Assembly: GCF_001953865.1 (NCBI RefSeq)
Contig: NZ_MQUQ01000003.1
Location: 137,917 to 201,916, forward strand
DNA length: 64,000 nt
DNA from: Amycolatopsis coloradensis
GTDB lineage: Bacteria > Actinomycetota > Actinomycetes > Mycobacteriales > Pseudonocardiaceae
Direction of reading: 5' to 3'
Shown here: positions 1 to 64,000 of the stretch, one piece after another
How positions within the stretch are numbered: the first letter of the stretch is position 1
How the letters are laid out: each line of letters begins with the position of its first letter
Translations under genes and position numbers: made by a program
Notes under the pieces: model-generated
What the model was told of the DNA's origin: nothing
What the model saw: the letters and a program-made list of their open reading frames with translations, nothing else
The model's database searches: none

Positions 1-735
1 AACGCGATGGTCCGGGACAAATCGCTGACCTGCCGCCTGATCAAGGAGGTCGCGACCCCGGAACTCCGCTTCATCGCCCGATCCGGGATCTGGTTCGGCT
101 TCGTCATCGGCCTGGTCCAGTTCGTCGCGTGGGCACTGACGAAGCAGCCGCTGATCATGCCGATCTTCGGTTTCGTCACCGGGTTCGTCACGGACTGGCT
201 GGCCCTGAAGATGATCTTCTATCCGCGTGAGCCCCGCCGGTTCCTGTTCTTCGGCTGGCAGGGCATGTTCCAGAAACGCCGCCAAGCGGTCGCCCGCGAC
301 TACGGCGCGTTGATCGCGGACGAGGTCCTCACCGTGCGGAACGTGATGGAGGCCGTGCTCACCGGGCCGAAGTCGGACAAGCTGTTCTCGATGATCAGCC
401 GTGAGGTCCGGCGGACCATCGACGCCCAGGCGAGTATCGCGAAACCGTTGGTGGCGCTGACCATCGGCGGCAAGCAGTACCAGGAGATGAAGGTGGCCGC
501 GGCGGAGAAGGCGATCGCGTATCTCCCCGAAACGGTGAAACACGTGGAGAGCTACGCCACGGACGCGCTCGACGTCCGCAACACGATCGTCGTCAAGATG
601 CAGCAACTGACCCCTCTCGAGTTCGAAGGGATCTTGCGACCCGCCTTCCAGCAGGACGAAGGGAAGCTGATCGCGGTCGGCGCGGTGATCGGCGGACTCG
701 TGGGTGAACTTCAGGTCCTGCTACTCCTCCATTGA
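1..735 (+). CDS. DUF445 family membrane protein, copy 1 (5' truncated)
   Basis: This is the C-terminal part of a DUF445 integral membrane protein; the reading frame is open through the left edge, so the start lies outside the window. It aligns with the two genes that follow from their VRDK segment to the end. That covers the central hydrophobic stretch followed by TDWLALKMIF, a soluble helical middle, and the C-terminal membrane segment ending GELQVLLLLH. The molecular role of DUF445 proteins is unknown. A 47-base gap separates it from copy 2 on the same strand, so the three copies probably form one transcription unit. An internal ATG at position 7 is not the real start, because homologous sequence extends upstream of it in the paralogues. 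Confidence 0.85.
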   Translation, partial: NAMVRDKSLTCRLIKEVATPELRFIARSGIWFGFVIGLVQFVAWALTKQPLIMPIFGFVTGFVTDWLALKMIFYPREPRRFLFFGWQGMFQKRRQAVARDYGALIADEVLTVRNVMEAVLTGPKSDKLFSMISREVRRTIDAQASIAKPLVALTIGGKQYQEMKVAAAEKAIAYLPETVKHVESYATDALDVRNTIVVKMQQLTPLEFEGILRPAFQQDEGKLIAVGAVIGGLVGELQVLLLLH

Positions 736-782
736 GGACAGGCGGCTAGGTTCCCTCTAGCAAGACGCGGGAGGGGCTTCGA

Positions 783-2009
783 GTGGACGCCGTCGTCGCC
801 GATCTCGGCGAGCACTGGCCGGTGTACGTCAGCATGCCGTTCATCGCGGCGCTGATCGGCTACGTCACCAAACGCGTCGCCATCGAGATGATGTTCAAGC
901 CGGTGGACTTCGTCGGCGTCAAACCGTTCTTCGGCTGGCAGGGCGTGCTGCCGGCGAACGCCGAACGGATGGCGGCCACCGCCACCGAGATGCTGACGAA
1001 CAACCTCGTCGACCCGAAGGAGATCTTCGCCAGGCTCGACCCGGCGCAGGTGGCGAAGGAGATCGAGCAACCGCTGCTGCGGGTCATCGAGGACGTCACC
1101 CGCGAGGTGATGGAGCAGTACCAGCCGCGGCTGTGGGAGGTGCTGCCGAACACCGCGCAGCAGATGCTGCTCAACCGCGTGCAGGCCGAGGCGCCGCGCG
1201 CGATCACGAAGATCATGGGCGAGATCGCGGAGAACATCGAGGACGTCCTCGACCTCAAGCACATGGTCGTGACGAACCTGGTGCGCGACAAGGCCTTGCT
1301 GAACCGGCTGATCCGCGACATCTCGCGACCGGAGATGCGGTTCATCGCGCGGTCGGGGATCGTGTTCGGCTTCTCACTCGGTTGCGTGCAGTTGCTCGTG
1401 TGGGCACTGACGAAGTCGCCGATCGTGCTGCCGCTGTTCGGTATCGGCATCGGCTGGTTCACCGACTGGATCGCGTTGAAGATGATCTTCCTGCCGCGTG
1501 AGCCGAAGCGGTTCTTCGGCTTCTACACCTGGCAAGGCGTGTTCCAGAAACGCAAGGACCAGGTGGCCGCGGACTACGGCGACATGATCGCGCGCGAGAT
1601 CATCACCATCCCGAACCTGCTCGAAGCCGTGTTGAGCGGGCCGAAGTCGGACAAGCTGTTCACGATGATCACCCGCGAGGTGCAGCGGACCATCGACGCA
1701 CAGGCCAGCGTCGTGAAGCCGTTCGTCGCGATGGCCGTCGGGAGCAGGAAGTTCCAGGAGATGAAGCGGACGGCGGCGGCGAAAGCGGCGGCACGGATCC
1801 CCGAGACGATCCGGCACGCCGAGGCTTACGCGGTCAACGCGCTCGACGTCCGGAACACCATTGTGGACAGAATGCGGCAGCTCAACCCGCTGGAATTCGA
1901 GCAGTTGCTGCGTCCGGCGTTCCGGCAGGACGAGTGGAAGCTGATCGCGGTCGGCGCGGTGATCGGCGGCCTTGTCGGTGAACTTCAGGTGCTTCTGCTG
2001 CTTCACTGA
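783..2009 (+). CDS. DUF445 family membrane protein, copy 2
   Basis: Full-length DUF445 protein of 408 residues starting at GTG, with a purine-rich GGGAGGGG stretch upstream. The N-terminus carries a hydrophobic segment followed by GYVTKRVAIEMMFKP. A second membrane region lies near residues 195-235 with TDWIALKMIF, and a third ends the protein with GGLVGELQVLLLLH. The middle is helical and rich in charged residues. It is closely similar to its neighbours on both sides, so the cluster arose by tandem duplication. The biochemical role is unknown; a structural or envelope-associated function is only an inference from its membrane topology. Confidence 0.88.
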   Translation: MDAVVADLGEHWPVYVSMPFIAALIGYVTKRVAIEMMFKPVDFVGVKPFFGWQGVLPANAERMAATATEMLTNNLVDPKEIFARLDPAQVAKEIEQPLLRVIEDVTREVMEQYQPRLWEVLPNTAQQMLLNRVQAEAPRAITKIMGEIAENIEDVLDLKHMVVTNLVRDKALLNRLIRDISRPEMRFIARSGIVFGFSLGCVQLLVWALTKSPIVLPLFGIGIGWFTDWIALKMIFLPREPKRFFGFYTWQGVFQKRKDQVAADYGDMIAREIITIPNLLEAVLSGPKSDKLFTMITREVQRTIDAQASVVKPFVAMAVGSRKFQEMKRTAAAKAAARIPETIRHAEAYAVNALDVRNTIVDRMRQLNPLEFEQLLRPAFRQDEWKLIAVGAVIGGLVGELQVLLLLH

Positions 2010-2054
2010 CGTGCACCGGATACCGTTTCCCATCCCACGAGCGAGGAGGTCGGA

Positions 2055-3278
2055 GTGGACGCCGTCCTGGACGACCTCGCCCGGCACTGGTGGCTGTACG
2101 CCGCGATCCCGTTCGTCGCCGCGCTGATCGGCTACGTCACCAAACGCGTCGCCATCGAGATGATGTTCAAACCGCTGGACTTCGTCGGGATCAAGCCGTT
2201 CCTCGGCTGGCAGGGCGTGGTGCCCAAGCACGGTGGGCGGATGGCCGCCGTCGCGACCGAGTTGCTGACGTCGAACCTGTTGGACGTCAAGGAGGTCTTC
2301 CGCCGGATCGACCCGGCGATCATCACGCGCGAGATCGAGCAGCCGCTGCTGCGGGCTGTGGACGAGGTCGCCCGCGAAGTGCTGGAGCAGCACCATCCCA
2401 GGCTCTGGGAGGTCATGCCGACGATGGCGCAGGAACTGCTGATCAAGCAGGTCCAGGCGTCGACGCCGCGGCTGGTGCGCGGGTTCATGGCGGAGATGAC
2501 CGAGAACCTCGACGAGGTGCTCGACTTCCAGCATATGACCGTGCAGCGGCTGACCAGGGACAAGAAGCTGCTCGTCCGGCTGATCCGCGAGACGTCACGG
2601 CCGGAGATGGCGTTCATCGCGCGCACAGGGATCTATTTCGGTTTCGGGCTCGGCGTCGTGCAGGCGTTCGTCTGGGCGGTGACGAAGGAACCCTGGGTGC
2701 TGCCGATTTTCGGCGGGTGCATCGGGCTGTTCACCGACTGGCTGGCGATCAAGCTGATCTTCGTGCCGCGCGAGCCGGTGCGGGTCGGCCGGGTGATCCT
2801 GCAAGGCAAGTTCCAGCGGCGGCGGGCCGAGGTCGCGCACCAGTACGGCGAGATGATCGCGAACGAGATCCTCACCGTGCCGAACCTGCTCGACGCCGTC
2901 CTGCGCGGGCCGCGGTCGGACCGGCTGTACGCGCTGGTCGAACGGCTGGTGGCGCAGGCCGTCGACGAGCAGGCGAGCATCGCGAAACCCATGGTCGCGA
3001 TGGCCGTCGGCGGGCCGCGGCTGCGCGAGATCAAGCAGGCGGCCGCGCGGAAGGCGCTGGAGCGCCTGCCGCCGACGATCCGCCATGCCGAGGGATACCT
3101 GACCGAAGCGATGGACGTCGCGAAGATCGTCGAGCGGCGGATGCTCGGGCTGACGCCGCTGGAGTTCGAGGGGCTGCTGCGGCCGGCGTTCCGGCAGGAC
3201 GAGTGGAAGCTCATCGCCGTCGGCGGGGCCATCGGCTTCCTGGTCGGTGAGCTGCAGGTCCTCCTCATGCTCCACTGA
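2055..3278 (+). CDS. DUF445 family membrane protein, copy 3
   Basis: Third tandem DUF445 copy, 407 residues, starting at GTG with a strong GAGGAGG ribosome site at about 2043-2049. It keeps the same three conserved blocks: N-terminal GYVTKRVAIEMMFKP, central TDWLAIKLIF, and C-terminal LRPAFRQDEWKLIAVGGAIG followed by VGELQVLLML. Loop segments differ more from copies 1 and 2 than those do from each other, for example the VGRVILQGKFQRRR stretch. This suggests an older duplication or a distinct partner. It ends just before a palindrome array that probably terminates transcription. Function unknown. Confidence 0.88.
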   Translation: MDAVLDDLARHWWLYAAIPFVAALIGYVTKRVAIEMMFKPLDFVGIKPFLGWQGVVPKHGGRMAAVATELLTSNLLDVKEVFRRIDPAIITREIEQPLLRAVDEVAREVLEQHHPRLWEVMPTMAQELLIKQVQASTPRLVRGFMAEMTENLDEVLDFQHMTVQRLTRDKKLLVRLIRETSRPEMAFIARTGIYFGFGLGVVQAFVWAVTKEPWVLPIFGGCIGLFTDWLAIKLIFVPREPVRVGRVILQGKFQRRRAEVAHQYGEMIANEILTVPNLLDAVLRGPRSDRLYALVERLVAQAVDEQASIAKPMVAMAVGGPRLREIKQAAARKALERLPPTIRHAEGYLTEAMDVAKIVERRMLGLTPLEFEGLLRPAFRQDEWKLIAVGGAIGFLVGELQVLLMLH

Positions 3279-3286
3279 CGCCGGGT

Positions 3287-3614
3287 CGCGTTTAGCCCGC
3301 TAAACGCGATGCGGGCCGACCTGCGTTTAGCGGGCTAATCGCGATCCGGGCGCGGGGCTGGGGCGGTTGGCCGGATCGCATTTAGCCCGCTAAACGCGCT
3401 TTGGGGGCCGACCTGCGTTTAGCGGGCTAATCGCGATCCGGGGCGCGGGGCTGGGGTCGGGGGTGTCCGCTGGCGGGCATCCCCCCGTGTCCTGAGGCAT
3501 CGCGTTTAGCCCGCTAAACGCGACCCGCGGCCGACCCGCGTTTAGCGGGCTAATCGCGATCCGGGGCACCAGCCTGGGGCGGGTGGCCGGATCGCGTTTA
3601 GCCCGCTAAACGCG
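3287..3614. repeat. Array of seven alternating 21-22 bp palindromes
   Basis: Seven near-identical palindromic units lie at 3287-3308, 3323-3343, 3377-3398, 3415-3435, 3501-3522, 3537-3558 and 3593-3614. The type-1 unit has arms CGCGTTTAGC and GCTAAACGCG around CC. The alternate unit has the complementary GG centre and a one-base change (TAATCGCG) at its right end. The two orientations alternate strictly along the array. Between units, spacers such as GATCCGG, GGGCCGAC and GGGGCTGGGG also recur. The gap between the DUF445 gene and the AlgX-like gene holds nothing else recognisable. It could be a tandem operator array, a terminator/attenuator, or an interspersed palindromic element; the sequence alone does not decide. 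Confidence 0.9.
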
Positions 3615-3665
3615 CTTTGGGGCGGTTCTCACGTGCGGGTGACACGGGGTGATTACGGTGGAGGG

Positions 3666-4979
3666 GTGGCGTCCGAATCCCAGCAACTGCCAGCCGTCCA
3701 CGAGGCGTGGCTTCCGCGTGAGCACGCGCTGCACCGTCCCCGCCACGGCGGCAGACAGCTGACCGCGCTGATCAGCGCGCTTCTGTTCTTCACCACCCCC
3801 GCCCTGCTGTGGGTCTTCGGCGTGCGGCCGGGGGAGATCGAGAACCACAAGCTCGCGAGCTTCCCGGGCCTGGACAAGGGCTGGGGTTTCTTCACCGACC
3901 TGCCGACCTGGGCCATCGACCAGCTGTCGTTCCGGCCTGGCGCGATCGCCGCCGCCGACGCGATCAGCCGCGGCGTCTTCGGCGAGGGTGCCCCGCTCGA
4001 CCAGCCGCCACCGCAGCAGCAGGCCGGCCCGATTCCCGCTCCGCCCGCGCCGACGCAGTCCAAGACCGCACCCACCCAGGGCCCGACGCCGAACGCCGCG
4101 TCCGGTTATCGCCGCGTCGTCCAGGGCCGCGACGGCTGGCTGTACTACGGCTACGACGCCGACGCGAAATGTGATCCGTCCCGGCCGCTGCCCGAAACCA
4201 TCGCCAAGATCAACGAGCTGCGGCGCGCTGTCGAGCAGTCCGGAAGGCGGTTCGAGTTCGTCGTCGCGCCGGACAAGTCGACGATGGTCCCGCAGTTCCT
4301 GCCCGACACCTATCCCGGCAAGGACTGCTCGCGTTCGGCCGAGGCGACCACCTGGCACCGGATGCTCAAGGACGCCCGCGCGATCGATCTGCGGCCCGAG
4401 CTGCGCGCGTCCGAAGGCCGGGTGCAGCGGCCGATCTACCCGCCCAACGACACCCACTGGGCCGACGAGGGCGCGCTGGTGATGACGCGCGCCATCGCGA
4501 ACGCGATCAAACCGGGCGTCACGCAGACCTGGGTGAGCGTGCCCATGGGCCAGTACGACGCGGCCGCCGACCTGCCGCCGCTGATCAGCAAACAGGGCAC
4601 GAAGACGAACACGCTCTACAGCCTCCGCCCGGACGGCCTGGTCGAGCGCGCGGGCGAGACCAACGGCGACATCGACCGGCCGGTGTACCGCACCGCGAGC
4701 CCGCTGATCGGGACCGTCGACGAGAAGGTCCTGATCTACGGCGACTCGTTCACGAAGGCGTCTTCGCGGTATCTCTCGGGCGCGTTCACGAACCTCACGA
4801 TGCTGGCGCATTTCACTCCGAAGACGTCGCAGGCCGAAGCAGTCGACGCTTTCGTGAACGCCAACGCCGTGGTCCTCGAAGCCGTGGAGCGCAGTGTGGC
4901 CGGAGGACAGCTGGCGTTCATCGACCCCGGTTTCCTCGAAGCGGTCAAGAAGGCGCTCGCCGAGCACCCGATCCGCTAG
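3666..4979 (+). CDS. AlgX/AlgJ-like SGNH acetyltransferase-type protein
   Basis: Predicted single-pass membrane protein with an extracytoplasmic SGNH-hydrolase-like domain of the AlgX/AlgJ type, the family that O-acetylates surface polysaccharides. A hydrophobic helix lies near the N-terminus (LISALLFFTTPALLWVFG). A Pro/Gln-rich linker follows, then the catalytic domain: GRDGWLYYG, a DTHW motif (expected Asp-His pair) and GDSF (expected Ser nucleophile). GTG 3666 is preferred because the frame upstream reads into the palindrome flank; GTG 3633 is the alternative. The substrate glycan is unknown and no MBOAT partner lies nearby. Its TAG stop overlaps the stop of the convergent metal permease within a shared CTAG. 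Confidence 0.7.
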   Translation: MASESQQLPAVHEAWLPREHALHRPRHGGRQLTALISALLFFTTPALLWVFGVRPGEIENHKLASFPGLDKGWGFFTDLPTWAIDQLSFRPGAIAAADAISRGVFGEGAPLDQPPPQQQAGPIPAPPAPTQSKTAPTQGPTPNAASGYRRVVQGRDGWLYYGYDADAKCDPSRPLPETIAKINELRRAVEQSGRRFEFVVAPDKSTMVPQFLPDTYPGKDCSRSAEATTWHRMLKDARAIDLRPELRASEGRVQRPIYPPNDTHWADEGALVMTRAIANAIKPGVTQTWVSVPMGQYDAAADLPPLISKQGTKTNTLYSLRPDGLVERAGETNGDIDRPVYRTASPLIGTVDEKVLIYGDSFTKASSRYLSGAFTNLTMLAHFTPKTSQAEAVDAFVNANAVVLEAVERSVAGGQLAFIDPGFLEAVKKALAEHPIR

Positions 4980-5857
4980 CGCGACGCCGGCTGCGGTGTC
5001 GCCGTCGGTTCGACGCGGACCCGCGAGGAGCGGCCGCGCAGCCAGGCGATGAGGCGGCAGACCAGGTAGATCACGAACGAGATCGTCGTGACGAACGCGC
5101 TCACCGGTTTCCCCGGCGCGAGCGAGAGGATGATCCCGCCGAGCGCCGCGATCTCCGCGAACACGATCGACAGCACGGTCGCCTTCCACGGGCTCGCGGT
5201 GACCCGCGCGGCCGCGGCGGCCGGGGTCACCATCAGGGAGACCACGAGCAGCGCGCCGACGATCTGCACGCCGAGCGCGCTCGAAATCCCGACCAGCACG
5301 GCGAAGATCAGCGACAGCAGCCGCACCGGCACACCACGCGCCGTCGCGACCGCGGGATCGACCGTGGCGAACAGCAGCGGCCGGTAGATCACCGCGAGCA
5401 CCACCAGCACGACGACCGACGCGCCGACGAGCAGGTTCAGGTTGGTGGAGTCGATGGTGATGATCTGCCCGACGAGGATGCCGAACTTGTTGGCGCTGCG
5501 GCCTTCGTAGAACGAGAGCAGCAGGACGCCCATGCCGAGCCCGAAGGCGAGGATCACGCCGATCACCGAGTCGCGTTCGGACTCGCGGCCGCCGAGGATC
5601 CCGATCAGCAGGGCGGCGATGACCGCGCCCGCGAGGCCGCCGAGTTCGACGCCGATACCGAGCAGCAGCGCGCCCGCCGCGCCGGTGAAGGCCAGTTCGG
5701 CGGTGCCGTGCACGGCGAACGACATCCGCCGCATGACGACCAGCGGGCCGAGCACCCCGGCCACCAGCCCGAGCACGGCGGCCGCGAGCAGCGCCGTCTG
5801 CACGAAGTCGAGACCGAGGAGTTCGCCGGTGAGGGCGAAGTCGAACATCTTGTCCAC
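4976..5857 (-). CDS. znuB: Metal ABC transporter permease (ZnuB type)
   Basis: Polytopic permease of about 293 residues of the zinc/manganese/iron ABC-3 family (ZnuB/MntB). It has around eight hydrophobic segments, and the family-typical region RRMSFAVHGTAELAFTGAAG lies near residues 44-63. It is the last gene of a three-gene operon on the minus strand, 4 bases after the ATPase. GTG at 5857 is the start; an in-frame ATG three codons later is possible. It would pass the metal delivered by the binding lipoprotein across the membrane using energy from the adjacent ATPase. Specificity for zinc over manganese is inferred from the order and the possible Zur-like site upstream. Confidence 0.88.
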   Translation of the reverse strand: MDKMFDFALTGELLGLDFVQTALLAAAVLGLVAGVLGPLVVMRRMSFAVHGTAELAFTGAAGALLLGIGVELGGLAGAVIAALLIGILGGRESERDSVIGVILAFGLGMGVLLLSFYEGRSANKFGILVGQIITIDSTNLNLLVGASVVVLVVLAVIYRPLLFATVDPAVATARGVPVRLLSLIFAVLVGISSALGVQIVGALLVVSLMVTPAAAAARVTASPWKATVLSIVFAEIAALGGIILSLAPGKPVSAFVTTISFVIYLVCRLIAWLRGRSSRVRVEPTATPQPASR

Positions 5858-5861
5858 GGCG

Positions 5862-6695
5862 CTACGAAACCTGTTCGTCGATACGGTGGGGTTCGTCCTC
5901 GCACAGCGCGCTCTGCGCCCCGGCGACGTGGATCTGCCCGCCGACCTTGAGCACCTCGATCCGCGTGCCGTACAGCTCGGACAACGTCTCCGAGTTCATC
6001 ACCTCGTCCGGCTTGCCGACCCGGAACTGGCCGTTCACCAGATAGAGCACCCTGTCCACAGAGGACAGGATCGGGTTGATCTCGTGGGTGACGAACAGGA
6101 CGGCGGTGTCCGCCGAACGCCGCCGCTCGTCGATCAGCTCGGACACCGCACGCTGATGCGCGAGGTCGAGGGAAAGCAGCGGCTCGTCGCACAGCAGGAC
6201 TTCGGGGTCGCCGACGAGCGACTGCGCGACGCGGAGCCGCTGCTGCTCACCGCCGGAAAGCCGGCCCACCGGTTGTTTCGCGTACGCCTGGGCTCCGACG
6301 GACTCGATCGCCCGCGACACCAGCTGACGTCGTTTCGAAATCCCGAAGAGCCCGGTCCCCCACCGGTGCCCGTCCAGGCCGAGGCCGACCAGGTCCACCC
6401 CGCGCATCGTCAGGCCCTCGTCCAGGGCGCGTTGCTGCGGGATGTAACCGATCCGCCGGTTCTGCCCACCGGGGCGCCGCCCCGCGATCTCGACCGTGCC
6501 CTCCGGCAGTCCCTGCTGACCGAGCAGCACCTTGAGCAGGCTGCTCTTCCCTGAGCCGTTCGGCCCGAGGATCGCGAGGAACTCGCCGGGCTCGACGTCG
6601 AGGTCGAGCCCGGACCAGAGGGTCCTGGTGCCGAACGCGAGGCTCGCCCCGCGGACACGGACCGCGGGACGCGCCTCGGGAGGTACGGAGGTCAC
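5862..6695 (-). CDS. znuC: Metal ABC transporter ATP-binding protein (ZnuC type)
   Basis: ATPase subunit of about 277 residues with Walker A GPNGSGKS (residues 44-51), ABC signature LSGGEQQR and Walker B VLLCDEPLLSLD. The start is set by the overlap with the upstream binding-protein gene: its TAG stop and this GTG share one base (TAGTG), which implies translational coupling. A longer open frame reaches into the upstream gene but would begin inside its coding sequence. The last 40 or so residues hold several His/Cys/acidic residues and could sense metal, but that is speculation. Confidence 0.88.
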   Translation of the reverse strand: MTSVPPEARPAVRVRGASLAFGTRTLWSGLDLDVEPGEFLAILGPNGSGKSSLLKVLLGQQGLPEGTVEIAGRRPGGQNRRIGYIPQQRALDEGLTMRGVDLVGLGLDGHRWGTGLFGISKRRQLVSRAIESVGAQAYAKQPVGRLSGGEQQRLRVAQSLVGDPEVLLCDEPLLSLDLAHQRAVSELIDERRRSADTAVLFVTHEINPILSSVDRVLYLVNGQFRVGKPDEVMNSETLSELYGTRIEVLKVGGQIHVAGAQSALCEDEPHRIDEQVS

Positions 6696-7627
6696 TACTT
6701 CAGTGCTCCCGCCAGCGCGTCCACCGACTTGGTCATCCATGCAATGTAGTCGGTCACACCCTGGGGAAGTGTTTCGGTGACGTCGACGACCGCGATCCCG
6801 GCGCTCTTGGCGTCGCCGACGACCTGCTGGGTGACCGGGGTGGTGGTCTGCGCGTTGTTGATCAGCGCCTTGACCTGCTTGCCGGAGATGAGCTGCTTGA
6901 CCTGGTTGAGCGCGGCGGCGGGCACGTCCTGTTCCGCTTCCACGGCCTCGGCGAAGGCCGGCGGAGTCGCGTCAGTGACCTTCGCGCTGTCGAGCAGGTA
7001 GTGCGCGACGGGCTCGGTCGCGACGACCTTGCCGCCCGAGGCCCCCAGCCCGGTGACCTTCTTCAGCAGTTCCTGCGTCTTGCCCTTGAACGCGGTCGCG
7101 TTGGCGGTGAAGGCGTCCTTCGACGCGGGCTGGATCTCGCCGAGCTTCGCGGCGACCTGGTCGGCGATCTTCTCGACGCCGGGCAGGCTGTACCAGACGT
7201 GCTCGTTCTCGTTGCCGGTCGCGGCGATGTCCACGGCGACCAGCTTCTGCGCGTCGGTGGCCTGGTCCGCGAGCTTCGAGAAGAACTCGTCGTAGCCGCC
7301 GCCGTTGGACAGCGTCAGCTTCGCGTTCTTCGCGGCGATGGCGTCGCTCGCGGTGGTCTCGTAGGAGTGCGGGTCGCCCGAGGGGTCGTGGATGATCGAG
7401 GTGACCTCGACCTTGTCGCCGCCGACCGCGGTCACGACGCTGCCCCAGACGTCGGTCGAGGCGACGACCTTGATCTTCTCGCCGCCGCCCGGGTTCGCGG
7501 CGGACGCGTTCTGCGGGCCGGAAGCCGTCGACGCCTTGTCACCGGACGCGCAAGCCGTCGCGCCGAGCGCGAGGACGGCCAAGGCCGACACGGCCGCGAA
7601 AACACTCTTAGTACGGCGGGAATTCAT
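6695..7627 (-). CDS. znuA: Metal-binding lipoprotein (ZnuA type)
   Basis: Substrate-binding lipoprotein of 310 residues from cluster A-I (ZnuA/TroA/PsaA). It has a basic N-terminus, a hydrophobic core and lipobox ATAC with Cys26 as the lipidation site. Probable metal ligands lie in DPHSY, NEHVWY and EPVAHY. It lacks the His-rich loop of enterobacterial ZnuA, as usual in actinomycetes. It is the first gene of the operon with the ATPase and permease. An imperfect dyad lies upstream and may bind a Fur-family regulator such as Zur. Confidence 0.88.
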   Translation of the reverse strand: MNSRRTKSVFAAVSALAVLALGATACASGDKASTASGPQNASAANPGGGEKIKVVASTDVWGSVVTAVGGDKVEVTSIIHDPSGDPHSYETTASDAIAAKNAKLTLSNGGGYDEFFSKLADQATDAQKLVAVDIAATGNENEHVWYSLPGVEKIADQVAAKLGEIQPASKDAFTANATAFKGKTQELLKKVTGLGASGGKVVATEPVAHYLLDSAKVTDATPPAFAEAVEAEQDVPAAALNQVKQLISGKQVKALINNAQTTTPVTQQVVGDAKSAGIAVVDVTETLPQGVTDYIAWMTKSVDALAGALK

Positions 7628-7677
7628 TTACTGCACTCCTGCGGATGCCCAGGCCAGGTGTCCCAGCTGCCGGGTAA

Positions 7678-7692
7678 TGGAAACCGTTGTCA
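7678..7692. promoter_or_regulatory. Candidate Zur/Fur-type operator upstream of znuA
   Basis: A 15-base imperfect dyad, TGGAAACCGTTGTCA, lies 51 bases upstream of the metal-transporter start. Its ends (TG...CA) and AAAC/GTT core resemble the TGaAA...TTTCA layout of actinobacterial Zur boxes, though several positions deviate. The assignment is inferred from position and partial symmetry only. Confidence 0.3.
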
Positions 7693-7827
7693 GATTCAAC
7701 TGTACCCCATCCGGCTGAAGGCGCCCGCCATCCAGGTGAGAGCTGTACCCAGGGTCACTCTGAATCGAGACCTGCCACACGTCGGGTGATGCTTCTGCAA
7801 AACGTTCTGAACCGTTACGGTTTGCGG

Positions 7828-8928
7828 ATGGGCCGTCCTATCCGCACCAGGAGGCAGGCGACACTGGCGTCGTTGGCCGCAGAGCTCGGTGTGTCGAGGA
7901 CCACCGTCTCCAACGCCTACAACCGACCGGACCAGCTGTCTCCTGAGCTGCGCCGACGCGTCCTCGAGACCGCGCGCCGCCTCGGCTACCCGGGTCCGGA
8001 CCCGGTGGCCCGTTCACTGCGGACGCGCAAGGCGGGCGCTGTCGGTCTTTTACTCACCGAAAACCTCTCCTACGCCTTCCGCGATCCCGCCGCCATCGGC
8101 GTGCTCGAAGGGCTCGCGCTGGCCTGCGAGGACGCGGGCGTCGGCCTGCACCTGGTCCCGGCGAGCCCGGGCCGGGAGGACGTCGCGGCCGTGCATCGCG
8201 CCGGCGTCGACGGTTTCGTCGTCTATTCGGTGCCCGACGACGACCCGCATCTGGGTGCCGTGCTGGAGCGCCCGGTGCCGACGGTGATCGTCGACCAGCC
8301 GCGGGTGGACGGCGTCGACCGGGTCGGCCCGGACGACGCGGCCGCGGTCACCGCGATGGCCGGACACCTCATCTCGCTGGGTCACCGGCAGATCGGCGTG
8401 CTGTGCATGCGGCTGGCCCGCGAGCGCAACGACGACTTCGTCTCCATCCAGCGGCAGAGCGCCGCGCACTTCCACGTCCAGCGGATCCGGCTGGAAGCGC
8501 TGGCGGCCGCGTTCTCGGCGGCGGGCGTCGACTGGGCGACCGTGCCGGTGGTCGAACGCTTCGACCACACCGTGGACGACGGCGCGTCGGCCGCGCGCCA
8601 GCTGCTCGACGCGTATCCGCAGGTCACCGCCGTGATCTGCACTTCGGACATCCTCGCGCTCGGTGCGCTGGCCGAAGCGGAACGCCGGGGACTGCGGGTG
8701 CCGCAGGATCTGACGGTCACCGGTTTCGACGGCATCACCGAGGCCGAGCGCTCCGGGCTCACCACGGTCCACCAGCCGGTGCTCGAGAAGGGCAAGGCGG
8801 CGGGCAAACTACTGCTCAGCGCGGCCGACCGGGTCGGGCCGAAGGTGATCACCCTGCAGACGGAATTGCGGGTCGGCCGCACGTCGGCGCCACCGCGAAC
8901 GGCCGAAGAACGCTGGTTCGGGCCGTGA
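7828..8928 (+). CDS. LacI family transcriptional regulator
   Basis: DNA-binding repressor of about 366 residues. The N-terminal LacI helix-turn-helix reads LASLAAELGVSRTTVSNAYN, followed by hinge sequence near LRTRKAG. A periplasmic-binding-like sensor domain follows, with typical blocks such as AVICTSDILALGAL and VTGFDG. The sensor has a long insert around the RQSAAHFHVQ region. Start ATG 7828 places the HTH at the N-terminus; ATG 7789 is an alternative. It is divergent from the metal operon but there is no evidence that it controls it. Its effector is unknown: no sugar genes are adjacent. Confidence 0.85.
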   Translation: MGRPIRTRRQATLASLAAELGVSRTTVSNAYNRPDQLSPELRRRVLETARRLGYPGPDPVARSLRTRKAGAVGLLLTENLSYAFRDPAAIGVLEGLALACEDAGVGLHLVPASPGREDVAAVHRAGVDGFVVYSVPDDDPHLGAVLERPVPTVIVDQPRVDGVDRVGPDDAAAVTAMAGHLISLGHRQIGVLCMRLARERNDDFVSIQRQSAAHFHVQRIRLEALAAAFSAAGVDWATVPVVERFDHTVDDGASAARQLLDAYPQVTAVICTSDILALGALAEAERRGLRVPQDLTVTGFDGITEAERSGLTTVHQPVLEKGKAAGKLLLSAADRVGPKVITLQTELRVGRTSAPPRTAEERWFGP

Positions 8929-8980
8929 CATGAGCCCTGAAATGTTGCCCTCCCCCGGCCTGTCCGGTTCCAATGGTCCG

Positions 8981-9481
8981 GTGACCTCCATCGACGTACT
9001 GCTCAAACGAAATCAGGAGCTGGGCGATGTCACTCCTGGTGACCGCTCCTCCCCGAGGCCATCGCTCCACGTGGCGATCCTGACCTGCATGGACGCCCGT
9101 ATCCGGGCATTCGAGCTCTTCGGCCTGATCCAAGGCGAGTCACACATCCTGCGCAACGCGGGCGGGGTCGTCACCGACGACACGATCCGCTCGCTCGCGC
9201 TGAGCCAGCGGAAGCTGGGGACCCGCGAGGTGCTGATCGTCCAGCACACCGAATGCGGTCTGTCCATGGTCACCGAAGACGACTTCAAGGACGAACTCGA
9301 AGCCGCCAGCGGGCTGCGCCCGACCTGGTCGGTCGAGGCGTTCCGCGAGGTCGAGGACAGCGTGCGCCGGTCGGTGCAGCGCGTCCGGCGCAGCGACTTC
9401 CTGCCGCACACCGACAACGTGCGCGGCTTCGTCTACGACGTGAAGACGGGGCAGTTGTCCGAGGTCGCCGACGCGCGCTGA
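8981..9481 (+). CDS. Beta-class carbonic anhydrase
   Basis: Zinc enzyme interconverting CO2 and bicarbonate. From GTG 8981 the protein has 166 residues. Zinc ligands are visible as Cys36 and Asp38/Arg40 in CMDAR and His89 and Cys92 in HTECG. The blocks RNAGGVVTDD, IRSLALSQR and RGFVYDV strongly resemble M. tuberculosis Rv1284-type enzymes. An ATG at 8930 would add 17 residues without homology and begins one base after the LacI stop, so the shorter form is preferred. It is followed by a hairpin and then mutY. Confidence 0.85.
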   Translation: MTSIDVLLKRNQELGDVTPGDRSSPRPSLHVAILTCMDARIRAFELFGLIQGESHILRNAGGVVTDDTIRSLALSQRKLGTREVLIVQHTECGLSMVTEDDFKDELEAASGLRPTWSVEAFREVEDSVRRSVQRVRRSDFLPHTDNVRGFVYDVKTGQLSEVADAR

Positions 9482-9483
9482 CA

Positions 9484-9544
9484 GAAGTACATGAAGGCCC
9501 CCTTCCTTGCGCCTAGGTACATGAAGGGGGCCTTCACGTACTTC
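9484..9544. terminator. Inverted repeat between carbonic anhydrase and mutY
   Basis: Two 22-base arms (9484-9505 and 9523-9544) are complementary except for one position and are followed by TTTAAG. The arm holds GAAGGCCCCCTTC. The same core sequence (GTACATGAxGGCCCCCTTC plus CTTGCGCC) recurs at 27273-27327, so this is a member of an interspersed family that probably acts as a terminator. Confidence 0.7.
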
Positions 9545-9558
9545 TTTAAGCTGGCCGG

Positions 9559-10434
9559 GTGGGCGTCGACGCGGATGTGCTGATCGAGTGGTTCGGCGAA
9601 GTGGGGCGCGACCTGCCCTGGCGTGAGCCGGAGTGCACCGCGTGGGGCGTGCTCGTCAGCGAGATCATGTTGCAGCAGACGCCGGTCGCGCGCGTCCAGC
9701 CGATCTGGCTCGAATGGATGGCGCGCTGGCCGGTGCCGTCGGCGCTGGCGGCGTCCTCGCCGGGGGAGGTCGTGCGCGCCTGGGGCAAGCTCGGCTACCC
9801 GCGGCGCGCGTTGCGGCTGCACGCCGCTGCGACCGTCATCGCCGCCGAGCACGGCGACGTCGTTCCGTCCGATGTGGACGTTCTGCTCTCGTTGCCGGGG
9901 ATCGGCGCGTACACCGCACGCGCGGTCGCGGCCTTCGCCTACGGCAAGCGGGCGCCGGTGGTGGACACCAACGTCCGGCGCGTGGTGGCCAGGGCGGTGC
10001 ACGGCGCGGGTGACGCCGGACCGCCGTCGAACACCCGCGACATGGCCGACGTCGAGGCGCTGCTGCCGAAGGAGGACGCGCCCGCCGCGAAGCTCTCGGC
10101 GGCGCTGATGGAACTCGGCGCGCTCGTCTGCACCGCCCGGTCGCCGCGCTGCGCGGACTGCCCCATCTACGACGACTGCGCCTGGCAGCACGCGGGCAAA
10201 CCCGCCTACGCCGGGCCCCCGAAGCAGGTCCAGAAGTTCGCCGGTACCGATCGCCAGGTGCGCGGGCTGCTGCTCGACGTCCTGCGCGGCACCGAAGGAC
10301 CGGTCGAAAAGGCACGGCTGGATCTCGTCTGGGACGAATCCGGGCAACGTGATCGCTGCCTCGACTCCCTGCTGGTCGACGGCCTGCTCGAACAGACCGG
10401 GGACGGCCTGTTCGCACTCCCTGGCGAACACTGA
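9559..10434 (+). CDS. mutY: A/G-specific adenine glycosylase MutY
   Basis: DNA repair glycosylase removing adenine mispaired with 8-oxoguanine. The HhH-GPD fold is visible: catalytic Glu35 in SEIMLQQT, helix-hairpin-helix LPGIGAYTA at residues 112-120, and catalytic Asp136 in VVDTN. A 4Fe-4S cluster motif follows with Cys191, Cys198, Cys201 and Cys207 (C-x6-C-x2-C-x5-C). At 291 residues it is shorter than E. coli MutY and keeps only a reduced C-terminal MutT-like region, common in actinomycetes. It starts at GTG 9559, just after the hairpin. Confidence 0.93.
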   Translation: MGVDADVLIEWFGEVGRDLPWREPECTAWGVLVSEIMLQQTPVARVQPIWLEWMARWPVPSALAASSPGEVVRAWGKLGYPRRALRLHAAATVIAAEHGDVVPSDVDVLLSLPGIGAYTARAVAAFAYGKRAPVVDTNVRRVVARAVHGAGDAGPPSNTRDMADVEALLPKEDAPAAKLSAALMELGALVCTARSPRCADCPIYDDCAWQHAGKPAYAGPPKQVQKFAGTDRQVRGLLLDVLRGTEGPVEKARLDLVWDESGQRDRCLDSLLVDGLLEQTGDGLFALPGEH

Positions 10435-10522
10435 CGTATTACGACAAAAGTTGGTCAATGGTTGTCTTCGGCGTGCCGGCGGGTTAGCTTTCCGGCCAAC
10501 GCGCATGATGGGAGTTACGCCC

Positions 10523-11488
10523 GTGGCCGACTTCGACCGACGTACCGCGCTCAAGGGCGGCCTGACGGCGAGCGCCGTCGGGCTACTGGGGACAGCGACG
10601 ACTTCCGCCGCCGCCGCGGCGCCCGGGGCAGTACGAGAACCGACGATCCACGCCACGGCGGCCTGGGGTGCCCGGCCGCCGAACGGGGTGATCGAGGTGC
10701 AGAACCACAAGCCGACGTACATCGTCGTGCACCACACCGTCGAACCCGGCAACGTCACCGACTACACGCTCGAACACGCCTACTGGGCCTCGCGTTCGAT
10801 CCAGAACTTCCACATGGACACGCGGGGCTGGGTGGACAGCGGCCAGCAGTTCACGAACAGCCGCGGCGGGCACATCACCGAGGGCAGGCACCGCAGCCTG
10901 GAGATCCTGCGTGGCGGGACCCGGCACGTGCTCGGCGCGAATGTCGGCAACAACAACAGCACCTGTATCGGGATCGAGAACGAGGGCCTCTACAGCAAGG
11001 AAGACGTCACTCCGGCGCTCTGGGACTCGCTGGTGAAGATGGTCGCGTACATCGCTTCGCAGTACGGGATCTCGCCGGAGTTCATCAAGGGGCACCGGGA
11101 CTTCAACTCGACCGAATGCCCGGGGACCGTGCTGTACGACCGGCTTCCGGAACTGCGCGCCGAGGTCGGGAAACTGCTCGGCTCCGCGTCACCGAAGGTC
11201 GACCTGCCCCAGTGGCCGCTGCTCAAGCCCGGCGACACCGGACCGCGAGTGCGGATGGCTCAGGAACTCCTGCGGGCACGCGGGTTCGCCGTCCCGGCCG
11301 ACGGCGTGTTCGGAGAGTCCACAAAGGACGCCGTCGCCGAGGTCGCGGCCAGGAACGGACTGGAGCGCGACGCCTGCGGCGCGACCGTGGCGACCGACGA
11401 GACCGGGTTCCTCGGCTCCGACATCTGGCCGCTCATCGTCGGGTCGGGCACTGATCCGCGGGCGCTGAAAGCACGACTCGCCGGCTGA
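10523..11488 (+). CDS. Tat-exported N-acetylmuramoyl-L-alanine amidase with peptidoglycan-binding domain
   Basis: Secreted cell-wall hydrolase or peptidoglycan-recognition amidase. The N-terminus has a twin-arginine motif DRRTALKGG, a hydrophobic segment and an Ala-rich cleavage region. The amidase_2/PGRP domain follows: YIVVHHT with the first zinc His, and a GHRDFNSTECPG block with the other ligands. Near the C-terminus a peptidoglycan-binding domain reads GDTGPRVRMAQELLRARG. GTG 10523 is chosen because GGGAG lies 8 bases upstream and this puts the Tat motif at the very N-terminus; ATG 10505 is an alternative. The end overlaps the convergent MFS gene by 56 bases. Confidence 0.85.
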   Translation: MADFDRRTALKGGLTASAVGLLGTATTSAAAAAPGAVREPTIHATAAWGARPPNGVIEVQNHKPTYIVVHHTVEPGNVTDYTLEHAYWASRSIQNFHMDTRGWVDSGQQFTNSRGGHITEGRHRSLEILRGGTRHVLGANVGNNNSTCIGIENEGLYSKEDVTPALWDSLVKMVAYIASQYGISPEFIKGHRDFNSTECPGTVLYDRLPELRAEVGKLLGSASPKVDLPQWPLLKPGDTGPRVRMAQELLRARGFAVPADGVFGESTKDAVAEVAARNGLERDACGATVATDETGFLGSDIWPLIVGSGTDPRALKARLAG

Positions 11489-12587
11489 ACAGCAGTGGCA
11501 GGAGCACCACGAAGGCGGCGCACCAAGGAAGCAGGGACGTTCCCAGCGGCAGCAGCACGCCGCCGACGAGCGCTCCTCCCGCGACGGCGCCGTTCCAGGC
11601 CGCGATCGTGAGCGACTGGGCGGCGTCGGCCGTGGGGCCCGCGATCAGCGCGGTGACGGCCTGGAAAGCGGTGGGCGCGCCACCGAACGCCAGCCCCCAC
11701 AACGCGGCGGCGAGCAGCACCAGGCCGTGGACGCCGTCGCTGAGTCCCATGAGGACGATGGCGGCGCCCGTCAGCCCCGTGCAGACCATCAGAACGACGC
11801 GCGGGCGGTGGTCGAGCGCGGCACCGACGGCGACCAGCCCGCCGACCGTGGCGCAGCCGAACACCAGCAACGCCGCGCCCAGCATCCCCGCCACGTCCAT
11901 CCCGGCGAGGACCGGGCCGATGTAGGTGTAGGCCACGTTGTGCCCCAACGAGAACAACGCCACCGTCGCCAGCACGGGACGCATACCCGGCAGCCGTGAC
12001 GCGGCCAACGGGCGAGTGGGGCCCGCCGGTTCCCCGGGTAGGGCGGGCACCGCGACGAGCACCCACACCAGCAGCGGCACGGTGATCAGCGCCATCGCGG
12101 CGAACGCCCAGCGCCAATCGGCCAGTTCACCGAGCGCGGTACCGGCGGGCACGCCGAGGGCGAACCCGATCGGGGTGCCCGACATGGCGACGGCCAGTGC
12201 GCGCCCGATGAGCGCCGGTGGGGCGAGGCGCATCGCGTAGCCGGCCACGAGCGACCACATCACCCCGGTCAGCGCGCCGGAAACGACCCGCGCGGCCAGG
12301 ATCAGCGGGTACGACGAGGACACCGCGATCAGCAGGTTGGTCACCAGGAAACCCACGATCAACGCCAGGAGCAAGCGTTTGCGCGACACCCGGAGGGTCA
12401 TCGTGGTGAGCGGGATGGCGGTGAGCGCGGCGGTGATCGCGTAGACCGTCACCAGCTGCCCGGTCGCCGACGGGGAGACGCCCAGATCCGCGGACATGCC
12501 CAGCAGCAGCCCGGCGGGCAGCACTTCGGTGAGGCAGCCGAGGAAGACCGTCGTCGTCAGCGCGAGCAGTGCCGGGAGGGGCAGCAT
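11433..12587 (-). CDS. MFS transporter (DHA1-like drug/metabolite exporter)
   Basis: Twelve-helix major facilitator of about 384 residues, similar in pattern to the AraJ/YdhP/Cml class of proton-driven exporters. The N-terminal half has the usual LGVSPSATGQLVTVYAITAA segment followed by SRKRLLL, the loop-2/3 basic motif. ATG 12587 is preceded closely by GAGGA. It converges on the amidase and diverges from the M1-like gene. Its substrate is unknown. It is about 4 kb from the CDPS gene and could export a cyclodipeptide, but separate strands and intervening genes make that only a possibility. Confidence 0.8.
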   Translation of the reverse strand: MLPLPALLALTTTVFLGCLTEVLPAGLLLGMSADLGVSPSATGQLVTVYAITAALTAIPLTTMTLRVSRKRLLLALIVGFLVTNLLIAVSSSYPLILAARVVSGALTGVMWSLVAGYAMRLAPPALIGRALAVAMSGTPIGFALGVPAGTALGELADWRWAFAAMALITVPLLVWVLVAVPALPGEPAGPTRPLAASRLPGMRPVLATVALFSLGHNVAYTYIGPVLAGMDVAGMLGAALLVFGCATVGGLVAVGAALDHRPRVVLMVCTGLTGAAIVLMGLSDGVHGLVLLAAALWGLAFGGAPTAFQAVTALIAGPTADAAQSLTIAAWNGAVAGGALVGGVLLPLGTSLLPWCAAFVVLLPLLFSRRVVLSAPADQCPTRR

Positions 12588-12761
12588 TCCTCGACGATCT
12601 CTTGCCTGGCGCGGCGCGGGTAGTCCCGGGCGGGTATGCCGTGGGGTTATCGGCGACAGGCCAGGGATAACCCGGCGGCATGACGGGCTGGCAGTGCCGC
12701 GCGCGGCGCGGGCGCCCGCACGATGACCGGGCACCCTCCCCCGTAGAGAGAAGGCCCGTTC

Positions 12762-14219
12762 ATGACCGTGCGGATTCGGTGGCAGGAGCCACTGTGCACC
12801 GCGTTGCTCGCCACCACGATGATCGGCACCTGCCAGGCCCAGGCGGCGGCGCGACCGGCACCCGGCAGTGACGGGTACGTGCACGTCTCACCCGACGGCA
12901 CCGTCCTCGGCGCCGATCCTTACTACCCGAAGGACGGCAACGGCGGTTACGACGTCGACAGATACTCGCTCGCGCTGGACTACTCGCCGTACTCGACACA
13001 GTTGAGCGGCAAGGCGACGATCACCGCGACGGCCACCCAGGACCTCAGCCGGTTCGACCTCGACCTGCGCGGTCTCACCGTGCGCTCGGTCAGCGTCGAC
13101 GGGGTCGCCGCGACGTTCCGGCGGGCGGGCGAACACGAGCTGGTGATCACCCCGCGGACCCCGCTGGCCGAAGGTACGCGGTTCACCGTGGTGGTCGGCT
13201 ACGACGGGCGGCCGGAGCCGATCGGCACGGCGCGGGGACGCGTCGGCTGGCTGGCCACCCCCGGCGATTCCGCCGTGGCCACCGGCCTGCCGCGTTCGGC
13301 GATGACCTGGTTCCCGGTCAACAACACCGAAGCCGACAAGGCCACCCTGCACGTCTCCGTCACCGTCCTGGACGAATTCTCCGTGCTGGGTAACGGTTCT
13401 CAGATCTCGGACGTTCCCGCGGGCGCCGGACGGCACACCGTCACCTTCTCGGAGGACACCGCCCTCGCGCCGAGCACGACGATGCTCGGCATCGGACGCT
13501 GGGAGGTCGAGAGGATCACACTTCCCGGTGGCCGGACGGCGATCAACGCCTACCACCCGTGCGCCGTCGACAAGCGGAAGATCGGCGGCAAGCTGCCCGA
13601 GGTACTGGAGTTCCTCACCGGGAAGTTCGGCGACTACCCGCAATCCACGGCGGGCGGGCTGTTCCTCGACCGCGCCCTCGGCTATACGCACGGCGCCCAG
13701 ACCCGGCCGGTGTACGGCCGCACGGCCACCGTCGCCGATCTGGTGTACGCCACCGCGTACCAATGGTGGGGAGCCGGCGTGAGCGGCAAGATGTGGCGCG
13801 ACGCGCTGATGCCCGAATCCATCGCGCGGTACGCGGTGTGGTTGTGGGACGAGGCCAAGACCGGCGCCGACCTCGACCGGCGCTACCGCGACCTGGTGGC
13901 AAAAGTGAGCGGGGACGCCGGATTCTGGGCGCCGAAGCTCACCGATCCTGGCAAGGGGACCGAATTCGCGCCGACCACCAAGGCGGTGCTGATGGTGCAC
14001 GCGCTGCGCCGTCTGATCGGCGACGACGCGTTCTTCCAGATCATGGCGGGCTTCCCGATGATCAACCCGCAGGGCAACCAGAACTGGCACGACTTCGAAC
14101 TCTACGTCTCCGCGATGACCCAGCTCGACCTCGGCGAGTTCAACCACGCGTGGCTCTACGGCACGGTACGGCCACCGGACGAGCACCTCTACCCCGGGCC
14201 GTTGCGCCCGTCCCGATGA
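12762..14219 (+). CDS. Secreted M1-family aminopeptidase homologue with destroyed active site
   Basis: Exported protein of 485 residues with an N-terminal signal sequence (cleavage near QAQAAA) and the full M1 layout seen in the two paralogues at 20073 and 30699. The zinc motif HExxH is replaced by YATAY (residues 329-333). The GAMEN-equivalent glutamate is lost (THGAQ at 309-313 against SLETQ), and the Tyr near the C-terminal HALRR block is missing. The third ligand position is still Glu352. It therefore cannot be an ordinary zinc aminopeptidase. The frame is intact and has a good GAGAAGG ribosome site before ATG, so it is probably expressed as a pseudoenzyme, perhaps in binding peptides. 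Confidence 0.85.
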   Translation: MTVRIRWQEPLCTALLATTMIGTCQAQAAARPAPGSDGYVHVSPDGTVLGADPYYPKDGNGGYDVDRYSLALDYSPYSTQLSGKATITATATQDLSRFDLDLRGLTVRSVSVDGVAATFRRAGEHELVITPRTPLAEGTRFTVVVGYDGRPEPIGTARGRVGWLATPGDSAVATGLPRSAMTWFPVNNTEADKATLHVSVTVLDEFSVLGNGSQISDVPAGAGRHTVTFSEDTALAPSTTMLGIGRWEVERITLPGGRTAINAYHPCAVDKRKIGGKLPEVLEFLTGKFGDYPQSTAGGLFLDRALGYTHGAQTRPVYGRTATVADLVYATAYQWWGAGVSGKMWRDALMPESIARYAVWLWDEAKTGADLDRRYRDLVAKVSGDAGFWAPKLTDPGKGTEFAPTTKAVLMVHALRRLIGDDAFFQIMAGFPMINPQGNQNWHDFELYVSAMTQLDLGEFNHAWLYGTVRPPDEHLYPGPLRPSR

Positions 14220-14247
14220 GGACTCCCGCCCGGGCGACGTGACCCGA

Positions 14248-15240
14248 TCATCCGTCGTCCGGGCGGGGCCCTCGAGAGTCCAGATATCGGGCGTAGACCG
14301 GTGCCGTCCTCGCTTCGGCCCAATACGCTTCGACCACGGCCGCGAGCAGTTCCGCCTGCCGCCCCGCCACGAAGGTCTCCCGGTTCCAGGCGAGAATATG
14401 CCTGCGCGGCAACACATCCCCGCGCAGCGGCCGGGTCACCAGGCCGAGGTTCCGCGGATCGCAGATCGGCTGCGAAAGCCCGATCGCGCCCGCCCGGACC
14501 ACCAGCAGCGCCACCTGCTGCGAAGTCACCTGATGGCTGACCGACGGGCTGAAGCCGTGCCGCGCGCAGGTTTCCGTGAAGTACCTGGTGAACGTGGTCG
14601 CCGACGAGTCGGACACCATCACCCACGATTCGTCCCGCAGCTCGCTCAAGTCGATGATCTCCTTGTGCGCCAACGGGTGGAACTCCGGCAGCAGGACGAA
14701 GGTCGGCTCGGTCACCACCACCGCGGTGTCCACACTCGCGGGGATTTCGAGCTCGTGTCCCGGATAGTCCTTGACCAGCCCCAATTCCGCGCGTCGCTGT
14801 GCCAGCAGCGGCAGCAGCCGCTCGGGGTGGTCGTCGTGCACGACCTGCACCTCGGAGACCTCCGGCCACAACCGGGTCACCAGTGACGGCAGGCGCGCGA
14901 CCAGCGCGCTGGCCACCGCGACCACCCGGACGACGTCGGGCGGGCCGCTGGGGCAGACGCGCTGCTCGATGTCTTCGAGCAGGTTGTCCAGCTGTGGCAG
15001 CAAAGCGGCAATCCGGCGCAACAGCAACTCGCCCATCGGCGTCGGTGTCACGCCACCCTCGCCCCGATCGAACAGTTGGTAGCCCAGCATGTTCTCCAGC
15101 CGTTTGAGCTGCGCGGACACCGCGGGCTGGGTGACGCCGAGAGCGATCGCGGCACGGGAAAGGCTGCCCGTGTCCGCGATCGCCCGCATCACCCGCAGGT
15201 GGTGAACATCCAGCTGTACGACGTCGAACTCCCTTGTCAC
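14248..15240 (-). CDS. LysR family regulator coupled to the NCS1 permease
   Basis: LysR-type regulator of about 330 residues. Its N-terminal winged helix reads HHLRVMRAIADTGSLSRAA and TQPAVSAQLKRLE, followed by a two-lobe co-inducer domain. Start GTG 15240 overlaps the TGA of the upstream permease by four bases (GTGA), so it is co-translated with the permease and CDPS operon. Open frame further upstream lies inside the permease gene and is not the start. It probably senses the product or substrate of the CDPS/permease pair, by analogy with other LysR genes inside metabolic operons. Confidence 0.88.
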   Translation of the reverse strand: MTREFDVVQLDVHHLRVMRAIADTGSLSRAAIALGVTQPAVSAQLKRLENMLGYQLFDRGEGGVTPTPMGELLLRRIAALLPQLDNLLEDIEQRVCPSGPPDVVRVVAVASALVARLPSLVTRLWPEVSEVQVVHDDHPERLLPLLAQRRAELGLVKDYPGHELEIPASVDTAVVVTEPTFVLLPEFHPLAHKEIIDLSELRDESWVMVSDSSATTFTRYFTETCARHGFSPSVSHQVTSQQVALLVVRAGAIGLSQPICDPRNLGLVTRPLRGDVLPRRHILAWNRETFVAGRQAELLAAVVEAYWAEARTAPVYARYLDSRGPRPDDG

Positions 15241-16550
15241 ATACGGGTTTTCGCCCCGTCGGAAGAAGTCATCGCCACGGAAACCGATCCGGCCGTGGTC
15301 CGTCTGCCGAGAATAATATACAGGAGAAAGGCGCCGAGAACGGAATTCACCGTGGGAATTCCCCACGGCAGCCAAATTCCCACCGCGGCCCCGGCGACCC
15401 AGCAGATCAGCGCGACGGGAACCCACGCCGGGCAATCCGGCGGCAACTCCCCGGACGCGCGCGTGGCCTCAAGATCCGGTTTCCAGCGCCGGACCACGTA
15501 GTACTCGGCGATAACCACCCCCGCCACCGGTGGCGTGAGCACGCCCACCCAGGTCAGGAAGGTGGTGAAGTGATCGAGGATGCCGACCGCGGAGAGCACC
15601 GTGCCGAGACCGCCGAGCAGCAGGGTCGCGGCGGTGCGGCCGAGGCGCCGGGACAGCAGCACCTGCACGGTGTTCACGAGGCCGAGTGAGGAGGAATAGA
15701 GGTTCCAGTCGTTGATCTTCAGGATCGCGGTGACCAGGATCAGCGTGCCGAGCACCCCGGACGACGAGGTGATGATCCCGACCACGTCCGCGCTTTTCGC
15801 CGCGTGCGCGAGCAGCACCCCGATCAGGCCGATCAGGTACTGGCCGAGGGTGATGCTGACCAGGGTCTGCTTCACGACGTCGGCCGCGGTCCGGTTGAAC
15901 CGGGTCATGTCCGGGGTCATGATCGCGCCCATGATGAACGCGCCCGCCACCAGCGTGGTGCCCTGTGCCAGCGACATCGACGGTCCCGGCGGCGGTTCCG
16001 CCATCAGCGCGGGCAGCGAATGGCCGCCGAGCGCGGCGATGATCGAATACCCGGCCAGCGCGAGGAAAGCGGGCACCGTCAGATACGCCGTCCAGGCCAT
16101 CGCGTGGAAGCCGAACACGACGATGGCGGTGACCAGCGCGCCGCCCGCGAGCGCCCACACCCACACCGGCGGACCACCCATCAACGCGTGGAGACCGTGC
16201 GCGAACACGTCGTTCTGCACGCCGAACCAGCCTGCCAGACTCAGCGTCATGAGCAGCCCGACCAGCGATGATCCACCGGTACCGAACCCGGTCCAGCGCG
16301 CGAGCACCGAGGTGGACAGCCCTTCCCGGGTGCCGGCGATGCCCATCAGGATGGTGATGATCTCCAGCAGCACCGAGCCGATCGTGATGGCCAGTACCGC
16401 GTCCCAGAAGGTCATGCCGAAGCCGAGGACGGCGCCGAGCAGGAACTGGTGAAACGAGGACACCTGCCCGAAGCGTTGCAGCGCGACGGAAACCCAGGAG
16501 TAGCGGCGTTCGGCGGGTACCCTGCGCAGCGAGAAGTCGTCGTGTGCCAC
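15237..16550 (-). CDS. NCS1-family nucleobase permease (CodB-like)
   Basis: Membrane transporter of 437 residues with about twelve hydrophobic segments. It matches the nucleobase:cation symporter-1 family (cytosine/purine/allantoin permeases). Family-type blocks include the GAVLGFGMTFWDA region of TM1, the mid-protein GAIMTPDMTRFNRTAADV and the TM8-9 region ILKINDWNLYSSSLG. GTG 16550 is the start, three bases after the CDPS stop, so it is in the same operon. Its cargo may be a nucleobase, or a cyclodipeptide in this setting: a diketopiperazine is a small planar cyclic amide. The latter is inference only. Confidence 0.82.
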   Translation of the reverse strand: MAHDDFSLRRVPAERRYSWVSVALQRFGQVSSFHQFLLGAVLGFGMTFWDAVLAITIGSVLLEIITILMGIAGTREGLSTSVLARWTGFGTGGSSLVGLLMTLSLAGWFGVQNDVFAHGLHALMGGPPVWVWALAGGALVTAIVVFGFHAMAWTAYLTVPAFLALAGYSIIAALGGHSLPALMAEPPPGPSMSLAQGTTLVAGAFIMGAIMTPDMTRFNRTAADVVKQTLVSITLGQYLIGLIGVLLAHAAKSADVVGIITSSSGVLGTLILVTAILKINDWNLYSSSLGLVNTVQVLLSRRLGRTAATLLLGGLGTVLSAVGILDHFTTFLTWVGVLTPPVAGVVIAEYYVVRRWKPDLEATRASGELPPDCPAWVPVALICWVAGAAVGIWLPWGIPTVNSVLGAFLLYIILGRRTTAGSVSVAMTSSDGAKTRM

Positions 16551-16553
16551 GCC

Positions 16554-17297
16554 TCACTCCACCCGTTCCGGGACAGCCTGTTCGAGAACGACGAAGCCCT
16601 GTCCCCGCAGTGGCCGCCAGGAGAGTTCGCCGCGGTAGAGCCGTTCGAGGAACCCGACCCGCTGGTGATAGGCGAACACGGAACTGCCGACACCGGCCAC
16701 GGCCACGGTGCCGACGAACATCGGCAACTCGGCGAGGAAGTAGCGGACCGCGCTGCGCAACTGGTCACGCGTGGGGTGTTCGCCTTCGGGCAGCCGCCGG
16801 TCCAGCACCCAGCCCGTCGCGCCGAGACACTGCTCGGCGAACTCCGGGTCGGTGGCGAACCGTTGGTGTGCCTCGGAAAGCAGGCCGAGGTAGACACGGT
16901 CGGTTTCGAGCACCGCGGCGTCCAGGATCAGCGTGTGCGGATCCGACGGACACACCTGCCGCAACGCGCGGACGATCTTGTTGCGCGTGTAGTTGCCTTG
17001 CCGCTGTGCCTTCTGCGCGGCGCGGACCGGGTCGTAGCCGAGCGCCTCCATGGTGAACGCCGACGGCCCGTCCGGGACGAAGAAATGAAAACCTCGAAAG
17101 GCCGACATGGCCCAGCGGGCGAGATCGGCGATACGGTCCACCGTGAAATAGCTGTTGAACGGGCTGATGCCGACGCAAACGTGCTCGGCTCGCGCCAGCG
17201 GATCGGCGCAATGCTCGGTGAGCGGCAGTGGTCGCAGCAAGACGGCTCCTGGTTCGCGGGATATGCGGGAGAAGAGGCGTCGATCGAACGTAGCCAC
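16554..17297 (-). CDS. tRNA-dependent cyclodipeptide synthase (AlbC-like, NYQ-type)
   Basis: Cyclodipeptide synthase of 247 residues, which joins two aminoacyl groups taken from charged tRNAs into a diketopiperazine. The family signature is clear: GISPFNSYF with nucleophile Ser45 and Asn48, basic tRNA-binding helices near 92-113 (RAAQKAQRQGNYTRNK), YFLAELP with Tyr186 and Glu190, and Tyr210-His211. The spacings Ser45-Tyr186 (141) and Tyr186-Tyr210 (24) equal those of AlbC (Ser37, Tyr178, Tyr202). All catalytic residues are present, so it should be active. It heads an operon with the NCS1 permease and a LysR gene, and is divergent from a second LysR. Amino-acid specificity cannot be read. The start is GTG 17297 with a weak ribosome site. 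Confidence 0.88.
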   Translation of the reverse strand: MATFDRRLFSRISREPGAVLLRPLPLTEHCADPLARAEHVCVGISPFNSYFTVDRIADLARWAMSAFRGFHFFVPDGPSAFTMEALGYDPVRAAQKAQRQGNYTRNKIVRALRQVCPSDPHTLILDAAVLETDRVYLGLLSEAHQRFATDPEFAEQCLGATGWVLDRRLPEGEHPTRDQLRSAVRYFLAELPMFVGTVAVAGVGSSVFAYHQRVGFLERLYRGELSWRPLRGQGFVVLEQAVPERVE

Positions 17298-17407
17298 GCC
17301 CCGGCGGTCCGGGTATTGCCGGTAAATGTTGTCACCGGGTTATAGGAAATTACGGATCTCGACTTTCGGAGGTGCCGGACACGGACGGAAGCGCGGTATA
17401 CGGAGGC
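17298..17407. promoter_or_regulatory. Divergent promoter region between CDPS and LysR
   Basis: This 110-base gap must hold both promoters. On the plus strand TTGTCA (17329-17334) with a 16-base spacer to TACGGA is a possible pair for the LysR gene. On the minus strand TATAAC in the same AT-richer patch could be the -10 of the CDPS operon. The shared AT-rich patch at about 17325-17357 is where a LysR would be expected to bind. Motif matches are weak. Confidence 0.35.
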
Positions 17408-18361
17408 ATGGAGATTCAGGTTCGGCATCTTCGCGTGATCTGTGAGATCGCTTCCTCCGGCAGTCTCAACCGTGCCGCGGCCGGCCTGGGGCTCGGGCAG
17501 CCCGCGCTCAGCCACCAGTTGCGCCGGATCGAGCGGATGGTCGGCGGCCCGCTGTTCCACCGCGACCAGCACGGGGTGCGGCCCACCGAACTCGGCTCCC
17601 TCATCCTGCGGCGGGCGAGGGCGATCGTGCTCACCTTCGACGAGCTGGAGCACGACTTCCACCGCCAGGAACCCGTGACGGGCGAATCGCTCCGAATCGG
17701 CTGGAACGACAGCGCCATCACGAGTTCGCTGCTCGACGGACTGCGCGACCTGCGGCCGAGCGAACCGTTCCGCACGCGGGCGGACACCTCGCGCACCCGG
17801 CTGCTGGCGCAGGTCGCGAACCGCGGCATCGACCTCGCGCTGATCATGATCTGCGGCGGACGCGGCCTGCCGGTGCCGCCGGAGGTGCGGACCGTGACCT
17901 TGGCCAGTGAGCCGTCGTTCGTCGCGATCCCCGCCGGGCACCCGCTCGCCGGTGAGGAGGAGATCGAACTCGCCGAACTGGCCGGGGAGGACTGGATCGT
18001 GTCGAACGGGGGCGACGGCTGCCGGGTGGTGTTCCGCGAAATGTGTCTCGCGCACGGTTTCGACCCCCGGATCACGCACGACGTCGACTTCGACACCGCG
18101 CGGGAAGACCTTGTCAGCGGCGGGTACGGCGTCGGGCTGGTCCAGCCGACCCGGCCACCGTCGGACGGCCTGGTGATCCGGCCGCTGGCGGGTGCGCCGA
18201 TGTGCGTGCGGCACGTGCTCGCCTGGCGCGAGGACGGCCCGTGCGCGACCGGCGTCCCGGAACTCGCCCATGAGGCGAAGGCGGGATATTGGCGGCTGGC
18301 CGACCGGACGGCGCCGTACCGGACCTGGCTGCATCGCCACGGCAGGCTGACGCCTCGATAA
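17408..18361 (+). CDS. LysR family regulator, divergent from the CDPS gene
   Basis: LysR regulator of about 317 residues. The N-terminal HTH reads RHLRVICEIASSGSLNRAA and GQPALSHQLRRIERM, followed by the effector domain. It starts at ATG 17408 just after GGAGG. LysR proteins commonly control the divergent neighbour, so the CDPS operon is the likely target. Its sequence is clearly different from the LysR at 14248, so the locus has two distinct sensors. A rhodanese gene follows after about 90 bases. Confidence 0.88.
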   Translation: MEIQVRHLRVICEIASSGSLNRAAAGLGLGQPALSHQLRRIERMVGGPLFHRDQHGVRPTELGSLILRRARAIVLTFDELEHDFHRQEPVTGESLRIGWNDSAITSSLLDGLRDLRPSEPFRTRADTSRTRLLAQVANRGIDLALIMICGGRGLPVPPEVRTVTLASEPSFVAIPAGHPLAGEEEIELAELAGEDWIVSNGGDGCRVVFREMCLAHGFDPRITHDVDFDTAREDLVSGGYGVGLVQPTRPPSDGLVIRPLAGAPMCVRHVLAWREDGPCATGVPELAHEAKAGYWRLADRTAPYRTWLHRHGRLTPR

Positions 18362-18452
18362 CCCTTCGGCATCCCGAGACGGCACTAGAGCGCACTCCGG
18401 AAGACGGCCGACGATGGGAATCGTCAATCACGGTCATCCGGGAAGGGGCACC

Positions 18453-18803
18453 ATGCTGCCGTTGATCACTCGTACGGAACTGCTCTCCCTGATGGAGGCC
18501 GGAACGGTGGTCGTGGTCGACACGATGCCGGTCGCCTATTTCGACAAGGAGCATCTTCCGGAAGCACGGAACATTCCGGGTTTCCCGTATGAACAGGCCG
18601 CCGAATTCACCGACCGCCTGGCGGCGTCGGTGCTTCCGGACAAGGCCGCCGCGATCGTCGTCTATTGCGCGAACACGCCGTGCCGCAACAGTGAGTTCGT
18701 CGGACGGCGCCTGCTGGAACTCGGGTACACGAACGTCCGCAAGTACCGCGAAGGCATCGAAGACTGGGTTTCGGGCGGCTTGCCGACCCACTGTTCGTCC
18801 TAA
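18453..18803 (+). CDS. Single-domain rhodanese-like protein
   Basis: Small cytoplasmic rhodanese domain of 116 residues, the fold that carries sulfur as a cysteine persulfide. The active-site loop reads YCANTPCRNS with probable catalytic Cys72 and a second Cys77 followed by Arg78. ATG 18453 is preferred because GGAAGGGG precedes it; an upstream ATG at 18414 lacks this. It lies between the LysR and a secreted thioredoxin on the same strand and could be co-expressed. The sulfur donor and acceptor are unknown. A link to the CDPS cluster is possible but unsupported. Confidence 0.8.
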   Translation: MLPLITRTELLSLMEAGTVVVVDTMPVAYFDKEHLPEARNIPGFPYEQAAEFTDRLAASVLPDKAAAIVVYCANTPCRNSEFVGRRLLELGYTNVRKYREGIEDWVSGGLPTHCSS

Positions 18804-18833
18804 GTGGACTTACCTGATTCGAAGGAGTACGTC

Positions 18834-19274
18834 TTGTCCAAGTACCAACGGTTCGTCTGCGTGCTGGCCGGTGTGCTGGCGCTCGTCACCGGTGTCGGCG
18901 CCGGTGTGGCATCGGCCGCGCCGTCGCCGTCGGCCGAGAACGTGGTCACGGTGACGTCGGCCAACTACGCCGAAGTCATGAACATCTCGAAGCAGAAGCT
19001 GGTCATCATGGACTTCGGCGCGACGTGGTGCCCGCCGTGCCGTCAGATGAAGCCGGTGATCGAACGGCTCGCCGCGGAATACGGCGGCCGGTTCCTGCTC
19101 GGCGAGGTCGACGTCGACCAGAGCCGGGACCTGTCGAGCCGATACAACATCCGCTACCTGCCGACGCTGGTCGGTGTCCGCAACGCCGCCGAGCTGCCGT
19201 CCTCGCGGAACGTCGGCTACCCGGGTGAGGCGCGGCTGCGCGCATGGATCGACGCCCAGCTGGCCAAGGGCTGA
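18834..19274 (+). CDS. Secreted thioredoxin-fold protein
   Basis: Exported thioredoxin of about 146 residues with active site WCPPC (Cys66, Cys69). A clean signal peptide, hydrophobic at about residues 7-25 and ending GVASAAP, fits a TTG start at 18834. GAAGGAG lies 6 bases before TTG. The GTG at 18804 would put charged residues before the signal and overlaps the region just after the rhodanese stop. As an exported WCPPC protein it probably reduces or exchanges disulfides at the cell surface. It sits 30 bases after the rhodanese gene. Confidence 0.85.
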   Translation: MSKYQRFVCVLAGVLALVTGVGAGVASAAPSPSAENVVTVTSANYAEVMNISKQKLVIMDFGATWCPPCRQMKPVIERLAAEYGGRFLLGEVDVDQSRDLSSRYNIRYLPTLVGVRNAAELPSSRNVGYPGEARLRAWIDAQLAKG

Positions 19275-19291
19275 GCGAGCGGCTCCGGGAC

Positions 19292-20059
19292 CTACCCGAT
19301 GACGTCGGAGAGAAAGGCTTCGACGGCACCGAGGTAGGTCTCCGGGGCCTCTTCGTGCACGACGTGCCCGGCTCCCTCTACGACGATGTGGCGGCCGAGG
19401 CCGCCGGGCACGCGGGCCGCGAGTTCGGCCTGCTGCCCAAGCGGCATCGCCGTCCGCTCGCCTTCGATGGCCAGCAGCGGGCATTGGACGCGTTCGACGT
19501 ACTCCCAGAAATCCCGGCGCCCCCATTCCGCCGCGATTTCGTACAGATCGGGGAGTGCGGCGATCAGGTGATAGCCGTCTTTCCGTTCTTCGACGCATTC
19601 GATGAAATAGTCGCCGGTTTCGCCGAAGAACTCGCGCACGTGGGCCAGCGACCGGAACGGGACCGGCCAGGATTCGAAATAGCCGCGCCAGTCGTCCACG
19701 GACCGTCCGCGCTGGTCGGGCGCGAAATCCTCGCAGACCACCGCGCGGACGAGGCCGGGATGCGTGGCCGCGGTGACCCAGGCGTGCAGGCCGCCCATCG
19801 AATGTCCGATCAGGACCGCGGGTTCGCCGAAGGTCCGCAGCACCGCGGCGACGTCTTCGGCGAACCGTTCGGTGTGCCATGGCCCGCCACGCGGACCGCG
19901 TCCGTGGCCGCGCGCGTCGAGACCGTGGACACGCCCGTACGGTTCGAGTCTTCCGGCGACCCGCCACCACGTCGTCGCCCTGCCCATCAGCCCGTGCAGG
20001 AGGACGATCGGCGGTCCTTCGCCGCCGAAAGTGATCAACCCGTCGCGGTGAAGCACCAC
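19292..20059 (-). CDS. Alpha/beta hydrolase
   Basis: Alpha/beta-hydrolase fold protein of about 255 residues. It has an oxyanion block LLHGLMG, nucleophile elbow GHSMGG, an acidic residue region IEGERTAMP and catalytic His in GAGHVVHEE. GTG 20059 is preferred because GGAGGGGAG lies immediately upstream at proper spacing. An ATG at 20074 is in frame but overlaps the start codon of the divergent peptidase gene. The substrate is not predictable; an analogous hydrolase sits between mutY and mhuD in M. tuberculosis (Rv3591c). Confidence 0.8.
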   Translation of the reverse strand: MVLHRDGLITFGGEGPPIVLLHGLMGRATTWWRVAGRLEPYGRVHGLDARGHGRGPRGGPWHTERFAEDVAAVLRTFGEPAVLIGHSMGGLHAWVTAATHPGLVRAVVCEDFAPDQRGRSVDDWRGYFESWPVPFRSLAHVREFFGETGDYFIECVEERKDGYHLIAALPDLYEIAAEWGRRDFWEYVERVQCPLLAIEGERTAMPLGQQAELAARVPGGLGRHIVVEGAGHVVHEEAPETYLGAVEAFLSDVIG

Positions 20060-20072
20060 TAAGCTCCCCTCC

Positions 20073-21515
20073 ATGCGCAGCCGAGTCCCCGCCGCCGGCC
20101 TGATTCTGGGCGTCGTCGGCGCCCTGATTATCGGTTGCAGCGTCGATGACCCCCCGGCCGCTCCCCCTCCGCCGCCGCCGATGAACCCGGCGCCGGGCGC
20201 TTCGGGCGCGGGCGACCCGTATTACCCGATGGACGGCAACGGCGGTTACGACGCGATCGAATACCAGGTCGGGATCACTTACGACCCCGCGAAGGGGCGG
20301 CTCGACGGCGACACCACGGTGATCGCGAAAGCGACCCAGGACCTCAATCGGTACAACCTGGACTTACGCGGCTTGACGGTCCAATCCGTCGAAGTGGCGG
20401 GAAAACCGGCGAAGTTCGCTCGTGAGGGCGAATTCGAGCTGGTGGTGACCCCCGCCGAGCCGATCCGGAACGGGACCACCTTCCCCACGAAGGTCGTCTA
20501 CGGCGGCGACCCGTCGGCGACCCCGAAAGCGGGCGGCAGCGAGAACGGCTGGCAGAAGTCGAAGGACGGCGGCGCGTTCATCGTCGGCGAGCCGCATTCG
20601 GCGTCGTTCTGGTATCCCGTCAACGAAACCCCGCGTGACAAGGCGATGTTCACCCTCACCGCCCGGGTGCCGGACGGCTGGATCGTCATCTCGAACGGCC
20701 GCGAGATCCAGAAGACCTCGGCGAACGGCTGGTCCACGACGTCCTGGCAGGAACGCACGCCGGTGGCGGCCTATCTGACCACGGTGGCGATCGACAAGTT
20801 CACCGTCGACCGGATGGCCCTCCCGGACGGGACGCCGCTGGTCAACGCGTACGCGCCCGGCGCGGAAGACCGGCGCGACACCGGCAGGCGGCTGCCCGAG
20901 ATCATCGGTTTCCTGACCTCGAAGTTCGGGCCGTACCCGGTGGACGCGGCGGGCGGGATCTACCTGGACGAGGACATCCACTTCTCGCTGGAGACCCAGA
21001 CCAGGCCCACCTACGCGAAATGGGCCGACTTGATCACCGTCGTGCACGAAACCGCACACCAGTGGTTCGGCGATTCGGTGACCCTGAATTCGTGGTCCGA
21101 CATCTGCCTCAACGAATGTCTGGCGTCGTACGCGCAATGGCTGTGGCAGGAATCGCGGGACGGCCAGAACCTCGACGACCGTTACCGCGCCGCCCTCGAG
21201 ATCATGCGGGGAAGCACGGACTTCTGGGCGCCGAAACTGGTCGGGATGGGGGCCGGGCAGGAATTCCACAGTGTCTACGACAAGGGGATCCTGGCCATCC
21301 ACGCGCTGCGGCGGAAGATCGGCGAAGGGGCGTTCGCGCGGCTGCTGAAGGAGTGGCCGGCGGCCCATCGGAACGCCAACGCTTCCTGGGCGGATTTCGA
21401 GGCGTTCACGATCAAGCTCGCCGAGCAGGACCTGCGGCCGTTCTTCGACGCCTGGTTCCACAGCACGGTGCTCCCTCCGGACGCCGAACTGCTCCCGGGC
21501 ACCCTGCGAGGCTGA
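20073..21515 (+). CDS. M1-family metallopeptidase, lipoprotein
   Basis: Lipid-anchored zinc aminopeptidase homologue of 480 residues. The N-terminus is a lipoprotein signal with lipobox IIGC (Cys22), then a Pro-rich spacer. Active-site motifs are intact: HETAH (residues 325-329) with third zinc ligand Glu348 in LNEC, and the exopeptidase Glu307 in SLETQ. This M1 form lacks the large helical C-terminal domain of classic aminopeptidase N. ATG 20073 has no purine-rich ribosome site in front; the sequence there is the complement of the neighbour's. The mRNA may therefore be leaderless. Confidence 0.88.
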   Translation: MRSRVPAAGLILGVVGALIIGCSVDDPPAAPPPPPPMNPAPGASGAGDPYYPMDGNGGYDAIEYQVGITYDPAKGRLDGDTTVIAKATQDLNRYNLDLRGLTVQSVEVAGKPAKFAREGEFELVVTPAEPIRNGTTFPTKVVYGGDPSATPKAGGSENGWQKSKDGGAFIVGEPHSASFWYPVNETPRDKAMFTLTARVPDGWIVISNGREIQKTSANGWSTTSWQERTPVAAYLTTVAIDKFTVDRMALPDGTPLVNAYAPGAEDRRDTGRRLPEIIGFLTSKFGPYPVDAAGGIYLDEDIHFSLETQTRPTYAKWADLITVVHETAHQWFGDSVTLNSWSDICLNECLASYAQWLWQESRDGQNLDDRYRAALEIMRGSTDFWAPKLVGMGAGQEFHSVYDKGILAIHALRRKIGEGAFARLLKEWPAAHRNANASWADFEAFTIKLAEQDLRPFFDAWFHSTVLPPDAELLPGTLRG

Positions 21516-21516
21516 C

Positions 21517-21587
21517 CTCCGCGATTCGTCCTCTGGTTACGGTAGTTCGTGTCACGAACTACCGCAACCAGAGGACGAATCGCGGAG
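21517..21587. terminator. Long near-perfect hairpin between convergent genes
   Basis: Two 35-base arms (21517-21551 and 21553-21587) pair with a single mismatch around one T. It lies directly after the M1 peptidase stop and upstream of a convergent gene, which suits a bidirectional terminator. Closely related hairpins are found at about 52993-53057 and 53243-53309. Confidence 0.75.
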
Positions 21588-21615
21588 GAGAGTGCGTGGG
21601 TGCCGTCGGACGGTG

Positions 21616-21775
21616 CCCCCAAAGTGGCATTGGGAGCGTTGGGTGCTCCCAAAGTGGCATCGGGAGCACTGGGCGCCCCCAAAGAGGCATCGGGAACACT
21701 GGACGCCCCCAAAGAGGCACTGGGGGCATCGGCCTGAGCGGCTCACGAGGATCGCCACTCACGACCGGCCGACCC
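21616..21775. repeat. Four 30-bp tandem units plus conserved tail (composite intergenic element)
   Basis: Four units with exact 30-base period start at 21616, 21646, 21676 and 21706; each begins C(C/T)CCCAAAG and contains GGCA(T/C)(T/C)GGG. A 50-base tail follows with CTCACGAGGATCGCCACTC. The same units and tail recur in reverse orientation at 53130-53230. The units are not CRISPR repeats because there are no unique spacers. From the M1 stop to the monooxygenase stop no gene is present. Confidence 0.8.
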
Positions 21776-21817
21776 GGCACCCTCGTGCACCCTCGCCTGA
21801 CCCCCGCAAGTAGTCCT

Positions 21818-23014
21818 CTAGTGGCGGGGAGCGGGGTAGTCCGGCAGGTCGATCCCGTTCACCACGTCCCGCATCCTCCGCGACGCCAGCGCGGCGATCG
21901 GTTTGAGCCGCATCGCCCGCATCGTCAGGTACCGCATCCGCAGGGCCGTCCGCGACTTCGCGAAGATCGTCTCCGCGTTGGCCCGCCCCATCGCCTGCGT
22001 GTTCTCGACGAACTCGCGCATCACCGTCTCGTACCGCTTGAGCCCGGTGCCGAGGTCGGCGGCGAGTTCCCCGGCGAGGACGTACGCGCCGACGAACGCC
22101 AGGCTCGTGCCCTGCCCGGAGAGCGGCGAAGGGCAGAAGGCGGCGTCACCCAGCAATCCGATCCGGCCGCGCGACCAGGATTCCATGATCACCTGGGCGC
22201 ACGAGTCGAAGTAGAAGTCGGGGGCCTCGTCCATCCGTTCCAGCAGCCAGGGCGCCTCCCACGCCATCCCGGCGGCGAACCCGCGGACCAGCGCTTTCTG
22301 CGCCTGGACGTCGCGATAGTCGTAGTCGACGTGCTCCGAGGCGAACCCGAAGTAGGCCATCGCCTCGTCGCCGTCACGAAGGGCGCGGATCCCGGCGGAC
22401 CGGCCGACGTCGTCGAAACCGACCGCCCAGTCCCGCAGGCCGAGCCGGTTCGGCACGCGGAAGAACGCCAGGTACGCGCCGAGGTGCCGCACGTACTCCG
22501 ACTCCTCGCCGAACGCCAGCGCCCGCACTCCCGAATGCAGCCCGTCCGCCCCGATGACCACGTCGAACGTCCGTCGCGCACCACTGGCGAAGGTGACGTC
22601 GACGCCGTCTGCCAGTTCGTCCAGCGCGGTGATCCGGTCGCCGAAGACGTACTCCGTCTGCTCCCTGGTCGCCTCGTACAGCACGTCGGTCAGGTCGCCG
22701 CGCAGGATCTCGATCTCGGCGATGACACCGTCACCGCCGAAGTCGTCGGCACGGATGGTGGCCTTCGTGCGGTTTCTCCGGTCGACGAGCGTCTCGCCCT
22801 TGGTGTCGGTGCACGCCGCGCGGATGCGTTCGTCCAGGCCCATGCGGCGGGCGACCTCCTTGGCCGTTCCGCGCAGGTCGACAGCCTGACCGCCGGGGCG
22901 CAACGACGGCGCGCGCTCCACGACGGTCACGCGGAAGCCGTATCTGGTCAGCCAGAACGCCAGCGCGGGACCGGCGACACTCGCACCGGAGATGAGGATC
23001 TTCTTGTCGGCCAT
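21818..23014 (-). CDS. FAD-dependent monooxygenase (class A)
   Basis: Single-component flavoprotein hydroxylase of about 398 residues, PHBH/TetX-like. The N-terminal dinucleotide-binding motif reads ISGASVAGPALAFWL, then ERAPSLRPGG, and the second FAD motif is GLLGDAAFCPSPLSGQG. Such enzymes use NAD(P)H and oxygen to hydroxylate small aromatic or polyketide compounds. ATG 23014 gives the Rossmann motif at the N-terminus; upstream frame to 23035 is possible. It is divergent from mhuD. No biosynthetic cluster surrounds it, so a detoxifying role is as likely as a biosynthetic one. Confidence 0.85.
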   Translation of the reverse strand: MADKKILISGASVAGPALAFWLTRYGFRVTVVERAPSLRPGGQAVDLRGTAKEVARRMGLDERIRAACTDTKGETLVDRRNRTKATIRADDFGGDGVIAEIEILRGDLTDVLYEATREQTEYVFGDRITALDELADGVDVTFASGARRTFDVVIGADGLHSGVRALAFGEESEYVRHLGAYLAFFRVPNRLGLRDWAVGFDDVGRSAGIRALRDGDEAMAYFGFASEHVDYDYRDVQAQKALVRGFAAGMAWEAPWLLERMDEAPDFYFDSCAQVIMESWSRGRIGLLGDAAFCPSPLSGQGTSLAFVGAYVLAGELAADLGTGLKRYETVMREFVENTQAMGRANAETIFAKSRTALRMRYLTMRAMRLKPIAALASRRMRDVVNGIDLPDYPAPRH

Positions 23015-23075
23015 TCTCCGGAAGGTCCCACGCATCACATCGCGGCGCAAAAGAGTTTCGCCGTAGGGTGGCGGC

Positions 23076-23384
23076 ATGGCAGTCGTGAAGATCAACGCGA
23101 TCGAGGTCCCCGAAGGCGCAGGCCCCGAGCTGGAAAAGAGGTTCGCCGCACGGTTGCACGCCGTCGACAACCAGCCCGGCTTCCTCGGCTTCGAACTGCT
23201 CCGCCCGGTCTCCGGCGAGACGCGCTACTTCGTCTACACGAAGTGGGAGTCCGAAGAGGCGTACCAGGCTTGGGCGTCCGGCCCGGCGCGCGAGGCGCAC
23301 GCGGGCGAGCGCGCGAAGCCGGTCTCCAGCGGCGCGAACCTGTTGGAATTCGAGGTCGTCCAGGCTTCGAAGCCGGGTGAGTGA
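23076..23384 (+). CDS. mhuD: Haem-degrading monooxygenase MhuD
   Basis: ABM-fold haem oxygenase of 102 residues. It matches M. tuberculosis MhuD (Rv3592) along most of its length: VVKINAIEVP, PGFLGFELLRPV and NLLEFEVV. The haem-site residues Asn7, Trp66 and His75 are at the same numbers as in MhuD. It would open haem and release iron without CO, giving mycobilin-type products. Its 3' end overlaps a sirtuin-like gene by 8 bases, so the two are translationally linked. No iron box is evident in the short divergent gap upstream. Confidence 0.9.
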   Translation: MAVVKINAIEVPEGAGPELEKRFAARLHAVDNQPGFLGFELLRPVSGETRYFVYTKWESEEAYQAWASGPAREAHAGERAKPVSSGANLLEFEVVQASKPGE

Positions 23385-24189
23385 GCTCGAGCGAGCCGCG
23401 GAACTGATCGACGGCGCCGGCGCGCTGCTCGTCTGCGCCGGCGCCGGGATGGGCGTCGACTCCGGCCTGCCCGATTTCCGGGGTGACGAGGGTTTCTGGA
23501 CGGCGTATCCGCCGTACGAGCGGCTGGGCATCAGCTTCGTGGAACTCGCCGACCCGCGGCATTTCGCCGAAGACCCCGAACTGGCCTGGGGTTTCTACGG
23601 GCACCGGCTCGCGCTGTACCGGGACACCGTCCCGCACGAGGGCTTCCGGATCCTGCTGTCCTGGGGAGCGCGGACACCCGGCGGCACCCGCGTCTTCACG
23701 TCCAATGTGGACGGACAGTTCCAGAAGGCCGGCTACCCGCACGTCGCCGAAGCGCACGGGTCCATCCATCATCTTCAGTGCTTTGCCCGGTGCACCGGCG
23801 AGATCTGGGCCGCGGACGACATCGAGGTCCCTTTCGACAAGGACACGATGCGCGCGCTGAAACCGCTGCCGTCGTGCCCGCGCTGCGGCGGTCTCGCGCG
23901 GCCCAACATCCTGATGTTCGGCGACTATGACTGGCTGGAACGGCGTAGCCAGGCCCAGCTGGACGAGCTGACCGCGTGGCGCCGCGCGCATCGCGACCTC
24001 GTGGTGGTGGAACTCGGCGCGGGACAGGCCGTGCCGACCGTGCGGCGCTATGCGGAACTGGCCAGCGCCGCGACCGGTTCACTCGTCCGCGTCAACCCGC
24101 GCGAGCCGCGGATCCGGCACGGCCGGGGCGTCTCGCTGGCGAGCAACGGGCTCGACACCCTCAAAGCGCTGGACGCCCTGCTCTCTTGA
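23377..24189 (+). CDS. Sirtuin (SIR2-type) NAD-dependent deacetylase-like protein
   Basis: SIR2-fold protein of 270 residues. NAD-binding motifs are GAGMGVDSGLPDFRG (residues 22-36) and TSNVDGQF (108-115). The catalytic His127 lies in EAHGSIHH. A zinc site is formed by Cys135/Cys139 and Cys167/Cys170. It departs from canonical sirtuins in TSNVDGQ (usually TQNIDxL) and GMG for GIS, so NAD hydrolysis or another acyl specificity is possible. It starts at GTG inside the end of mhuD. Pairing with MhuD suggests a haem or redox context, but that is inference. Confidence 0.82.
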   Translation: MSELERAAELIDGAGALLVCAGAGMGVDSGLPDFRGDEGFWTAYPPYERLGISFVELADPRHFAEDPELAWGFYGHRLALYRDTVPHEGFRILLSWGARTPGGTRVFTSNVDGQFQKAGYPHVAEAHGSIHHLQCFARCTGEIWAADDIEVPFDKDTMRALKPLPSCPRCGGLARPNILMFGDYDWLERRSQAQLDELTAWRRAHRDLVVVELGAGQAVPTVRRYAELASAATGSLVRVNPREPRIRHGRGVSLASNGLDTLKALDALLS

Positions 24190-24335
24190 GGCCGGATCCA
24201 CCCGCCCGTCCCGGAGGGTCGCCGCGGTGGTGATCCGCTCCGCCGGGCAGCCCGGCGGCGGCTGCCCCGGCACACAGGCCGCGAGCAGCGACAGCGCGAG
24301 ATCTCCTCATGAGCGGGGAGACTGCCAGCGGAAGG

Positions 24336-25304
24336 TCACCTTCCGGGCAGGACGACCTCCGCGTAGACGGCATCGTGATCGCTGCCGGGCATCTCCAGCA
24401 CCTTGAAGTCCGCGATGGCCGTCCGCTTGTCCGCCAGCACGTGGTCGATCGGCACCGGCGGCACCATCCCGTTCGTCCAGGTCCCGTGCAGTGCCTTCCC
24501 CAGCTGATCGGCCGCGTCGACGTATCCCCTGGTCAGCAGCTCACGGAAGAGTGCGTGGTCGAAGCCGGCGTTGAAGTCGCCCGCCAGGATCCGGATGTCG
24601 TGCTCGGCGTCGGCGTAGGGCAGGTCCTTGGCCTCGTCGACCCAGGCGTGCCTGTCCCACATCGGCGCCGCCGGATGGACCGCGACGACCTCGACCCGGA
24701 CCCCGTCGCCGAGGTCGACGCTCGCGCTCGGCTGCTTGCGGTTCGAATCACCGCTCAGCTTCAACGGCGTGAGCGGGTGCTTCGACACCAGCCCGGAGCC
24801 GGACGCCCATTCCGCCGGGTTCAGCAGGTGGAACGGCAGGAGCTGGAACAGCCCGGCGCGCTCCAGCCCGGAGACCGCCTCGGGCGTCATCTCGGTGAGG
24901 CTCAGGACGTCGACCTGGTGGTCCTTCACGTAGCCGACGATCGTGGCCGGATCCGCCCGCCCGCCGAGCATGTTCGACGCCAGCACCCGGACGTGTTTCC
25001 CGCCGAGCGCCTTCTGCTCGTTCGCGAACGCGCGGGGCAGCACCAGCGTGGCGATCGTGAAGGTCAGCACCAGCGCGACCGCCCCCGTCCACCAGCGCCG
25101 CGAGCCCAGCGCGAGGACGGCGAGCACCAGTGTCGCGATCCCCGCGTACGGCGTCAGCGCGAGCGCCGCGATCGTGTACGTGGTGCCGTCGAACCCCACC
25201 AACCGCATCGCCGTCAGCACCGCGAACGGCACCAGCGCGCCGATGAGCAGACCGCTGACCAGCTTCCCCCGCGGGCTCACACGCACCCGGTCTTCGATCA
25301 CCAT
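24336..25304 (-). CDS. Membrane-anchored endonuclease/exonuclease/phosphatase-family protein
   Basis: EEP-fold protein of about 322 residues. Three hydrophobic segments in the first 110 residues anchor it. The catalytic domain follows: VLASNMLGG (Asn), LTEMTPE (metal-binding Glu), LAGDFNAGFDH (Asp/Asn) and GSDHDAVYAE (catalytic His). Relatives hydrolyse phosphodiester or phosphomonoester bonds, but which one here is unknown. The topology puts the catalytic domain probably outside. It converges on the sirtuin gene across 146 bases. ATG 25304 is the chosen start; a GTG at 25349 is possible. Confidence 0.82.
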   Translation of the reverse strand: MVIEDRVRVSPRGKLVSGLLIGALVPFAVLTAMRLVGFDGTTYTIAALALTPYAGIATLVLAVLALGSRRWWTGAVALVLTFTIATLVLPRAFANEQKALGGKHVRVLASNMLGGRADPATIVGYVKDHQVDVLSLTEMTPEAVSGLERAGLFQLLPFHLLNPAEWASGSGLVSKHPLTPLKLSGDSNRKQPSASVDLGDGVRVEVVAVHPAAPMWDRHAWVDEAKDLPYADAEHDIRILAGDFNAGFDHALFRELLTRGYVDAADQLGKALHGTWTNGMVPPVPIDHVLADKRTAIADFKVLEMPGSDHDAVYAEVVLPGR

Positions 25305-25474
25305 GACGTCGAGTATGCCGATCAGGGGCGGCGTGGCGGCGGTCTCCACAACACCTTCACAACCTCCTCACCTCGCGCCTACCAGCGCTTATCAGCCGGT
25401 GTCAGCGCGCTGTGCGCGGTCTGCCAGCCGGGAGGGGCACCTTTGTCCGCGGGGCGAGATCCACGGGAGGAAAC

Positions 25475-26452
25475 ATGACTCACGCGATCAGGGCCGAGGG
25501 CCTGGTCAAACACTATGGGGAGACGAAGGCGCTCGACGGGGTCGATCTGGAGGTCCCGGCGGGCAAGGTGGTCGGGGTGCTGGGGCCGAACGGCGCGGGG
25601 AAGACGACCGCCGTCCGGATCCTGGCCACCTTGATCCGGCCGGACCGCGGCCACGCGAGCGTCTTCGGTTACGACGTCGTCAAGAACCCGATGGCGGTCC
25701 GGAGCGTGATCGGGCTGACCGGGCAGTACGCGTCGGTCGACGAGGACCTCTCCGGCACGGAGAACCTCGTGCTGATCGGCAGGCTGCTGGAGTTCTCCAG
25801 GGCCGACGCGAAGAAGCGGGCGGCCGATCTGCTGGAGCGGTTCGAGCTGACCGAAGCCGCCGGGCGCGCGATCAAGACCTACTCGGGCGGGATGCGGCGG
25901 CGGCTCGACCTCGCCGCGAGCCTGGTGGGCCGTCCCAAGGTGCTCTACCTGGACGAGCCGACCACCGGACTCGACCCGCACGCCCGCAACGAGGTCTGGG
26001 CCGTGGTCCGGACGCTGGTCGCGGACGGGACGACGGTGCTGCTCACCACGCAGTACCTGGAGGAGGCCGACCAGCTGGCCGACACGATCACCGTGTTCGA
26101 CCGCGGACTGGTCGTGGCGAACGGCAGGGCCGACGAGCTCAAGCGGCGGACCGGCGGCCAGACGTTGCAGGTCCGGCCGACCGCGCTCGCCGATCTCGAC
26201 GCCGTCGAACGCATCCTGGCCGGGCTCACCGGCGTCCAGCCGAACCGGGACGACGACACGGGGCTGCTCACCGCGCCCGTCGCCGACCCCGTCCTGCTGT
26301 CCACCCTGGTCCGCAAACTGGACGAAGCCGGGATCACCGCGGACGAGCTGGCGCTGCGGCTGCCCAGCCTCGACGAGGTTTTCCTCGCGCTCACCGGCAA
26401 GCGACCCGACGAGTCCACAAAGGACATCAAGCCGGAAGGGAGCCTGGTATGA
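25475..26452 (+). CDS. DrrA-like ABC-2 exporter ATP-binding protein
   Basis: ATPase of 325 residues in the daunorubicin-resistance DrrA family. It has Walker A GPNGAGKT (37-44), signature YSGGMRRRLDL, Walker B LYLDEPTTGLD and the DrrA-type C-terminal domain (LPSLDEVFLALTG). GGGAGGAAAC precedes ATG 25475. Its stop overlaps the permease start as ATGA. With the permease it forms a two-gene drug or lipid exporter. The substrate is unknown. Confidence 0.9.
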   Translation: MTHAIRAEGLVKHYGETKALDGVDLEVPAGKVVGVLGPNGAGKTTAVRILATLIRPDRGHASVFGYDVVKNPMAVRSVIGLTGQYASVDEDLSGTENLVLIGRLLEFSRADAKKRAADLLERFELTEAAGRAIKTYSGGMRRRLDLAASLVGRPKVLYLDEPTTGLDPHARNEVWAVVRTLVADGTTVLLTTQYLEEADQLADTITVFDRGLVVANGRADELKRRTGGQTLQVRPTALADLDAVERILAGLTGVQPNRDDDTGLLTAPVADPVLLSTLVRKLDEAGITADELALRLPSLDEVFLALTGKRPDESTKDIKPEGSLV

Positions 26453-27246
26453 CGACCATCGCGGCGCCCGCGCCGAAGCGCGTTTCCCTGTCCAGCAGCG
26501 TCCACCACGGGCTTTCCCTCGCCTGGCGCGGCATCCTGAAGATCCGCAAGAACCCGGAACAGCTGGCCGACGTCACCATCGCGCCGATCATCTTCCTGGT
26601 CATGTTCGTGTACCTGTTCGGTGGCGCGCTCGCCCCGAGCATTGACGACTACCTGCAGATGATCGTGCCCGGCATCATGGTGTTCAACATCCTGCAGGCC
26701 AGCATGACCGTCGGGGTCCAGCTCAACACCGACGTCACCAAGGGCGTGTTCGACCGGTTCCGCGCGATGCCGATCGCCAGGTCCGCCCCGCTGATCGGCG
26801 CTGTGCTGGCCGACATCGTGCGCTACCTGGTGTGCATCACCGTGCTGATGATCGTCGCGACGATCATGGGCTACCGGATCCAGACCGGCCCGGCGGAGTT
26901 CGCGCTGGCCGTGGTGCTGGTCATCGCGTTCGCGCTGGCGTTCTGCTGGGCGTCGGTGTTCGTCGGGATGCTGGTGAAGAGCCCCGGCGCGGTGCAGGGC
27001 CTGATGTTCGTGGTGCTGATGCCGCTGACCTTCGGCAGCAACGTGTTCGTGCAGACCGGCACCATGCCCGGCTGGCTGAAGGCGTGGGCGGACATCAGCC
27101 CGGTGACACAGATGTCCGACGTGCTGCGCGGGCTGATGAACGGCGGGCCGGTCGCCGGGCCGCTGACCGGCGCGCTGATCTGGATGGCGGCCGCGGTCGC
27201 GGTCTTCTTCCCGCTCGCCACCTGGGCCTATCGGAAGCGCGTCTGA
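26449..27246 (+). CDS. DrrB-like ABC-2 exporter permease
   Basis: ABC-2 membrane subunit of 265 residues with six predicted membrane helices. Typical blocks are IVPGIMVFNILQASMTVGVQ and FDRFRAMPIARSAPL, and the late helix starts GLMFVVLMPLTFGSNVFV. ATG 26449 overlaps the ATPase stop by four bases (ATGA). It forms the channel of the exporter with the preceding gene. Transcription probably ends at the perfect hairpin 26 bases after its stop. Confidence 0.9.
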   Translation: MTTIAAPAPKRVSLSSSVHHGLSLAWRGILKIRKNPEQLADVTIAPIIFLVMFVYLFGGALAPSIDDYLQMIVPGIMVFNILQASMTVGVQLNTDVTKGVFDRFRAMPIARSAPLIGAVLADIVRYLVCITVLMIVATIMGYRIQTGPAEFALAVVLVIAFALAFCWASVFVGMLVKSPGAVQGLMFVVLMPLTFGSNVFVQTGTMPGWLKAWADISPVTQMSDVLRGLMNGGPVAGPLTGALIWMAAAVAVFFPLATWAYRKRV

Positions 27247-27272
27247 CGGGGGTCAGGGGGAACGCGCATGAA

Positions 27273-27327
27273 GTACATGATGGCCCCCTTCCTTGCGCCT
27301 GGCGCAAGGAAGGGGGCCATCATGTAC
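27273..27327. terminator. Perfect 27-bp inverted repeat between convergent genes
   Basis: Arms 27273-27299 and 27301-27327 are fully complementary around a single T. It sits between the exporter permease and the convergent SARP regulator and overlaps the last codons of the latter. The arm shares its core with the repeat at 9484-9544, so it belongs to the same interspersed family. Confidence 0.85.
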
Positions 27328-30300
27328 CTACTTCGGCGCTCAGCGCGGAGAGCAGTTCGGACCGCGGCAGGGCGGCGTCCTGGGCGAGCAGGGCCTCGTA
27401 CCGCTCCTCCCCGAAGTGCTCGCGGAGGTCGTCGATCAGCTCCCGGATCGACGGTTCGCCGAGGTCAAGCCTGCCGCGCAGGAGATTCGCCGTGCCGAGC
27501 AGCCGGACGGCGCCGCCGGGCCGCCCTTGCCGGAACCGGATCAGGGCGACGACCTCGACGATCCGGGCGAGGTCGGGCATGTCGCCCCGCTCTTTGGTGG
27601 ACTTCACGACGACGGCGGCCGCGCGTTCGGCCTCGTCCAGCTCTCCGGCGGCCAGCGCCACCTCCGTGTCGATGAACCCGCCGAACTCCTCGCCGAACAT
27701 GCCCGGCAGTGGCACCTTGGCCATCAGCTCCCGGAACCGCGCGGCGACCTCGCGGGCCTCGTCCACCCGGCCGGCGCGGCTGAGCAGGTCGGCCTTGCCC
27801 ACCAGCACCATCACCGCGAGCTGGTCGTTGCCCGTGTCGATCGCGTAGCGTTCCGCCTCCCGGATCTCGCGCATCGCCGTGTCGAGGTCACCGGCCCGCG
27901 CGTACTCCGTCGCGAGCCGCCAGCGCTGCTGGATCACGTCGTCCTGCGAACCCAGTTCGAGGGCGAGGGCGATCCCTTGCCGGTACAGCGAAAGCGCGGC
28001 TTCGTGGTCACCGGACATCGAGATGTCGGACGCCTTCATGCCCACCGCCATCGCGGTGCCCCACCGGTCGCCAACGGCCGAAAACCCTTCGAAGGCCCGG
28101 TCCCTCGCCCGTCCCGCCCCCTCGGAGTCCCCTTCGTCGCCGAGGATGAAACTCTGCGCCCACGAAGCGGCGGCACGCGCCCACGGATCCGGGCTCAGCA
28201 GTGCCCGTGCCACCTCGCGGTGCGCGAGTTCCTTGTCCTGGCAGAAGAACGCGAGCATCGGCAGCCCGAGAGCCAGCCCCGCGAAGCGTTCCTGCGCGTT
28301 CGTCCGCACACACTGATCGATGAGTGCGAGACCCTCTTTCGCGTCGCCGATACCGGGCACCATCGCCATCATCGCGCGGATCGCCTGGAAAGCGGCGGCG
28401 AAGTCCTCCTCCAGCCGGTCACCGAAGGCGAGCACCTCGGCGACGAACCCCTCCAACCGGTCACTGTCGCCCTTGATCAGCCAGTACCAGAAGGAGTTGC
28501 CGAACAGGCGCGTCGCCATCTCCACGTCGTCCGCGTCGATCGCCTGCCGGAGCGCGGTCACGAGGTTGCCGTTCTCGGCGTCGTATCGCGAGATGGCGAT
28601 GAGCTGATTCCTCGTCCGCAGCGACGGCTCCAGCCGCTCGGCGAGTTCTGCGTAGTAGCGATGGTACGCCTTCGTCAGCAGCGCACGCTCTCCCGCCTCG
28701 TCGAGACGCTCCGCCGCGTAAGCCCGGATGGTCTCGAGCATGCGGTAACGAGGCTCGCCCTGATCACCGGCCATGGCGTCCACAATGGACTTCTCGACCA
28801 GGGAACCAAGGACGTACAGCACGTCTTCGGCGGGCAGTCCTTCACCGGCGCAGACGCTCTCGACCGCTTCGACCTCGGCACCCGCCCCGAAGACCGACAG
28901 CCGCCTGGCGAGGACGCGTTCGGCGTCGTCAAGCAGATCCCAGCTCCACTCGACCACGGCGCGCAGCGTGCGCTGCCTCGGCAACGCCGTCCGGCTGCCC
29001 GAGGTCAGCAGCCGGAACCGGTCATCGAGACGCTGCGAGATCTGCGCGACGGTCATCGACCGCAGTCGCGCGGCGGCCAGTTCCAGTGCCAGCGGCATCC
29101 CGTCCAGCCGACGGCAGATCTGCGCGACGTCGTCCACGGTGGAATCGTCGAGGACGAAGTCCGGGCGCACCGCCATGGCCCTGTCGACGAACAGCCGGAT
29201 CGCCCCCGCTTCGGCCGCCTCCGGCACGGTCGGCGTGCCGTCCGGTACGGAGAGCGGGCCGAGCGGGCACAGTGTCTCGCCGTCGATGGCCAGCGCCTCG
29301 CGGCTCGTCGCGAGGATCCGCAAGGTCGGCACGCGGCGCAGCAGGGTGTTCGCCAGCTCGGCGGCCGAATCGACCAGATGCTCGCAGTTGTCCAGCACCA
29401 GCAGCGCTTCGCCGACGCCGAGCGTCTCCACGGCCCTGGCCAGCGCGTCCACCGGACGCCGCATCGGATCGCCGTGCGAGAGGCCGAGGTCCCACAGTTC
29501 CAGCGCCGCGAAGACCGCGCCGGGCAGATCGCCGGGATCGCGAACCCCGGCGAGCGGCACGAACCAGACGCGCCCGCGCGCGTGCGCCGGGTGCCGCGTC
29601 GCGACCTCGGTGGCCAGCCGCGTCTTCCCGGCGCCGCCGGGCCCGACCAGCGTCACCAGCCGTGCGCCCGCGAGGAGTTCGGCGACCAGTTTGAGTTCGT
29701 CGTCACGGCCGACGAAGCTGGTCAGCCGGACCGGGAGATGGTCTGCGGCCGCCGGCGGGGGGCCGAGTTCGCCGCGCAGCGCGGCGAGGTGAATCTCCTG
29801 GAGTTCGGCCGAAGGGTCGACGCCCAGCTGATCGGCCAGCGCCGCCCGGACCTCCTCGTAGACGGCGAGGGCGTCGGACTGCCGGTCCGCCGCGCACAAC
29901 GCCCGGATCCACAGCCCGGCGAGACGTTCGCGAAGCGGATTCCCAGCGGCCGCTTCCTTGAGATCCGCCAAGACCCGGTCTTGCCCCCCGAGCCGGATCT
30001 CGGCCTCGAAGCGATCTTCGGCGGCTTGGAGGCGCAGATCCTCCAGCCGGGTCGCCGGTGCCCGCGCGAAGGGAGCGTCGAGCACGTCGGACAGCGCTTG
30101 GCCCTGCCAGAGGCCGAGCGCTTCGGCGAGGATCGCGGCCGCACCGGCGTCCCGGCCCGCCGCCAGCTCGGCCCGCCCCTCCGCGGCCAGCCGTTCGAAA
30201 CGGCACACATCGACGTCCTCGCGGGCGACGTCCAGCCGGTAGCCGCCAGGGCCCGAGTCGAGCGTGACGCCGTCGGCCCGCAGGACCTTGCGCAACCGCG

Positions 30301-30502
30301 AGACCAGGGATTGCAGCGCGTTCACCGCGTCGGCCGGCGGTTCCGCGCCCCAGAGACCGTCGATGAGGACCGTCGCCGGGACAACTCGGCCGGGGTCCAG
30401 CGCGAGCCTGGCCAAGAGCATGCGGAGGCGGACACCGCCGATGTCGACCGGGGTGCCGTCACCGGCCTCCGCTCCGACCGGGCCCAGCAGCGTCACACGC
30501 AC
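27320..30502 (-). CDS. Large SARP-STAND (AfsR-like) transcriptional regulator
   Basis: Regulator of 1,060 residues. Order: an OmpR-like winged-helix DNA-binding domain (1-90), a bacterial transcriptional activation domain (about 97-243), an NB-ARC/STAND ATPase with P-loop GPGGAGKT (287-294) and ETLGVGEALLVLDNCEHLVD, then a long TPR-like helical region. Such proteins activate secondary metabolism or stress genes after ATP and ligand-driven assembly. GTG 30502 begins the conserved MRVTLLGPV segment. It is next to a DrrAB-type exporter but convergent with it, so the target cannot be assigned. It shows no frameshift. Confidence 0.9.
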   Translation of the reverse strand: MRVTLLGPVGAEAGDGTPVDIGGVRLRMLLARLALDPGRVVPATVLIDGLWGAEPPADAVNALQSLVSRLRKVLRADGVTLDSGPGGYRLDVAREDVDVCRFERLAAEGRAELAAGRDAGAAAILAEALGLWQGQALSDVLDAPFARAPATRLEDLRLQAAEDRFEAEIRLGGQDRVLADLKEAAAGNPLRERLAGLWIRALCAADRQSDALAVYEEVRAALADQLGVDPSAELQEIHLAALRGELGPPPAAADHLPVRLTSFVGRDDELKLVAELLAGARLVTLVGPGGAGKTRLATEVATRHPAHARGRVWFVPLAGVRDPGDLPGAVFAALELWDLGLSHGDPMRRPVDALARAVETLGVGEALLVLDNCEHLVDSAAELANTLLRRVPTLRILATSREALAIDGETLCPLGPLSVPDGTPTVPEAAEAGAIRLFVDRAMAVRPDFVLDDSTVDDVAQICRRLDGMPLALELAAARLRSMTVAQISQRLDDRFRLLTSGSRTALPRQRTLRAVVEWSWDLLDDAERVLARRLSVFGAGAEVEAVESVCAGEGLPAEDVLYVLGSLVEKSIVDAMAGDQGEPRYRMLETIRAYAAERLDEAGERALLTKAYHRYYAELAERLEPSLRTRNQLIAISRYDAENGNLVTALRQAIDADDVEMATRLFGNSFWYWLIKGDSDRLEGFVAEVLAFGDRLEEDFAAAFQAIRAMMAMVPGIGDAKEGLALIDQCVRTNAQERFAGLALGLPMLAFFCQDKELAHREVARALLSPDPWARAAASWAQSFILGDEGDSEGAGRARDRAFEGFSAVGDRWGTAMAVGMKASDISMSGDHEAALSLYRQGIALALELGSQDDVIQQRWRLATEYARAGDLDTAMREIREAERYAIDTGNDQLAVMVLVGKADLLSRAGRVDEAREVAARFRELMAKVPLPGMFGEEFGGFIDTEVALAAGELDEAERAAAVVVKSTKERGDMPDLARIVEVVALIRFRQGRPGGAVRLLGTANLLRGRLDLGEPSIRELIDDLREHFGEERYEALLAQDAALPRSELLSALSAEVGT

Positions 30503-30698
30503 GACCCCAGCTTTCCAGAACCCGCGACCCGTTAGCCCGGCCAGGCTGTGTATCTCAGAGCGCGCGGTCGGCTTCCGGACTCCGATCAGGCGACGGAAGT
30601 GGGGATTATCCGGGCACGAAGGAGCTTTCCGGGCGGGTAACCGAGGTCAGCGGGCTACGTTCGGGGCCGAAGCGACAGCCGATCGACTGGGAGCGTGA

Positions 30699-32114
30699 AT
30701 GAGGTACCGGAGTGCGGCCGTCATCGCCGCCGTTCTGGCCGCGAGTGTCCTCGGCGGCGGGACAGCCCTCGCCGACACCGGAAAACCCGGCGCCGACGGC
30801 GCCGGCGACAGCTACTACCCGCAGGACGGCAACGGCGGCTACGACGTCGGTGACTACAACCTGAAAATCGGCTACGAACCGGCCACCAGGCAGCTCACCG
30901 GCCTGCAGACGATCACCGGCCGGACAACGCAGTCCCTGAGCTCGTTCAACCTCGACCTGCACGGGCTGACCGTCGACTCGGTCAAGGTCAACGGGCGGAC
31001 GGCGGCCTTCACCCGCACCGGTGACCACGAACTCGTGATCACCCCGGCTCGTACGCTGCGCGACCACGAGCGGTTCACCGCCGAAATCGCCTACCACGGT
31101 GTCCCGCAGCCGATCCAAGATCCGATGCTGGGCGAAAACGGCTGGCAGTACGCGAAATCCGGCGGTGCGTTCGCCGCGGGCGAGCCGAAGTCCGCGACGA
31201 CCTGGTACCCGGTCAACGACACCCCGCGCGACAAGGCGACCTTTCACCTCACGATCACCGTGCCCTCGGAATGGGGCGTCATCTCCAACGGGCGCGAGCG
31301 CGGGAAGTTCGAGAACGGCAAGAACACCACGTACTTCTGGGGTGAAGAAACCCCGGCGGTGCCGTACATGACGACGGTCGCGATCGACAAATGGGACTTC
31401 GAGCGGACGAAGCTGTCCGACGGCACCCCGGTCGTCAACGCCTACGCCCCCGGCACCCCAGCCGCGACCAAGCAGGCCGAGGCACGGCTGCCGGAGATCA
31501 TCGACTTCCTGGCGTCGAAGTTCGGGCGGTATCCGGTGGACGCGGCGGGCGGCATCTTCCTCGCCGAGCCGATCGGCTTCTCGCTGGAGACGCTGAGCAG
31601 GCCGATCTACTCGGGCGCGGCGGGCAACGTCGGAACGATCGTGCACGAGAACGCCCACCAGTGGTGGGGTGACTCGGTCGCCGTCGACAAGTGGAAGGAC
31701 GTCTGCCTCAACGAATGCTTCGCCTCCTACGCGGAGTGGATGTGGTCCGAGGCGAAGTCGGGCCAGGACCTCAAGGCGCGCTACCTGACCGCCGTGCAGA
31801 AGGCGACGGACCGGTTCTGGGCCGGAAAGCTGTACGACATGGGACCCGGCAACGAGTTCACTTCCGTGTACTCGAAGGGCCCGATGGCGCTGCACGCGCT
31901 GAAGAACTACATCGGCGCGGCCCCGTTCGACCGCATCCTGAAGACGTGGCCCGCGCTGCACCGCGACGGCAACGCGAGCCTGCCGGAGTTCGAGAAGTTC
32001 GCCGAACGCGTCGCGCACAAGAACCTCCACGGCTTCTTCGACGCATGGTTCCACGGCGACACCAAACCGGCGCCCGAGTTTCTCTACCCCGGGGACCTCA
32101 AGCCGGCCGCCTGA
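30699..32114 (+). CDS. Secreted M1-family metallopeptidase
   Basis: Exported zinc aminopeptidase homologue of 471 residues with a Sec signal (basic MRYR, hydrophobic core, cleavage near ALADT). The active site is intact: HENAH (316-320), third ligand Glu339 in LNEC, exopeptidase Glu297 in SLETL, and the catalytic Tyr in VYSKGPMALHALKN. It is closely related to the lipoprotein at 20073 and to the inactive copy at 12762; all share GDxYYPxDGNGGYD after the signal. GGGAG precedes ATG 30699. A pyroglutamyl peptidase gene follows on the same strand, fitting peptide salvage. Confidence 0.9.
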   Translation: MRYRSAAVIAAVLAASVLGGGTALADTGKPGADGAGDSYYPQDGNGGYDVGDYNLKIGYEPATRQLTGLQTITGRTTQSLSSFNLDLHGLTVDSVKVNGRTAAFTRTGDHELVITPARTLRDHERFTAEIAYHGVPQPIQDPMLGENGWQYAKSGGAFAAGEPKSATTWYPVNDTPRDKATFHLTITVPSEWGVISNGRERGKFENGKNTTYFWGEETPAVPYMTTVAIDKWDFERTKLSDGTPVVNAYAPGTPAATKQAEARLPEIIDFLASKFGRYPVDAAGGIFLAEPIGFSLETLSRPIYSGAAGNVGTIVHENAHQWWGDSVAVDKWKDVCLNECFASYAEWMWSEAKSGQDLKARYLTAVQKATDRFWAGKLYDMGPGNEFTSVYSKGPMALHALKNYIGAAPFDRILKTWPALHRDGNASLPEFEKFAERVAHKNLHGFFDAWFHGDTKPAPEFLYPGDLKPAA

Positions 32115-32141
32115 CGTCGGTCACACGTTAGGGTGAGGGGC

Positions 32142-32777
32142 ATGACGTCAGTGCTCCTCACCGGTTTCGAACCGTTCGGCGGTGAGCGGGTGAACCCGTC
32201 GTGGCAGGCGGTTTCCCTGCTCACCGGCCGACGGCACGACGCCGTCGCCGTCGAACTGCCGTGTGTGTTCTCGCGCTCGCTGGTCACCTTGCGCGACGCG
32301 ATCGACGAGTACCGGCCGGAACTGGTGATCTGCGCCGGGCAGGCGGGCGGCCGTGCCGGTGTCACCCCGGAACGGGTCGCGATCAACCTGATCGACGCGC
32401 GCATCCCGGACAACGCGGGTTCACGGCCCGTCGACGTCCCGGTGATCCCCGGCGGGCCCAACGCGTACTTCACGACCCTGCCGGTGAAGGCGTGCGTCGC
32501 GGGAATCGAGGCCGCGGGGCTCCCGGCGTCGGTCTCGCATACCGCCGGGACGTACGTGTGCAATCAGGTCTTCTACGGGCTGATGCACTTGCTGGACAAC
32601 GATTTCCCCGGCGTGCGGGGCGGTTTCGTGCACGTTCCCTACACGCCCGAACAGGCCGCGCGGACGACCGCGCCGAGCCTCGCCGTGCATCGGGCGGCGG
32701 AAGCACTGGGGATCATCGTCGACACGGCGCTTGCGGTGACCGAGGATCTTTCGACGCCCGCGGGCACCCTGCACTGA
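32142..32777 (+). CDS. pcp: Pyrrolidone-carboxylate peptidase
   Basis: Cysteine peptidase (family C15) of 211 residues removing N-terminal pyroglutamate. TGFEPFGG opens the protein. The catalytic Cys lies in GTYVCNQVFYGLMH and the His in GGFVHVPYTPEQ; the acidic member is in the VTPERVAIN region. ATG 32142 is used because it gives the standard MTSVLLTGFEPFGG start; a GTG nine bases earlier is less likely. It follows the secreted M1 peptidase by 27 bases and may share its transcript. Confidence 0.92.
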   Translation: MTSVLLTGFEPFGGERVNPSWQAVSLLTGRRHDAVAVELPCVFSRSLVTLRDAIDEYRPELVICAGQAGGRAGVTPERVAINLIDARIPDNAGSRPVDVPVIPGGPNAYFTTLPVKACVAGIEAAGLPASVSHTAGTYVCNQVFYGLMHLLDNDFPGVRGGFVHVPYTPEQAARTTAPSLAVHRAAEALGIIVDTALAVTEDLSTPAGTLH

Positions 32778-32822
32778 CTCAGTACAGGTCCTGCCGGTGG
32801 TCCACGGAGATCGCGGCGCGCA

Positions 32823-32907
32823 TCATCGTTCGCTCACCGCCTTCCGCAGGAGCTTCGCGGCGATGCCCGTGGTCTCGTTGAGCTTGTCGTGGCCGGTCCA
32901 GATCGCC
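32823..32907 (-). pseudogene. Short coding remnant downstream of the Hsp70-like gene
   Basis: On the minus strand the frame ending at 32823 reads a protein-like segment, TGHDKLNETTGIAAKLLRKA then VSER and stop, with no start codon. A 15-codon frame (MMRAAISVDHRQDLY) overlaps this stop and runs to about 32778. This looks like the 3' end of a lost gene plus a small following one. No family is recognised. Confidence 0.25.
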
Positions 32908-32913
32908 CCCTGA

Positions 32914-34674
32914 TCAGGGCTTCAGCTGGGCGGTGAAGAAATCGACCATTTCCTGGGTCGTCCGCGCCGACCCGTCGCGACGGGTCGAAACGAGCATCGC
33001 GCTCACTGGCGCGTCTTCGGTCCCGAAGAGCACGATGCCGCTTCGCTTGCCGACGCCCGCCAGGTAACGCCCGCGCAGGCCGTCGGTCGCCCAGGTGCCC
33101 TCCACGGGCTTGCCCTTGGTCATCTGACGCCGGGCGTCGTCCTCCAGATTGGTCATCGCGACCCCCTGGTAGTAGTTGATCGCGTTCGACGCCTCGTCGT
33201 CCTTGTACACGCACGTGACCGCCGACGCCGCCCCCATCGCGGCGGCCGCGTCCGGCGCGTCCCGGCAGTCGTCTCGCCGCGGGATGACGGCGGCGATCCG
33301 GCGGAGGCAGTCAGTGAACCCCTGCGCGTCCTTCTGGCCCGGCTGGTCGCAGGCCGGTCGCGTTTCCGGGGCGGCGGCGACCGGTTCTTCCTTGCCGCCG
33401 AGCAGGACGATCGTCGTCACGATGGCCGCGAGAGCGAGCCCGACGACGCCGTACGCCGTGGGCTTGCGCCAATCCCGGCCCGGCGGGGGCTGCGGCGGCG
33501 TCCAGCGCGGAGGTTGCGGACGCCGAGGCGGCGGCGGCTGGACCGGCGGCGGCTGACTTCGCACCGGCGGCGCGACAGGCGCGAAGGCGGGCACGGTCAG
33601 CTGGGAGTCTTCGCCGCCCGCCGGCACGTGGTGCAACCCGAACGCGACCGCCGTCTCCGGCTGGTCCTGCGTCGTCGGCGTGATCCTGAGCTGGTTCGCC
33701 AGCAGACTCGCCAGCAACGGCATCCGGCTCGGCCCGCCGACGAGGTAGACGCCGCCGAGCTGGGCCGGGGCGAGCCCGGCGCGGCGGATGGTGGCGGCCA
33801 GGAGTTCGGCGCTGCGCAGGAAACTCGGCCGGACGAGCGCCTCGAGCTCCATCCGGCTGACCCGCACGTCCCCGAACGGCTCCGGCATCGGGATTTCGGT
33901 CTGCCGGTGCCGGGACAGGCTTTCCTTGGCGTCACGGACGTCTTGCAGCAACGACCGGCGCGTCCGGCGGTCGCTGACCGACTGCGGGCGCAGGATCCGT
34001 TGCCACCGCGCGGGTTCGGAATGCGACACCTCGCGGCCGATGTGCACCAGCAGGGCCTGGTCGATGTCGAGACTGCCGAGATCGGGCAAGCCGTCCTCGG
34101 CGAGCACGGCGAACCCCTGTGCGCTGACACCGACGACCGCGCAATCGAAGGTGCCCGCCCCGAGGTCGTACACCGCGATCGGACCGGGCGGGCGGTGGCC
34201 GTGGTTAAGGGAGGCGTAATGCGCGGCGGCCGCGACCGGCTCGGGGATGAGCAGTGTGGTGCCGAATCCGGCCTTGAGCGCGGCGTCGCGGAGGATCTGC
34301 TTGCGCTCCGGGCCCCAGCCCGCGGGATGGGAGACGCGCACCTGCGCGGGCGGACGCTGGAGGAGCAGCTCGGCCTCCTCCCCGACACGGCGGAGGACGG
34401 CGGCGAAGGCGTCCGCGATGGGGAGCGTGACGTCACCGAGCTGGAGCGCGCCCTCGTCGATACGCCGCTTCGGGTTCGCTTCGAACCGGCTCGGATCCAG
34501 GCGGGCGCGGCGTTCGGCGTCGCGGCCGACGAAGACGGTGCCGTCCTTGTCGGCGTAGATCGCGGACGACATCGTCACCGACCCGTCGATCTCGACGACC
34601 TGTGTCCCCCTGCCGTGGATCGAGAGCACCCCGACCGTGCTGGAGGTACCGAAATCGATCGCCAGAACGTCCAC
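32914..34674 (-). CDS. Hsp70-like ATPase with membrane anchor and extracytoplasmic domain
   Basis: Protein of about 586 residues built from an actin-like Hsp70 nucleotide-binding domain (VLAIDFGTSST at the start, AVYDLGAGTFD, VYLVGGPSRMP). It lacks a normal Hsp70 substrate-binding domain. Instead come a Pro-rich linker, one membrane helix (YGVVGLALAAIVTTIVLLG) and an outer domain of about 150 residues with three to four cysteines. The domain order resembles Hsp70-type proteins of actinomycetes with sensor-like tails. GTG 34674 is chosen because GGGAGGGGG lies 5 bases ahead; a longer frame upstream translates tandem repeats and is unlikely. Role unknown; ATP-dependent signalling across the membrane is an inference. 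Confidence 0.78.
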   Translation of the reverse strand: MDVLAIDFGTSSTVGVLSIHGRGTQVVEIDGSVTMSSAIYADKDGTVFVGRDAERRARLDPSRFEANPKRRIDEGALQLGDVTLPIADAFAAVLRRVGEEAELLLQRPPAQVRVSHPAGWGPERKQILRDAALKAGFGTTLLIPEPVAAAAHYASLNHGHRPPGPIAVYDLGAGTFDCAVVGVSAQGFAVLAEDGLPDLGSLDIDQALLVHIGREVSHSEPARWQRILRPQSVSDRRTRRSLLQDVRDAKESLSRHRQTEIPMPEPFGDVRVSRMELEALVRPSFLRSAELLAATIRRAGLAPAQLGGVYLVGGPSRMPLLASLLANQLRITPTTQDQPETAVAFGLHHVPAGGEDSQLTVPAFAPVAPPVRSQPPPVQPPPPRRPQPPRWTPPQPPPGRDWRKPTAYGVVGLALAAIVTTIVLLGGKEEPVAAAPETRPACDQPGQKDAQGFTDCLRRIAAVIPRRDDCRDAPDAAAAMGAASAVTCVYKDDEASNAINYYQGVAMTNLEDDARRQMTKGKPVEGTWATDGLRGRYLAGVGKRSGIVLFGTEDAPVSAMLVSTRRDGSARTTQEMVDFFTAQLKP

Positions 34675-34715
34675 CTGACCCCCTCCCGGACCCGATGGCA
34701 TCGTCTCATCCCCCC

Positions 34716-34778
34716 GATCACGCGTGTCGTCCACCTGATCACACGCGTCGTCCGTCTGATCACACGCGTCGTCCATCC
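34716..34778. repeat. Three 21-bp tandem repeats
   Basis: Units at 34716-34736, 34737-34757 and 34758-34778 each begin GATCAC and carry GCGT followed by GTCC. The last unit runs into the direct repeat flanking the toxin-antitoxin pair. Confidence 0.75.
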
Positions 34779-34820
34779 ACGCACGCAGACCCTTCGCGCG
34801 GGAAAGGCGAACTCACGTGG
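34756..34820. repeat. Direct repeat, left copy flanking the toxin-antitoxin pair
   Basis: About 65 bases starting CTGATCACACGCGTCGTCC and including CCTTCGCGCGGGAAAGGCG. It is repeated at 35623-35688 with three or four differences. The two copies bracket the antitoxin/toxin genes. Confidence 0.8.
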
Positions 34821-34859
34821 TCGAACGCGGGACTCGCGTGATCGGGAGTCCAGAACGGG

Positions 34860-35198
34860 TCACACGGCAGTCGAAATGGTGACGTCGTGATCGTCGAAAT
34901 CGGCGACCACCCGCATCCGGCCACCCAAGGCGACGATGTACCTGTGAAGCGTGTCCAGTTCCATCTGGCTCGGATCACCCTGCTCGAGCTGGCTGATCCG
35001 CGGCTGGCTCACGCCCATTCGCTTGGCGACTTCGGCCTGACTCATCCCCACGTCCTCGCGAAGTTTCGACAGTCGAAAGCCGAGAACGTACGCCTGCGCG
35101 GCTTCTCGCGCCTCAGCCCGCGCGGCTTCGACGTCGCGGCCCGCCTCACGATCCGCGGCGAGCTTCTCGGCCTTGACCTCTTTCCAGGACCGACCCAT
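34860..35198 (-). CDS. XRE-family antitoxin (HigA-like)
   Basis: Protein of 112 residues with an acidic, helical N-terminus and a Cro/CI-type helix-turn-helix, GMSQAEVAKRMGVSQPRISQ, near residues 50-70. The C-terminus ends in a short beta-like segment. It follows the toxin gene on the same strand by one base, the toxin-first order typical of HigBA. It should bind the operon's own promoter and, if the toxin were intact, neutralise it. The frame is complete. Confidence 0.82.
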   Translation of the reverse strand: MGRSWKEVKAEKLAADREAGRDVEAARAEAREAAQAYVLGFRLSKLREDVGMSQAEVAKRMGVSQPRISQLEQGDPSQMELDTLHRYIVALGGRMRVVADFDDHDVTISTAV

Positions 35199-35199
35199 T

Positions 35200-35469
35200 T
35201 CAGCATTCCTCCATCGCGTCCAGATGCCGCCGGTATCGCTCCTCCGCGGCCCTGCGCACCGGATCGAAGACGAACAAGATCCTGATCTCGGTGTGCCCCG
35301 CCGACGCCGGGCGCGACTCTTTCAAGTTGTGCCTGCGCGAGCCACTGATCCTGTCGACCAGTGGCCGTCCGAGCCATGGTCCTTCACGAGCCAGCATGTC
35401 GATCGCCTCTTCGATCCGGTCGGCCGTACGCGGTTCTTCCCGGCACAACGCCGTGAACCAGCGATCCAC
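35200..35469 (-). CDS. HigB/RelE-type (Gp49-like) toxin, probably decayed
   Basis: Remaining frame of 89 residues from GTG 35469, similar to phage Gp49-like HigB ribosome-dependent RNases: EGPWLGRPLVDRISGSRRHNLKE and RILFVFDP. Two defects stand out. The conserved N-terminus (WEIELHDEV) is encoded in frame upstream but has no start codon, only an in-frame TGA. After FVFDP the strand usually reading ILLVGGDKxG..WY is missing, and the sequence jumps to the last helix. The toxin is thus likely inactive while the antitoxin is kept. Confidence 0.65.
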   Translation of the reverse strand: MDRWFTALCREEPRTADRIEEAIDMLAREGPWLGRPLVDRISGSRRHNLKESRPASAGHTEIRILFVFDPVRRAAEERYRRHLDAMEEC

Positions 35470-35836
35470 TTCGTCGTGAAGCTCGATCTCCCACTTGCAT
35501 CAAGCGGCCATAATGCAGACCTTATATCGGCCAGGGCGCCAAAGCCAGAGTTCCCACCAAGGTGCGCTTCCACCACCGGATGTTCCGCAGACGCAAGGCC
35601 TCACCACTCACGAACCTCGCGCCTGATCACACGCGTCGTCCATCCACGCACGCAGGCCCTTCGCGCGGGAAAGGCGTAACTCGCGTGATGGGACGGACGA
35701 CACGGCGACTCATCGGCCTTGACGTCTTCCGAGAGCGGGTCATATCGGTCTCCGGGGGTACGCGGTCCGGCCTCAGGACCGGAACCAGCCAGCCCCGCGC
35801 CCGACCCACTCCCCACCACCAATCCAGGTCAACGGA
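35470..35836. other. Gene-free interval holding the right direct repeat
   Basis: The stretch between the toxin remnant and the clpC terminator has no credible gene. Its left end holds the orphaned toxin N-terminus, and 35623-35688 is the second copy of the 65-base direct repeat, containing TAACTCGCGTGAT, a motif shared with 44777-44875. Confidence 0.6.
35623..35688. repeat. Direct repeat, right copy flanking the toxin-antitoxin pair
   Basis: About 66 bases matching 34756-34820 in the same orientation, from CTGATCAC through AAGGCG to CTCGCGTGAT. One extra T and two or three substitutions separate the copies. It marks the right border of the toxin-antitoxin interval. Confidence 0.8.
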
Positions 35837-35869
35837 AATGCCCGCCGCGGTCAACCCGCGACGGGCATT
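35837..35869 (-). terminator. Probable clpC terminator
   Basis: GC-rich stem with arms AATGCCCG...GCGG and CCGCG.CGGGCATT around TCAA, located 18 bases beyond the clpC stop. It fits an intrinsic-type hairpin without a long T run. Confidence 0.65.
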
Positions 35870-35886
35870 CCCTTCAGAACCGAGAC

Positions 35887-38445
<2,559 letters not shown>

Positions 38446-38768
38446 GTGCACTCCCTCGACTGCTGCGACGGCGGCCCGTTTCCATCGTGCTTTCACCGCG
38501 ATGGATTCAGCACCGTGAGACCACTCTAGTAGCCAAGCGGTCGCGCTGGCGTACCACTACGGCTGATTGCGGCCCGTTCGCGCCCGGCCCGTTCTCCGGC
38601 CGTGCGCTCTTTCATCTTCCGGTTGCCCTGCACCTTTACGTCAAGCCCAACGTGCGAACACGCACTCGGATTCCGCCGAAGGTGCCTTGTCCGCTGAGCG
38701 CGAACACGGCAGGCGGCAAGGACTGCCCAGTGGATGGACACCCGTCCGGAGTAGTCACGGAGCGATTG
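38446..38768. other. clpC/fhuF divergent intergenic region
   Basis: About 320 bases with no gene. It must contain the clpC promoter (minus strand), but I could not identify a convincing -10/-35 pair, ClgR box or heat-shock operator. Its right end leads into the IdeR box and the FhuF-like gene. Confidence 0.4.
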
Positions 38769-38787
38769 TAAGGTTAGGCTAACTAAT
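38769..38787. promoter_or_regulatory. IdeR/DmdR iron box
   Basis: TAAGGTTAGGCTAACTAAT matches the 19-base actinobacterial IdeR/DmdR1 operator (TTAGGTTAGGCTAACCTAA) at 15 of 19 positions, including the whole centre. It lies 15 bases before the FhuF-like start, where bound repressor would block transcription when iron is plentiful. Confidence 0.85.
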
Positions 38788-38801
38788 GAAGGGAGGCTGG
38801 T

Positions 38802-39620
38802 GTGTCGTATCTCCCCGCGCTCGTGTCACCCGAAGACGGGCTCGGAGCCTCCCTGTCGAGGATGCCGGAAGCAACCGGGATCCGCGGATCCGTGCCGGAG
38901 GCCGAGCCGGGCTGGGTCCACTGTGACGACCTTCTCGACGAACCGGACCGTCTCGTGCGATGGCGAGACCGTCTCGGCGGCTGGCTGGCTGAGCGGTATC
39001 CTGCGGCGCCCGCGATTCCCGAGCGGACCCCGGCGACCTGGATCCTGTCCTGGTACCTGCACGTTCCGGCGTTCGCCGGCGCGATGCTGCTGCACCACGA
39101 ACGCCGTGTCCCGTCGCTGGCGCCGCCCGCGCTGGCCTTCCGGATCGGCGGCGACCGGCCGCACCCCGACTCGATCGCCATCCTCGGCGACGGGTTCCAC
39201 TGCCTGCCGACCGACCCGGGTTCGGCGCATCCGGGAGCCGTCGTCGTCCGGGACGAGCGCACGCTGGCGGCGATCCTCCGCGGCCGCTTCATCGCGCACG
39301 CGAACAGGTTCATCGACGTCTACGGGCCGTTGACGCGGCTCGGTCGGCGACAGCTCTGGGCGGCCGCCACGGACGCGCTCGACAACGCGCTGTGGTCGGC
39401 GGGACAGCTGGGCGGGACCCCGGACGCAGAGGGTGCGGGGGTCGCGGACGCCGCGCTGGTCCTCGGGTCGCGATTCCCTCCGTTGACATCGGCGTCGAAG
39501 CTGCGACTGGCCACGGGAGCCGACGGACGCCGCGAGTGGACGAGAAACCGCGAAAGCTGCTGTTACTCCTATCTGTTACCCGCGGAATCGGAATGCGGCG
39601 GCTGTCCGCGAATCCGTTAA
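38802..39620 (+). CDS. FhuF-like ferric-siderophore reductase (2Fe-2S)
   Basis: Cytoplasmic iron-sulfur protein of 272 residues, FhuF type. The C-terminal cluster motif reads CC-x10-C-x2-C (ESCCYSYLLPAESECGGC). FhuF reduces ferric iron taken up with hydroxamate siderophores to release it. The iron box just upstream supports this role. GTG 38802 follows GGGAGG with 5-base spacing. Its TAA overlaps the stop of the convergent neighbour in a shared TTAA. No siderophore transporter is adjacent, so the cognate siderophore is unknown. Confidence 0.87.
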   Translation: MSYLPALVSPEDGLGASLSRMPEATGIRGSVPEAEPGWVHCDDLLDEPDRLVRWRDRLGGWLAERYPAAPAIPERTPATWILSWYLHVPAFAGAMLLHHERRVPSLAPPALAFRIGGDRPHPDSIAILGDGFHCLPTDPGSAHPGAVVVRDERTLAAILRGRFIAHANRFIDVYGPLTRLGRRQLWAAATDALDNALWSAGQLGGTPDAEGAGVADAALVLGSRFPPLTSASKLRLATGADGRREWTRNRESCCYSYLLPAESECGGCPRIR

Positions 39621-40198
39621 GAAGTCCAGCCTGGATTCCGCCCGGTGGCGCCCAAGGCGCGTTCAAAGGTGGTCGCGCCTTCCGCGACGACGACTTCTTC
39701 GCCGTACACCTTCATCGCCCGCGCCTGCTCTCCGATCTCCAGTGCGATGGCGTGGACGGCATCGGCGACTTCAGGGAGCACGGCGAACTCCGCGCCGGTC
39801 GCCTTGGCGAGGTCCCAGCCGTGGAAGACGAACTCGTCCAGGACCATGTATCCCGCCATCGACGCGGGCATCTGACTGCCGCCGAAGGCGGTCTGCCCCT
39901 CCCACGCCTGAGGCGTGCCGAAGACCTCGGCGAGCCGCGCTGTCTGCTTCTCCAGCGCGTCGAGCCAGTCGTCTCCGACGAGCCCCGCCTCCGCCTCGCC
40001 CGTCGCCGACTCGGGCGGCGACGCCTTGCGTCCGGCGGCTTCGAGCCAGGGACCCCAGTAGAGAAGGTGGTTCAGCAACGCACGGACGTCGTAGTCGGCG
40101 CACGGGGTGCGGGCGGTGAACTCGGACTCGCCGATCCCGCGCAGGATTCCGGCGAATTCCGCGGCGGCGGGGGTAATCAGGGCAGCGTATTCGGGCAT
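39617..40198 (-). CDS. TIGR03086-type metal-binding (DinB/MDMPI-like) protein
   Basis: Protein of 193 residues of the mycothiol-dependent maleylpyruvate isomerase/DinB-like group. Features are RTPCADYDVRALLNHLLYW near the N-terminus (first His) and YMVLDEFVFHGWDLAKATG (second His region), the usual helical-bundle metal ligands. These proteins often act with mycothiol, but no reaction can be assigned here. It starts at ATG 40198, divergent from the AraC gene by 66 bases. Confidence 0.8.
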   Translation of the reverse strand: MPEYAALITPAAAEFAGILRGIGESEFTARTPCADYDVRALLNHLLYWGPWLEAAGRKASPPESATGEAEAGLVGDDWLDALEKQTARLAEVFGTPQAWEGQTAFGGSQMPASMAGYMVLDEFVFHGWDLAKATGAEFAVLPEVADAVHAIALEIGEQARAMKVYGEEVVVAEGATTFERALGATGRNPGWTS

Positions 40199-40264
40199 AC
40201 GGGCATGAGTTCACGGGAAGGGTCGCGCTGTCTTGAAGAAACGCGACACGATTAGGTTGAGCGG

Positions 40265-41086
40265 GTGAGCGGGCACCGGATCCCGGCGGGGATCGTCGAC
40301 GCGCGAGGGGCGAACGCGGCGTTCAGCCTCGTCAGGAGGCCGCCGACGCCGGAACTGCGGCCGTTCGTCGACCATCACTGGATCCTGCGCTGGGATCTGG
40401 GCGACCGTCCGCCCCACGAACAGGTGGTCCTGCCCAATCTCGCGGTGAACGTCACGTTCTTCAGCGACGCCACAGGGGCGTCCGGACCGGGGAAACGGCC
40501 TTTTCGCTATGTCGTAGCGGGTACGGACCACGGTATCGGCGTGCGATTCCGGCCAGGGGCTTTCCGGGCATTCCTCACCGGTCCGGTAACGATGATCTCC
40601 GGCCGTTCCGTTCCGCTCACCGATCTCTTCACCGGCGCCGTACCGGTGACGGAATCGGTACGCAATGCGACGAACGACTTCGAAATGGTCCGCCGGTGCG
40701 AGCAACTACTCCTCACGAAACAGCCGGTGCTCACCGCGGCGGCCAGGACGGCCATCGAGGCGGTGGAAACAATCGCGGCCGAACCGGCCATTACCAGAGT
40801 CGGCGAGCTGTCAAGCCGAACGGGCTTGTCTCACCGAAGTCTGCAACGCTTGTTCGCCGAACATGTCGGCGCCGCCCCCAAATGGGCGATTCAGGTATAC
40901 CGGTTGAACGAAGCGGCGGCACGGATCGCAGCCGAGGAACGGCCCGACTACGCGGAACTGGCGACGGTGCTGGGCTATAGCGACCAAGCACACTTCAGCC
41001 GGGATTTCCGCTCCGTGACCGGATGGGCGCCCACCGAGTACGCCCGCTTGAACCGTGTACAAGAACAAGAAAGCCGCCGGGAATAG
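40265..41086 (+). CDS. AraC family transcriptional regulator
   Basis: Regulator of 273 residues. An N-terminal sensing domain (LRPFVDHHWILRWDL, GIGVRFRPGAFRAFL) is of the kind seen in DUF6597-containing AraC proteins. The C-terminal double HTH contains SSRTGLSHRSLQRLFAEHVG and ELATVLGYSDQAHFSRDF. A TAGGTT box six bases before GTG 40265 and the absence of a ribosome site suggest a leaderless mRNA. Its stop lies inside the hairpin shared with lsr2. The divergent TIGR03086 gene is the probable target. Confidence 0.85.
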   Translation: MSGHRIPAGIVDARGANAAFSLVRRPPTPELRPFVDHHWILRWDLGDRPPHEQVVLPNLAVNVTFFSDATGASGPGKRPFRYVVAGTDHGIGVRFRPGAFRAFLTGPVTMISGRSVPLTDLFTGAVPVTESVRNATNDFEMVRRCEQLLLTKQPVLTAAARTAIEAVETIAAEPAITRVGELSSRTGLSHRSLQRLFAEHVGAAPKWAIQVYRLNEAAARIAAEERPDYAELATVLGYSDQAHFSRDFRSVTGWAPTEYARLNRVQEQESRRE

Positions 41087-41098
41087 TTCCCGGCGGCT
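41072..41098. terminator. Bidirectional hairpin between araC-type gene and lsr2
   Basis: Perfect 12-base arms, AGCCGCCGGGAA and TTCCCGGCGGCT, around TAG. The loop TAG is the stop codon of the AraC gene. It lies 17 bases beyond the lsr2 stop and can end both transcripts. Confidence 0.85.
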
Positions 41099-41114
41099 CG
41101 AGGGTCGAAAGACC

Positions 41115-41468
41115 TCAGTTCTTCTTGTGGTAGGCCTCCACGACCTCGGACGGGATACGTCCACGGTCGGAAACCTGGAAGCCGTTCTTGCGGGCCCAGG
41201 CGCGAATGGCCTGGTTCTGCTCGCGGTCGACGGTCGCGGGGCGGGCGGCGGCCTTCACGCCGGCGACCGGACGAATGGCGGTGCGCTTACGGCCACCCGC
41301 GCGGCGAGCGTGCTCCACATACTGGGCCAGCGCGTCACGAAGCTCTTCCGCGTTTTCCGCGGAAAGGTCGATCTGGTAGCTCACACCGTCCAAACCGAAC
41401 TCGACGGTCTCTTCCGCCTCTGTGCCGTCGAGGTCGTCAACGAGCGAGACGAGCACCTTCTGTGCCAT
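41115..41468 (-). CDS. lsr2: Nucleoid-associated protein Lsr2
   Basis: Histone-like xenogeneic silencer of 117 residues. The N-terminal dimerisation domain starts [16 protein letters not shown]. The C-terminal DNA-binding domain carries the AT-hook-like RGR in [19 protein letters not shown], which inserts in the minor groove of AT-rich DNA. It is located between clpC and lysS as in mycobacteria. It may repress AT-richer acquired genes, including any in this window. Confidence 0.96.
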
Positions 41469-41619
41469 CTGTTTCCTCCTGCTGGGGGCTTACACGAATG
41501 ATCTGGTACGGGGCATGCCCCGGACAGAAGACTTTGTCTAGCGACATTAATACCCGCTACCGAGACATAACGCAAATCTTGTTTACCAGAACGATCGAGG
41601 TATCTGTCACGCGGACGGG

Positions 41620-43131
41620 TTATTCAGGCCGTACGAGCGGGAACAGGATGGTCTCCCGGATACCAAGGCCGGTCAGCGCCATCAGCAACCGGTCGATCCC
41701 CATTCCGACACCACCGCTCGGCGGCATTCCGTACTCCAGCGCACGGAGGAAATCCTCATCCAGGTTCATGGCCTCACTATCGCCCTGCGCACCCAGCCGA
41801 GCCTGTTCCACCAGACGCTGGCGTTCCACCACGGGATCGACCAGCTCCGAGTATCCGGTGGCGAGTTCGAATCCGCGCACGTACAGATCCCACTTCTCCG
41901 CAACCCCCGGCTTGCTGCGATGTTGCCTGGTCAGCGGGGATGTCTCGACCGGAAAATCACGGACAAAAGTAGGTTCGTGAAGATGATCGCCGACGAGGTG
42001 TTCCCAAAGTTCTTCGATGAGTTTGCCGTGCCCTAACTTCGGGTCGAGCTCCAGCTCACGCCCTTCGGCATAGGAACGCAGCTTGTCCACCGATGTCTCG
42101 GGAGTGATCTCTTCCGACAACGCCTCGGACAACGACTCGTACATTCCGAGTGTGGTCCACTCGCCGGACAGGTCGTACTCCGAACCGTCGACAAGAGTGA
42201 CCACCTGAGTGCCGAGAACGTTCTGCGCCGCCTCCTGGATGAGCTGGCGCGTCATCACCGCGTTGGAGTCATAGGTCGCATACGCTTCGTAGTACTCGAG
42301 CATGGCGAACTCGGGCGAGTGTGACGAGTCGCTGCCCTCGTTCCGGAAGTTCCGGTTGATCTCGAAGACCTTCTCGATACCGCCGACCACGCAACGCTTG
42401 AGGTACAGCTCCGGCGCGATCCTCAAGTAGAGGTCGAGGTCGAAGGCATTCGAATGCGTGACGAATGGCCGTGCCGCCGCGCCCCCGTGCAGTGTCTGGA
42501 GCATCGGGGTCTCGACCTCGAGGAATCCCCGGCCGTGAAACGAGTCACGCAGGGAACGCAGCACACCGGCGCGGGTACGGACCACGTCCCGGGCCTTGGG
42601 ACGCACGATCAGATCGACATAACGCTGCCGGATCCGCGTTTCCTCGGCCAGCTCTTTGTGCGCCACGGGCAACGGGCGCAATGCCTTCGACGTGATCCGC
42701 CAAGAGTCGGCCATCACGGAAAGTTCGCCGCGCTTGGAGGTGATGACCTCGCCGTCGACGAATACGTGATCACCGAGATCGACATCGGACTTCCACGCCG
42801 CGAGCGCGTCTTCACCGACCTTGGCCAGGCTGATCATCGCCTGCAACTCGGTGCCGTCGCCTTCACGGAGGCTCGCGAAACACAGTTTGCCGGTATTGCG
42901 CAGGAACATGACCCGGCCGGTGATGCCGACGGTCTCGCCGGTGGCCGTGTCGACTCCAAGGCCGGAATGCTTCGCCCGTACTTCGGCCAGTGAGTGCGTC
43001 CGGGGCACCTCGACCGGATACGGATCGATACCCTCCGCGATTATCCGGTCGCGCTTGTCCCGGCGCACCCGCATCTGTTCCGGCAGGTCTTCGTCGGGGC
43101 TCACGCCCTCGGATGCGGGGATTTCAGTCAT
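41620..43131 (-). CDS. lysS: Lysyl-tRNA synthetase (class II)
   Basis: Charges tRNA-Lys; 503 residues. An N-terminal OB-fold anticodon domain ([17 protein letters not shown]) is followed by class II motifs: motif 2 [14 protein letters not shown] and motif 3 [17 protein letters not shown] 43131 is the start; a GTG two codons upstream is possible. It is 151 bases from lsr2. Charged tRNAs are also the substrates of the cyclodipeptide synthase in this window, though Lys specificity of that enzyme is not implied. Confidence 0.96.
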
Positions 43132-43226
43132 GCGCACAGCGTACGAACCCGTCGCTTCCCTACGCCAACCGGATTACCTTTTCCGGCTCCGGCCCAGCCG
43201 GTTTTCTCTCCATTAACCTGGCTCCC

Positions 43227-44000
43227 GTGAACTCATCCACGCCCGGCGTCGAAGCCGCACTGCACGCACGACGCGCCGCCTCGTTCGGCGCGAAGGCCGC
43301 CGCCTATGCCGCACATCGGCCCGACTATCCGGAAAAGGCACTGGCCTGGGGGCTGGGCGGCGAGAGAAACACCCCGGAACACGTCCTCGACCTCGGCGCG
43401 GGGACCGGCAAGCTCACCGGAGGGCTGCTCGCCCTCGGCCTCGTGGTCACCGCGGTCGAACCGGACGCGAAGATGCTCGAAGAGCTCACCAAGACATTCC
43501 CGGCGGCGACCCCGCTCATCGGGACGGCCGAGAACATCCCCTTGCCGGACGAATCCGTGGACGCCGTGGTCGTGGGCCAGGCCTTCCACTGGTTCGACCT
43601 CGACCGCGCCTATCCGGAGATGGCCAGGGTGCTGAAACCGGGCGGAGTCGTTGTCGCGCTGTGGAACCACGACGACGAATCCGTCGGCTGGCTGGCGGAA
43701 TTCAACGCGCTGATCAAGACCTCGGCGAGCAGGCGCTGGCTGAGCGACTACGAATCGCTGCCGGAACACGAGGCCTTCGAACCGTTCGAGAAGAAGACTT
43801 TCGGTCACAAGCAACCCAGGACGGCGGAAACCCTGGTGGAGACTCTCGCCACCCATTCGCACATGGTGGTGGTTCCGGCGGAGGAACGCGAAGCCAAGCT
43901 TCGTACAGCGCGGGAATTCCTCGACCGGAACCCGGAAACCGCCTCGGGGGAATTCGACCTGCCGCTCACCACGACCGTCTTCCGGGCGCGTAAGCGATGA
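43227..44000 (+). CDS. Class I SAM-dependent methyltransferase
   Basis: Methyltransferase of 257 residues. Motif I is LDLGAGTGKLTGGL, motif II follows at ENIPLPDESVDAVVVGQAFHWFD, and the post-motif block is VLKPGGVVVALW. Such proteins resemble ubiquinone/tocopherol-type small-molecule methylases, but the acceptor is unknown. GTG 43227 has no ribosome site; TAACCT nine bases upstream could be the -10 of a leaderless mRNA. Its stop overlaps the next methyltransferase start (ATGA). Confidence 0.85.
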   Translation: MNSSTPGVEAALHARRAASFGAKAAAYAAHRPDYPEKALAWGLGGERNTPEHVLDLGAGTGKLTGGLLALGLVVTAVEPDAKMLEELTKTFPAATPLIGTAENIPLPDESVDAVVVGQAFHWFDLDRAYPEMARVLKPGGVVVALWNHDDESVGWLAEFNALIKTSASRRWLSDYESLPEHEAFEPFEKKTFGHKQPRTAETLVETLATHSHMVVVPAEEREAKLRTAREFLDRNPETASGEFDLPLTTTVFRARKR

Positions 44001-44767
44001 CCGACTGGAAGGCCGCGTTCACCACGATGTTCGGCGCGCCCGCGTCCGCGGTGTCGGCCGGGATCTGGGCCGAGGTCTACGGCGACGAGTACCCCGCCGA
44101 ACTCGACACCTACAGCTTCGTGACCCGCACCGACCTGCACCGCATCGCCGCCGAAGCGCGGCTGGAGCCGGGTGGACGGCTGGCCGACATCGGCTGCGGG
44201 CGTGGTGGGCCAGGGCTGTGGGTCGCCGCGCGCACCTACGCGACGCTCACCGGGGTCGACATCGCGGAGACGGCGCTGGCTTCGGCACGGCGTCGCGCGG
44301 AGGCACTGCCCTTCTCGGACGTCGAGGCGACCGATTTCCAGATCGGCAGTTTCTCGGAAACCGGTCTGGACGACGCGTCGTTCGATGCGGTGATGAGCGT
44401 CGACGCGCTGCTGTTCGCGCCCGACAAGCCCCGCGCCTGCGAGGAGTTCGCGCGGATCCTCGTGCCAGGCGGCCGGTTGCTCGTCACCACCTGGGACTTC
44501 GACGGGCAGCCTCAGAACCGGCCGCCTCAGGTACCCGACCACCGGCCACTGCTGGAATCGGCCGGGTTCGACGTCCTCACCTACGAGGAGACGCCGGACT
44601 GGCGGACGCGGCAGCGGCGGACCATGGAGTTGTCGCTTTCGCGGGTGGCGGACCTGGCCGCGGAGTCGGGCGAGGATCCGTCGAAGCTGCGGGCGAGCCT
44701 CGAGCAGACCCTCCGCAACCAGGACCTGATGACCCGGCGGGTCCTCCTGATCGCCTCCCGCCGGTGA
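43997..44767 (+). CDS. Class I SAM-dependent methyltransferase
   Basis: Second methyltransferase of the pair, 256 residues. Motif I reads ADIGCGRGGPGLW, followed by VDALLFAPDKPRACEEFARILVPGG. It differs clearly from its partner and belongs to another subfamily. The four-base ATGA overlap shows co-translation. The two probably act on the same or consecutive substrates; nothing else is in the operon. Confidence 0.85.
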   Translation: MTDWKAAFTTMFGAPASAVSAGIWAEVYGDEYPAELDTYSFVTRTDLHRIAAEARLEPGGRLADIGCGRGGPGLWVAARTYATLTGVDIAETALASARRRAEALPFSDVEATDFQIGSFSETGLDDASFDAVMSVDALLFAPDKPRACEEFARILVPGGRLLVTTWDFDGQPQNRPPQVPDHRPLLESAGFDVLTYEETPDWRTRQRRTMELSLSRVADLAAESGEDPSKLRASLEQTLRNQDLMTRRVLLIASRR

Positions 44768-44776
44768 CGGAAGGCG

Positions 44777-44875
44777 AAACTCGCGTGATTGAGCACGTAA
44801 CTCGCGTGATCAGAAGCGCAACTCGCGAGTTACGCCTCCAGTCACGCGAGTTACGCCTCCAGTCACGCGAGTTAC
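44777..44875. repeat. Alternating copies of an ACTCGCGTGA motif
   Basis: Core AACTCGCGTGAT is found at 44778-44789 and 44799-44810. A palindrome AACTCGCGAGTT lies at 44820-44831. The reverse core CACGCGAGTTAC is repeated with a 20-base period at 44843-44854 and 44863-44874. The two halves are complementary and would form a large imperfect hairpin between convergent genes. The same core occurs in the repeat at 35676-35688. Confidence 0.75.
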
Positions 44876-44900
44876 GGGTCTGAGCACGCGAGATCGATGT

Positions 44901-45692
44901 TCAGTCACGGCGGGCGGAAGTGTGGTGGCGCTCGTAGACGAGGCGCAGGCCCAGGAGGGTCAGGTCCGGGACGTGTTCGGTGATCGTCTCCGATTCCTCC
45001 AGCACCAGCGGCGCAAGGCCACCGGTCGCGATCACCGCGACCGGATCCGTCCCGGACGGCGAAAGCTCGCGCTTGATTCGCTTCACCAGGCCGTCAACCT
45101 GGCCTGCGAAGCCGTAGAGAATGCCGGATTGCAGGCATTCCACGGTGTTCTTCCCGATCACCGACCGCGGCGGCACCAGTTCCACCTTGCGCAGCGCCGC
45201 GGCGCGGGCGGCCAGCGCGTCGACCGAGATCTCGATACCGGGCGCGAACGCGCCGCCGAGGAACTCGCCCTTGGCGGAGATGGCGTCCACATTGGTCGAA
45301 GTCCCGAAATCCACCACCACACAGGCGGTCGTGGGGTGCAGATGGTGCGCGGCCAGGGTGTTCACCAGCCTGTCCGCGCCCACCTCCTTGGGGTTGTCGA
45401 CCAAAAGCGGCACCCCCGTGCGCACCCCCGGCTCGATGACGATCTTCGGCAACCCGCCGTAGTACCGCGAAAGCATGACCCGCAGTTCCCGCAGCACGGC
45501 GGGAACCGTGGACAGCGCGCTGATCCCGGTCACCGCGTCCGCGTGCGCGCCGAGGAGCCCGCGCATGGTGAGCGCGAGTTCGTCGGCGGTGATCCGCGCG
45601 TCGGTGCGCATGCGCCAGTCACCGGCGAGCACCGGTCCCTGATAGAGACCGAGCACGATGTTGGTGTTGCCGACGTCGACCGTGAGCAGCAA
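44901..45692 (-). CDS. coaX: Type III pantothenate kinase
   Basis: Phosphorylates pantothenate, the first CoA step; 263 residues. Motifs of the ASKHA-fold CoaX family are DVGNTNIVLG at the N-terminus, GADRLVNTLAA (catalytic Asp) and VDFGTSTNVD. TTG 45692 is the start, five bases after the panD stop, and is fixed by the conserved MLLTVDVGNTN. It ends the pantothenate operon. Confidence 0.94.
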   Translation of the reverse strand: MLLTVDVGNTNIVLGLYQGPVLAGDWRMRTDARITADELALTMRGLLGAHADAVTGISALSTVPAVLRELRVMLSRYYGGLPKIVIEPGVRTGVPLLVDNPKEVGADRLVNTLAAHHLHPTTACVVVDFGTSTNVDAISAKGEFLGGAFAPGIEISVDALAARAAALRKVELVPPRSVIGKNTVECLQSGILYGFAGQVDGLVKRIKRELSPSGTDPVAVIATGGLAPLVLEESETITEHVPDLTLLGLRLVYERHHTSARRD

Positions 45693-45696
45693 GGGC

Positions 45697-46191
45697 TCAG
45701 CTTTCGGCGTGCAGCAGCGCGTCGAGACGGCGGGCGTCGGCGGTTTCGGCGACCGGGAAGGTCATCGTGTCGTCGTCGGCCAGTGTCACGGTGCCGCTGA
45801 GCAGTCCGGATCCCTCCGGCGCGTGCCCTGGGTTGGCGCCCTTCTCGACGATGCGGTTGTCCGCGTCGACGAAGATGACCCGCGGCCGGAACGCGGCCGC
45901 CTCGGCGTTCTCCATCTGCGCGTACGAAATCAGGATCACCAGATCCCCGGGGTGCACCAGATGCGCCGCGGCGCCGTTGATGCCGAGCACCCCGCTGCCG
46001 CGTTCGCCCGCGATCACGTAGGTCTCGAGCCGTGCGCCGTTGGTGACGTCCACAATGGACACCTGCTCGCCCGGCAGCAGATCCGCCGCGTCCATCAGGT
46101 CTTCGTCGACGGTCACCGATCCGACGTAGTGGAGATCGGCCTGGGTGACCGTCGCCCGATGGATCTTCGATTTCAGCATGGTTCGGTACAT
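45697..46191 (-). CDS. panD: Aspartate 1-decarboxylase
   Basis: Pyruvoyl enzyme making beta-alanine for pantothenate; 164 residues. The self-processing site Gly24-Ser25 is in HYVGSVTVD, and the [15 protein letters not shown] block is conserved. M. tuberculosis PanD has Cys at position 17 where this protein has Gln. The C-terminal tail is about 25 residues longer than in M. tuberculosis. Position 12 bases after panC confirms the assignment. Confidence 0.95.
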
Positions 46192-46203
46192 CGTGGACTC
46201 TCC

Positions 46204-47112
46204 CTATTCCCCTGCGTCCAGCGCGTGTTCCGGATGGTCCGCGGCGGCGCCGAGCACCACGCCGACGTTGTCGATCAGCCGGGTACTCCCCACCCTGGCC
46301 GCGATCAGCAACCGCGCTTCACCGTCGACGGGCGCGGGCCCGAGGTCGGTTCCCCTCAACTCCAGATAATCGATCTCGACCGCGGGCCGCGCGGCGAGGG
46401 TCTGCCTGGCGGTCGCCAGCACGGCGTCCGCGCCGTCGCGCCCGACGAAGGCACCCGCGGTGAGCGCCGCCGACAACACGATCGCGTCCTCGCGCTGTTC
46501 AGGAGTCAGGTAGACGTTGCGCGAGGACAACGCCAGCCCGTCACGTTCCCTGACCGTCGGCACCCCGATGACCCGGGTGTCGAAGTTCAGGTCCCGCACC
46601 ATTTTCTTGATCAGCACCAGCTGCTGATAGTCCTTCTCCCCGAAGAAGGCGTAGTCCGGCCGCACGATGTTGAACAGTTTCGCCACCACGGTCAGCACGC
46701 CGGCGAAATGCCCCGGCCGCACCGCCCCTTCGAGCTCGTCGCCGAGCGGGCCGGGGCGCACCGTGACGGCGGCCCCTTCGGGGTACAGGTCCGACGCCTT
46801 GGGCAGGAAGCCCAGTTCGACGCCGTCCTCCTTCAGCACCTCGAGATCCTTGTCCAGCGGACGCGGGTACGCCTCGAAGTCCTCGCCTTCCCCGAATTGC
46901 AGGGGGTTCACGAAGATCGACGTCGCGACGACGGTGTTCGGCAGCCGCCTCGCCCGGCGGATCAGCTCACGATGCCCCGCGTGCAGGGCGCCCATGGTGG
47001 GCACCAGCGCGACCTTGCGGCCGACCCCGTGCAGGGCACGCGTCACCTGGCTCACCTGCTCCGGCGGCTGGAAGGTGTGCAGCGTGCCTCGGGCGAATTT
47101 GGGTGTGGTCAC
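46204..47112 (-). CDS. panC: Pantothenate synthetase (pantoate-beta-alanine ligase)
   Basis: Joins pantoate and beta-alanine using ATP; 302 residues. Nucleotidyltransferase motifs: MGALHAGH (HxGH-type), FGEKDYQQLVLIKKM and RERDGLALSSRN (KMSKS-type). GTG 47112 overlaps the preceding stop as GTGA, so it is translationally coupled to the DUF2520 gene. Confidence 0.95.
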   Translation of the reverse strand: MTTPKFARGTLHTFQPPEQVSQVTRALHGVGRKVALVPTMGALHAGHRELIRRARRLPNTVVATSIFVNPLQFGEGEDFEAYPRPLDKDLEVLKEDGVELGFLPKASDLYPEGAAVTVRPGPLGDELEGAVRPGHFAGVLTVVAKLFNIVRPDYAFFGEKDYQQLVLIKKMVRDLNFDTRVIGVPTVRERDGLALSSRNVYLTPEQREDAIVLSAALTAGAFVGRDGADAVLATARQTLAARPAVEIDYLELRGTDLGPAPVDGEARLLIAARVGSTRLIDNVGVVLGAAADHPEHALDAGE

Positions 47113-48032
47113 TGGTTTTGCTGCCCTTCGGCGGGGTCTGCTGGATCTGCGGGTTCACTGAGGAGTTCGGTGAGCTCGGCGGCGGCCGAGGCGTCCAGGA
47201 GCCCGGCGGCGTCGCCGCGCGCCAGCGTGCGCTTGGCCAGCGCGCGATAGCTCGGGGCGATGTCGGGGCCACGTTCGGCCAGCACCGCGAGATGCTTACG
47301 CACGGTGCCGAGATCACCACGGGCCACCGGCCCGGTCAGCGCCCGGTCCCCGTGTCGCAGAACATTATCCAACGCCGCCGACAACAACGGAGCCACCAGG
47401 CGTTCGGGCTGGGCGATTCCCGCTTCCCGCAACAGTTCCGCGCAGTCGGCGACCAGTGTCATCAGGTGGTTCGCGCCATGCGCCAACGCCGCGTGATAAA
47501 GCGCTCGCGCTTCGTCAGGGACCCGGACGGGCTCCGCGCCCATCTCCACGGTCAGCGCCTCGCCGACGTTCCACGCCGCTTCGTCACCCTCTGCGGCGGT
47601 GACGCCGACGCTGCACGTGGCCAGCCTGTCGAGGTCCTCCTCGCGGCCGGTGAAGGTCATCACGGGGTGCAGGGCCAGCGGCAGGGCCCCGGCCTCGGCG
47701 GCGGGCGCGAGGACGTCGATACCGTGCGACCCGGAGGTGTGCACCACGATCTGGCCCGGCCTCAGTGACCCTGTCGCGACGAAACCACGCACCATCCCGG
47801 CGAGCGCGTCGTCGGGCAGCGCCAGCAGGACGAGGTCGGCGCGGCGGGCGACCTCGTCGGGCGGCAGGAGGGGCACGTCGGGGAGCAGGAGCTCCGCCCG
47901 GCGTACCGAAGCGTTGGAAAGGCCGGAAGCCCCTACGACGGTGTGACCGGCCCTCGCCAACGCGGCGCCGACGACACTGCCGACCCGGCCCGCGGAGACG
48001 ACTCCCACGGCCAGGCGAGCGGGCCTCATCAT
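47109..48032 (-). CDS. Rossmann-fold DUF2520 oxidoreductase-like protein (Rv3603c-like)
   Basis: NAD(P)-binding protein of 307 residues. The N-terminal Rossmann motif is GVVSAGRVGSVVGAALARAG, followed by LVLLALPDDALA and HTSGSHGIDVL. A helical DUF2520 domain makes up the C-terminal half. The fold resembles 6-phosphogluconate/ketopantoate-reductase-like dehydrogenases. Its stop overlaps panC, so it may supply pantoate (ketopantoate reductase) or otherwise serve the pathway; this is inferred from context, not shown. Confidence 0.83.
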   Translation of the reverse strand: MMRPARLAVGVVSAGRVGSVVGAALARAGHTVVGASGLSNASVRRAELLLPDVPLLPPDEVARRADLVLLALPDDALAGMVRGFVATGSLRPGQIVVHTSGSHGIDVLAPAAEAGALPLALHPVMTFTGREEDLDRLATCSVGVTAAEGDEAAWNVGEALTVEMGAEPVRVPDEARALYHAALAHGANHLMTLVADCAELLREAGIAQPERLVAPLLSAALDNVLRHGDRALTGPVARGDLGTVRKHLAVLAERGPDIAPSYRALAKRTLARGDAAGLLDASAAAELTELLSEPADPADPAEGQQNQ

Positions 48033-48179
48033 GGCGTGCGCCAGTGGACGCTCATGGTCGAAAACTCCTCAACTCGTTCCAGTCCCGCTCTGCGGTCGCG
48101 GGTACCGGACGACGGCGCGAGGGTAACCCTCCGGCCCGCGTCCGAACCGGCCCTCGTGACCAGCTTCACCTGATACGGG

Positions 48180-49349
48180 TCACCCGCGTGGAGCACCGTC
48201 CGCCAGCCTCACCGCGTCGGCCCGCGACGTCTTGAGCACTCGCAGCAGTTCACGCTGCCGCTGTTTGCCCTCGTCGGTGAGCTTCGGACCACGCCGCAGG
48301 AACGCCAGCTCGGTCACGCTGGCCTGGTAGCGGCCGACGGCCTTCGCCGCGTCGCGGCCCGACTGCTTCCGCGCCTGTTTCCGCCACGACCGCCGTCCGG
48401 ACAGGCTGGCCAGCAGCGGCACCTCGGACGGGGCGATCCAGCGTGCGTCGACCATCATCGGCAGCGCGGCCGCGACGATCCGCTGCTCGCGGCGCCGCTG
48501 CATGACCACCACCGAGAACACCCCGATGAACAGCGGCACCATGATCAGGAAGTAGACGTTCAGGAAGGTCTTGGCGCCACCGAGCAGCGCGGCGCCGTTC
48601 CACAGCGCGTGCAGCAGCACGGCGACGACGTAACCGCCGATCGGCGCCAGGATCCTCAGCGCGCGGATCTTGCTGCTCGCGGCGACGCCGAGCCCGATCC
48701 CGGTCATCACGGCGAACAGCGGATGCGTGAACGGCGAGAGCACACCGCGCAGGAAGAACGCGGCGAGGACGCCGGCGCTCGTGCCGTCGCCGAACCCGTT
48801 CTCGGCGAACGCGCGGCCGAAGTAGTAGATGTTCTCGGTGAACGCGAACCCGGCCGCGGTGAACCCGGCGTAGACGATGCCGTCCACGACGCCGTCGAAC
48901 TCGATCGGACGGCGCCACCACAGCAACAGGATGAAGGCGGCCTTCGCGGCTTCTTCGACCAGCGGCGCGGAGACCAGGCCACTGATCTTGCCGCCGCCCC
49001 CACTGCCGAGCAGCAGGTCACCGACGGCCTCGGCGCCACTGTTGAGCAGCAGGGCGATGATCGTCGCGACGCACGCGCCCCAGACGAACGACAGCAGGAG
49101 GAGCTTCGGCGGTTCCGGTTCCCAGCGGTCGACCCACAGGAACGCGGTGACCACCACGCCGACCGGGACGAGCGCCGCGAGCACACCGATCGTCACCGCG
49201 GGCAGGCCGACCTTCTCGGTCACCGTGCCGAAGACGAACAACCCGCACAGCGCGACGGCGATCAGTCCGAGCACCGGCAGCAGCACGGTGATCGACCGGG
49301 ACCGGCGGGCCCGGCCGAGGCCGGGCTCCGGGGAGGAAGGCTCGCTCAC
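48180..49349 (-). CDS. PrsW-family intramembrane metalloprotease
   Basis: Polytopic protein of 389 residues with about eight membrane segments. PrsW motifs are present: PLVEEAAKA (EExxK), GFAFTENIYY (FxxxE), SPFTHPLF and LLHALWN. PrsW proteins cleave anti-sigma factors within or near the membrane. No sigma or anti-sigma pair is adjacent. A soluble C-terminal region of about 110 residues, rich in Arg/Lys, follows the membrane domain. It starts at GTG 49349, and 147 bases without clear signals separate its end from the DUF2520 gene. Confidence 0.85.
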   Translation of the reverse strand: MSEPSSPEPGLGRARRSRSITVLLPVLGLIAVALCGLFVFGTVTEKVGLPAVTIGVLAALVPVGVVVTAFLWVDRWEPEPPKLLLLSFVWGACVATIIALLLNSGAEAVGDLLLGSGGGGKISGLVSAPLVEEAAKAAFILLLWWRRPIEFDGVVDGIVYAGFTAAGFAFTENIYYFGRAFAENGFGDGTSAGVLAAFFLRGVLSPFTHPLFAVMTGIGLGVAASSKIRALRILAPIGGYVVAVLLHALWNGAALLGGAKTFLNVYFLIMVPLFIGVFSVVVMQRRREQRIVAAALPMMVDARWIAPSEVPLLASLSGRRSWRKQARKQSGRDAAKAVGRYQASVTELAFLRRGPKLTDEGKQRQRELLRVLKTSRADAVRLADGAPRG

Positions 49350-49377
49350 AGCGGGTCACCCTACCGTCGGTATGCGC

Positions 49378-51426
49378 TCAGTCCTCCGCACGCCGCCTAC
49401 GCCGCGGAGTGGACTCGTTCGCGCCGTTGGCGGCGAGCAGGTCCATCACCGAACGGCCGGAAGCGTGGGAACCGGCGTCAGGGGTCTCCGGACGGCTGTG
49501 CGACGACCCGTTGCGGGACGGCGCCTCGTCCTCCGGCTTCGCTCTCTTGCCGCCGTGACGGCCACCCGAGGATTCGGTGCTCTGCCAGGCCGGGGGCTCG
49601 CCGTCCGGACGGCGGCGACGGCCACCACCGGTGGGCTCCGGGACCTGGGGAACGGGGGTGAGCGAGACCGAGGAGTCGTCCGACGCCCGGCGACGACGGC
49701 CGCCGGACCGGTTCTGCGTCACGCGAAGTTCCTCGGGCAGCGTCGGGTTGACCGCGGGCGGCTCCTCGGCGCCGCCACTGTGCCGCGACGGCGTCTCGGC
49801 GGCCGGACGGCGCACCGGTTCGGGCTCCGGCGGCCGCACGGGCTCGGCCACGACCGGGATCGACAGCGGCGTCGGGGGCTCCGGGTCACGACGAGGCGGC
49901 GAACCGGCGGGCTGGGGACGCTGCTGGGAGCCGGCGGGCTGGGGGCTGGCGGGCTGGGGCTTCGAAGGCGGCGCGGGCCGCAGCCGGTCCTGGAAGTCGT
50001 CCTTCCTGGGGAACGCGGCGCTCAGATCGGAGACCGGGCGCTCCTGCGTCCACGACGGCTTCCACTCGCCGGTGGCCTCCATCGGCTCCGGGGTGGGCTT
50101 GTTCGCGGGCGGCGGCGTGCCACCGGCCGGACGAGGCCGGTCGACCGGCTTCATTCCGGGCCGGGTCAGGCCGAGTTCGCGGTTCGGCCGGGGACGGTCG
50201 GGCTCGACCTTCTTCACCGGCTTCGCCTGCGCGGCGGGCTTCACCGGCGGCGCCTGTTTGCGGGTCTGCTCCTCCGGCCGCGGGGCGGAAGGACGCTGCG
50301 CGGTGCCGGCGTCGAGACGCTGCTGCAACGACGGCTGCTGCTGCGGACGGCGCTGGGGTTCTTGACGCTGGGGTTCCTGACGCTGGGCCTCGGAACGCTG
50401 GGCCTCGGGACGCTGGGGGTCCGGGCGCTGGGGCTGCCGGGCGACGGTGGGCATCGACGGCTGCGAGACCTCGGCGCGCGAGACACCCGGCATGGACGGG
50501 CGGGACACCTCGGCCGGGGTCACCGGCGGCGGGGTCTTGCGTTTGGCGTCGACCTTCGGCATCGGCCGGGAGACCTCGGCGGGCGACATGCCGGGGTTGG
50601 ACAACTCGAGCCGCTCGCGACGGGCGGCTTCGGCGGCGAGTGCCTCGGCCGCCTTCGACGCGCGGGCGTCCGCCTTGCGCATGCTGCGGCGAGTCGATTC
50701 GTCGACCGGCTTCGGCCGGGGCACCTGATTGTTCTGGCCGTAACCGTTGGTGCCATTGACCTGACCGTTCGACGGCTTGCGACGCGCGGCGGCCGGGGCG
50801 CCGTTCCGCGCGGACGCGGGTTCGAGGACGCGGTCGATCAACTCGGTCGGGCGTTCCCGGCCGTGGTCGCGCTCGTCGACGTCGATCGTGGTGCTCTTGG
50901 CGGCCATCAGCTGGGGTTTGCCGTTGCCGTTCTCGGACCCCGCGCTCATCAGCTGCTTGTTGTCGAGGGACCGCATCCGGGTGGCCTGCGCGGTGAGCGC
51001 GACGCGTTCGAGGAGAACCTCGCCGCCACCGAAGAGCGATTGGAGGCTCTCGCGCAGAGCGCTCACCTCGGCTCTGAGCGCTTCGAGTTCGTCCTGCGAG
51101 CGGGTCTCGGCGGCCTGCCGGGTCTCCGCTTCCATCTCCAGCTCGAACTCGCGGCGGGCGGCGATCTCGCGTTCCAGCTCCAGCTCGTAGACGGCCTGCG
51201 CCTCGGCGACGGCGTCCTCGCTCTGTGACACGTTTTTGCGGTAGCGGACCGCCAGGAACGCACCGATCAAAGCGGCCCACAGCGCCGCGACGATCCCCAG
51301 CCGCAAGTAGCGGAGGTCGTCGGAAAGCACCAATGCGAGAGTCGCGCCGACGGCGAGAACCAAGCCGACGACAAGCCACGGCCTACCCGCAAGGCGGCCG
51401 CGCGAGTCGTCACCCACCCCGGTCAT
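49378..51426 (-). CDS. Rv3604c-like membrane protein with long Pro-rich tail
   Basis: Protein of about 682 residues. Two membrane helices lie at the N-terminus (WLVVGLVLAVGATLALVL and LGIVAALWAALIGAFLAV), followed by a coiled-coil stretch (AEAQAVYELELEREIAARRE) and a disordered Pro/Arg/Gln-rich tail of roughly 450 residues. Position next to a DUF3180 gene and folK matches Rv3604c of M. tuberculosis, a transmembrane protein rich in Ala, Arg and Pro. Function is unknown; a scaffold at the membrane is plausible. The tail contains short self-similar repeats (SRPSMPGVSRAEVSQPSMP). Confidence 0.8.
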   Translation of the reverse strand: MTGVGDDSRGRLAGRPWLVVGLVLAVGATLALVLSDDLRYLRLGIVAALWAALIGAFLAVRYRKNVSQSEDAVAEAQAVYELELEREIAARREFELEMEAETRQAAETRSQDELEALRAEVSALRESLQSLFGGGEVLLERVALTAQATRMRSLDNKQLMSAGSENGNGKPQLMAAKSTTIDVDERDHGRERPTELIDRVLEPASARNGAPAAARRKPSNGQVNGTNGYGQNNQVPRPKPVDESTRRSMRKADARASKAAEALAAEAARRERLELSNPGMSPAEVSRPMPKVDAKRKTPPPVTPAEVSRPSMPGVSRAEVSQPSMPTVARQPQRPDPQRPEAQRSEAQRQEPQRQEPQRRPQQQPSLQQRLDAGTAQRPSAPRPEEQTRKQAPPVKPAAQAKPVKKVEPDRPRPNRELGLTRPGMKPVDRPRPAGGTPPPANKPTPEPMEATGEWKPSWTQERPVSDLSAAFPRKDDFQDRLRPAPPSKPQPASPQPAGSQQRPQPAGSPPRRDPEPPTPLSIPVVAEPVRPPEPEPVRRPAAETPSRHSGGAEEPPAVNPTLPEELRVTQNRSGGRRRRASDDSSVSLTPVPQVPEPTGGGRRRRPDGEPPAWQSTESSGGRHGGKRAKPEDEAPSRNGSSHSRPETPDAGSHASGRSVMDLLAANGANESTPRRRRRAED

Positions 51427-51495
51427 GCCCAACACCGTACCTTCTAGTAATCCGAACGAGACCTAGTCGGTACTTCGAGCGGTGGCTCCCGAGCG

Positions 51496-51957
51496 TTAAC
51501 CGGTCGGCTCCGGATCGCGCTCCCGATCGCCGCCTTCGGGGGTCCGGCAGCAGTGTTCGAGCCACAAAGCCGCAGCTACCAGCGCCACCGAGCTGACGAT
51601 CCCGACCATCGCCGAACGGAGATCGCCGCTCGCCGCGAGGAGTTCGTCACGTCGCGGGAAAAGATACGCGAAAGCCGCCAGCCAGACCCCCGTCATGACG
51701 GATCCGGCCAGTGACGAGGCCTTCGCGAGGGCCACCGATCGGGCGACGGAAATCGCGGCGAGCACCCGGCCCTCCCGGATCCGCGAACGGATGATGAAGG
51801 CGAGCACGGTCTGGCAGAGCGCGAGGACGAACAGGGTGATTCCGGCGAAGAGCGGAAGCGCGGGCATGGATCCGTACGCGACCTGGAAGAGCAGGTAGGC
51901 CAGGACCAAACCCAGGAGGCCGGCCACCGCCAGCTCGCGTGGCCGGGTGAAGCGCAT
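51496..51957 (-). CDS. DUF3180 membrane protein (Rv3605c-like)
   Basis: Small integral membrane protein of 153 residues with four hydrophobic segments: LAVAGLLGLVLAYLLF, LFAGITLFVLALCQTV, SVMTGVWLAAFAYLF and IVSSVALVAAALWLE. DUF3180 proteins occur next to folK in actinomycetes, but their role is not known. ATG 51957 is the start. It is followed after 69 bases by the Rv3604c-like gene. Confidence 0.82.
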   Translation of the reverse strand: MRFTRPRELAVAGLLGLVLAYLLFQVAYGSMPALPLFAGITLFVLALCQTVLAFIIRSRIREGRVLAAISVARSVALAKASSLAGSVMTGVWLAAFAYLFPRRDELLAASGDLRSAMVGIVSSVALVAAALWLEHCCRTPEGGDRERDPEPTG

Positions 51958-51979
51958 GGCCCAACGCTACCTGGCAGGC

Positions 51980-52010
51980 TTGACTCTCCACCAACTGGAG
52001 AGTCGAACAT
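51980..52010 (+). promoter_or_regulatory. MerR-type promoter with dyad in a 19-bp spacer
   Basis: TTGACT (51980-51985) and GAACAT (52005-52010) are separated by 19 bases, as in MerR-controlled promoters. A perfect dyad, GACTCTCCA/TGGAGAGTC (51982-51990 and 51996-52004), sits between them. The predicted transcription start coincides with ATG 52018, giving a leaderless mRNA under autoregulation. Confidence 0.75.
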
Positions 52011-52017
52011 GAAGCAT

Positions 52018-52959
52018 ATGGGCACCGCCGCGGTATTCACCATCGGGGAGCTGGCCAGACGGACCGGCCTGCCGGTGAAGACCATCCGCTTCTACTCCGA
52101 CGAAGGGCTCCTGCCGCCGACGGACCGCACCGATTCCGGCTACCGCCTCTACGACGCCACCGCGATGGCGCGTCTGGAGCTGGTCCGGACGTTGCGGGAG
52201 CTCGGGCTGGGTCTCGCGGACGTGGAGCGGGCGCTGACCAGGGAAGCGACCATCGGGGACCTCGCGGTCCGGCACGTCGCGGCCCTGGACGAGCAGATCC
52301 GGCGGCTTGAGCTGCGCCGGGCGGTCCTGCGCGCGGTGGCCAAACGGGACTCACCACTGGAGGAGGTCGAACTGATGAACAAACTCGCGTCGATGTCGGA
52401 CGAAGACCGCAAACGTTTGCTCGACGAGTTCTGGGCGGACATGGTCGAAGGGCTGGAACTGGATCCGCAGTTCTACGAGCGGATGCGCTCCGCGAAGCCG
52501 GAACTGCCCGACGACCCGACACCGGAACAGCTGGAGGCCTGGATCGAGTTCGCCGAACTCGTGCAGGACGACGAGTTCCGCGCGTCCATCCGCCGGATGA
52601 GCGAGTGGCACTCGCAGCTCCGCAAGGAGGACGGCGCAGACTTCGGCGAGCAGCAGCAGCAACTGTGGATGGCTTGGAGCGAGAGGGCGTCGGAGGCGCT
52701 CGAAGCTGGCCTCGCACCGGACTCGCCTACGGGCCGGGAACTCGCCGAGACGATCTTCTCGGAGTCTTCGCGGAACGGCCGCGACGCCGGAGACCCGGTC
52801 TGGCGGAAGAAGCTGGCCGACGGGATGGCGATCAGCATGGATCCGCGGGCGGAGCGGTATTGGTTCCTGCTGGGGAAGATGAACGGCTGGCCGTCGTTCC
52901 CCTCGCAGATGCCGCAGGCCGAGTGGGTCGTCGCCGCCCTGCGCGCCTCCCTGAGGTAG
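52018..52959 (+). CDS. MerR family transcriptional regulator
   Basis: Regulator of 313 residues. The N-terminal MerR HTH reads FTIGELARRTGLPVKTIRFYSDEG, followed by the wing and a coiled-coil (AALDEQIRRLELRRAVLRAV). A helical C-terminal domain of about 190 residues, rich in Asp/Glu and Trp, probably binds an unknown ligand or protein. Start ATG 52018 is chosen because the MerR-type promoter just upstream would start transcription there; ATG 52009 lies in the -10 element. It is inserted in the opposite direction between the DUF3180 gene and folK. Confidence 0.86.
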   Translation: MGTAAVFTIGELARRTGLPVKTIRFYSDEGLLPPTDRTDSGYRLYDATAMARLELVRTLRELGLGLADVERALTREATIGDLAVRHVAALDEQIRRLELRRAVLRAVAKRDSPLEEVELMNKLASMSDEDRKRLLDEFWADMVEGLELDPQFYERMRSAKPELPDDPTPEQLEAWIEFAELVQDDEFRASIRRMSEWHSQLRKEDGADFGEQQQQLWMAWSERASEALEAGLAPDSPTGRELAETIFSESSRNGRDAGDPVWRKKLADGMAISMDPRAERYWFLLGKMNGWPSFPSQMPQAEWVVAALRASLR

Positions 52960-52984
52960 CAAGGGACCTTTGCTCTCGCCCGCC

Positions 52985-53309
52985 CCCTCTCCCGCAATTC
53001 GTCCTCTAGTTGCGATGGTTCGCGTCGCCAACTACCGCAACCAGAGGACGAAACGCGAGGGGCGGCGAGGGCTCGCGAGGCTGCCCCGGCCCGGCCCGGC
53101 CCGGGGCGGGGCGGGGCGGGGCGGGGCGGCCGGTCGTGAGTGGCGATCTCGTGAGCCACTCAAGCCGATGCCCCCAATGCCCCATTGGGGGCACCCAGCG
53201 CCCCCAAAGCCCCATTGGGGGCACCAGCCGACGACACCCACTCCGCGTTTCGTCCTCTAGTTGCGGTCGTTCGTGACACGAACTACCGCAACTAGAGGAC
53301 GAAACGCGG
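52985..53309. repeat. Second composite intergenic repeat element (inverted relative to 21517-21775)
   Basis: Order: an imperfect hairpin (about 52993-53057), a (GGGGC)5 tract (53103-53128), a 50-base conserved block containing GAGTGGCGATCTCGTGAGCC (about 53138-53160), two 30-base units at 53171-53200 and 53201-53230 that are palindromic (CCCCCAATG...CATTGGGGG), then a hairpin with 33-base arms (53243-53275, 53277-53309). Read in reverse it matches the element at 21517-21775 module by module. It fills the gap between the MerR gene and convergent folK and contains no gene. Confidence 0.8.
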
Positions 53310-53313
53310 GGGG

Positions 53314-53817
53314 TCAGGTGAGGGGGAGGGTGAGGGTGAGTGAGGTCCGGCGCACGGAGGTGACGTCGGAAGCGGGCCGGGCGGCGAGGAGGCCGGCGAC
53401 GGGGCCGTGGCCGGGGAGCACCGCGGCGGGCTCGATCTCCAGCCAGGGGATCAGCACGCTCGCGCGCTCCGGCGTGCCGGGATGAGGGAGCAGCAACTGG
53501 GGGTCGTCGGAGCGCACCCCGTCCACGGTCACGATGTCGACATCCAGCGTGCGCGGTCCCCAGCGGACCTCGCGCACGCGTTCCGCCGCCTGTTCGGCGG
53601 CCTGCCCCGCCCGCAGCCAGTCCCAGTGGTCACGCGCCGGGTCGTCGACGAGGACGACGGCGTTGAGGAAGTCCGGCTGGTCCTCGACACCCCACGCCTT
53701 CGTCTCGTAGACCGACGACACCGCGACGACCGACGGCCGGAAGGCGTCGACGGCCGACTGGAGGAACGCGAGCCGGTCCCCCAGGTTGGAACCGAGCGAC
53801 AGCAGCGCGCGGCTCAT
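53314..53817 (-). CDS. folK: 2-amino-4-hydroxy-6-hydroxymethyldihydropteridine pyrophosphokinase
   Basis: HPPK, 167 residues, transfers pyrophosphate from ATP to the pterin in folate synthesis. The family motifs [21 protein letters not shown] and [12 protein letters not shown] are intact. Its ATG overlaps the folB stop (ATGA). It is the last gene of folE-folP-folB-folK and is followed at once by the repeat element, which probably terminates the operon. Confidence 0.94.
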
Positions 53818-54173
53818 CGCTCCCGCCGCACCGTCACCGCGACGTCGTCGAAGTTCAGCGGGATCGGCGCGGACGGCTTGTGCACGGTCACCTCGACGGC
53901 GGTCGGCCGCTCGTCGCGCAGGACCTCGTCGGCGATCTTCCCGGCGACGCTCTCGATGAGGTCGTACGGTTCACCCGCCACGATCCCGGCGGCGAGTTCC
54001 GCGAGTTCGCCGTAGTGCAGCGTCTTGGCCAGGTCGTCGGACGCGGCGGCCGGGCCGAGGTCCAGCCATACGACGATGTCGACGGCGAACTCCTGCCCGT
54101 CGCGCTTCTCGTGGTCGAAGACCCCGTGCCTGCCGAAGACCCTCAAGCCGGTCAACGTGATCCGGTCAGACAA
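53814..54173 (-). CDS. folB: Dihydroneopterin aldolase
   Basis: Aldolase of 119 residues cleaving dihydroneopterin to hydroxymethyldihydropterin. [24 protein letters not shown] (Tyr) and [11 protein letters not shown] (catalytic Lys) are conserved. The start is TTG 54173, lying inside the end of folP (8-base overlap); the first residues [14 protein letters not shown] fit the family. Confidence 0.93.
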
Positions 54174-55008
54174 CGGGACTCCCCTTTCGCCAAGCGGCCG
54201 CGACGGTCACGGCGTCGATACTCGCGCCGACCTCGTGCACCCGCACACCCCACGCACCCGCCGCGGCGGCGAGCGCGGAAACGGCCGCGGTCGCGTTCTC
54301 CCGGCCGTCCGGCGGGGCGGGCTTTCCGTCCTTTCCGGACAAAAGACGCCCGAGGAACCGTTTGCGCGAAGCACCGACGAGGATCGGGAAACCCAAGGAC
54401 AGAAAGAAATCCAGGCCGTTCAACAGCGCCCAGTCGTGCTCCGCGTTCTTCGCGAAACCGAGACCGGGGTCGAGCACGATCGCACTCTGGTCGACGCCGG
54501 CGGAGACCGCTTCGTCCACTCGGGACAGCAACTCGGAGCGGACATCCGCGACGACGTCCTCATAGGACGCCAGCGCGTTCATGTCCTTGCTGTGCCCGCG
54601 CCAGTGCATCAGCACATACGGGACACCGGTCTCGGCGGCGACCTTCGCCATGTTCGGATCGGCCAGCCCACCGGAGACATCGTTGATGACCGACGCGCCC
54701 GCCTCGACGGCGGCGAGGGCGACCTCGGCGCGGGTGGTGTCCACGGACATCGCGACACCGTCGGCCGCCAGCGACCGGATCACCGGCATGATCCGGGAAA
54801 TCTCGGTGTCGGCGTCCACTCGGGACGCACCAGGCCGTGTCGACTCCCCGCCGACGTCGATCAGATCCGCGCCGCGGGACCACATCGCGTGCGCGTGCTC
54901 CAGCGCCTGCTCGATCCCGAGGTAGCGGCCACCGTCCGAAAAGGAATCGGGGGTGACGTTGAGGATGCCCATCACCGCGCAGCGGCCGGGCTGGGGCAGG
55001 ACGGTCAT
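54166..55008 (-). CDS. folP: Dihydropteroate synthase
   Basis: TIM-barrel enzyme of 280 residues condensing the pterin with p-aminobenzoate, the sulfonamide target. Conserved: [22 protein letters not shown], and GASRKRFLG near the C-terminus. ATG 55008 overlaps the folE stop (ATGA). No changes typical of sulfonamide-resistant forms are obvious. Confidence 0.95.
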
Positions 55009-55619
55009 CGACGGCCCATGATCAGGTCCAGCGCCTCCGCCCGCGAGGACGCCGAAGACTGCAACAGACCGCGCACCGCCGACGTCGTCGTCCTGGCGCC
55101 GGGTTTGCGGATGCCGCGCATGGCCATGCAGAGGTGCTCGGCCTCGATCACGACGATCACGCCGCGGGGCTTGAGCTTGCGCATGAGCGCGTCGGCGACC
55201 TGTGAAGTGATGCGTTCCTGGACCTGGGGGCGCTTGGCGTAGAGATCGACGAGGCGGGCCAGTTTGGACAGACCGGTGACCTTGCCGTGCTCATTGGGGA
55301 TGTAGCCGACGTGGGCGACACCGTGGAAGGACAGGAGATGGTGTTCACAGGTCGAAAACATCGGGATGTCCGTCACCAGGACGAGTTCTTCGTGCGCCTC
55401 GTCGAACGTGCGGTCCAGCACGTGGTCCGGCTCGGTGTAGAGCCCGGCGAACATCTCCCGGTAAGCGCGAGCGACCCGGGCGGGGGTCTCAAGGAGACCG
55501 TCCCGGTCCGGGTCCTCACCACAGGCGAGCAGGAGTTCGCGTATGGCTTTCTCGGCCCGTTCTTGGTCGAAGACCGGGCCTGGGCCGTTATCGCTTGCTG
55601 TCGTCCTGTCCGTCGTCAC
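55005..55619 (-). CDS. folE: GTP cyclohydrolase I
   Basis: Converts GTP to dihydroneopterin triphosphate; 204 residues from GTG 55619. The zinc site is visible as [12 protein letters not shown] and HLCMAMRGI, with [19 protein letters not shown] between. The chosen start is within the last codons of ftsH (about 30-base overlap). A longer open frame exists but would be a translation of the ftsH tail. Length agrees with the family (about 200). Confidence 0.93.
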
Positions 55620-58014
55620 GCCGTTGCTGTCCTTCGTCCTGCTGACCGCCGGGCTGGCCGGGCTCGCCACCGAACCAGTTGTCACGCGGACGGTCTTCGG
55701 CGGGACGCCAGGGCTGGCTCGGCTGGCCGCCCGGCTGGGTCGCCGGGGTCCATCCGGGAGGTGCCCCGTAGTTCGGCGGACCGCCAACGGGCCCACCCTG
55801 ATAACCGCCTGCCGGACCGCCCGGCTGCTGCCCACCATATGCCTGGGGCCAGTGGCCGGTGCCGTTCGGCCCACCGTTCGGGCGGCCACCGTTGGGGTAG
55901 GCGCCCGGCTGCGGCGGAGCGTAGGGGTTCGCGTTCGGGTCGGCGGGCGGGACCGGGGCCGCGTACGGCGGGCCACCGGGAAGGTCGCCGCCGCCCTGCA
56001 CGGTGCCGACCGGGGTCGGCGCCGGCTGGAGCACCGGCTGTTCCTTCTTCTCCTCCGGCGGGGGCCACGGCTCGCCGCGCTCCATCGCCAGCTCGCCGGG
56101 GGTCTTGATCGGCGGCTTGTCCGACGGCTTCCGCTCGCCGAACTCGTTGAAGATGGTGATGTGCGGGCGCTTCTCGACGGTCGCGAAGATCCGCGCGAGA
56201 TCCTTGCGGGTCAGTGTCTCCTTTTCGAGGAGCTCGATGACCAGCTCGTCCAGCACGTCGCGGTAGGTGCTCAGCACGTGCCACGCCTCGGTGTGCGCGG
56301 TCTCGATGAGCTTGCGCACCTCCTCGTCGATCTCGTGCGCAACCTCCAGCGAGTAGTCCGCCTGGCGGCCCGCCGAGCGGCCGAGGAACGGGTCGCCCTG
56401 CTCCTGGCCGTACTTGACCGCGCCGAGCCGGGCGCTCATGCCGTATTCGGTGACCATCGCGCGGGCGATCTTGGTCGCCTGCTCGATGTCGGAGGAGGCA
56501 CCGGTGGTGGGCTCGTGGAAGACGAGCTCCTCCGCCGTCCGGCCGCCCATCGCGAAGACCAGGCGCCCGATCATCTCCGAACGGGTCATCAACTCCTTGT
56601 CGTCCTCCGGGACGAGCAGGGCGTGACCGCCGGTGCGCCCGCGCGGCAGGATCGTCAGCTTGTAGACCGGTTCGATGTCCGGCATCGCCCACGCGGCGAG
56701 CGCGTGCCCGCCCTCGTGGTAGGCCGTGATCTTCTTCTCCTTCTCGGAGATGATCCGGCTCTTGCGGGCGGGGCCGCCGACGACGCGGTCGACGGACTCC
56801 TCCAGTGCGGCGTCGGTGATCACGTGCCCGTTCTGGCGGGCGGTGAGCAGCGCGGCCTCGTTGAGCACGTTCGCCAGGTCGGCGCCGGACATGCCGACGG
56901 TTCGCTTGGCGAGGCTGCTCAGGTCGGTGCCCTGCGCGATCGGCTTGCCCTTGGCGTGCACCTCGAGGATCGCCCTGCGGCCGCGCATGTCCGGTGCGGA
57001 CACCGGGATCTGGCGGTCGAACCGGCCGGGACGCAGGAGCGCCGGGTCAAGGATGTCGGGGCGGTTGGTCGCGGCGATCAGGATGATGCCGCCGCGCGCG
57101 TCGAAACCGTCCATCTCGACGAGGAGCTGGTTCAGCGTCTGCTCACGTTCGTCGTGGCCGCCGCCGAGGCCGGCGCCGCGCTGGCGGCCGACCGCGTCGA
57201 TCTCGTCGACGAAGATGATGCAGGGCGCGTTCTGTTTGGCCTGCTCGAACAGGTCGCGGACTCGCGAGGCGCCGACACCGACGAACATCTCCACGAAGTC
57301 GGAACCGGAGATCGTGTAGAACGGCACGCCCGCCTCGCCCGCGACGGCTCGCGCGAGCAGCGTCTTACCGGTACCGGGCGGCCCGTAGAGCAGGACGCCC
57401 TTGGGGATCTTCGCTCCGAGTGCCTGGTAGCGCGCCGGATTCTGCAGGAAGTCCTTGATCTCGTACAGCTCTTCGACGGCCTCGTCGGCACCCGCGACAT
57501 CCCCGAAGGTCGTCTTGGGCATGTCCTTGTTGAGCTGCTTGGCCTTCGACTTGCCGAAGTTGAGGACGCGGTTCCCGCCGCCCTGCGCGTTGTTCATCAT
57601 CCACATCAGCAGGCCCAGCACCAGCGCCAGCGGAATGGCGAAGATCAGGATCTGGGTGAGGATGTTCTGCTGGGTGACCTTGGTGGTGAACTTGACCGGG
57701 TTGTCACCGTTCTTGAGGCCGATGAGCTGGCCGTAGACGGTGCCCGCGACGTTCGCCGGGTACTGGGCCATGATCTGGTCGACCTGCTGGCCCTCGACCT
57801 CGATCTTCTTGTTCAGCAGCAGCTTGATCTGCTGCTCCTTGTCCTCTTGCGAGGCTTCCTTGACGTTGTTCGCGGTGATCTGCTGGTTCGCGATCGAGAT
57901 CGGCACCTGGGTGTAGCCACGATCACTGTCGAAGATCGTGTTGTAGGCGAGAAACGCCAGTACCGCCGCGAGAATCCAGAGCACTGGGTTCTTGAGCACG
58001 CTCTTCCGGTTCAT
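55588..58014 (-). CDS. ftsH: ATP-dependent zinc metalloprotease FtsH
   Basis: Membrane AAA+ protease of about 808 residues. It has an N-terminal helix ([17 protein letters not shown]), an extracytoplasmic domain and a second helix ([19 protein letters not shown]). The AAA domain contains GPPGTGKT and the SRH, and the protease site is HEGGH. The last 200 residues are a Pro/Gly/Gln-rich tail, longer than in M. tuberculosis and of low complexity. ATG 58014 (MNRKSV) fits the family start; an ATG at 58095 would add 27 polar residues and is possible. It leads the folate operon. Confidence 0.94.
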
Positions 58015-58204
58015 ACGACTCGGCCCTGGTGGCCTCGACCCTTCCTGGTTGGGCGGCTCCTGCTGTTTCCCGCCATCACGATCTTGACGACCCATGGTGC
58101 TCCGACACCCGCCCCTCAGGATACCGCCCGCCTGGACGGACGAGGGTGGTGAGCCTCTCGCACGTCAACGGCGGACGTCGCATGAGGGTTCCCGGAGCGC
58201 GACC

Positions 58205-59038
58205 CTAGCGTGTGTCGACCGCCACACCGGCGGCCATTTCGCCCAGCCTCATCCGCAGTGTCTTGACGTCGGCCGGGGAGACGGTGACCCATTCGCGGCC
58301 GTCCGGACCTGCCTGTGACGTGCTGAGATACCGTCCGCTGACGGTGTCGAACCAGCCGAGGACACGGGACCGCTGCTTGGCGCCGACGTGGGACCGGCTG
58401 TTCGCTGCCAGCTGACCGCCACGCAGCCGCGGCTGGCCGGTGAGCTTGCCGAACGCCTCGCGCGGGTCCGCGGTGACGCGTTCGCTGAGTGAGACGCGGG
58501 GCTTCTCTTTACGACGGGTTTTCGCCGCTTCGGGCTCTTCGCCCTGCTTCGTCGGGTTGACGGCGGCGCGGATCGGCTCGGTCCGGCGGGCGTCGTCGAT
58601 CGGCAGCGTGACGGACGCCTCGGAGCCGCGCTGTCCCGGTGGGAGCAGGTCGACGACGGCGGTGGGGAGTCCGTCGGCCGGTGCTCCGCGCAGCCAGATG
58701 CCGGACTGGTCCTGGATCGCGATCACCGCGTCGCGGCCGTCGGTGGCGCCGAGGACGGCGATCGTCGGGGCCTGGAACTCGGGGATGTGCAGCGCGTCGA
58801 TGGTCAGCGAGCCGCGGGCGAGGAGATACAGCCAGTCCTCGATCTTCCGGTCCAGCCTCCCCCGGCTGTCGCGGAGGCCGCGGGCCTTGAGTTCGACGTC
58901 GGTGCGGTCGCGCAGCACCCGCCGCTCGGCCTCGGTCGCGCCGTGCGAGCGCACGCGCAGCGGATACGGCAGGTCGCCGAGTTCGGCGGACTCCCAGAGG
59001 AAGTCGAACGCCATCGGTGTGAAGTGTTCCTGGTGCAT
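58205..59038 (-). CDS. EspG-family type VII secretion chaperone, copy 2
   Basis: ESX secretion-associated protein of 277 residues. Like its neighbour it starts with FDFLWESAELGDLPYPLRV-type sequence and has the conserved end LRGGQLAANSR, then SRVLGWFDTVSGRYL. EspG proteins bind the tip of PPE partners and keep PE/PPE pairs soluble until export. ATG 59038 is chosen with GGGAGG and GGAG upstream. A charged insert around residues 160-190 distinguishes it from copy 1. It is the fourth gene of a substrate/chaperone set. Confidence 0.83.
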   Translation of the reverse strand: MHQEHFTPMAFDFLWESAELGDLPYPLRVRSHGATEAERRVLRDRTDVELKARGLRDSRGRLDRKIEDWLYLLARGSLTIDALHIPEFQAPTIAVLGATDGRDAVIAIQDQSGIWLRGAPADGLPTAVVDLLPPGQRGSEASVTLPIDDARRTEPIRAAVNPTKQGEEPEAAKTRRKEKPRVSLSERVTADPREAFGKLTGQPRLRGGQLAANSRSHVGAKQRSRVLGWFDTVSGRYLSTSQAGPDGREWVTVSPADVKTLRMRLGEMAAGVAVDTR

Positions 59039-59213
59039 TGCTCCGTGCCCTCCCGGCACCTCGGCTGCGGGGCCTGTGCGTGGCTAATCGCTGTGCGTCA
59101 GAACGCCCGGGGGTTCACGATAGCGAAGGGGTACGACAGGCGGTGGCCGGATGGCCGAAAGGACCTCTTGCTGAAGTCTCGCCCCAGCCGCCACATGCCC
59201 GCGTGACGGGAGG

Positions 59214-60008
59214 TCAGCGCGAGACGGAAGCGTCGGCCGCGATCTTGCCCAGCATCTCCGTCAGCCGGTGCCGCAGCGTCGCCGGGTCCGCGGGCGCGAT
59301 GGTGATCCAGTCCCGTCCGTCGGAACCGCGGGTCGCCTGGGTGAAGTACCGGCCCGACTGCGTGTCGAACCAGCTCAGCACCGAAGACCGGCTCCGTGTG
59401 CCGTGCCTGCTGCGCGCGTTGGCGCCGAACTGGCCACCGCGCAGCCGCGGCTGCGCCTGGAGCCGGGACAGGGCCTTGCGGTCCTCGTCGGACGTCGCCG
59501 TGCCGTCGACCTGCGGCTGGCGGCGCTGGAGGAAGTCCGCGCCGGAAGCGCCGACGAGTCCGTCCAGCGGGAGGGTGATCGACTTCTCGGTGCCGCGCGA
59601 GCCCGGCGGCAGGAGGGAGACGATCGCGCTCGCGAGGCCGTCCGCGGCGATCGGGTGGAAGTGGAAACCGCGCTGATCCTGCACCGTCAGGAGGCCCTGT
59701 CCGCCGAGCAGCGACGCGACCGCGAGGAGCGGTTCGGTGTTGGGATTGTTGAGCTGGACGCAGTCCAGGCTCAGGTCCGGCCGCGCGAGGACGCCGAAGT
59801 AGTCCTCGATGTGGGGCTCGGGACGTCCGCGTTCGTCGGCGAGACGACGCTGGTTCAGTGACCGGAACGTCTGCTTCCGCAGGGCGTCACGCTCGTCGAC
59901 GGTCGCCCCGTGCGAGCGGAGCCGCAGCGGGTACGGCAGCTCCCCGGCGTTCGCGGCCTCCCACAGGAAGTCCAGCTCGACCGCGGTGAGCAGGTCACCG
60001 TTCGCCAT
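59214..60008 (-). CDS. EspG-family type VII secretion chaperone, copy 1
   Basis: EspG-like protein of 264 residues starting at ATG 60008. It shares ELDFLWEAANAGELPYPLRL and LRGGQFGANARSRHG, and SVLSWFDTQSGRYFTQ, with the gene downstream; the two arose by duplication and then diverged. The preceding PPE/PE-like genes are its probable clients. A strong hairpin between the PPE gene and this one suggests separate or attenuated transcription. Confidence 0.83.
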   Translation of the reverse strand: MANGDLLTAVELDFLWEAANAGELPYPLRLRSHGATVDERDALRKQTFRSLNQRRLADERGRPEPHIEDYFGVLARPDLSLDCVQLNNPNTEPLLAVASLLGGQGLLTVQDQRGFHFHPIAADGLASAIVSLLPPGSRGTEKSITLPLDGLVGASGADFLQRRQPQVDGTATSDEDRKALSRLQAQPRLRGGQFGANARSRHGTRSRSSVLSWFDTQSGRYFTQATRGSDGRDWITIAPADPATLRHRLTEMLGKIAADASVSR

Positions 60009-60176
60009 CGTCCGCCCCTAGTGTCTTTGGTGAACCCGCGTCCGCGATCGGCGTCGGCAGGACACTGCCTGGTCATCTGTCTCACGACCGCGGGCAGGGC
60101 GTCCTGCCACCGCGATAGCGGGGCCTTCGGCCGGCGCGGATTCACGCGCTTCGCCGACAGGCTCGCACAAGTCAGC

Positions 60177-60205
60177 GGGCGCGCGGCCGGATCGGCCGCG
60201 CGCCC
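60177..60205 (-). terminator. Perfect hairpin after the PPE-like gene
   Basis: Arms GGGCGCGCGGCCG and CGGCCGCGCGCCC pair completely around GAT, 13 bases beyond the PPE-like stop. The stem is very GC-rich and lacks a T run, typical of actinomycete terminators. Confidence 0.75.
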
Positions 60206-60218
60206 GGTGAAAACCGCT

Positions 60219-61592
60219 CTAGCGATCGTCGTCTTCGGTCCAGGCGCCGATGACCGGCGGCGGGGTCGCCTCGTTGGCACCGAAGGCGTCGTCCGGGTCG
60301 GGCTCGATGAGGAACGACGCGTGCGTGTGCTCCTCTTCCTGCTCCGCCTGCGCGCCGTGGGCACCCATGCCCATACCGCCGCCCATGCCCTGCATCGGCG
60401 GGGTGGGGCCGCCACCGATGGTGCCGCTGGAGGACACGAGGCCCTGCTGCGGCACGGCCTGGGACGCGGCGCTCTGCGCGGGCGCGTTGTCGGTCGCCGC
60501 GGCGCCGGTGCCGTCGGTGTCCTTGGCGCCGGACTTGTTGCCCTGTCCGAGCGCCTTGGCACCGGCGTAGCCGAGACCGCCGCCGAGGGCGGCCGCGGTG
60601 AGTGCCTGGCCGAGCCCGTTGCCGCCGCTCGCCGGGGCATGCGGGGCGGTGATCGGCGCGCCCGCACCGGACGCGACACCGGCGCCGGGTGCGACACCCG
60701 CGGCAGGCAGGTTCCCGGTGGCGGGGTTGTAGCCCGCCTGCGAGAACACACCCGAGTCCGGACCGGCGTGGATCGGGACGCCGGCGCTGCCCTGCGCGCC
60801 GCCGTAGCCGTGCGTGCCCGCGAGGACCGGGGCACCGGAGACGGCGCCGGAGTTGAGACCCCCGCCGCCGACGTTGCCGACACCGCTGAACGAGGCGCTG
60901 TTGTGCGTGGCCGTCGGCTTCATGCCGAGGGATTCGGGGCCGAAGCTCGGGGTCGAGCTGTCGACCTCGCTCATCTCCTTGGTGTAGGCCTCGAGGAACC
61001 TGGCCTGCTCCGCCCGCACTTCCTTGTCCTGGTCGGCGAGGGGTTTCTGGTCGGTGATCATGCCGACCGGGCCCGCCGCGAGAGCCTGGCCCATCGCACC
61101 CTCGGGGGTGTAGTTGGTCGGCTTCGGCATGAGCTTGACCTTGGTGGCGGCGTCGGCCTGCTTCTGCAGCCTGTCCGACATCGTGGTCGCGGCTTCGGAG
61201 GCCTGCGAGCCCGAGTTCGCGATGGCGACCAGCGAACCCTGTGCGCTCGCCGCGCCCTGGCCGATCCAGGCGGCGCCCAGTTCGGAGATCGCGGTGTAGA
61301 GGTCGTTCGAGGCCTGGCTCAGCTGGGTCCCGTGCGAGCTCCACGACTGGCTGATCGAGGTCGCGGTGCTGGGGTCGTTGCCGAGGTTGGCCTGGTTCCA
61401 CAGGTCCTGGCTGGTCGCGGCACTCTCCCAGTTCGGCGGGTTCGTGATGGCGCGGTCGGCGCCGATGTCGAACCCGTCCGAGCGGCCGCGGGCGGACGAG
61501 ACGATGCCCTCGGCGTGCGAGTTGTCGCCGAGCTGGACCGGGGTGCTGCTGGTGCTCTCGCCGAAAGAGTCGGCGCTGTGCTTCGGTGGCAT
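60219..61592 (-). CDS. PPE-like type VII secretion substrate
   Basis: Protein of 457 residues. The N-terminal 180 residues are helical with NPPNWE and a WxG-type turn (AAWIGQGA), matching PPE-like helical hairpin proteins outside mycobacteria. The rest is low complexity, rich in Gly/Ala/Ser/Asn, and ends with GAWTEDDDR. No signal peptide is present, which agrees with type VII export. It follows the PE-like gene by 17 bases in one transcript, and its EspG chaperones are downstream. Confidence 0.75.
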   Translation of the reverse strand: MPPKHSADSFGESTSSTPVQLGDNSHAEGIVSSARGRSDGFDIGADRAITNPPNWESAATSQDLWNQANLGNDPSTATSISQSWSSHGTQLSQASNDLYTAISELGAAWIGQGAASAQGSLVAIANSGSQASEAATTMSDRLQKQADAATKVKLMPKPTNYTPEGAMGQALAAGPVGMITDQKPLADQDKEVRAEQARFLEAYTKEMSEVDSSTPSFGPESLGMKPTATHNSASFSGVGNVGGGGLNSGAVSGAPVLAGTHGYGGAQGSAGVPIHAGPDSGVFSQAGYNPATGNLPAAGVAPGAGVASGAGAPITAPHAPASGGNGLGQALTAAALGGGLGYAGAKALGQGNKSGAKDTDGTGAAATDNAPAQSAASQAVPQQGLVSSSGTIGGGPTPPMQGMGGGMGMGAHGAQAEQEEEHTHASFLIEPDPDDAFGANEATPPPVIGAWTEDDDR

Positions 61593-61609
61593 GGCTTTCT
61601 GACTCCCCC

Positions 61610-61975
61610 TCAGACGTTCCGGAACGGCTCTGCCGCGGCCTGGTCGATCTCGTGGTACCTGGCCATCGCGATCACGATGCCGGACTCGGCGGCCTCGTAC
61701 TGCTGGTAAAGGTTCTGAAGCGCGGCCGCGTACGAGTCACCGCCGCCGTCGGCCCGGTTCGCCACCTTCGCGGCGATCGCGTTCCCGACCGGGTTGTTGC
61801 CCAGCTTCGGAGGCTGGCCGAGGTCACCGGCCCGGTGCAGCAGGGCTTCGACGGCGTCCTTGCCGGTGCGGATCTTGTTCAGGACGGTCTGGGCCGCGTC
61901 CGGGTCGATCCCGACCTGGCCCTGGGCCGCGGCGTTCTTGAACGCGTTCGCGTCCGCCAAGCTGCTGTTCCCCAT
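61610..61975 (-). CDS. PE-like/WXG100-type secretion partner
   Basis: Small helical protein of 121 residues. The C-terminus carries a type VII export signal of YxxxD form, YHEID at residues 107-111; a second Y-x3-E (YEAAE) lies at 93-97. Its genetic coupling to the PPE-like gene suggests the two form a heterodimer. It starts at ATG 61975 with GGAGAGAG 6 bases upstream. The N-terminus has no PE dipeptide, so it is a distant member and a related ESX-associated family is possible. Confidence 0.72.
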   Translation of the reverse strand: MGNSSLADANAFKNAAAQGQVGIDPDAAQTVLNKIRTGKDAVEALLHRAGDLGQPPKLGNNPVGNAIAAKVANRADGGGDSYAAALQNLYQQYEAAESGIVIAMARYHEIDQAAAEPFRNV

Positions 61976-62119
61976 CTGAGCTCTCTCCGTTTCCCCCGGG
62001 CCAGGCCACGACGGCATCGTGGCGAAGGTCTTCGCATAGGTTAACGCACTTGATCGCAGCCTATGACGCGTTCACCGTGCTCAGGGTTCCGTATTCCCGC
62101 ATCCGCGGGCAAGCGGTTC

Positions 62120-62683
62120 TCAGGACGTGTAAACGTGCGGATCCAGGGTGCCGATGTAGGGCAGGTCCCGGTAACGCTCCGCGTAGTCGAGGCCGTATCC
62201 GACTACGAATTCGTTCGGAATGTCGAACCCGATGTACTTGACCGGTACATCGACCTTGACCGCCTCGGGCTTGCGCAGGAGCGAGACGACCTCCAGCGAG
62301 GCCGGGTTGCGGCTGGCGAGGTTCTTCAGGAGCCAGGACAGCGTGAGCCCGGAGTCGACGATGTCCTCGACGATGAGGACGTCGCGGCCGGCGATGTCGC
62401 GATCGAGGTCCTTGAGGATCCGCACCACGCCGGACGACGAGGTCGCCGAACCGTAGGAGGAGACCGCCATGAACTCGAGCTGCGAAGGAAGAGGGAGTGC
62501 CCTGGCGAAGTCCGTCATGAACATCACCGCGCCCTTGAGCACGCCGACGAGCAGGAGGTCTCCCTGTCCGGAGCCGGGGCCGTCGACCGGGTAGTCCGCG
62601 GCTACCTTCGCGGCCAGCTCGGCGATCTTGTCGTTGATCTGCTGCTCGGTGACGAGCACGGAGGCGATCTCGCCTTCGTACAC
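62120..62683 (-). CDS. hpt: Hypoxanthine(-guanine) phosphoribosyltransferase
   Basis: Purine salvage enzyme of 187 residues making IMP/GMP from bases and PRPP. The PRPP loop is [18 protein letters not shown] and the base-binding segment is [27 protein letters not shown] 62683 has AGAGGGG upstream and follows tilS by 13 bases. The order tilS-hpt is typical of actinomycetes. Confidence 0.94.
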
Positions 62684-62696
62684 AGGACGATCCCCT

Positions 62697-63671
62697 CTAG
62701 GTGGTGGATTGGGGTGCTTCGACCGAGAGCCTGCCATGCGCCCGTTCGGCCACCAAGTCGCCGGGTAGCCAGACCCCGCCTTGACCCCGCCAGTTCCCCA
62801 CCAGCGCGTCGACCGAACGCAGGTGGGCGTCGGTGAGTTCGCGCACTCCGGAGTCCAGCAGCCACCTGCGCAGGACTCGTCGTCGCAGGGCGGGTGGCTC
62901 GGTGGCGAGCACCGCGACGTCGAGTCCTTCGTCGGTGAAGGCACGCAGGTAGACGTCGCCCGCGAGTGTGTCCAACGCCTCGGTGTCCTCGCGCAGTTGC
63001 GCCGCCGTGCGGGCGAGCGAGGCCGCGACACCGCCGGACAGCACATCCTCCAGAAGGGGCAGTACTTCCGTCCGCAACCGGACACGGGTGAACCGCGGGT
63101 CCTCGTTGTGCGGGTCCTGCCACGGTTCGACGCCGAGCGCCCGGCACGCCTGCCGGGTGGTGGCGCGGGTGACGCCGAGCAGCGGCCGTCCCCACGGCGG
63201 GTCGTGCGGCCGCATCCCGGCCAGCGAGCGCGGTCCCGATCCCCGGCCGAGGCCGAGCAGGACGGTTTCGGCCTGGTCGTCGAGGGTGTGGCCGAGGAGG
63301 ACGAGACCGTGGCTTTCCGGCAGCGCCGAACGCAAGGCGCGATACCGGGCCCGGCGGGCCGCGGCTTCCGGCCCGCCCGCGCCTCCGACGCTCACCCGTA
63401 GGACTTCGGCGGTGTCGACACCCAGCTCACGGGCCGTGTCGGCCGCCTTCGCCGCGGTTTCGGCGGAACCGTCCTGGAGGCCGTGGTCGACGACGAGCGC
63501 CCGCACCCTCAGCCCCGCGCGAGTGCCGACGAACGCCGCCGCCGCGGCCAGCGCGAGCGAATCCGCGCCGCCGGAAACCGCGACACACACCTCGTCGCGA
63601 GGATCCGCCGACGTCAGGAGGTCCCGCACGGCCGTCCGCACGGCCGCGATCGCCGGATCCGGCCCGCTCAC
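62697..63671 (-). CDS. tilS: tRNA(Ile)-lysidine synthetase
   Basis: Modifies C34 of the tRNA-Ile CAU anticodon to lysidine with ATP and lysine; 324 residues. The PP-loop SGGADSLAL and the [18 protein letters not shown] block are conserved. GTG 63671 overlaps the stop of the upstream metalloprotease gene (GTGA), so it is co-translated. The C-terminal tRNA-binding part is shorter than in E. coli, as usual here. Confidence 0.93.
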
Positions 63672-64000
63672 CCGTGCAGGCGCCGCACCCAGGCCGCCGG
63701 ATCGGTGATCTCGGCCCGGGTCGGCAGCGTGTTCGGCGACGTCCAGACGGCGTTGAAGCCCTCCATGCCGACAGCGTCGACGACGTGCTTGGTGAACTTC
63801 GCGCCCTGCTCGTACTGCCGCATCTTCGCGTCCACCCCGAGCAGGCTGCGCAGCACGCGGTCGACCAGCCCGCCGCCCTTGCGCCGCGCGGTGAACCGCG
63901 AGCGGATCAGCTCGACACTCGGCACGACCCGCGGCCCGACGGCGTCCATGACGAAGTCGGCGTGCCCCTCCAGCAGGGTGGAGAGCGCGAGGAGCCGGTC
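63668..64000 (-). CDS. Zinc-dependent metalloprotease-like protein (Rv3626c-like), 5' truncated
   Basis: C-terminal 110 residues of a protein whose frame is open to the right edge, so the start is outside. It carries LLEGHADFVMDAVG, a His/Asp-rich block of the DUF2342/zincin-like family, and ends AAWVRRLHG. It is the gene upstream of tilS in actinomycetes (Rv3626c). The HExxH motif itself would be beyond the edge, so activity cannot be judged. Confidence 0.78.
   Translation of the reverse strand, partial: DRLLALSTLLEGHADFVMDAVGPRVVPSVELIRSRFTARRKGGGLVDRVLRSLLGVDAKMRQYEQGAKFTKHVVDAVGMEGFNAVWTSPNTLPTRAEITDPAAWVRRLHG

Follow-up and report, generated by a model that had tools for sequence, protein, structure and literature searches.

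The window analysed here, a 64,000-nucleotide stretch of Amycolatopsis coloradensis DNA, contains a cyclodipeptide synthase (CDPS) gene together with an NCS1-family permease gene and two LysR-type regulator genes. No open-licence PMC paper matched on cyclodipeptide synthase with NCS1 or on cyclodipeptide with cytosine permease, no description of the extended module defined below was found among the matches listed for the synthase with rhodanese, thioredoxin or copper, and the accessible portions of PMC4210621 and PMC7487605 hold nothing on a CDPS-NCS1 unit.

Gene content of the locus

The features of the locus are summarized in Table 1. The gene arrangement of the original prediction, in which the permease follows the CDPS, a LysR gene overlaps the permease and another LysR gene is divergent, is seen in both sequence and domains: three bases separate the CDPS end (16554) from the permease start (16550), and the permease stop overlaps the LysR1 start at 15240 (GTGA within ATGTGA). 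Both regulators carry HTH_1 and LysR_substrate domains in the profile search, and the ATG of LysR2 is present in every row of the 18-locus alignment. Conserved blocks occur in the divergent region, namely GGTATTGCC at 17312-17320 and TGTCAC plus GGTTATAG within 17330-17345 on the + strand, and inverted repeats were not found within 17250-17420.

Table 1. Features of the CDPS-NCS1 locus, with positions in the window.
Feature	Position	Strand	Basis
MFS transporter, accessory	11433..12884	-	PF07690 4.9e-35; ORF bounds, true start probably inside
M1-peptidase-like protein, signal-like N-terminus, HExxH lost (pseudopeptidase, pseudo-M1)	12762..14219	+	PF17900 1.1e-6, pairwise alignment with M1b
LysR-type regulator 1 (LysR1), overlaps permease stop (GTGA)	14248..15240	-	PF00126/PF03466, sequence
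NCS1-family permease, CodB-like subfamily, Lys278 at Na2 position	15237..16550	-	PF02133, CodB 7qoa, alignments of 19 and 53
Cyclodipeptide synthase (NYH type)	16554..17240	-	PF16715, catalytic residues, start codon comparison over 18 loci
Divergent intergenic region, candidate LysR/promoter sites	17241..17407	.	18-locus alignment
LysR-type regulator 2 (LysR2), divergent from CDPS	17408..18361	+	PF00126/PF03466; ORF from GTG 17372, ATG 17408 likely start
Single-domain rhodanese	18453..18803	+	PF00581 4.7e-15, fusions, co-occurrence
Thioredoxin, WCPPC motif, signal-like N-terminus	18834..19274	+	PF00085 2.4e-20; present in 42/42 loci
M1 peptidase paralogue, intact HETAH	20073..21515	+	PF01433 4.1e-19

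Profile matches and catalytic residues identify the CDPS as a cyclodipeptide synthase with predicted activity on aminoacyl-tRNAs. It matches PF16715 (2.8e-78, 263 bits against a cut-off of 27, profile 3-220/220) and TIGR04539 (2.6e-78, 262.6 bits, cut-off 45), and the catalytic residues S45, N48, Y186, E190, Y210 and H211 are all present, corresponding at an offset of +8 to Ser37, Asn40, Tyr178, Glu182, Tyr202 and His203 of AlbC. The same SNYEYH set is found in the module CDPS rows of the comparison, which cover the loci other than the nine further Streptomyces loci. The original prediction, which had noted these AlbC positions in a protein of 247 residues, is thus upheld for the six residues and probably not for the length. 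The open reading frame can be read from GTG 17297 (247 aa), but this codon is in frame in 2/18 close relatives, the window counted in. An in-frame TTG preceded by AGGAG is shared by 18/18, which makes TTG 17240 the likely start and gives a protein of about 228 aa.

The rhodanese and the thioredoxin that follows it, both missed originally, are assigned to the CDPS-NCS1 unit. The rhodanese scores 56.3 bits with PF00581 (cut-off 22.2), and its cysteine-containing loop YCANTPCRNS recurs in eight permease-fused copies. The thioredoxin frame opens at GTG 18804 with a likely start at the TTG that follows AGGAG, and the protein has the PF00085 domain and the WCxxC motif of a thioredoxin; a signal-like N-terminus, judged by eye, makes it putatively secreted. 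The peptidase-like protein, the MFS transporter and thioredoxin reductase had likewise been missed, the last of these being absent from the window. The pseudo-M1 protein has YATAYQWWG where the M1 zinc motif HExxH-18-E is expected, and on this loss a role as an active peptidase is rejected. Of the 29/42 loci that have its family, 28 lack HExxH at the site and show the QWWG form (the L020 site was not read); a stray HE..H elsewhere in the copies from L014, L026 and L027 does not fit HExxH-18-E. Next to the unit, both in the window and in the nine named Amycolatopsis loci, lies the intact M1 paralogue, an uncertain member. Neither a cyclodipeptide oxidase (CDO) nor a P450 or methyltransferase was found adjoining the window CDPS, as originally stated; the accompanying claim that no MFS gene is adjacent has to be amended, given the transporter nearby, whose family lies inside the flanks of 30/42 loci. 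With a rhodanese, a putatively secreted thioredoxin, a peptidase-like protein, thioredoxin reductase and MFS as partners, the likely chemistry shifts to sulfur and thiols.

Recurrence of the module

The CDPS-NCS1 arrangement is not due to chance, since the CDPS is followed by the NCS1 gene on the same strand in 26/26 named relatives. Rhodanese and thioredoxin accompany CDPS and NCS1 in all 51 examined loci in which the latter occur together, arranged in at least five gene orders. These loci, from Amycolatopsis, Lentzea, Actinomadura, Streptomyces and others, comprise 42 plus nine further Streptomyces loci (ten were found; L195 repeats L025). Among the controls, rhodanese and thioredoxin are both absent, with 0/24 other CDPS loci and 0/29 CDPS-free loci with a related permease having them. 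Within Amycolatopsis, a rhodanese ortholog is present in exactly 26 of 80 genomes, the same 26 that have a window-type CDPS. Several genes are also joined: a single open frame spans NCS1 and rhodanese in 8/8 loci of one lineage, and another spans NCS1 and pseudo-M1 in L110 and, interrupted by a frame break within NCS1, in L129. The candidate NCS1-M1 fusion in L115 was dropped, its NCS1 lying in another frame. A pseudo-M1 or subtilase gene is present in 50/51 module loci and thioredoxin reductase in 15/51 (7/42 and 8/9 of the further Streptomyces loci).

The coupling can also be viewed from the permease, by asking whether its homologues in close relatives occur without a CDPS in that position, the case that the original prediction had named as its refutation. 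For the best-scoring 30 permeases in 297 family genomes, a CDPS lies within 1.5 kb in every case, and the CDPS-linked permeases form one clade in the tree, outside which all 29 CDPS-free relatives examined are placed; both results support the functional CDPS-NCS1 coupling originally proposed. Taken together, the recurrence of CDPS, NCS1, rhodanese and thioredoxin suggests an undescribed small-molecule system in sulfur/thiol chemistry.

The NCS1 permease

The window permease matches PF02133 (4e-26, 92.2 bits, cut-off 23.5, profile 6-429/440), and its sole PDB match at E 0.001 is CodB 7qoa (118 bits); with NF008241 it scores 192 bits, below the cut-off of 326. In an alignment of 53 permeases, the aromatic residues that sandwich the substrate (CodB Trp108 and Phe204) are kept as W108 and F205, each in 24/24. 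The residue at CodB Gln105 is Leu in 24/24, the Na2 residues Thr278/Thr279 are replaced by Lys (24/24) and by Ile or Val (24/24), Asn275 becomes Ala and Asn282 mostly Trp. The roles of Gln105 in binding cytosine and of Thr278/Thr279 in the Na2 site are taken from the accessible part of PMC9379551. Judged by these aligned positions, the window permease lacks CodB's sodium and cytosine side chains and falls outside CodB at Gln105 and Thr278/Thr279. Lys278 is ruled out as a CDPS-specific trait, being common to 27/29 CDPS-free relatives. A HyuA- or S-Me-THD-like gene lies near 23 of these 29 CDPS-free permease genes (tblastn); the remaining six loci are more distant and lack hydantoinase-type genes, a point against the model proposed below.

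Pocket motifs of the synthase

To place the specificity of the CDPS, its P1 and P2 motifs were compared with Table 2 of PMC5816076, and the rows closest to the module CDPSs are of Cys and Pro types. The table has one Cys row, VGYPSIFF, matched by product to CDPS102 (cCG/cCC), and its proline rows include LGLPWLFF and CGHPWLLY, the latter by product CDPS100 (cPP). The sister CDPS of L139 (CGYPSLFF) matches the Cys row at 6/8 positions, a point for cysteine; other sisters (CGFPWLFF) match LGLPWLFF at 6/8, and the more distant relative L196 is identical to CGHPWLLY. On these motifs, P1 does not separate Cys from Pro specificity. The candidate rule that a small residue at 119 denotes Cys is weakened, as the metal-island CDPSs have Trp there and L196 carries the motif of a proline row.

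Proposed function and alternatives

From what is read in the sequence (gene content, co-occurrence, in-frame fusions, the lost CodB ion and base contacts and the lost M1 zinc motif), we infer a model whose cysteine, substrate identity, transport direction and sulfur/redox cycle are all conditional: a cysteine-containing cyclodipeptide may be carried by the NCS1 permease and handled by thiol/sulfur proteins in a conserved actinobacterial module, a reading to which we give an even chance. The CDPS would join two aminoacyl-tRNA residues into a cyclodipeptide that most likely contains cysteine at one position or both (cyclo-Cys-X or cyclo-Cys-Cys, for example). The permease, putatively recruited from a hydantoin-type ring-amide subfamily, would move this thiol or disulfide diketopiperazine through the membrane, with import as the most likely direction and probably no need for sodium. 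The putatively secreted thioredoxin, with the pseudo-M1 protein or subtilase, would meet the compound outside the cell; on the inner side, sulfur may be removed or transferred, or the disulfide reduced, by the rhodanese located at or on the permease's C-terminal end, a task that thioredoxin reductase, where present, would share. An MFS pump may export the compound, and the LysR proteins may sense it. Among the ideas of the original prediction, import or export of a diketopiperazine fits best, with an unmodified diketopiperazine signal as a possible variant.

Some observations count against this model. The thioredoxin is predicted outside and the rhodanese inside, so that they would not meet directly; thioredoxin reductase occurs in only 15/51 loci and not in the window. 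An exporter must be assumed because NCS1 carriers normally import, and MFS genes are found in 30/42 loci only. The P1 motifs of sisters other than L139 and of L196, which resemble or equal proline rows, also weigh against the model, and the sister motifs speak for an ordinary diketopiperazine (proline or hydrophobic) that is moved by the permease as a signal or antibiotic, with rhodanese and thioredoxin as stress-protection passengers. LysR regulators would fit the sensing of small molecules, and efflux genes, mostly MFS, lie near CDPSs in the accessible part of PMC5767969. We nonetheless regard this account as unlikely, the passenger role being hard to square with the presence of rhodanese and thioredoxin in 51/51 loci through changing gene orders, and with a permease and rhodanese in one open frame.

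The surroundings of related synthases bring in metals. Metal or thiol-redox genes surround the CDPS in 13 of the 14 nearest other CDPS loci examined, which also counts for the cysteine model; they include genes for P-type ATPase, SCO1, redoxin, CcdA and CopC and, in one locus, a run of cysteine-synthase-family, MFS and CDPS genes. The cysteine-synthase-family gene belongs to a sister locus outside the module, and its PALP domain is no proof of cysteine synthesis. The copper/heavy-metal or redox islands around most of the nearest relatives would suit a thiol cyclodipeptide that binds zinc or copper, with the permease retrieving the chelator once it is loaded or spent and the redox proteins doing no more than keeping it reduced, as would the CobW and ribosomal S18 genes upstream in an Actinomadura locus (L023), a pairing that is a feature of Zur regulons. 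We assign this chelator role a low probability: inspection of the module loci, short of a systematic search, brought up no metal ATPase or metal sensor, their regulators are LysR proteins, and the 13 metal/redox-island loci are without NCS1, rhodanese and the module thioredoxin.

Two further substrates may be considered for the permease. Related permeases adjoin S-Me-THD and hydantoinase domains, which, together with the in-frame joining of permease and rhodanese, could point to import of a sulfur-containing, thiohydantoin-like ring as a sulfur source, the cyclodipeptide being a separate regulator; this is highly improbable, the ring-opening enzymes being missing from the module loci because HyuA- and S-Me-THD-like genes occur in 0/51 (tblastn). 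The proposal of the original prediction that the permease brings in a nucleobase, which is then joined to the diketopiperazine, has the NCS1 family name in its favour, and nucleobase functionalisation is known in other CDPS pathways according to the accessible part of PMC11610984. The pocket (Leu at Gln105, Lys at Thr278, each 24/24, with Ile/Val following) and the hydantoinase-type genes that accompany sister permeases speak against it; no P450 or other coupling enzyme is seen in the unit, and we give the proposal almost no weight.

A narrower version of the cysteine cyclodipeptide model, possible but rather doubtful, is that the compound acts as a diffusible shuttle that takes electrons or sulfane sulfur from one side of the membrane to the other. 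The CDPS would make it, the putatively secreted thioredoxin would use it outside, the NCS1 permease with its C-terminal rhodanese would retrieve it, and thioredoxin reductase would reset it. If true, membrane thiol relays such as CcdA/DsbD would have an equivalent in a small molecule, and CDPS products would have a new use. More generally, the recurrence of the CDPS-permease-rhodanese-thioredoxin unit allows a role in thiol/sulfur or metal chemistry to be tested, makes the module permease a candidate transporter for cyclodipeptides and ties a group of NCS1 carriers to ring amides; the fusion lineage and the compact Streptomyces runs suit experiments.

Comparison with known systems

The pathways of AlbC (albonoursin), Rv2275 (mycocyclosin) and YvmC (pulcherriminic acid) share with the module the enzyme family and the NYH catalytic residues, and MFS genes occur in part of the loci. 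Unlike in these pathways, no oxidase, P450 or methyltransferase is seen adjoining the module CDPS; the tailoring enzymes are replaced by NCS1, rhodanese, putatively secreted thioredoxin, pseudo-M1 or subtilase, and sometimes thioredoxin reductase. AlbC-like CDPS contexts in the accessible part of PMC2922099 include nitroreductase, 2OG dioxygenase, methyltransferase and acyl-CoA ligase. The characterised CDPSs of the Cys row and the CGHPWLLY row in Table 2 of PMC5816076 resemble the module enzymes in Pro at P1 position 67 and an aromatic residue at 200, whereas the module P1 is identical to neither row and its P2 pocket, [AS]WV, is unlike both. The closest CDPS kin, at about 50% identity, are the metal/redox-island enzymes of Streptomyces plasmids and chromosomes (P1 CGFP[GW]LFF), which have thiol and copper genes around them but differ in their neighbouring MerR or BlaI-type genes.

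On the transport side, CodB (cytosine) and Mhp1 (aryl-hydantoins) share PF02133 and the aromatic sandwich pair with the module permease, which differs from both in its CDPS linkage and, in one lineage, in sharing an open frame with rhodanese. The NCS1 permeases of hydantoinase/S-Me-THD operons share the subfamily of the module permease, the window protein matching them at 46-66% identity in tblastn, but they stand without a CDPS, rhodanese or thioredoxin of the module kind.

Gene organization at the window locus

The window lies in a 724 kb contig of a 9.05 Mb genome and encodes a cyclodipeptide synthase (CDPS) that matches PF16715 (2.8e-78) and whose best named matches are from Amycolatopsis. 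The CDPS, NCS1 permease and LysR1 genes follow one another on the minus strand; the divergent LysR2 and, beyond it, rhodanese and then thioredoxin occupy the plus strand, and M1-like and MFS genes form the left flank. The order, spacing and GTGA overlap described in the original prediction were all borne out by the sequence, and the six catalytic residues that it assigned to the CDPS are present. The CDPS probably starts at TTG 17240 rather than at GTG 17297 (ORF 16554-17297), because AGGAG with an in-frame TTG occurs in 18/18 aligned rows (window plus 17 Amycolatopsis loci) and GTG is in frame in 2/18.

Features of the window and of compared loci
Locus	Position	Strand	Feature
Window	11433-12884	-	MFS
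Window	12762-14219	+	M1-like, without zinc motif
Window	14248-15240	-	LysR1
Window	15237-16550	-	NCS1 permease
Window	16554-17240	-	CDPS
Window	17241-17407		Divergent intergenic region; conserved blocks (18-row alignment) that may be promoters or LysR sites
Window	17408-18361	+	LysR2
Window	18453-18803	+	Rhodanese
Window	18834-19274	+	Thioredoxin
Window	20073-21515	+	M1b, with HETAH; flanks the unit opposite the M1-like paralogue
Window	21818-23170		FAD_binding_3
L023 (Actinomadura geliboluensis)	2069-4616		CobW-type GTPase and ribosomal S18 directly upstream of unit
L129 (G134)	3245-6051		Permease split in two frames in the assembly; partner genes present
L146 (G048)	5043-6497		484-aa protein with two thioredoxin stretches, replacing the single thioredoxin
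L175 (Streptomyces mirabilis P16B-1 plasmid)	5558-8774		Run of end-to-end overlapping genes: cysteine-synthase family, MFS, CDPS
L175	14109-15434		Second CysS/MFS-like pair

Conservation and rearrangement of the unit

The module genes almost certainly constitute one functional unit. In one scan of named genomes, NCS1 follows the CDPS on the same strand in 26/26 loci. Four locus sets were then profiled: module CDPS beside NCS1 (42), sister CDPS (3; L139-L141), control CDPS (24, taken from 37 other CDPS places) and CDPS-free permease (29, those lacking a CDPS in 40 regions drawn from 130 permease places, omitting one place of similar score, G132:C1:668115, 704 bits). With profiles made from module members, and hence partly circular for them, rhodanese and thioredoxin each occur in 42/42 loci, many of them close relatives, including seven (L101, L110-L113, L115, L129) that came from permease regions and were admitted on seeing a CDPS there. 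The same scan found NCS1, rhodanese or thioredoxin in 0/3 sister and 0/24 control loci, and the module's rhodanese or thioredoxin in 0/29 CDPS-free loci. At least one LysR lies in 37/42 loci (none near L101, L111-L113, L146) and LysR matches occur in two of the 24 controls, the two LysR profiles cross-matching. Accessory counts among the 42 (MFS 30, M1-like 29, thioredoxin reductase (TrxR) 7) are lower bounds, the flanks being of unequal length (about 4-9 kb).

For a further draw, a metal-island CDPS served as query against 392 Streptomyces genomes. The 18 places found, spread over 16 genomes, divide into ten with CDPS, NCS1, rhodanese and thioredoxin, seven metal/redox islands and one that is neither. 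As L195 shares its contig with L025, nine module loci are new, with TrxR following the unit in eight, and the four genes occur together in 51/51 loci. The 30 best permease matches in 297 family genomes all have a CDPS within 1.5 kb. Among 80 Amycolatopsis genomes, 28 carry any CDPS and 26 the module CDPS; the rhodanese ortholog (≥73% identity, ≥179 bits) is in the same 26, the lists having been matched by reading rather than computation, and other rhodaneses score ≤103 bits.

Gene order takes at least five forms. Amycolatopsis, Lentzea and others have CDPS-NCS1-LysR1, from which LysR2, rhodanese and thioredoxin diverge; Actinomadura and Streptomyces have CDPS-NCS1-rhodanese-thioredoxin, in Streptomyces as a compact run continuing into subtilase; L110, L115 and L129 have NCS1-M1-thioredoxin-CDPS-rhodanese and two divergent LysRs; and the CDPS is divergent from NCS1-rhodanese-M1-thioredoxin in L111-L113 and from NCS1-rhodanese in L101. 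Permease and rhodanese share a single open frame, with no intervening stop, in 8/8 loci of another Amycolatopsis lineage (L142-L149), as do permease and pseudo-M1 in L110 and in L129, where partner genes are present and a frame change in that assembly splits the permease; the second domain of these genes could have its own internal start.

Both WC[GP]PC and a signal-like N-terminus are conserved across the seven thioredoxin copies compared. At its zinc site the M1-like protein has a QWWG form lacking HExxH in 28/29 loci (L020, the remaining one, is unread), and its paralogue M1b keeps HETAH in the window and L002-L010. A subtilase (in L142 with DTG, HGT and GTS stretches, by eye) replaces the M1-like protein in 12/42 loci and 9/9 new Streptomyces loci; the two never share a module locus, L146 has neither, and subtilase is found in 0/24 control and 0/29 CDPS-free loci. 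CobW-type GTPase and ribosomal S18, which adjoin the unit on its upstream side in L023, are a pairing known from zinc regulons.

The words permease, rhodanese and thioredoxin are absent from the main texts of two CDPS surveys (Gondry 2018, PMC5816076; Skinnider 2018, PMC5767969), although Figure 5d of the latter (recurrent Pfam domains, outside the word search) could include NCS1. The latter survey reports that 13 Amycolatopsis CDPS clusters are accompanied by a monooxygenase of aromatic-polyketide type; the FAD_binding_3 gene of the window may correspond to this enzyme.

Predicted product of the CDPS

At pocket positions taken from the methods of PMC5816076, module rows read CGFP[AGSTMIL][ML]FF (P1) and [AS]WV[RGHNKQ][QH][VI]x (P2). 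In its Table 2, which covers only that paper's new enzymes, the P1 motif comes nearest to a Cys row, VGYPSIFF (CDPS102, judged by product), and a Pro row, LGLPWLFF. Sister P1 motifs are CGYPS[LF]FF (L139-L141) and, in others, CGFPGLFF or CGFPWLFF; L196 has CGHPWLLY, an exact match to the row of one cPP enzyme. The motif by itself is compatible with either residue. Genomic context favours cysteine, because thiol/sulfur proteins abound in the module and because 13/14 of the closest other CDPS loci examined (exception L141) sit among metal or thiol-redox genes. The Streptomyces chromosome loci in this set are so classed by similarity to the other islands, three of them (L184, L191, L192) through BlaI, M56 and genes resembling SCO1 or redoxin, with no P-type ATPase. 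On balance, we lean towards a cysteine-containing product.

Around the CDPS, Streptomyces plasmids carry P-type ATPases for heavy metals together with TauE, CcdA and BlaI/M56; CopC is a further neighbour among these loci, and the G582 locus has SCO1 and redoxin. CDPSs of copper, heavy-metal or redox islands, with MerR/P-type ATPase or BlaI/M56/SCO1/redoxin neighbours, are those of L174, L176, L177, L179-L182, L184, L191, L192, L139 and L140. In S. mirabilis P16B-1, from Ronneburg creek-bank soil, whose plasmid locus also belongs to this set, the cysteine-synthase-family enzyme carries a PALP domain. In a tree of 56 CDPSs a branch (94/84, unstarred) separates the module from the others, and the metal/redox-island CDPSs do not form a single group.

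Proposed mechanism and permease specificity

The CDPS product is likely to be the cargo of the NCS1 permease. In the fuller scheme, to which we give an even chance, the CDPS would form a cysteine-containing cyclodipeptide, the permease would carry it across the membrane, and rhodanese inside and thioredoxin outside would act on it; transport direction and chemistry are inferred. Against this count the presence of TrxR in only 15/51 loci and the predicted location of thioredoxin and rhodanese on opposite membrane sides.

A permease tree (quick method, no bootstrap, own-genome outgroups on very long branches) took in 24 CDPS-linked members and 29 without a CDPS. A single branch (SH-aLRT 99, one change) sets the CDPS-linked members apart, and the CDPS-free rows nearest to them are L114 and L116. 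Six proteins adjoining three CDPS-free permeases are of hydantoinase/oxoprolinase (PF05378/PF01968) or S-Me-THD (PF06032/PF20906) types. By tblastn with five of these six as queries, a HyuA- or S-Me-THD-like gene lies beside NCS1 in 23/29 CDPS-free loci (L091-L100, L102-L104, L114, L116, L120-L125, L127, L128); none was found in L105-L109 and L126, 0/51 module loci or 0/24 control CDPS loci.

Compared with the cytosine permease CodB (residue roles from PMC9379551), module permeases keep the substrate-sandwiching Trp and Phe, whereas Gln105 is replaced by Leu (24/24), Asn275 by Ala, Thr278 by Lys, Thr279 by Ile/Val and Asn282 mostly by Trp. The Na2-site lysine is common to the wider subfamily (27/29 CDPS-free rows) and thus says nothing on CDPS products in particular. 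It suggests sodium-independent transport, by analogy with ApcT-type carriers.
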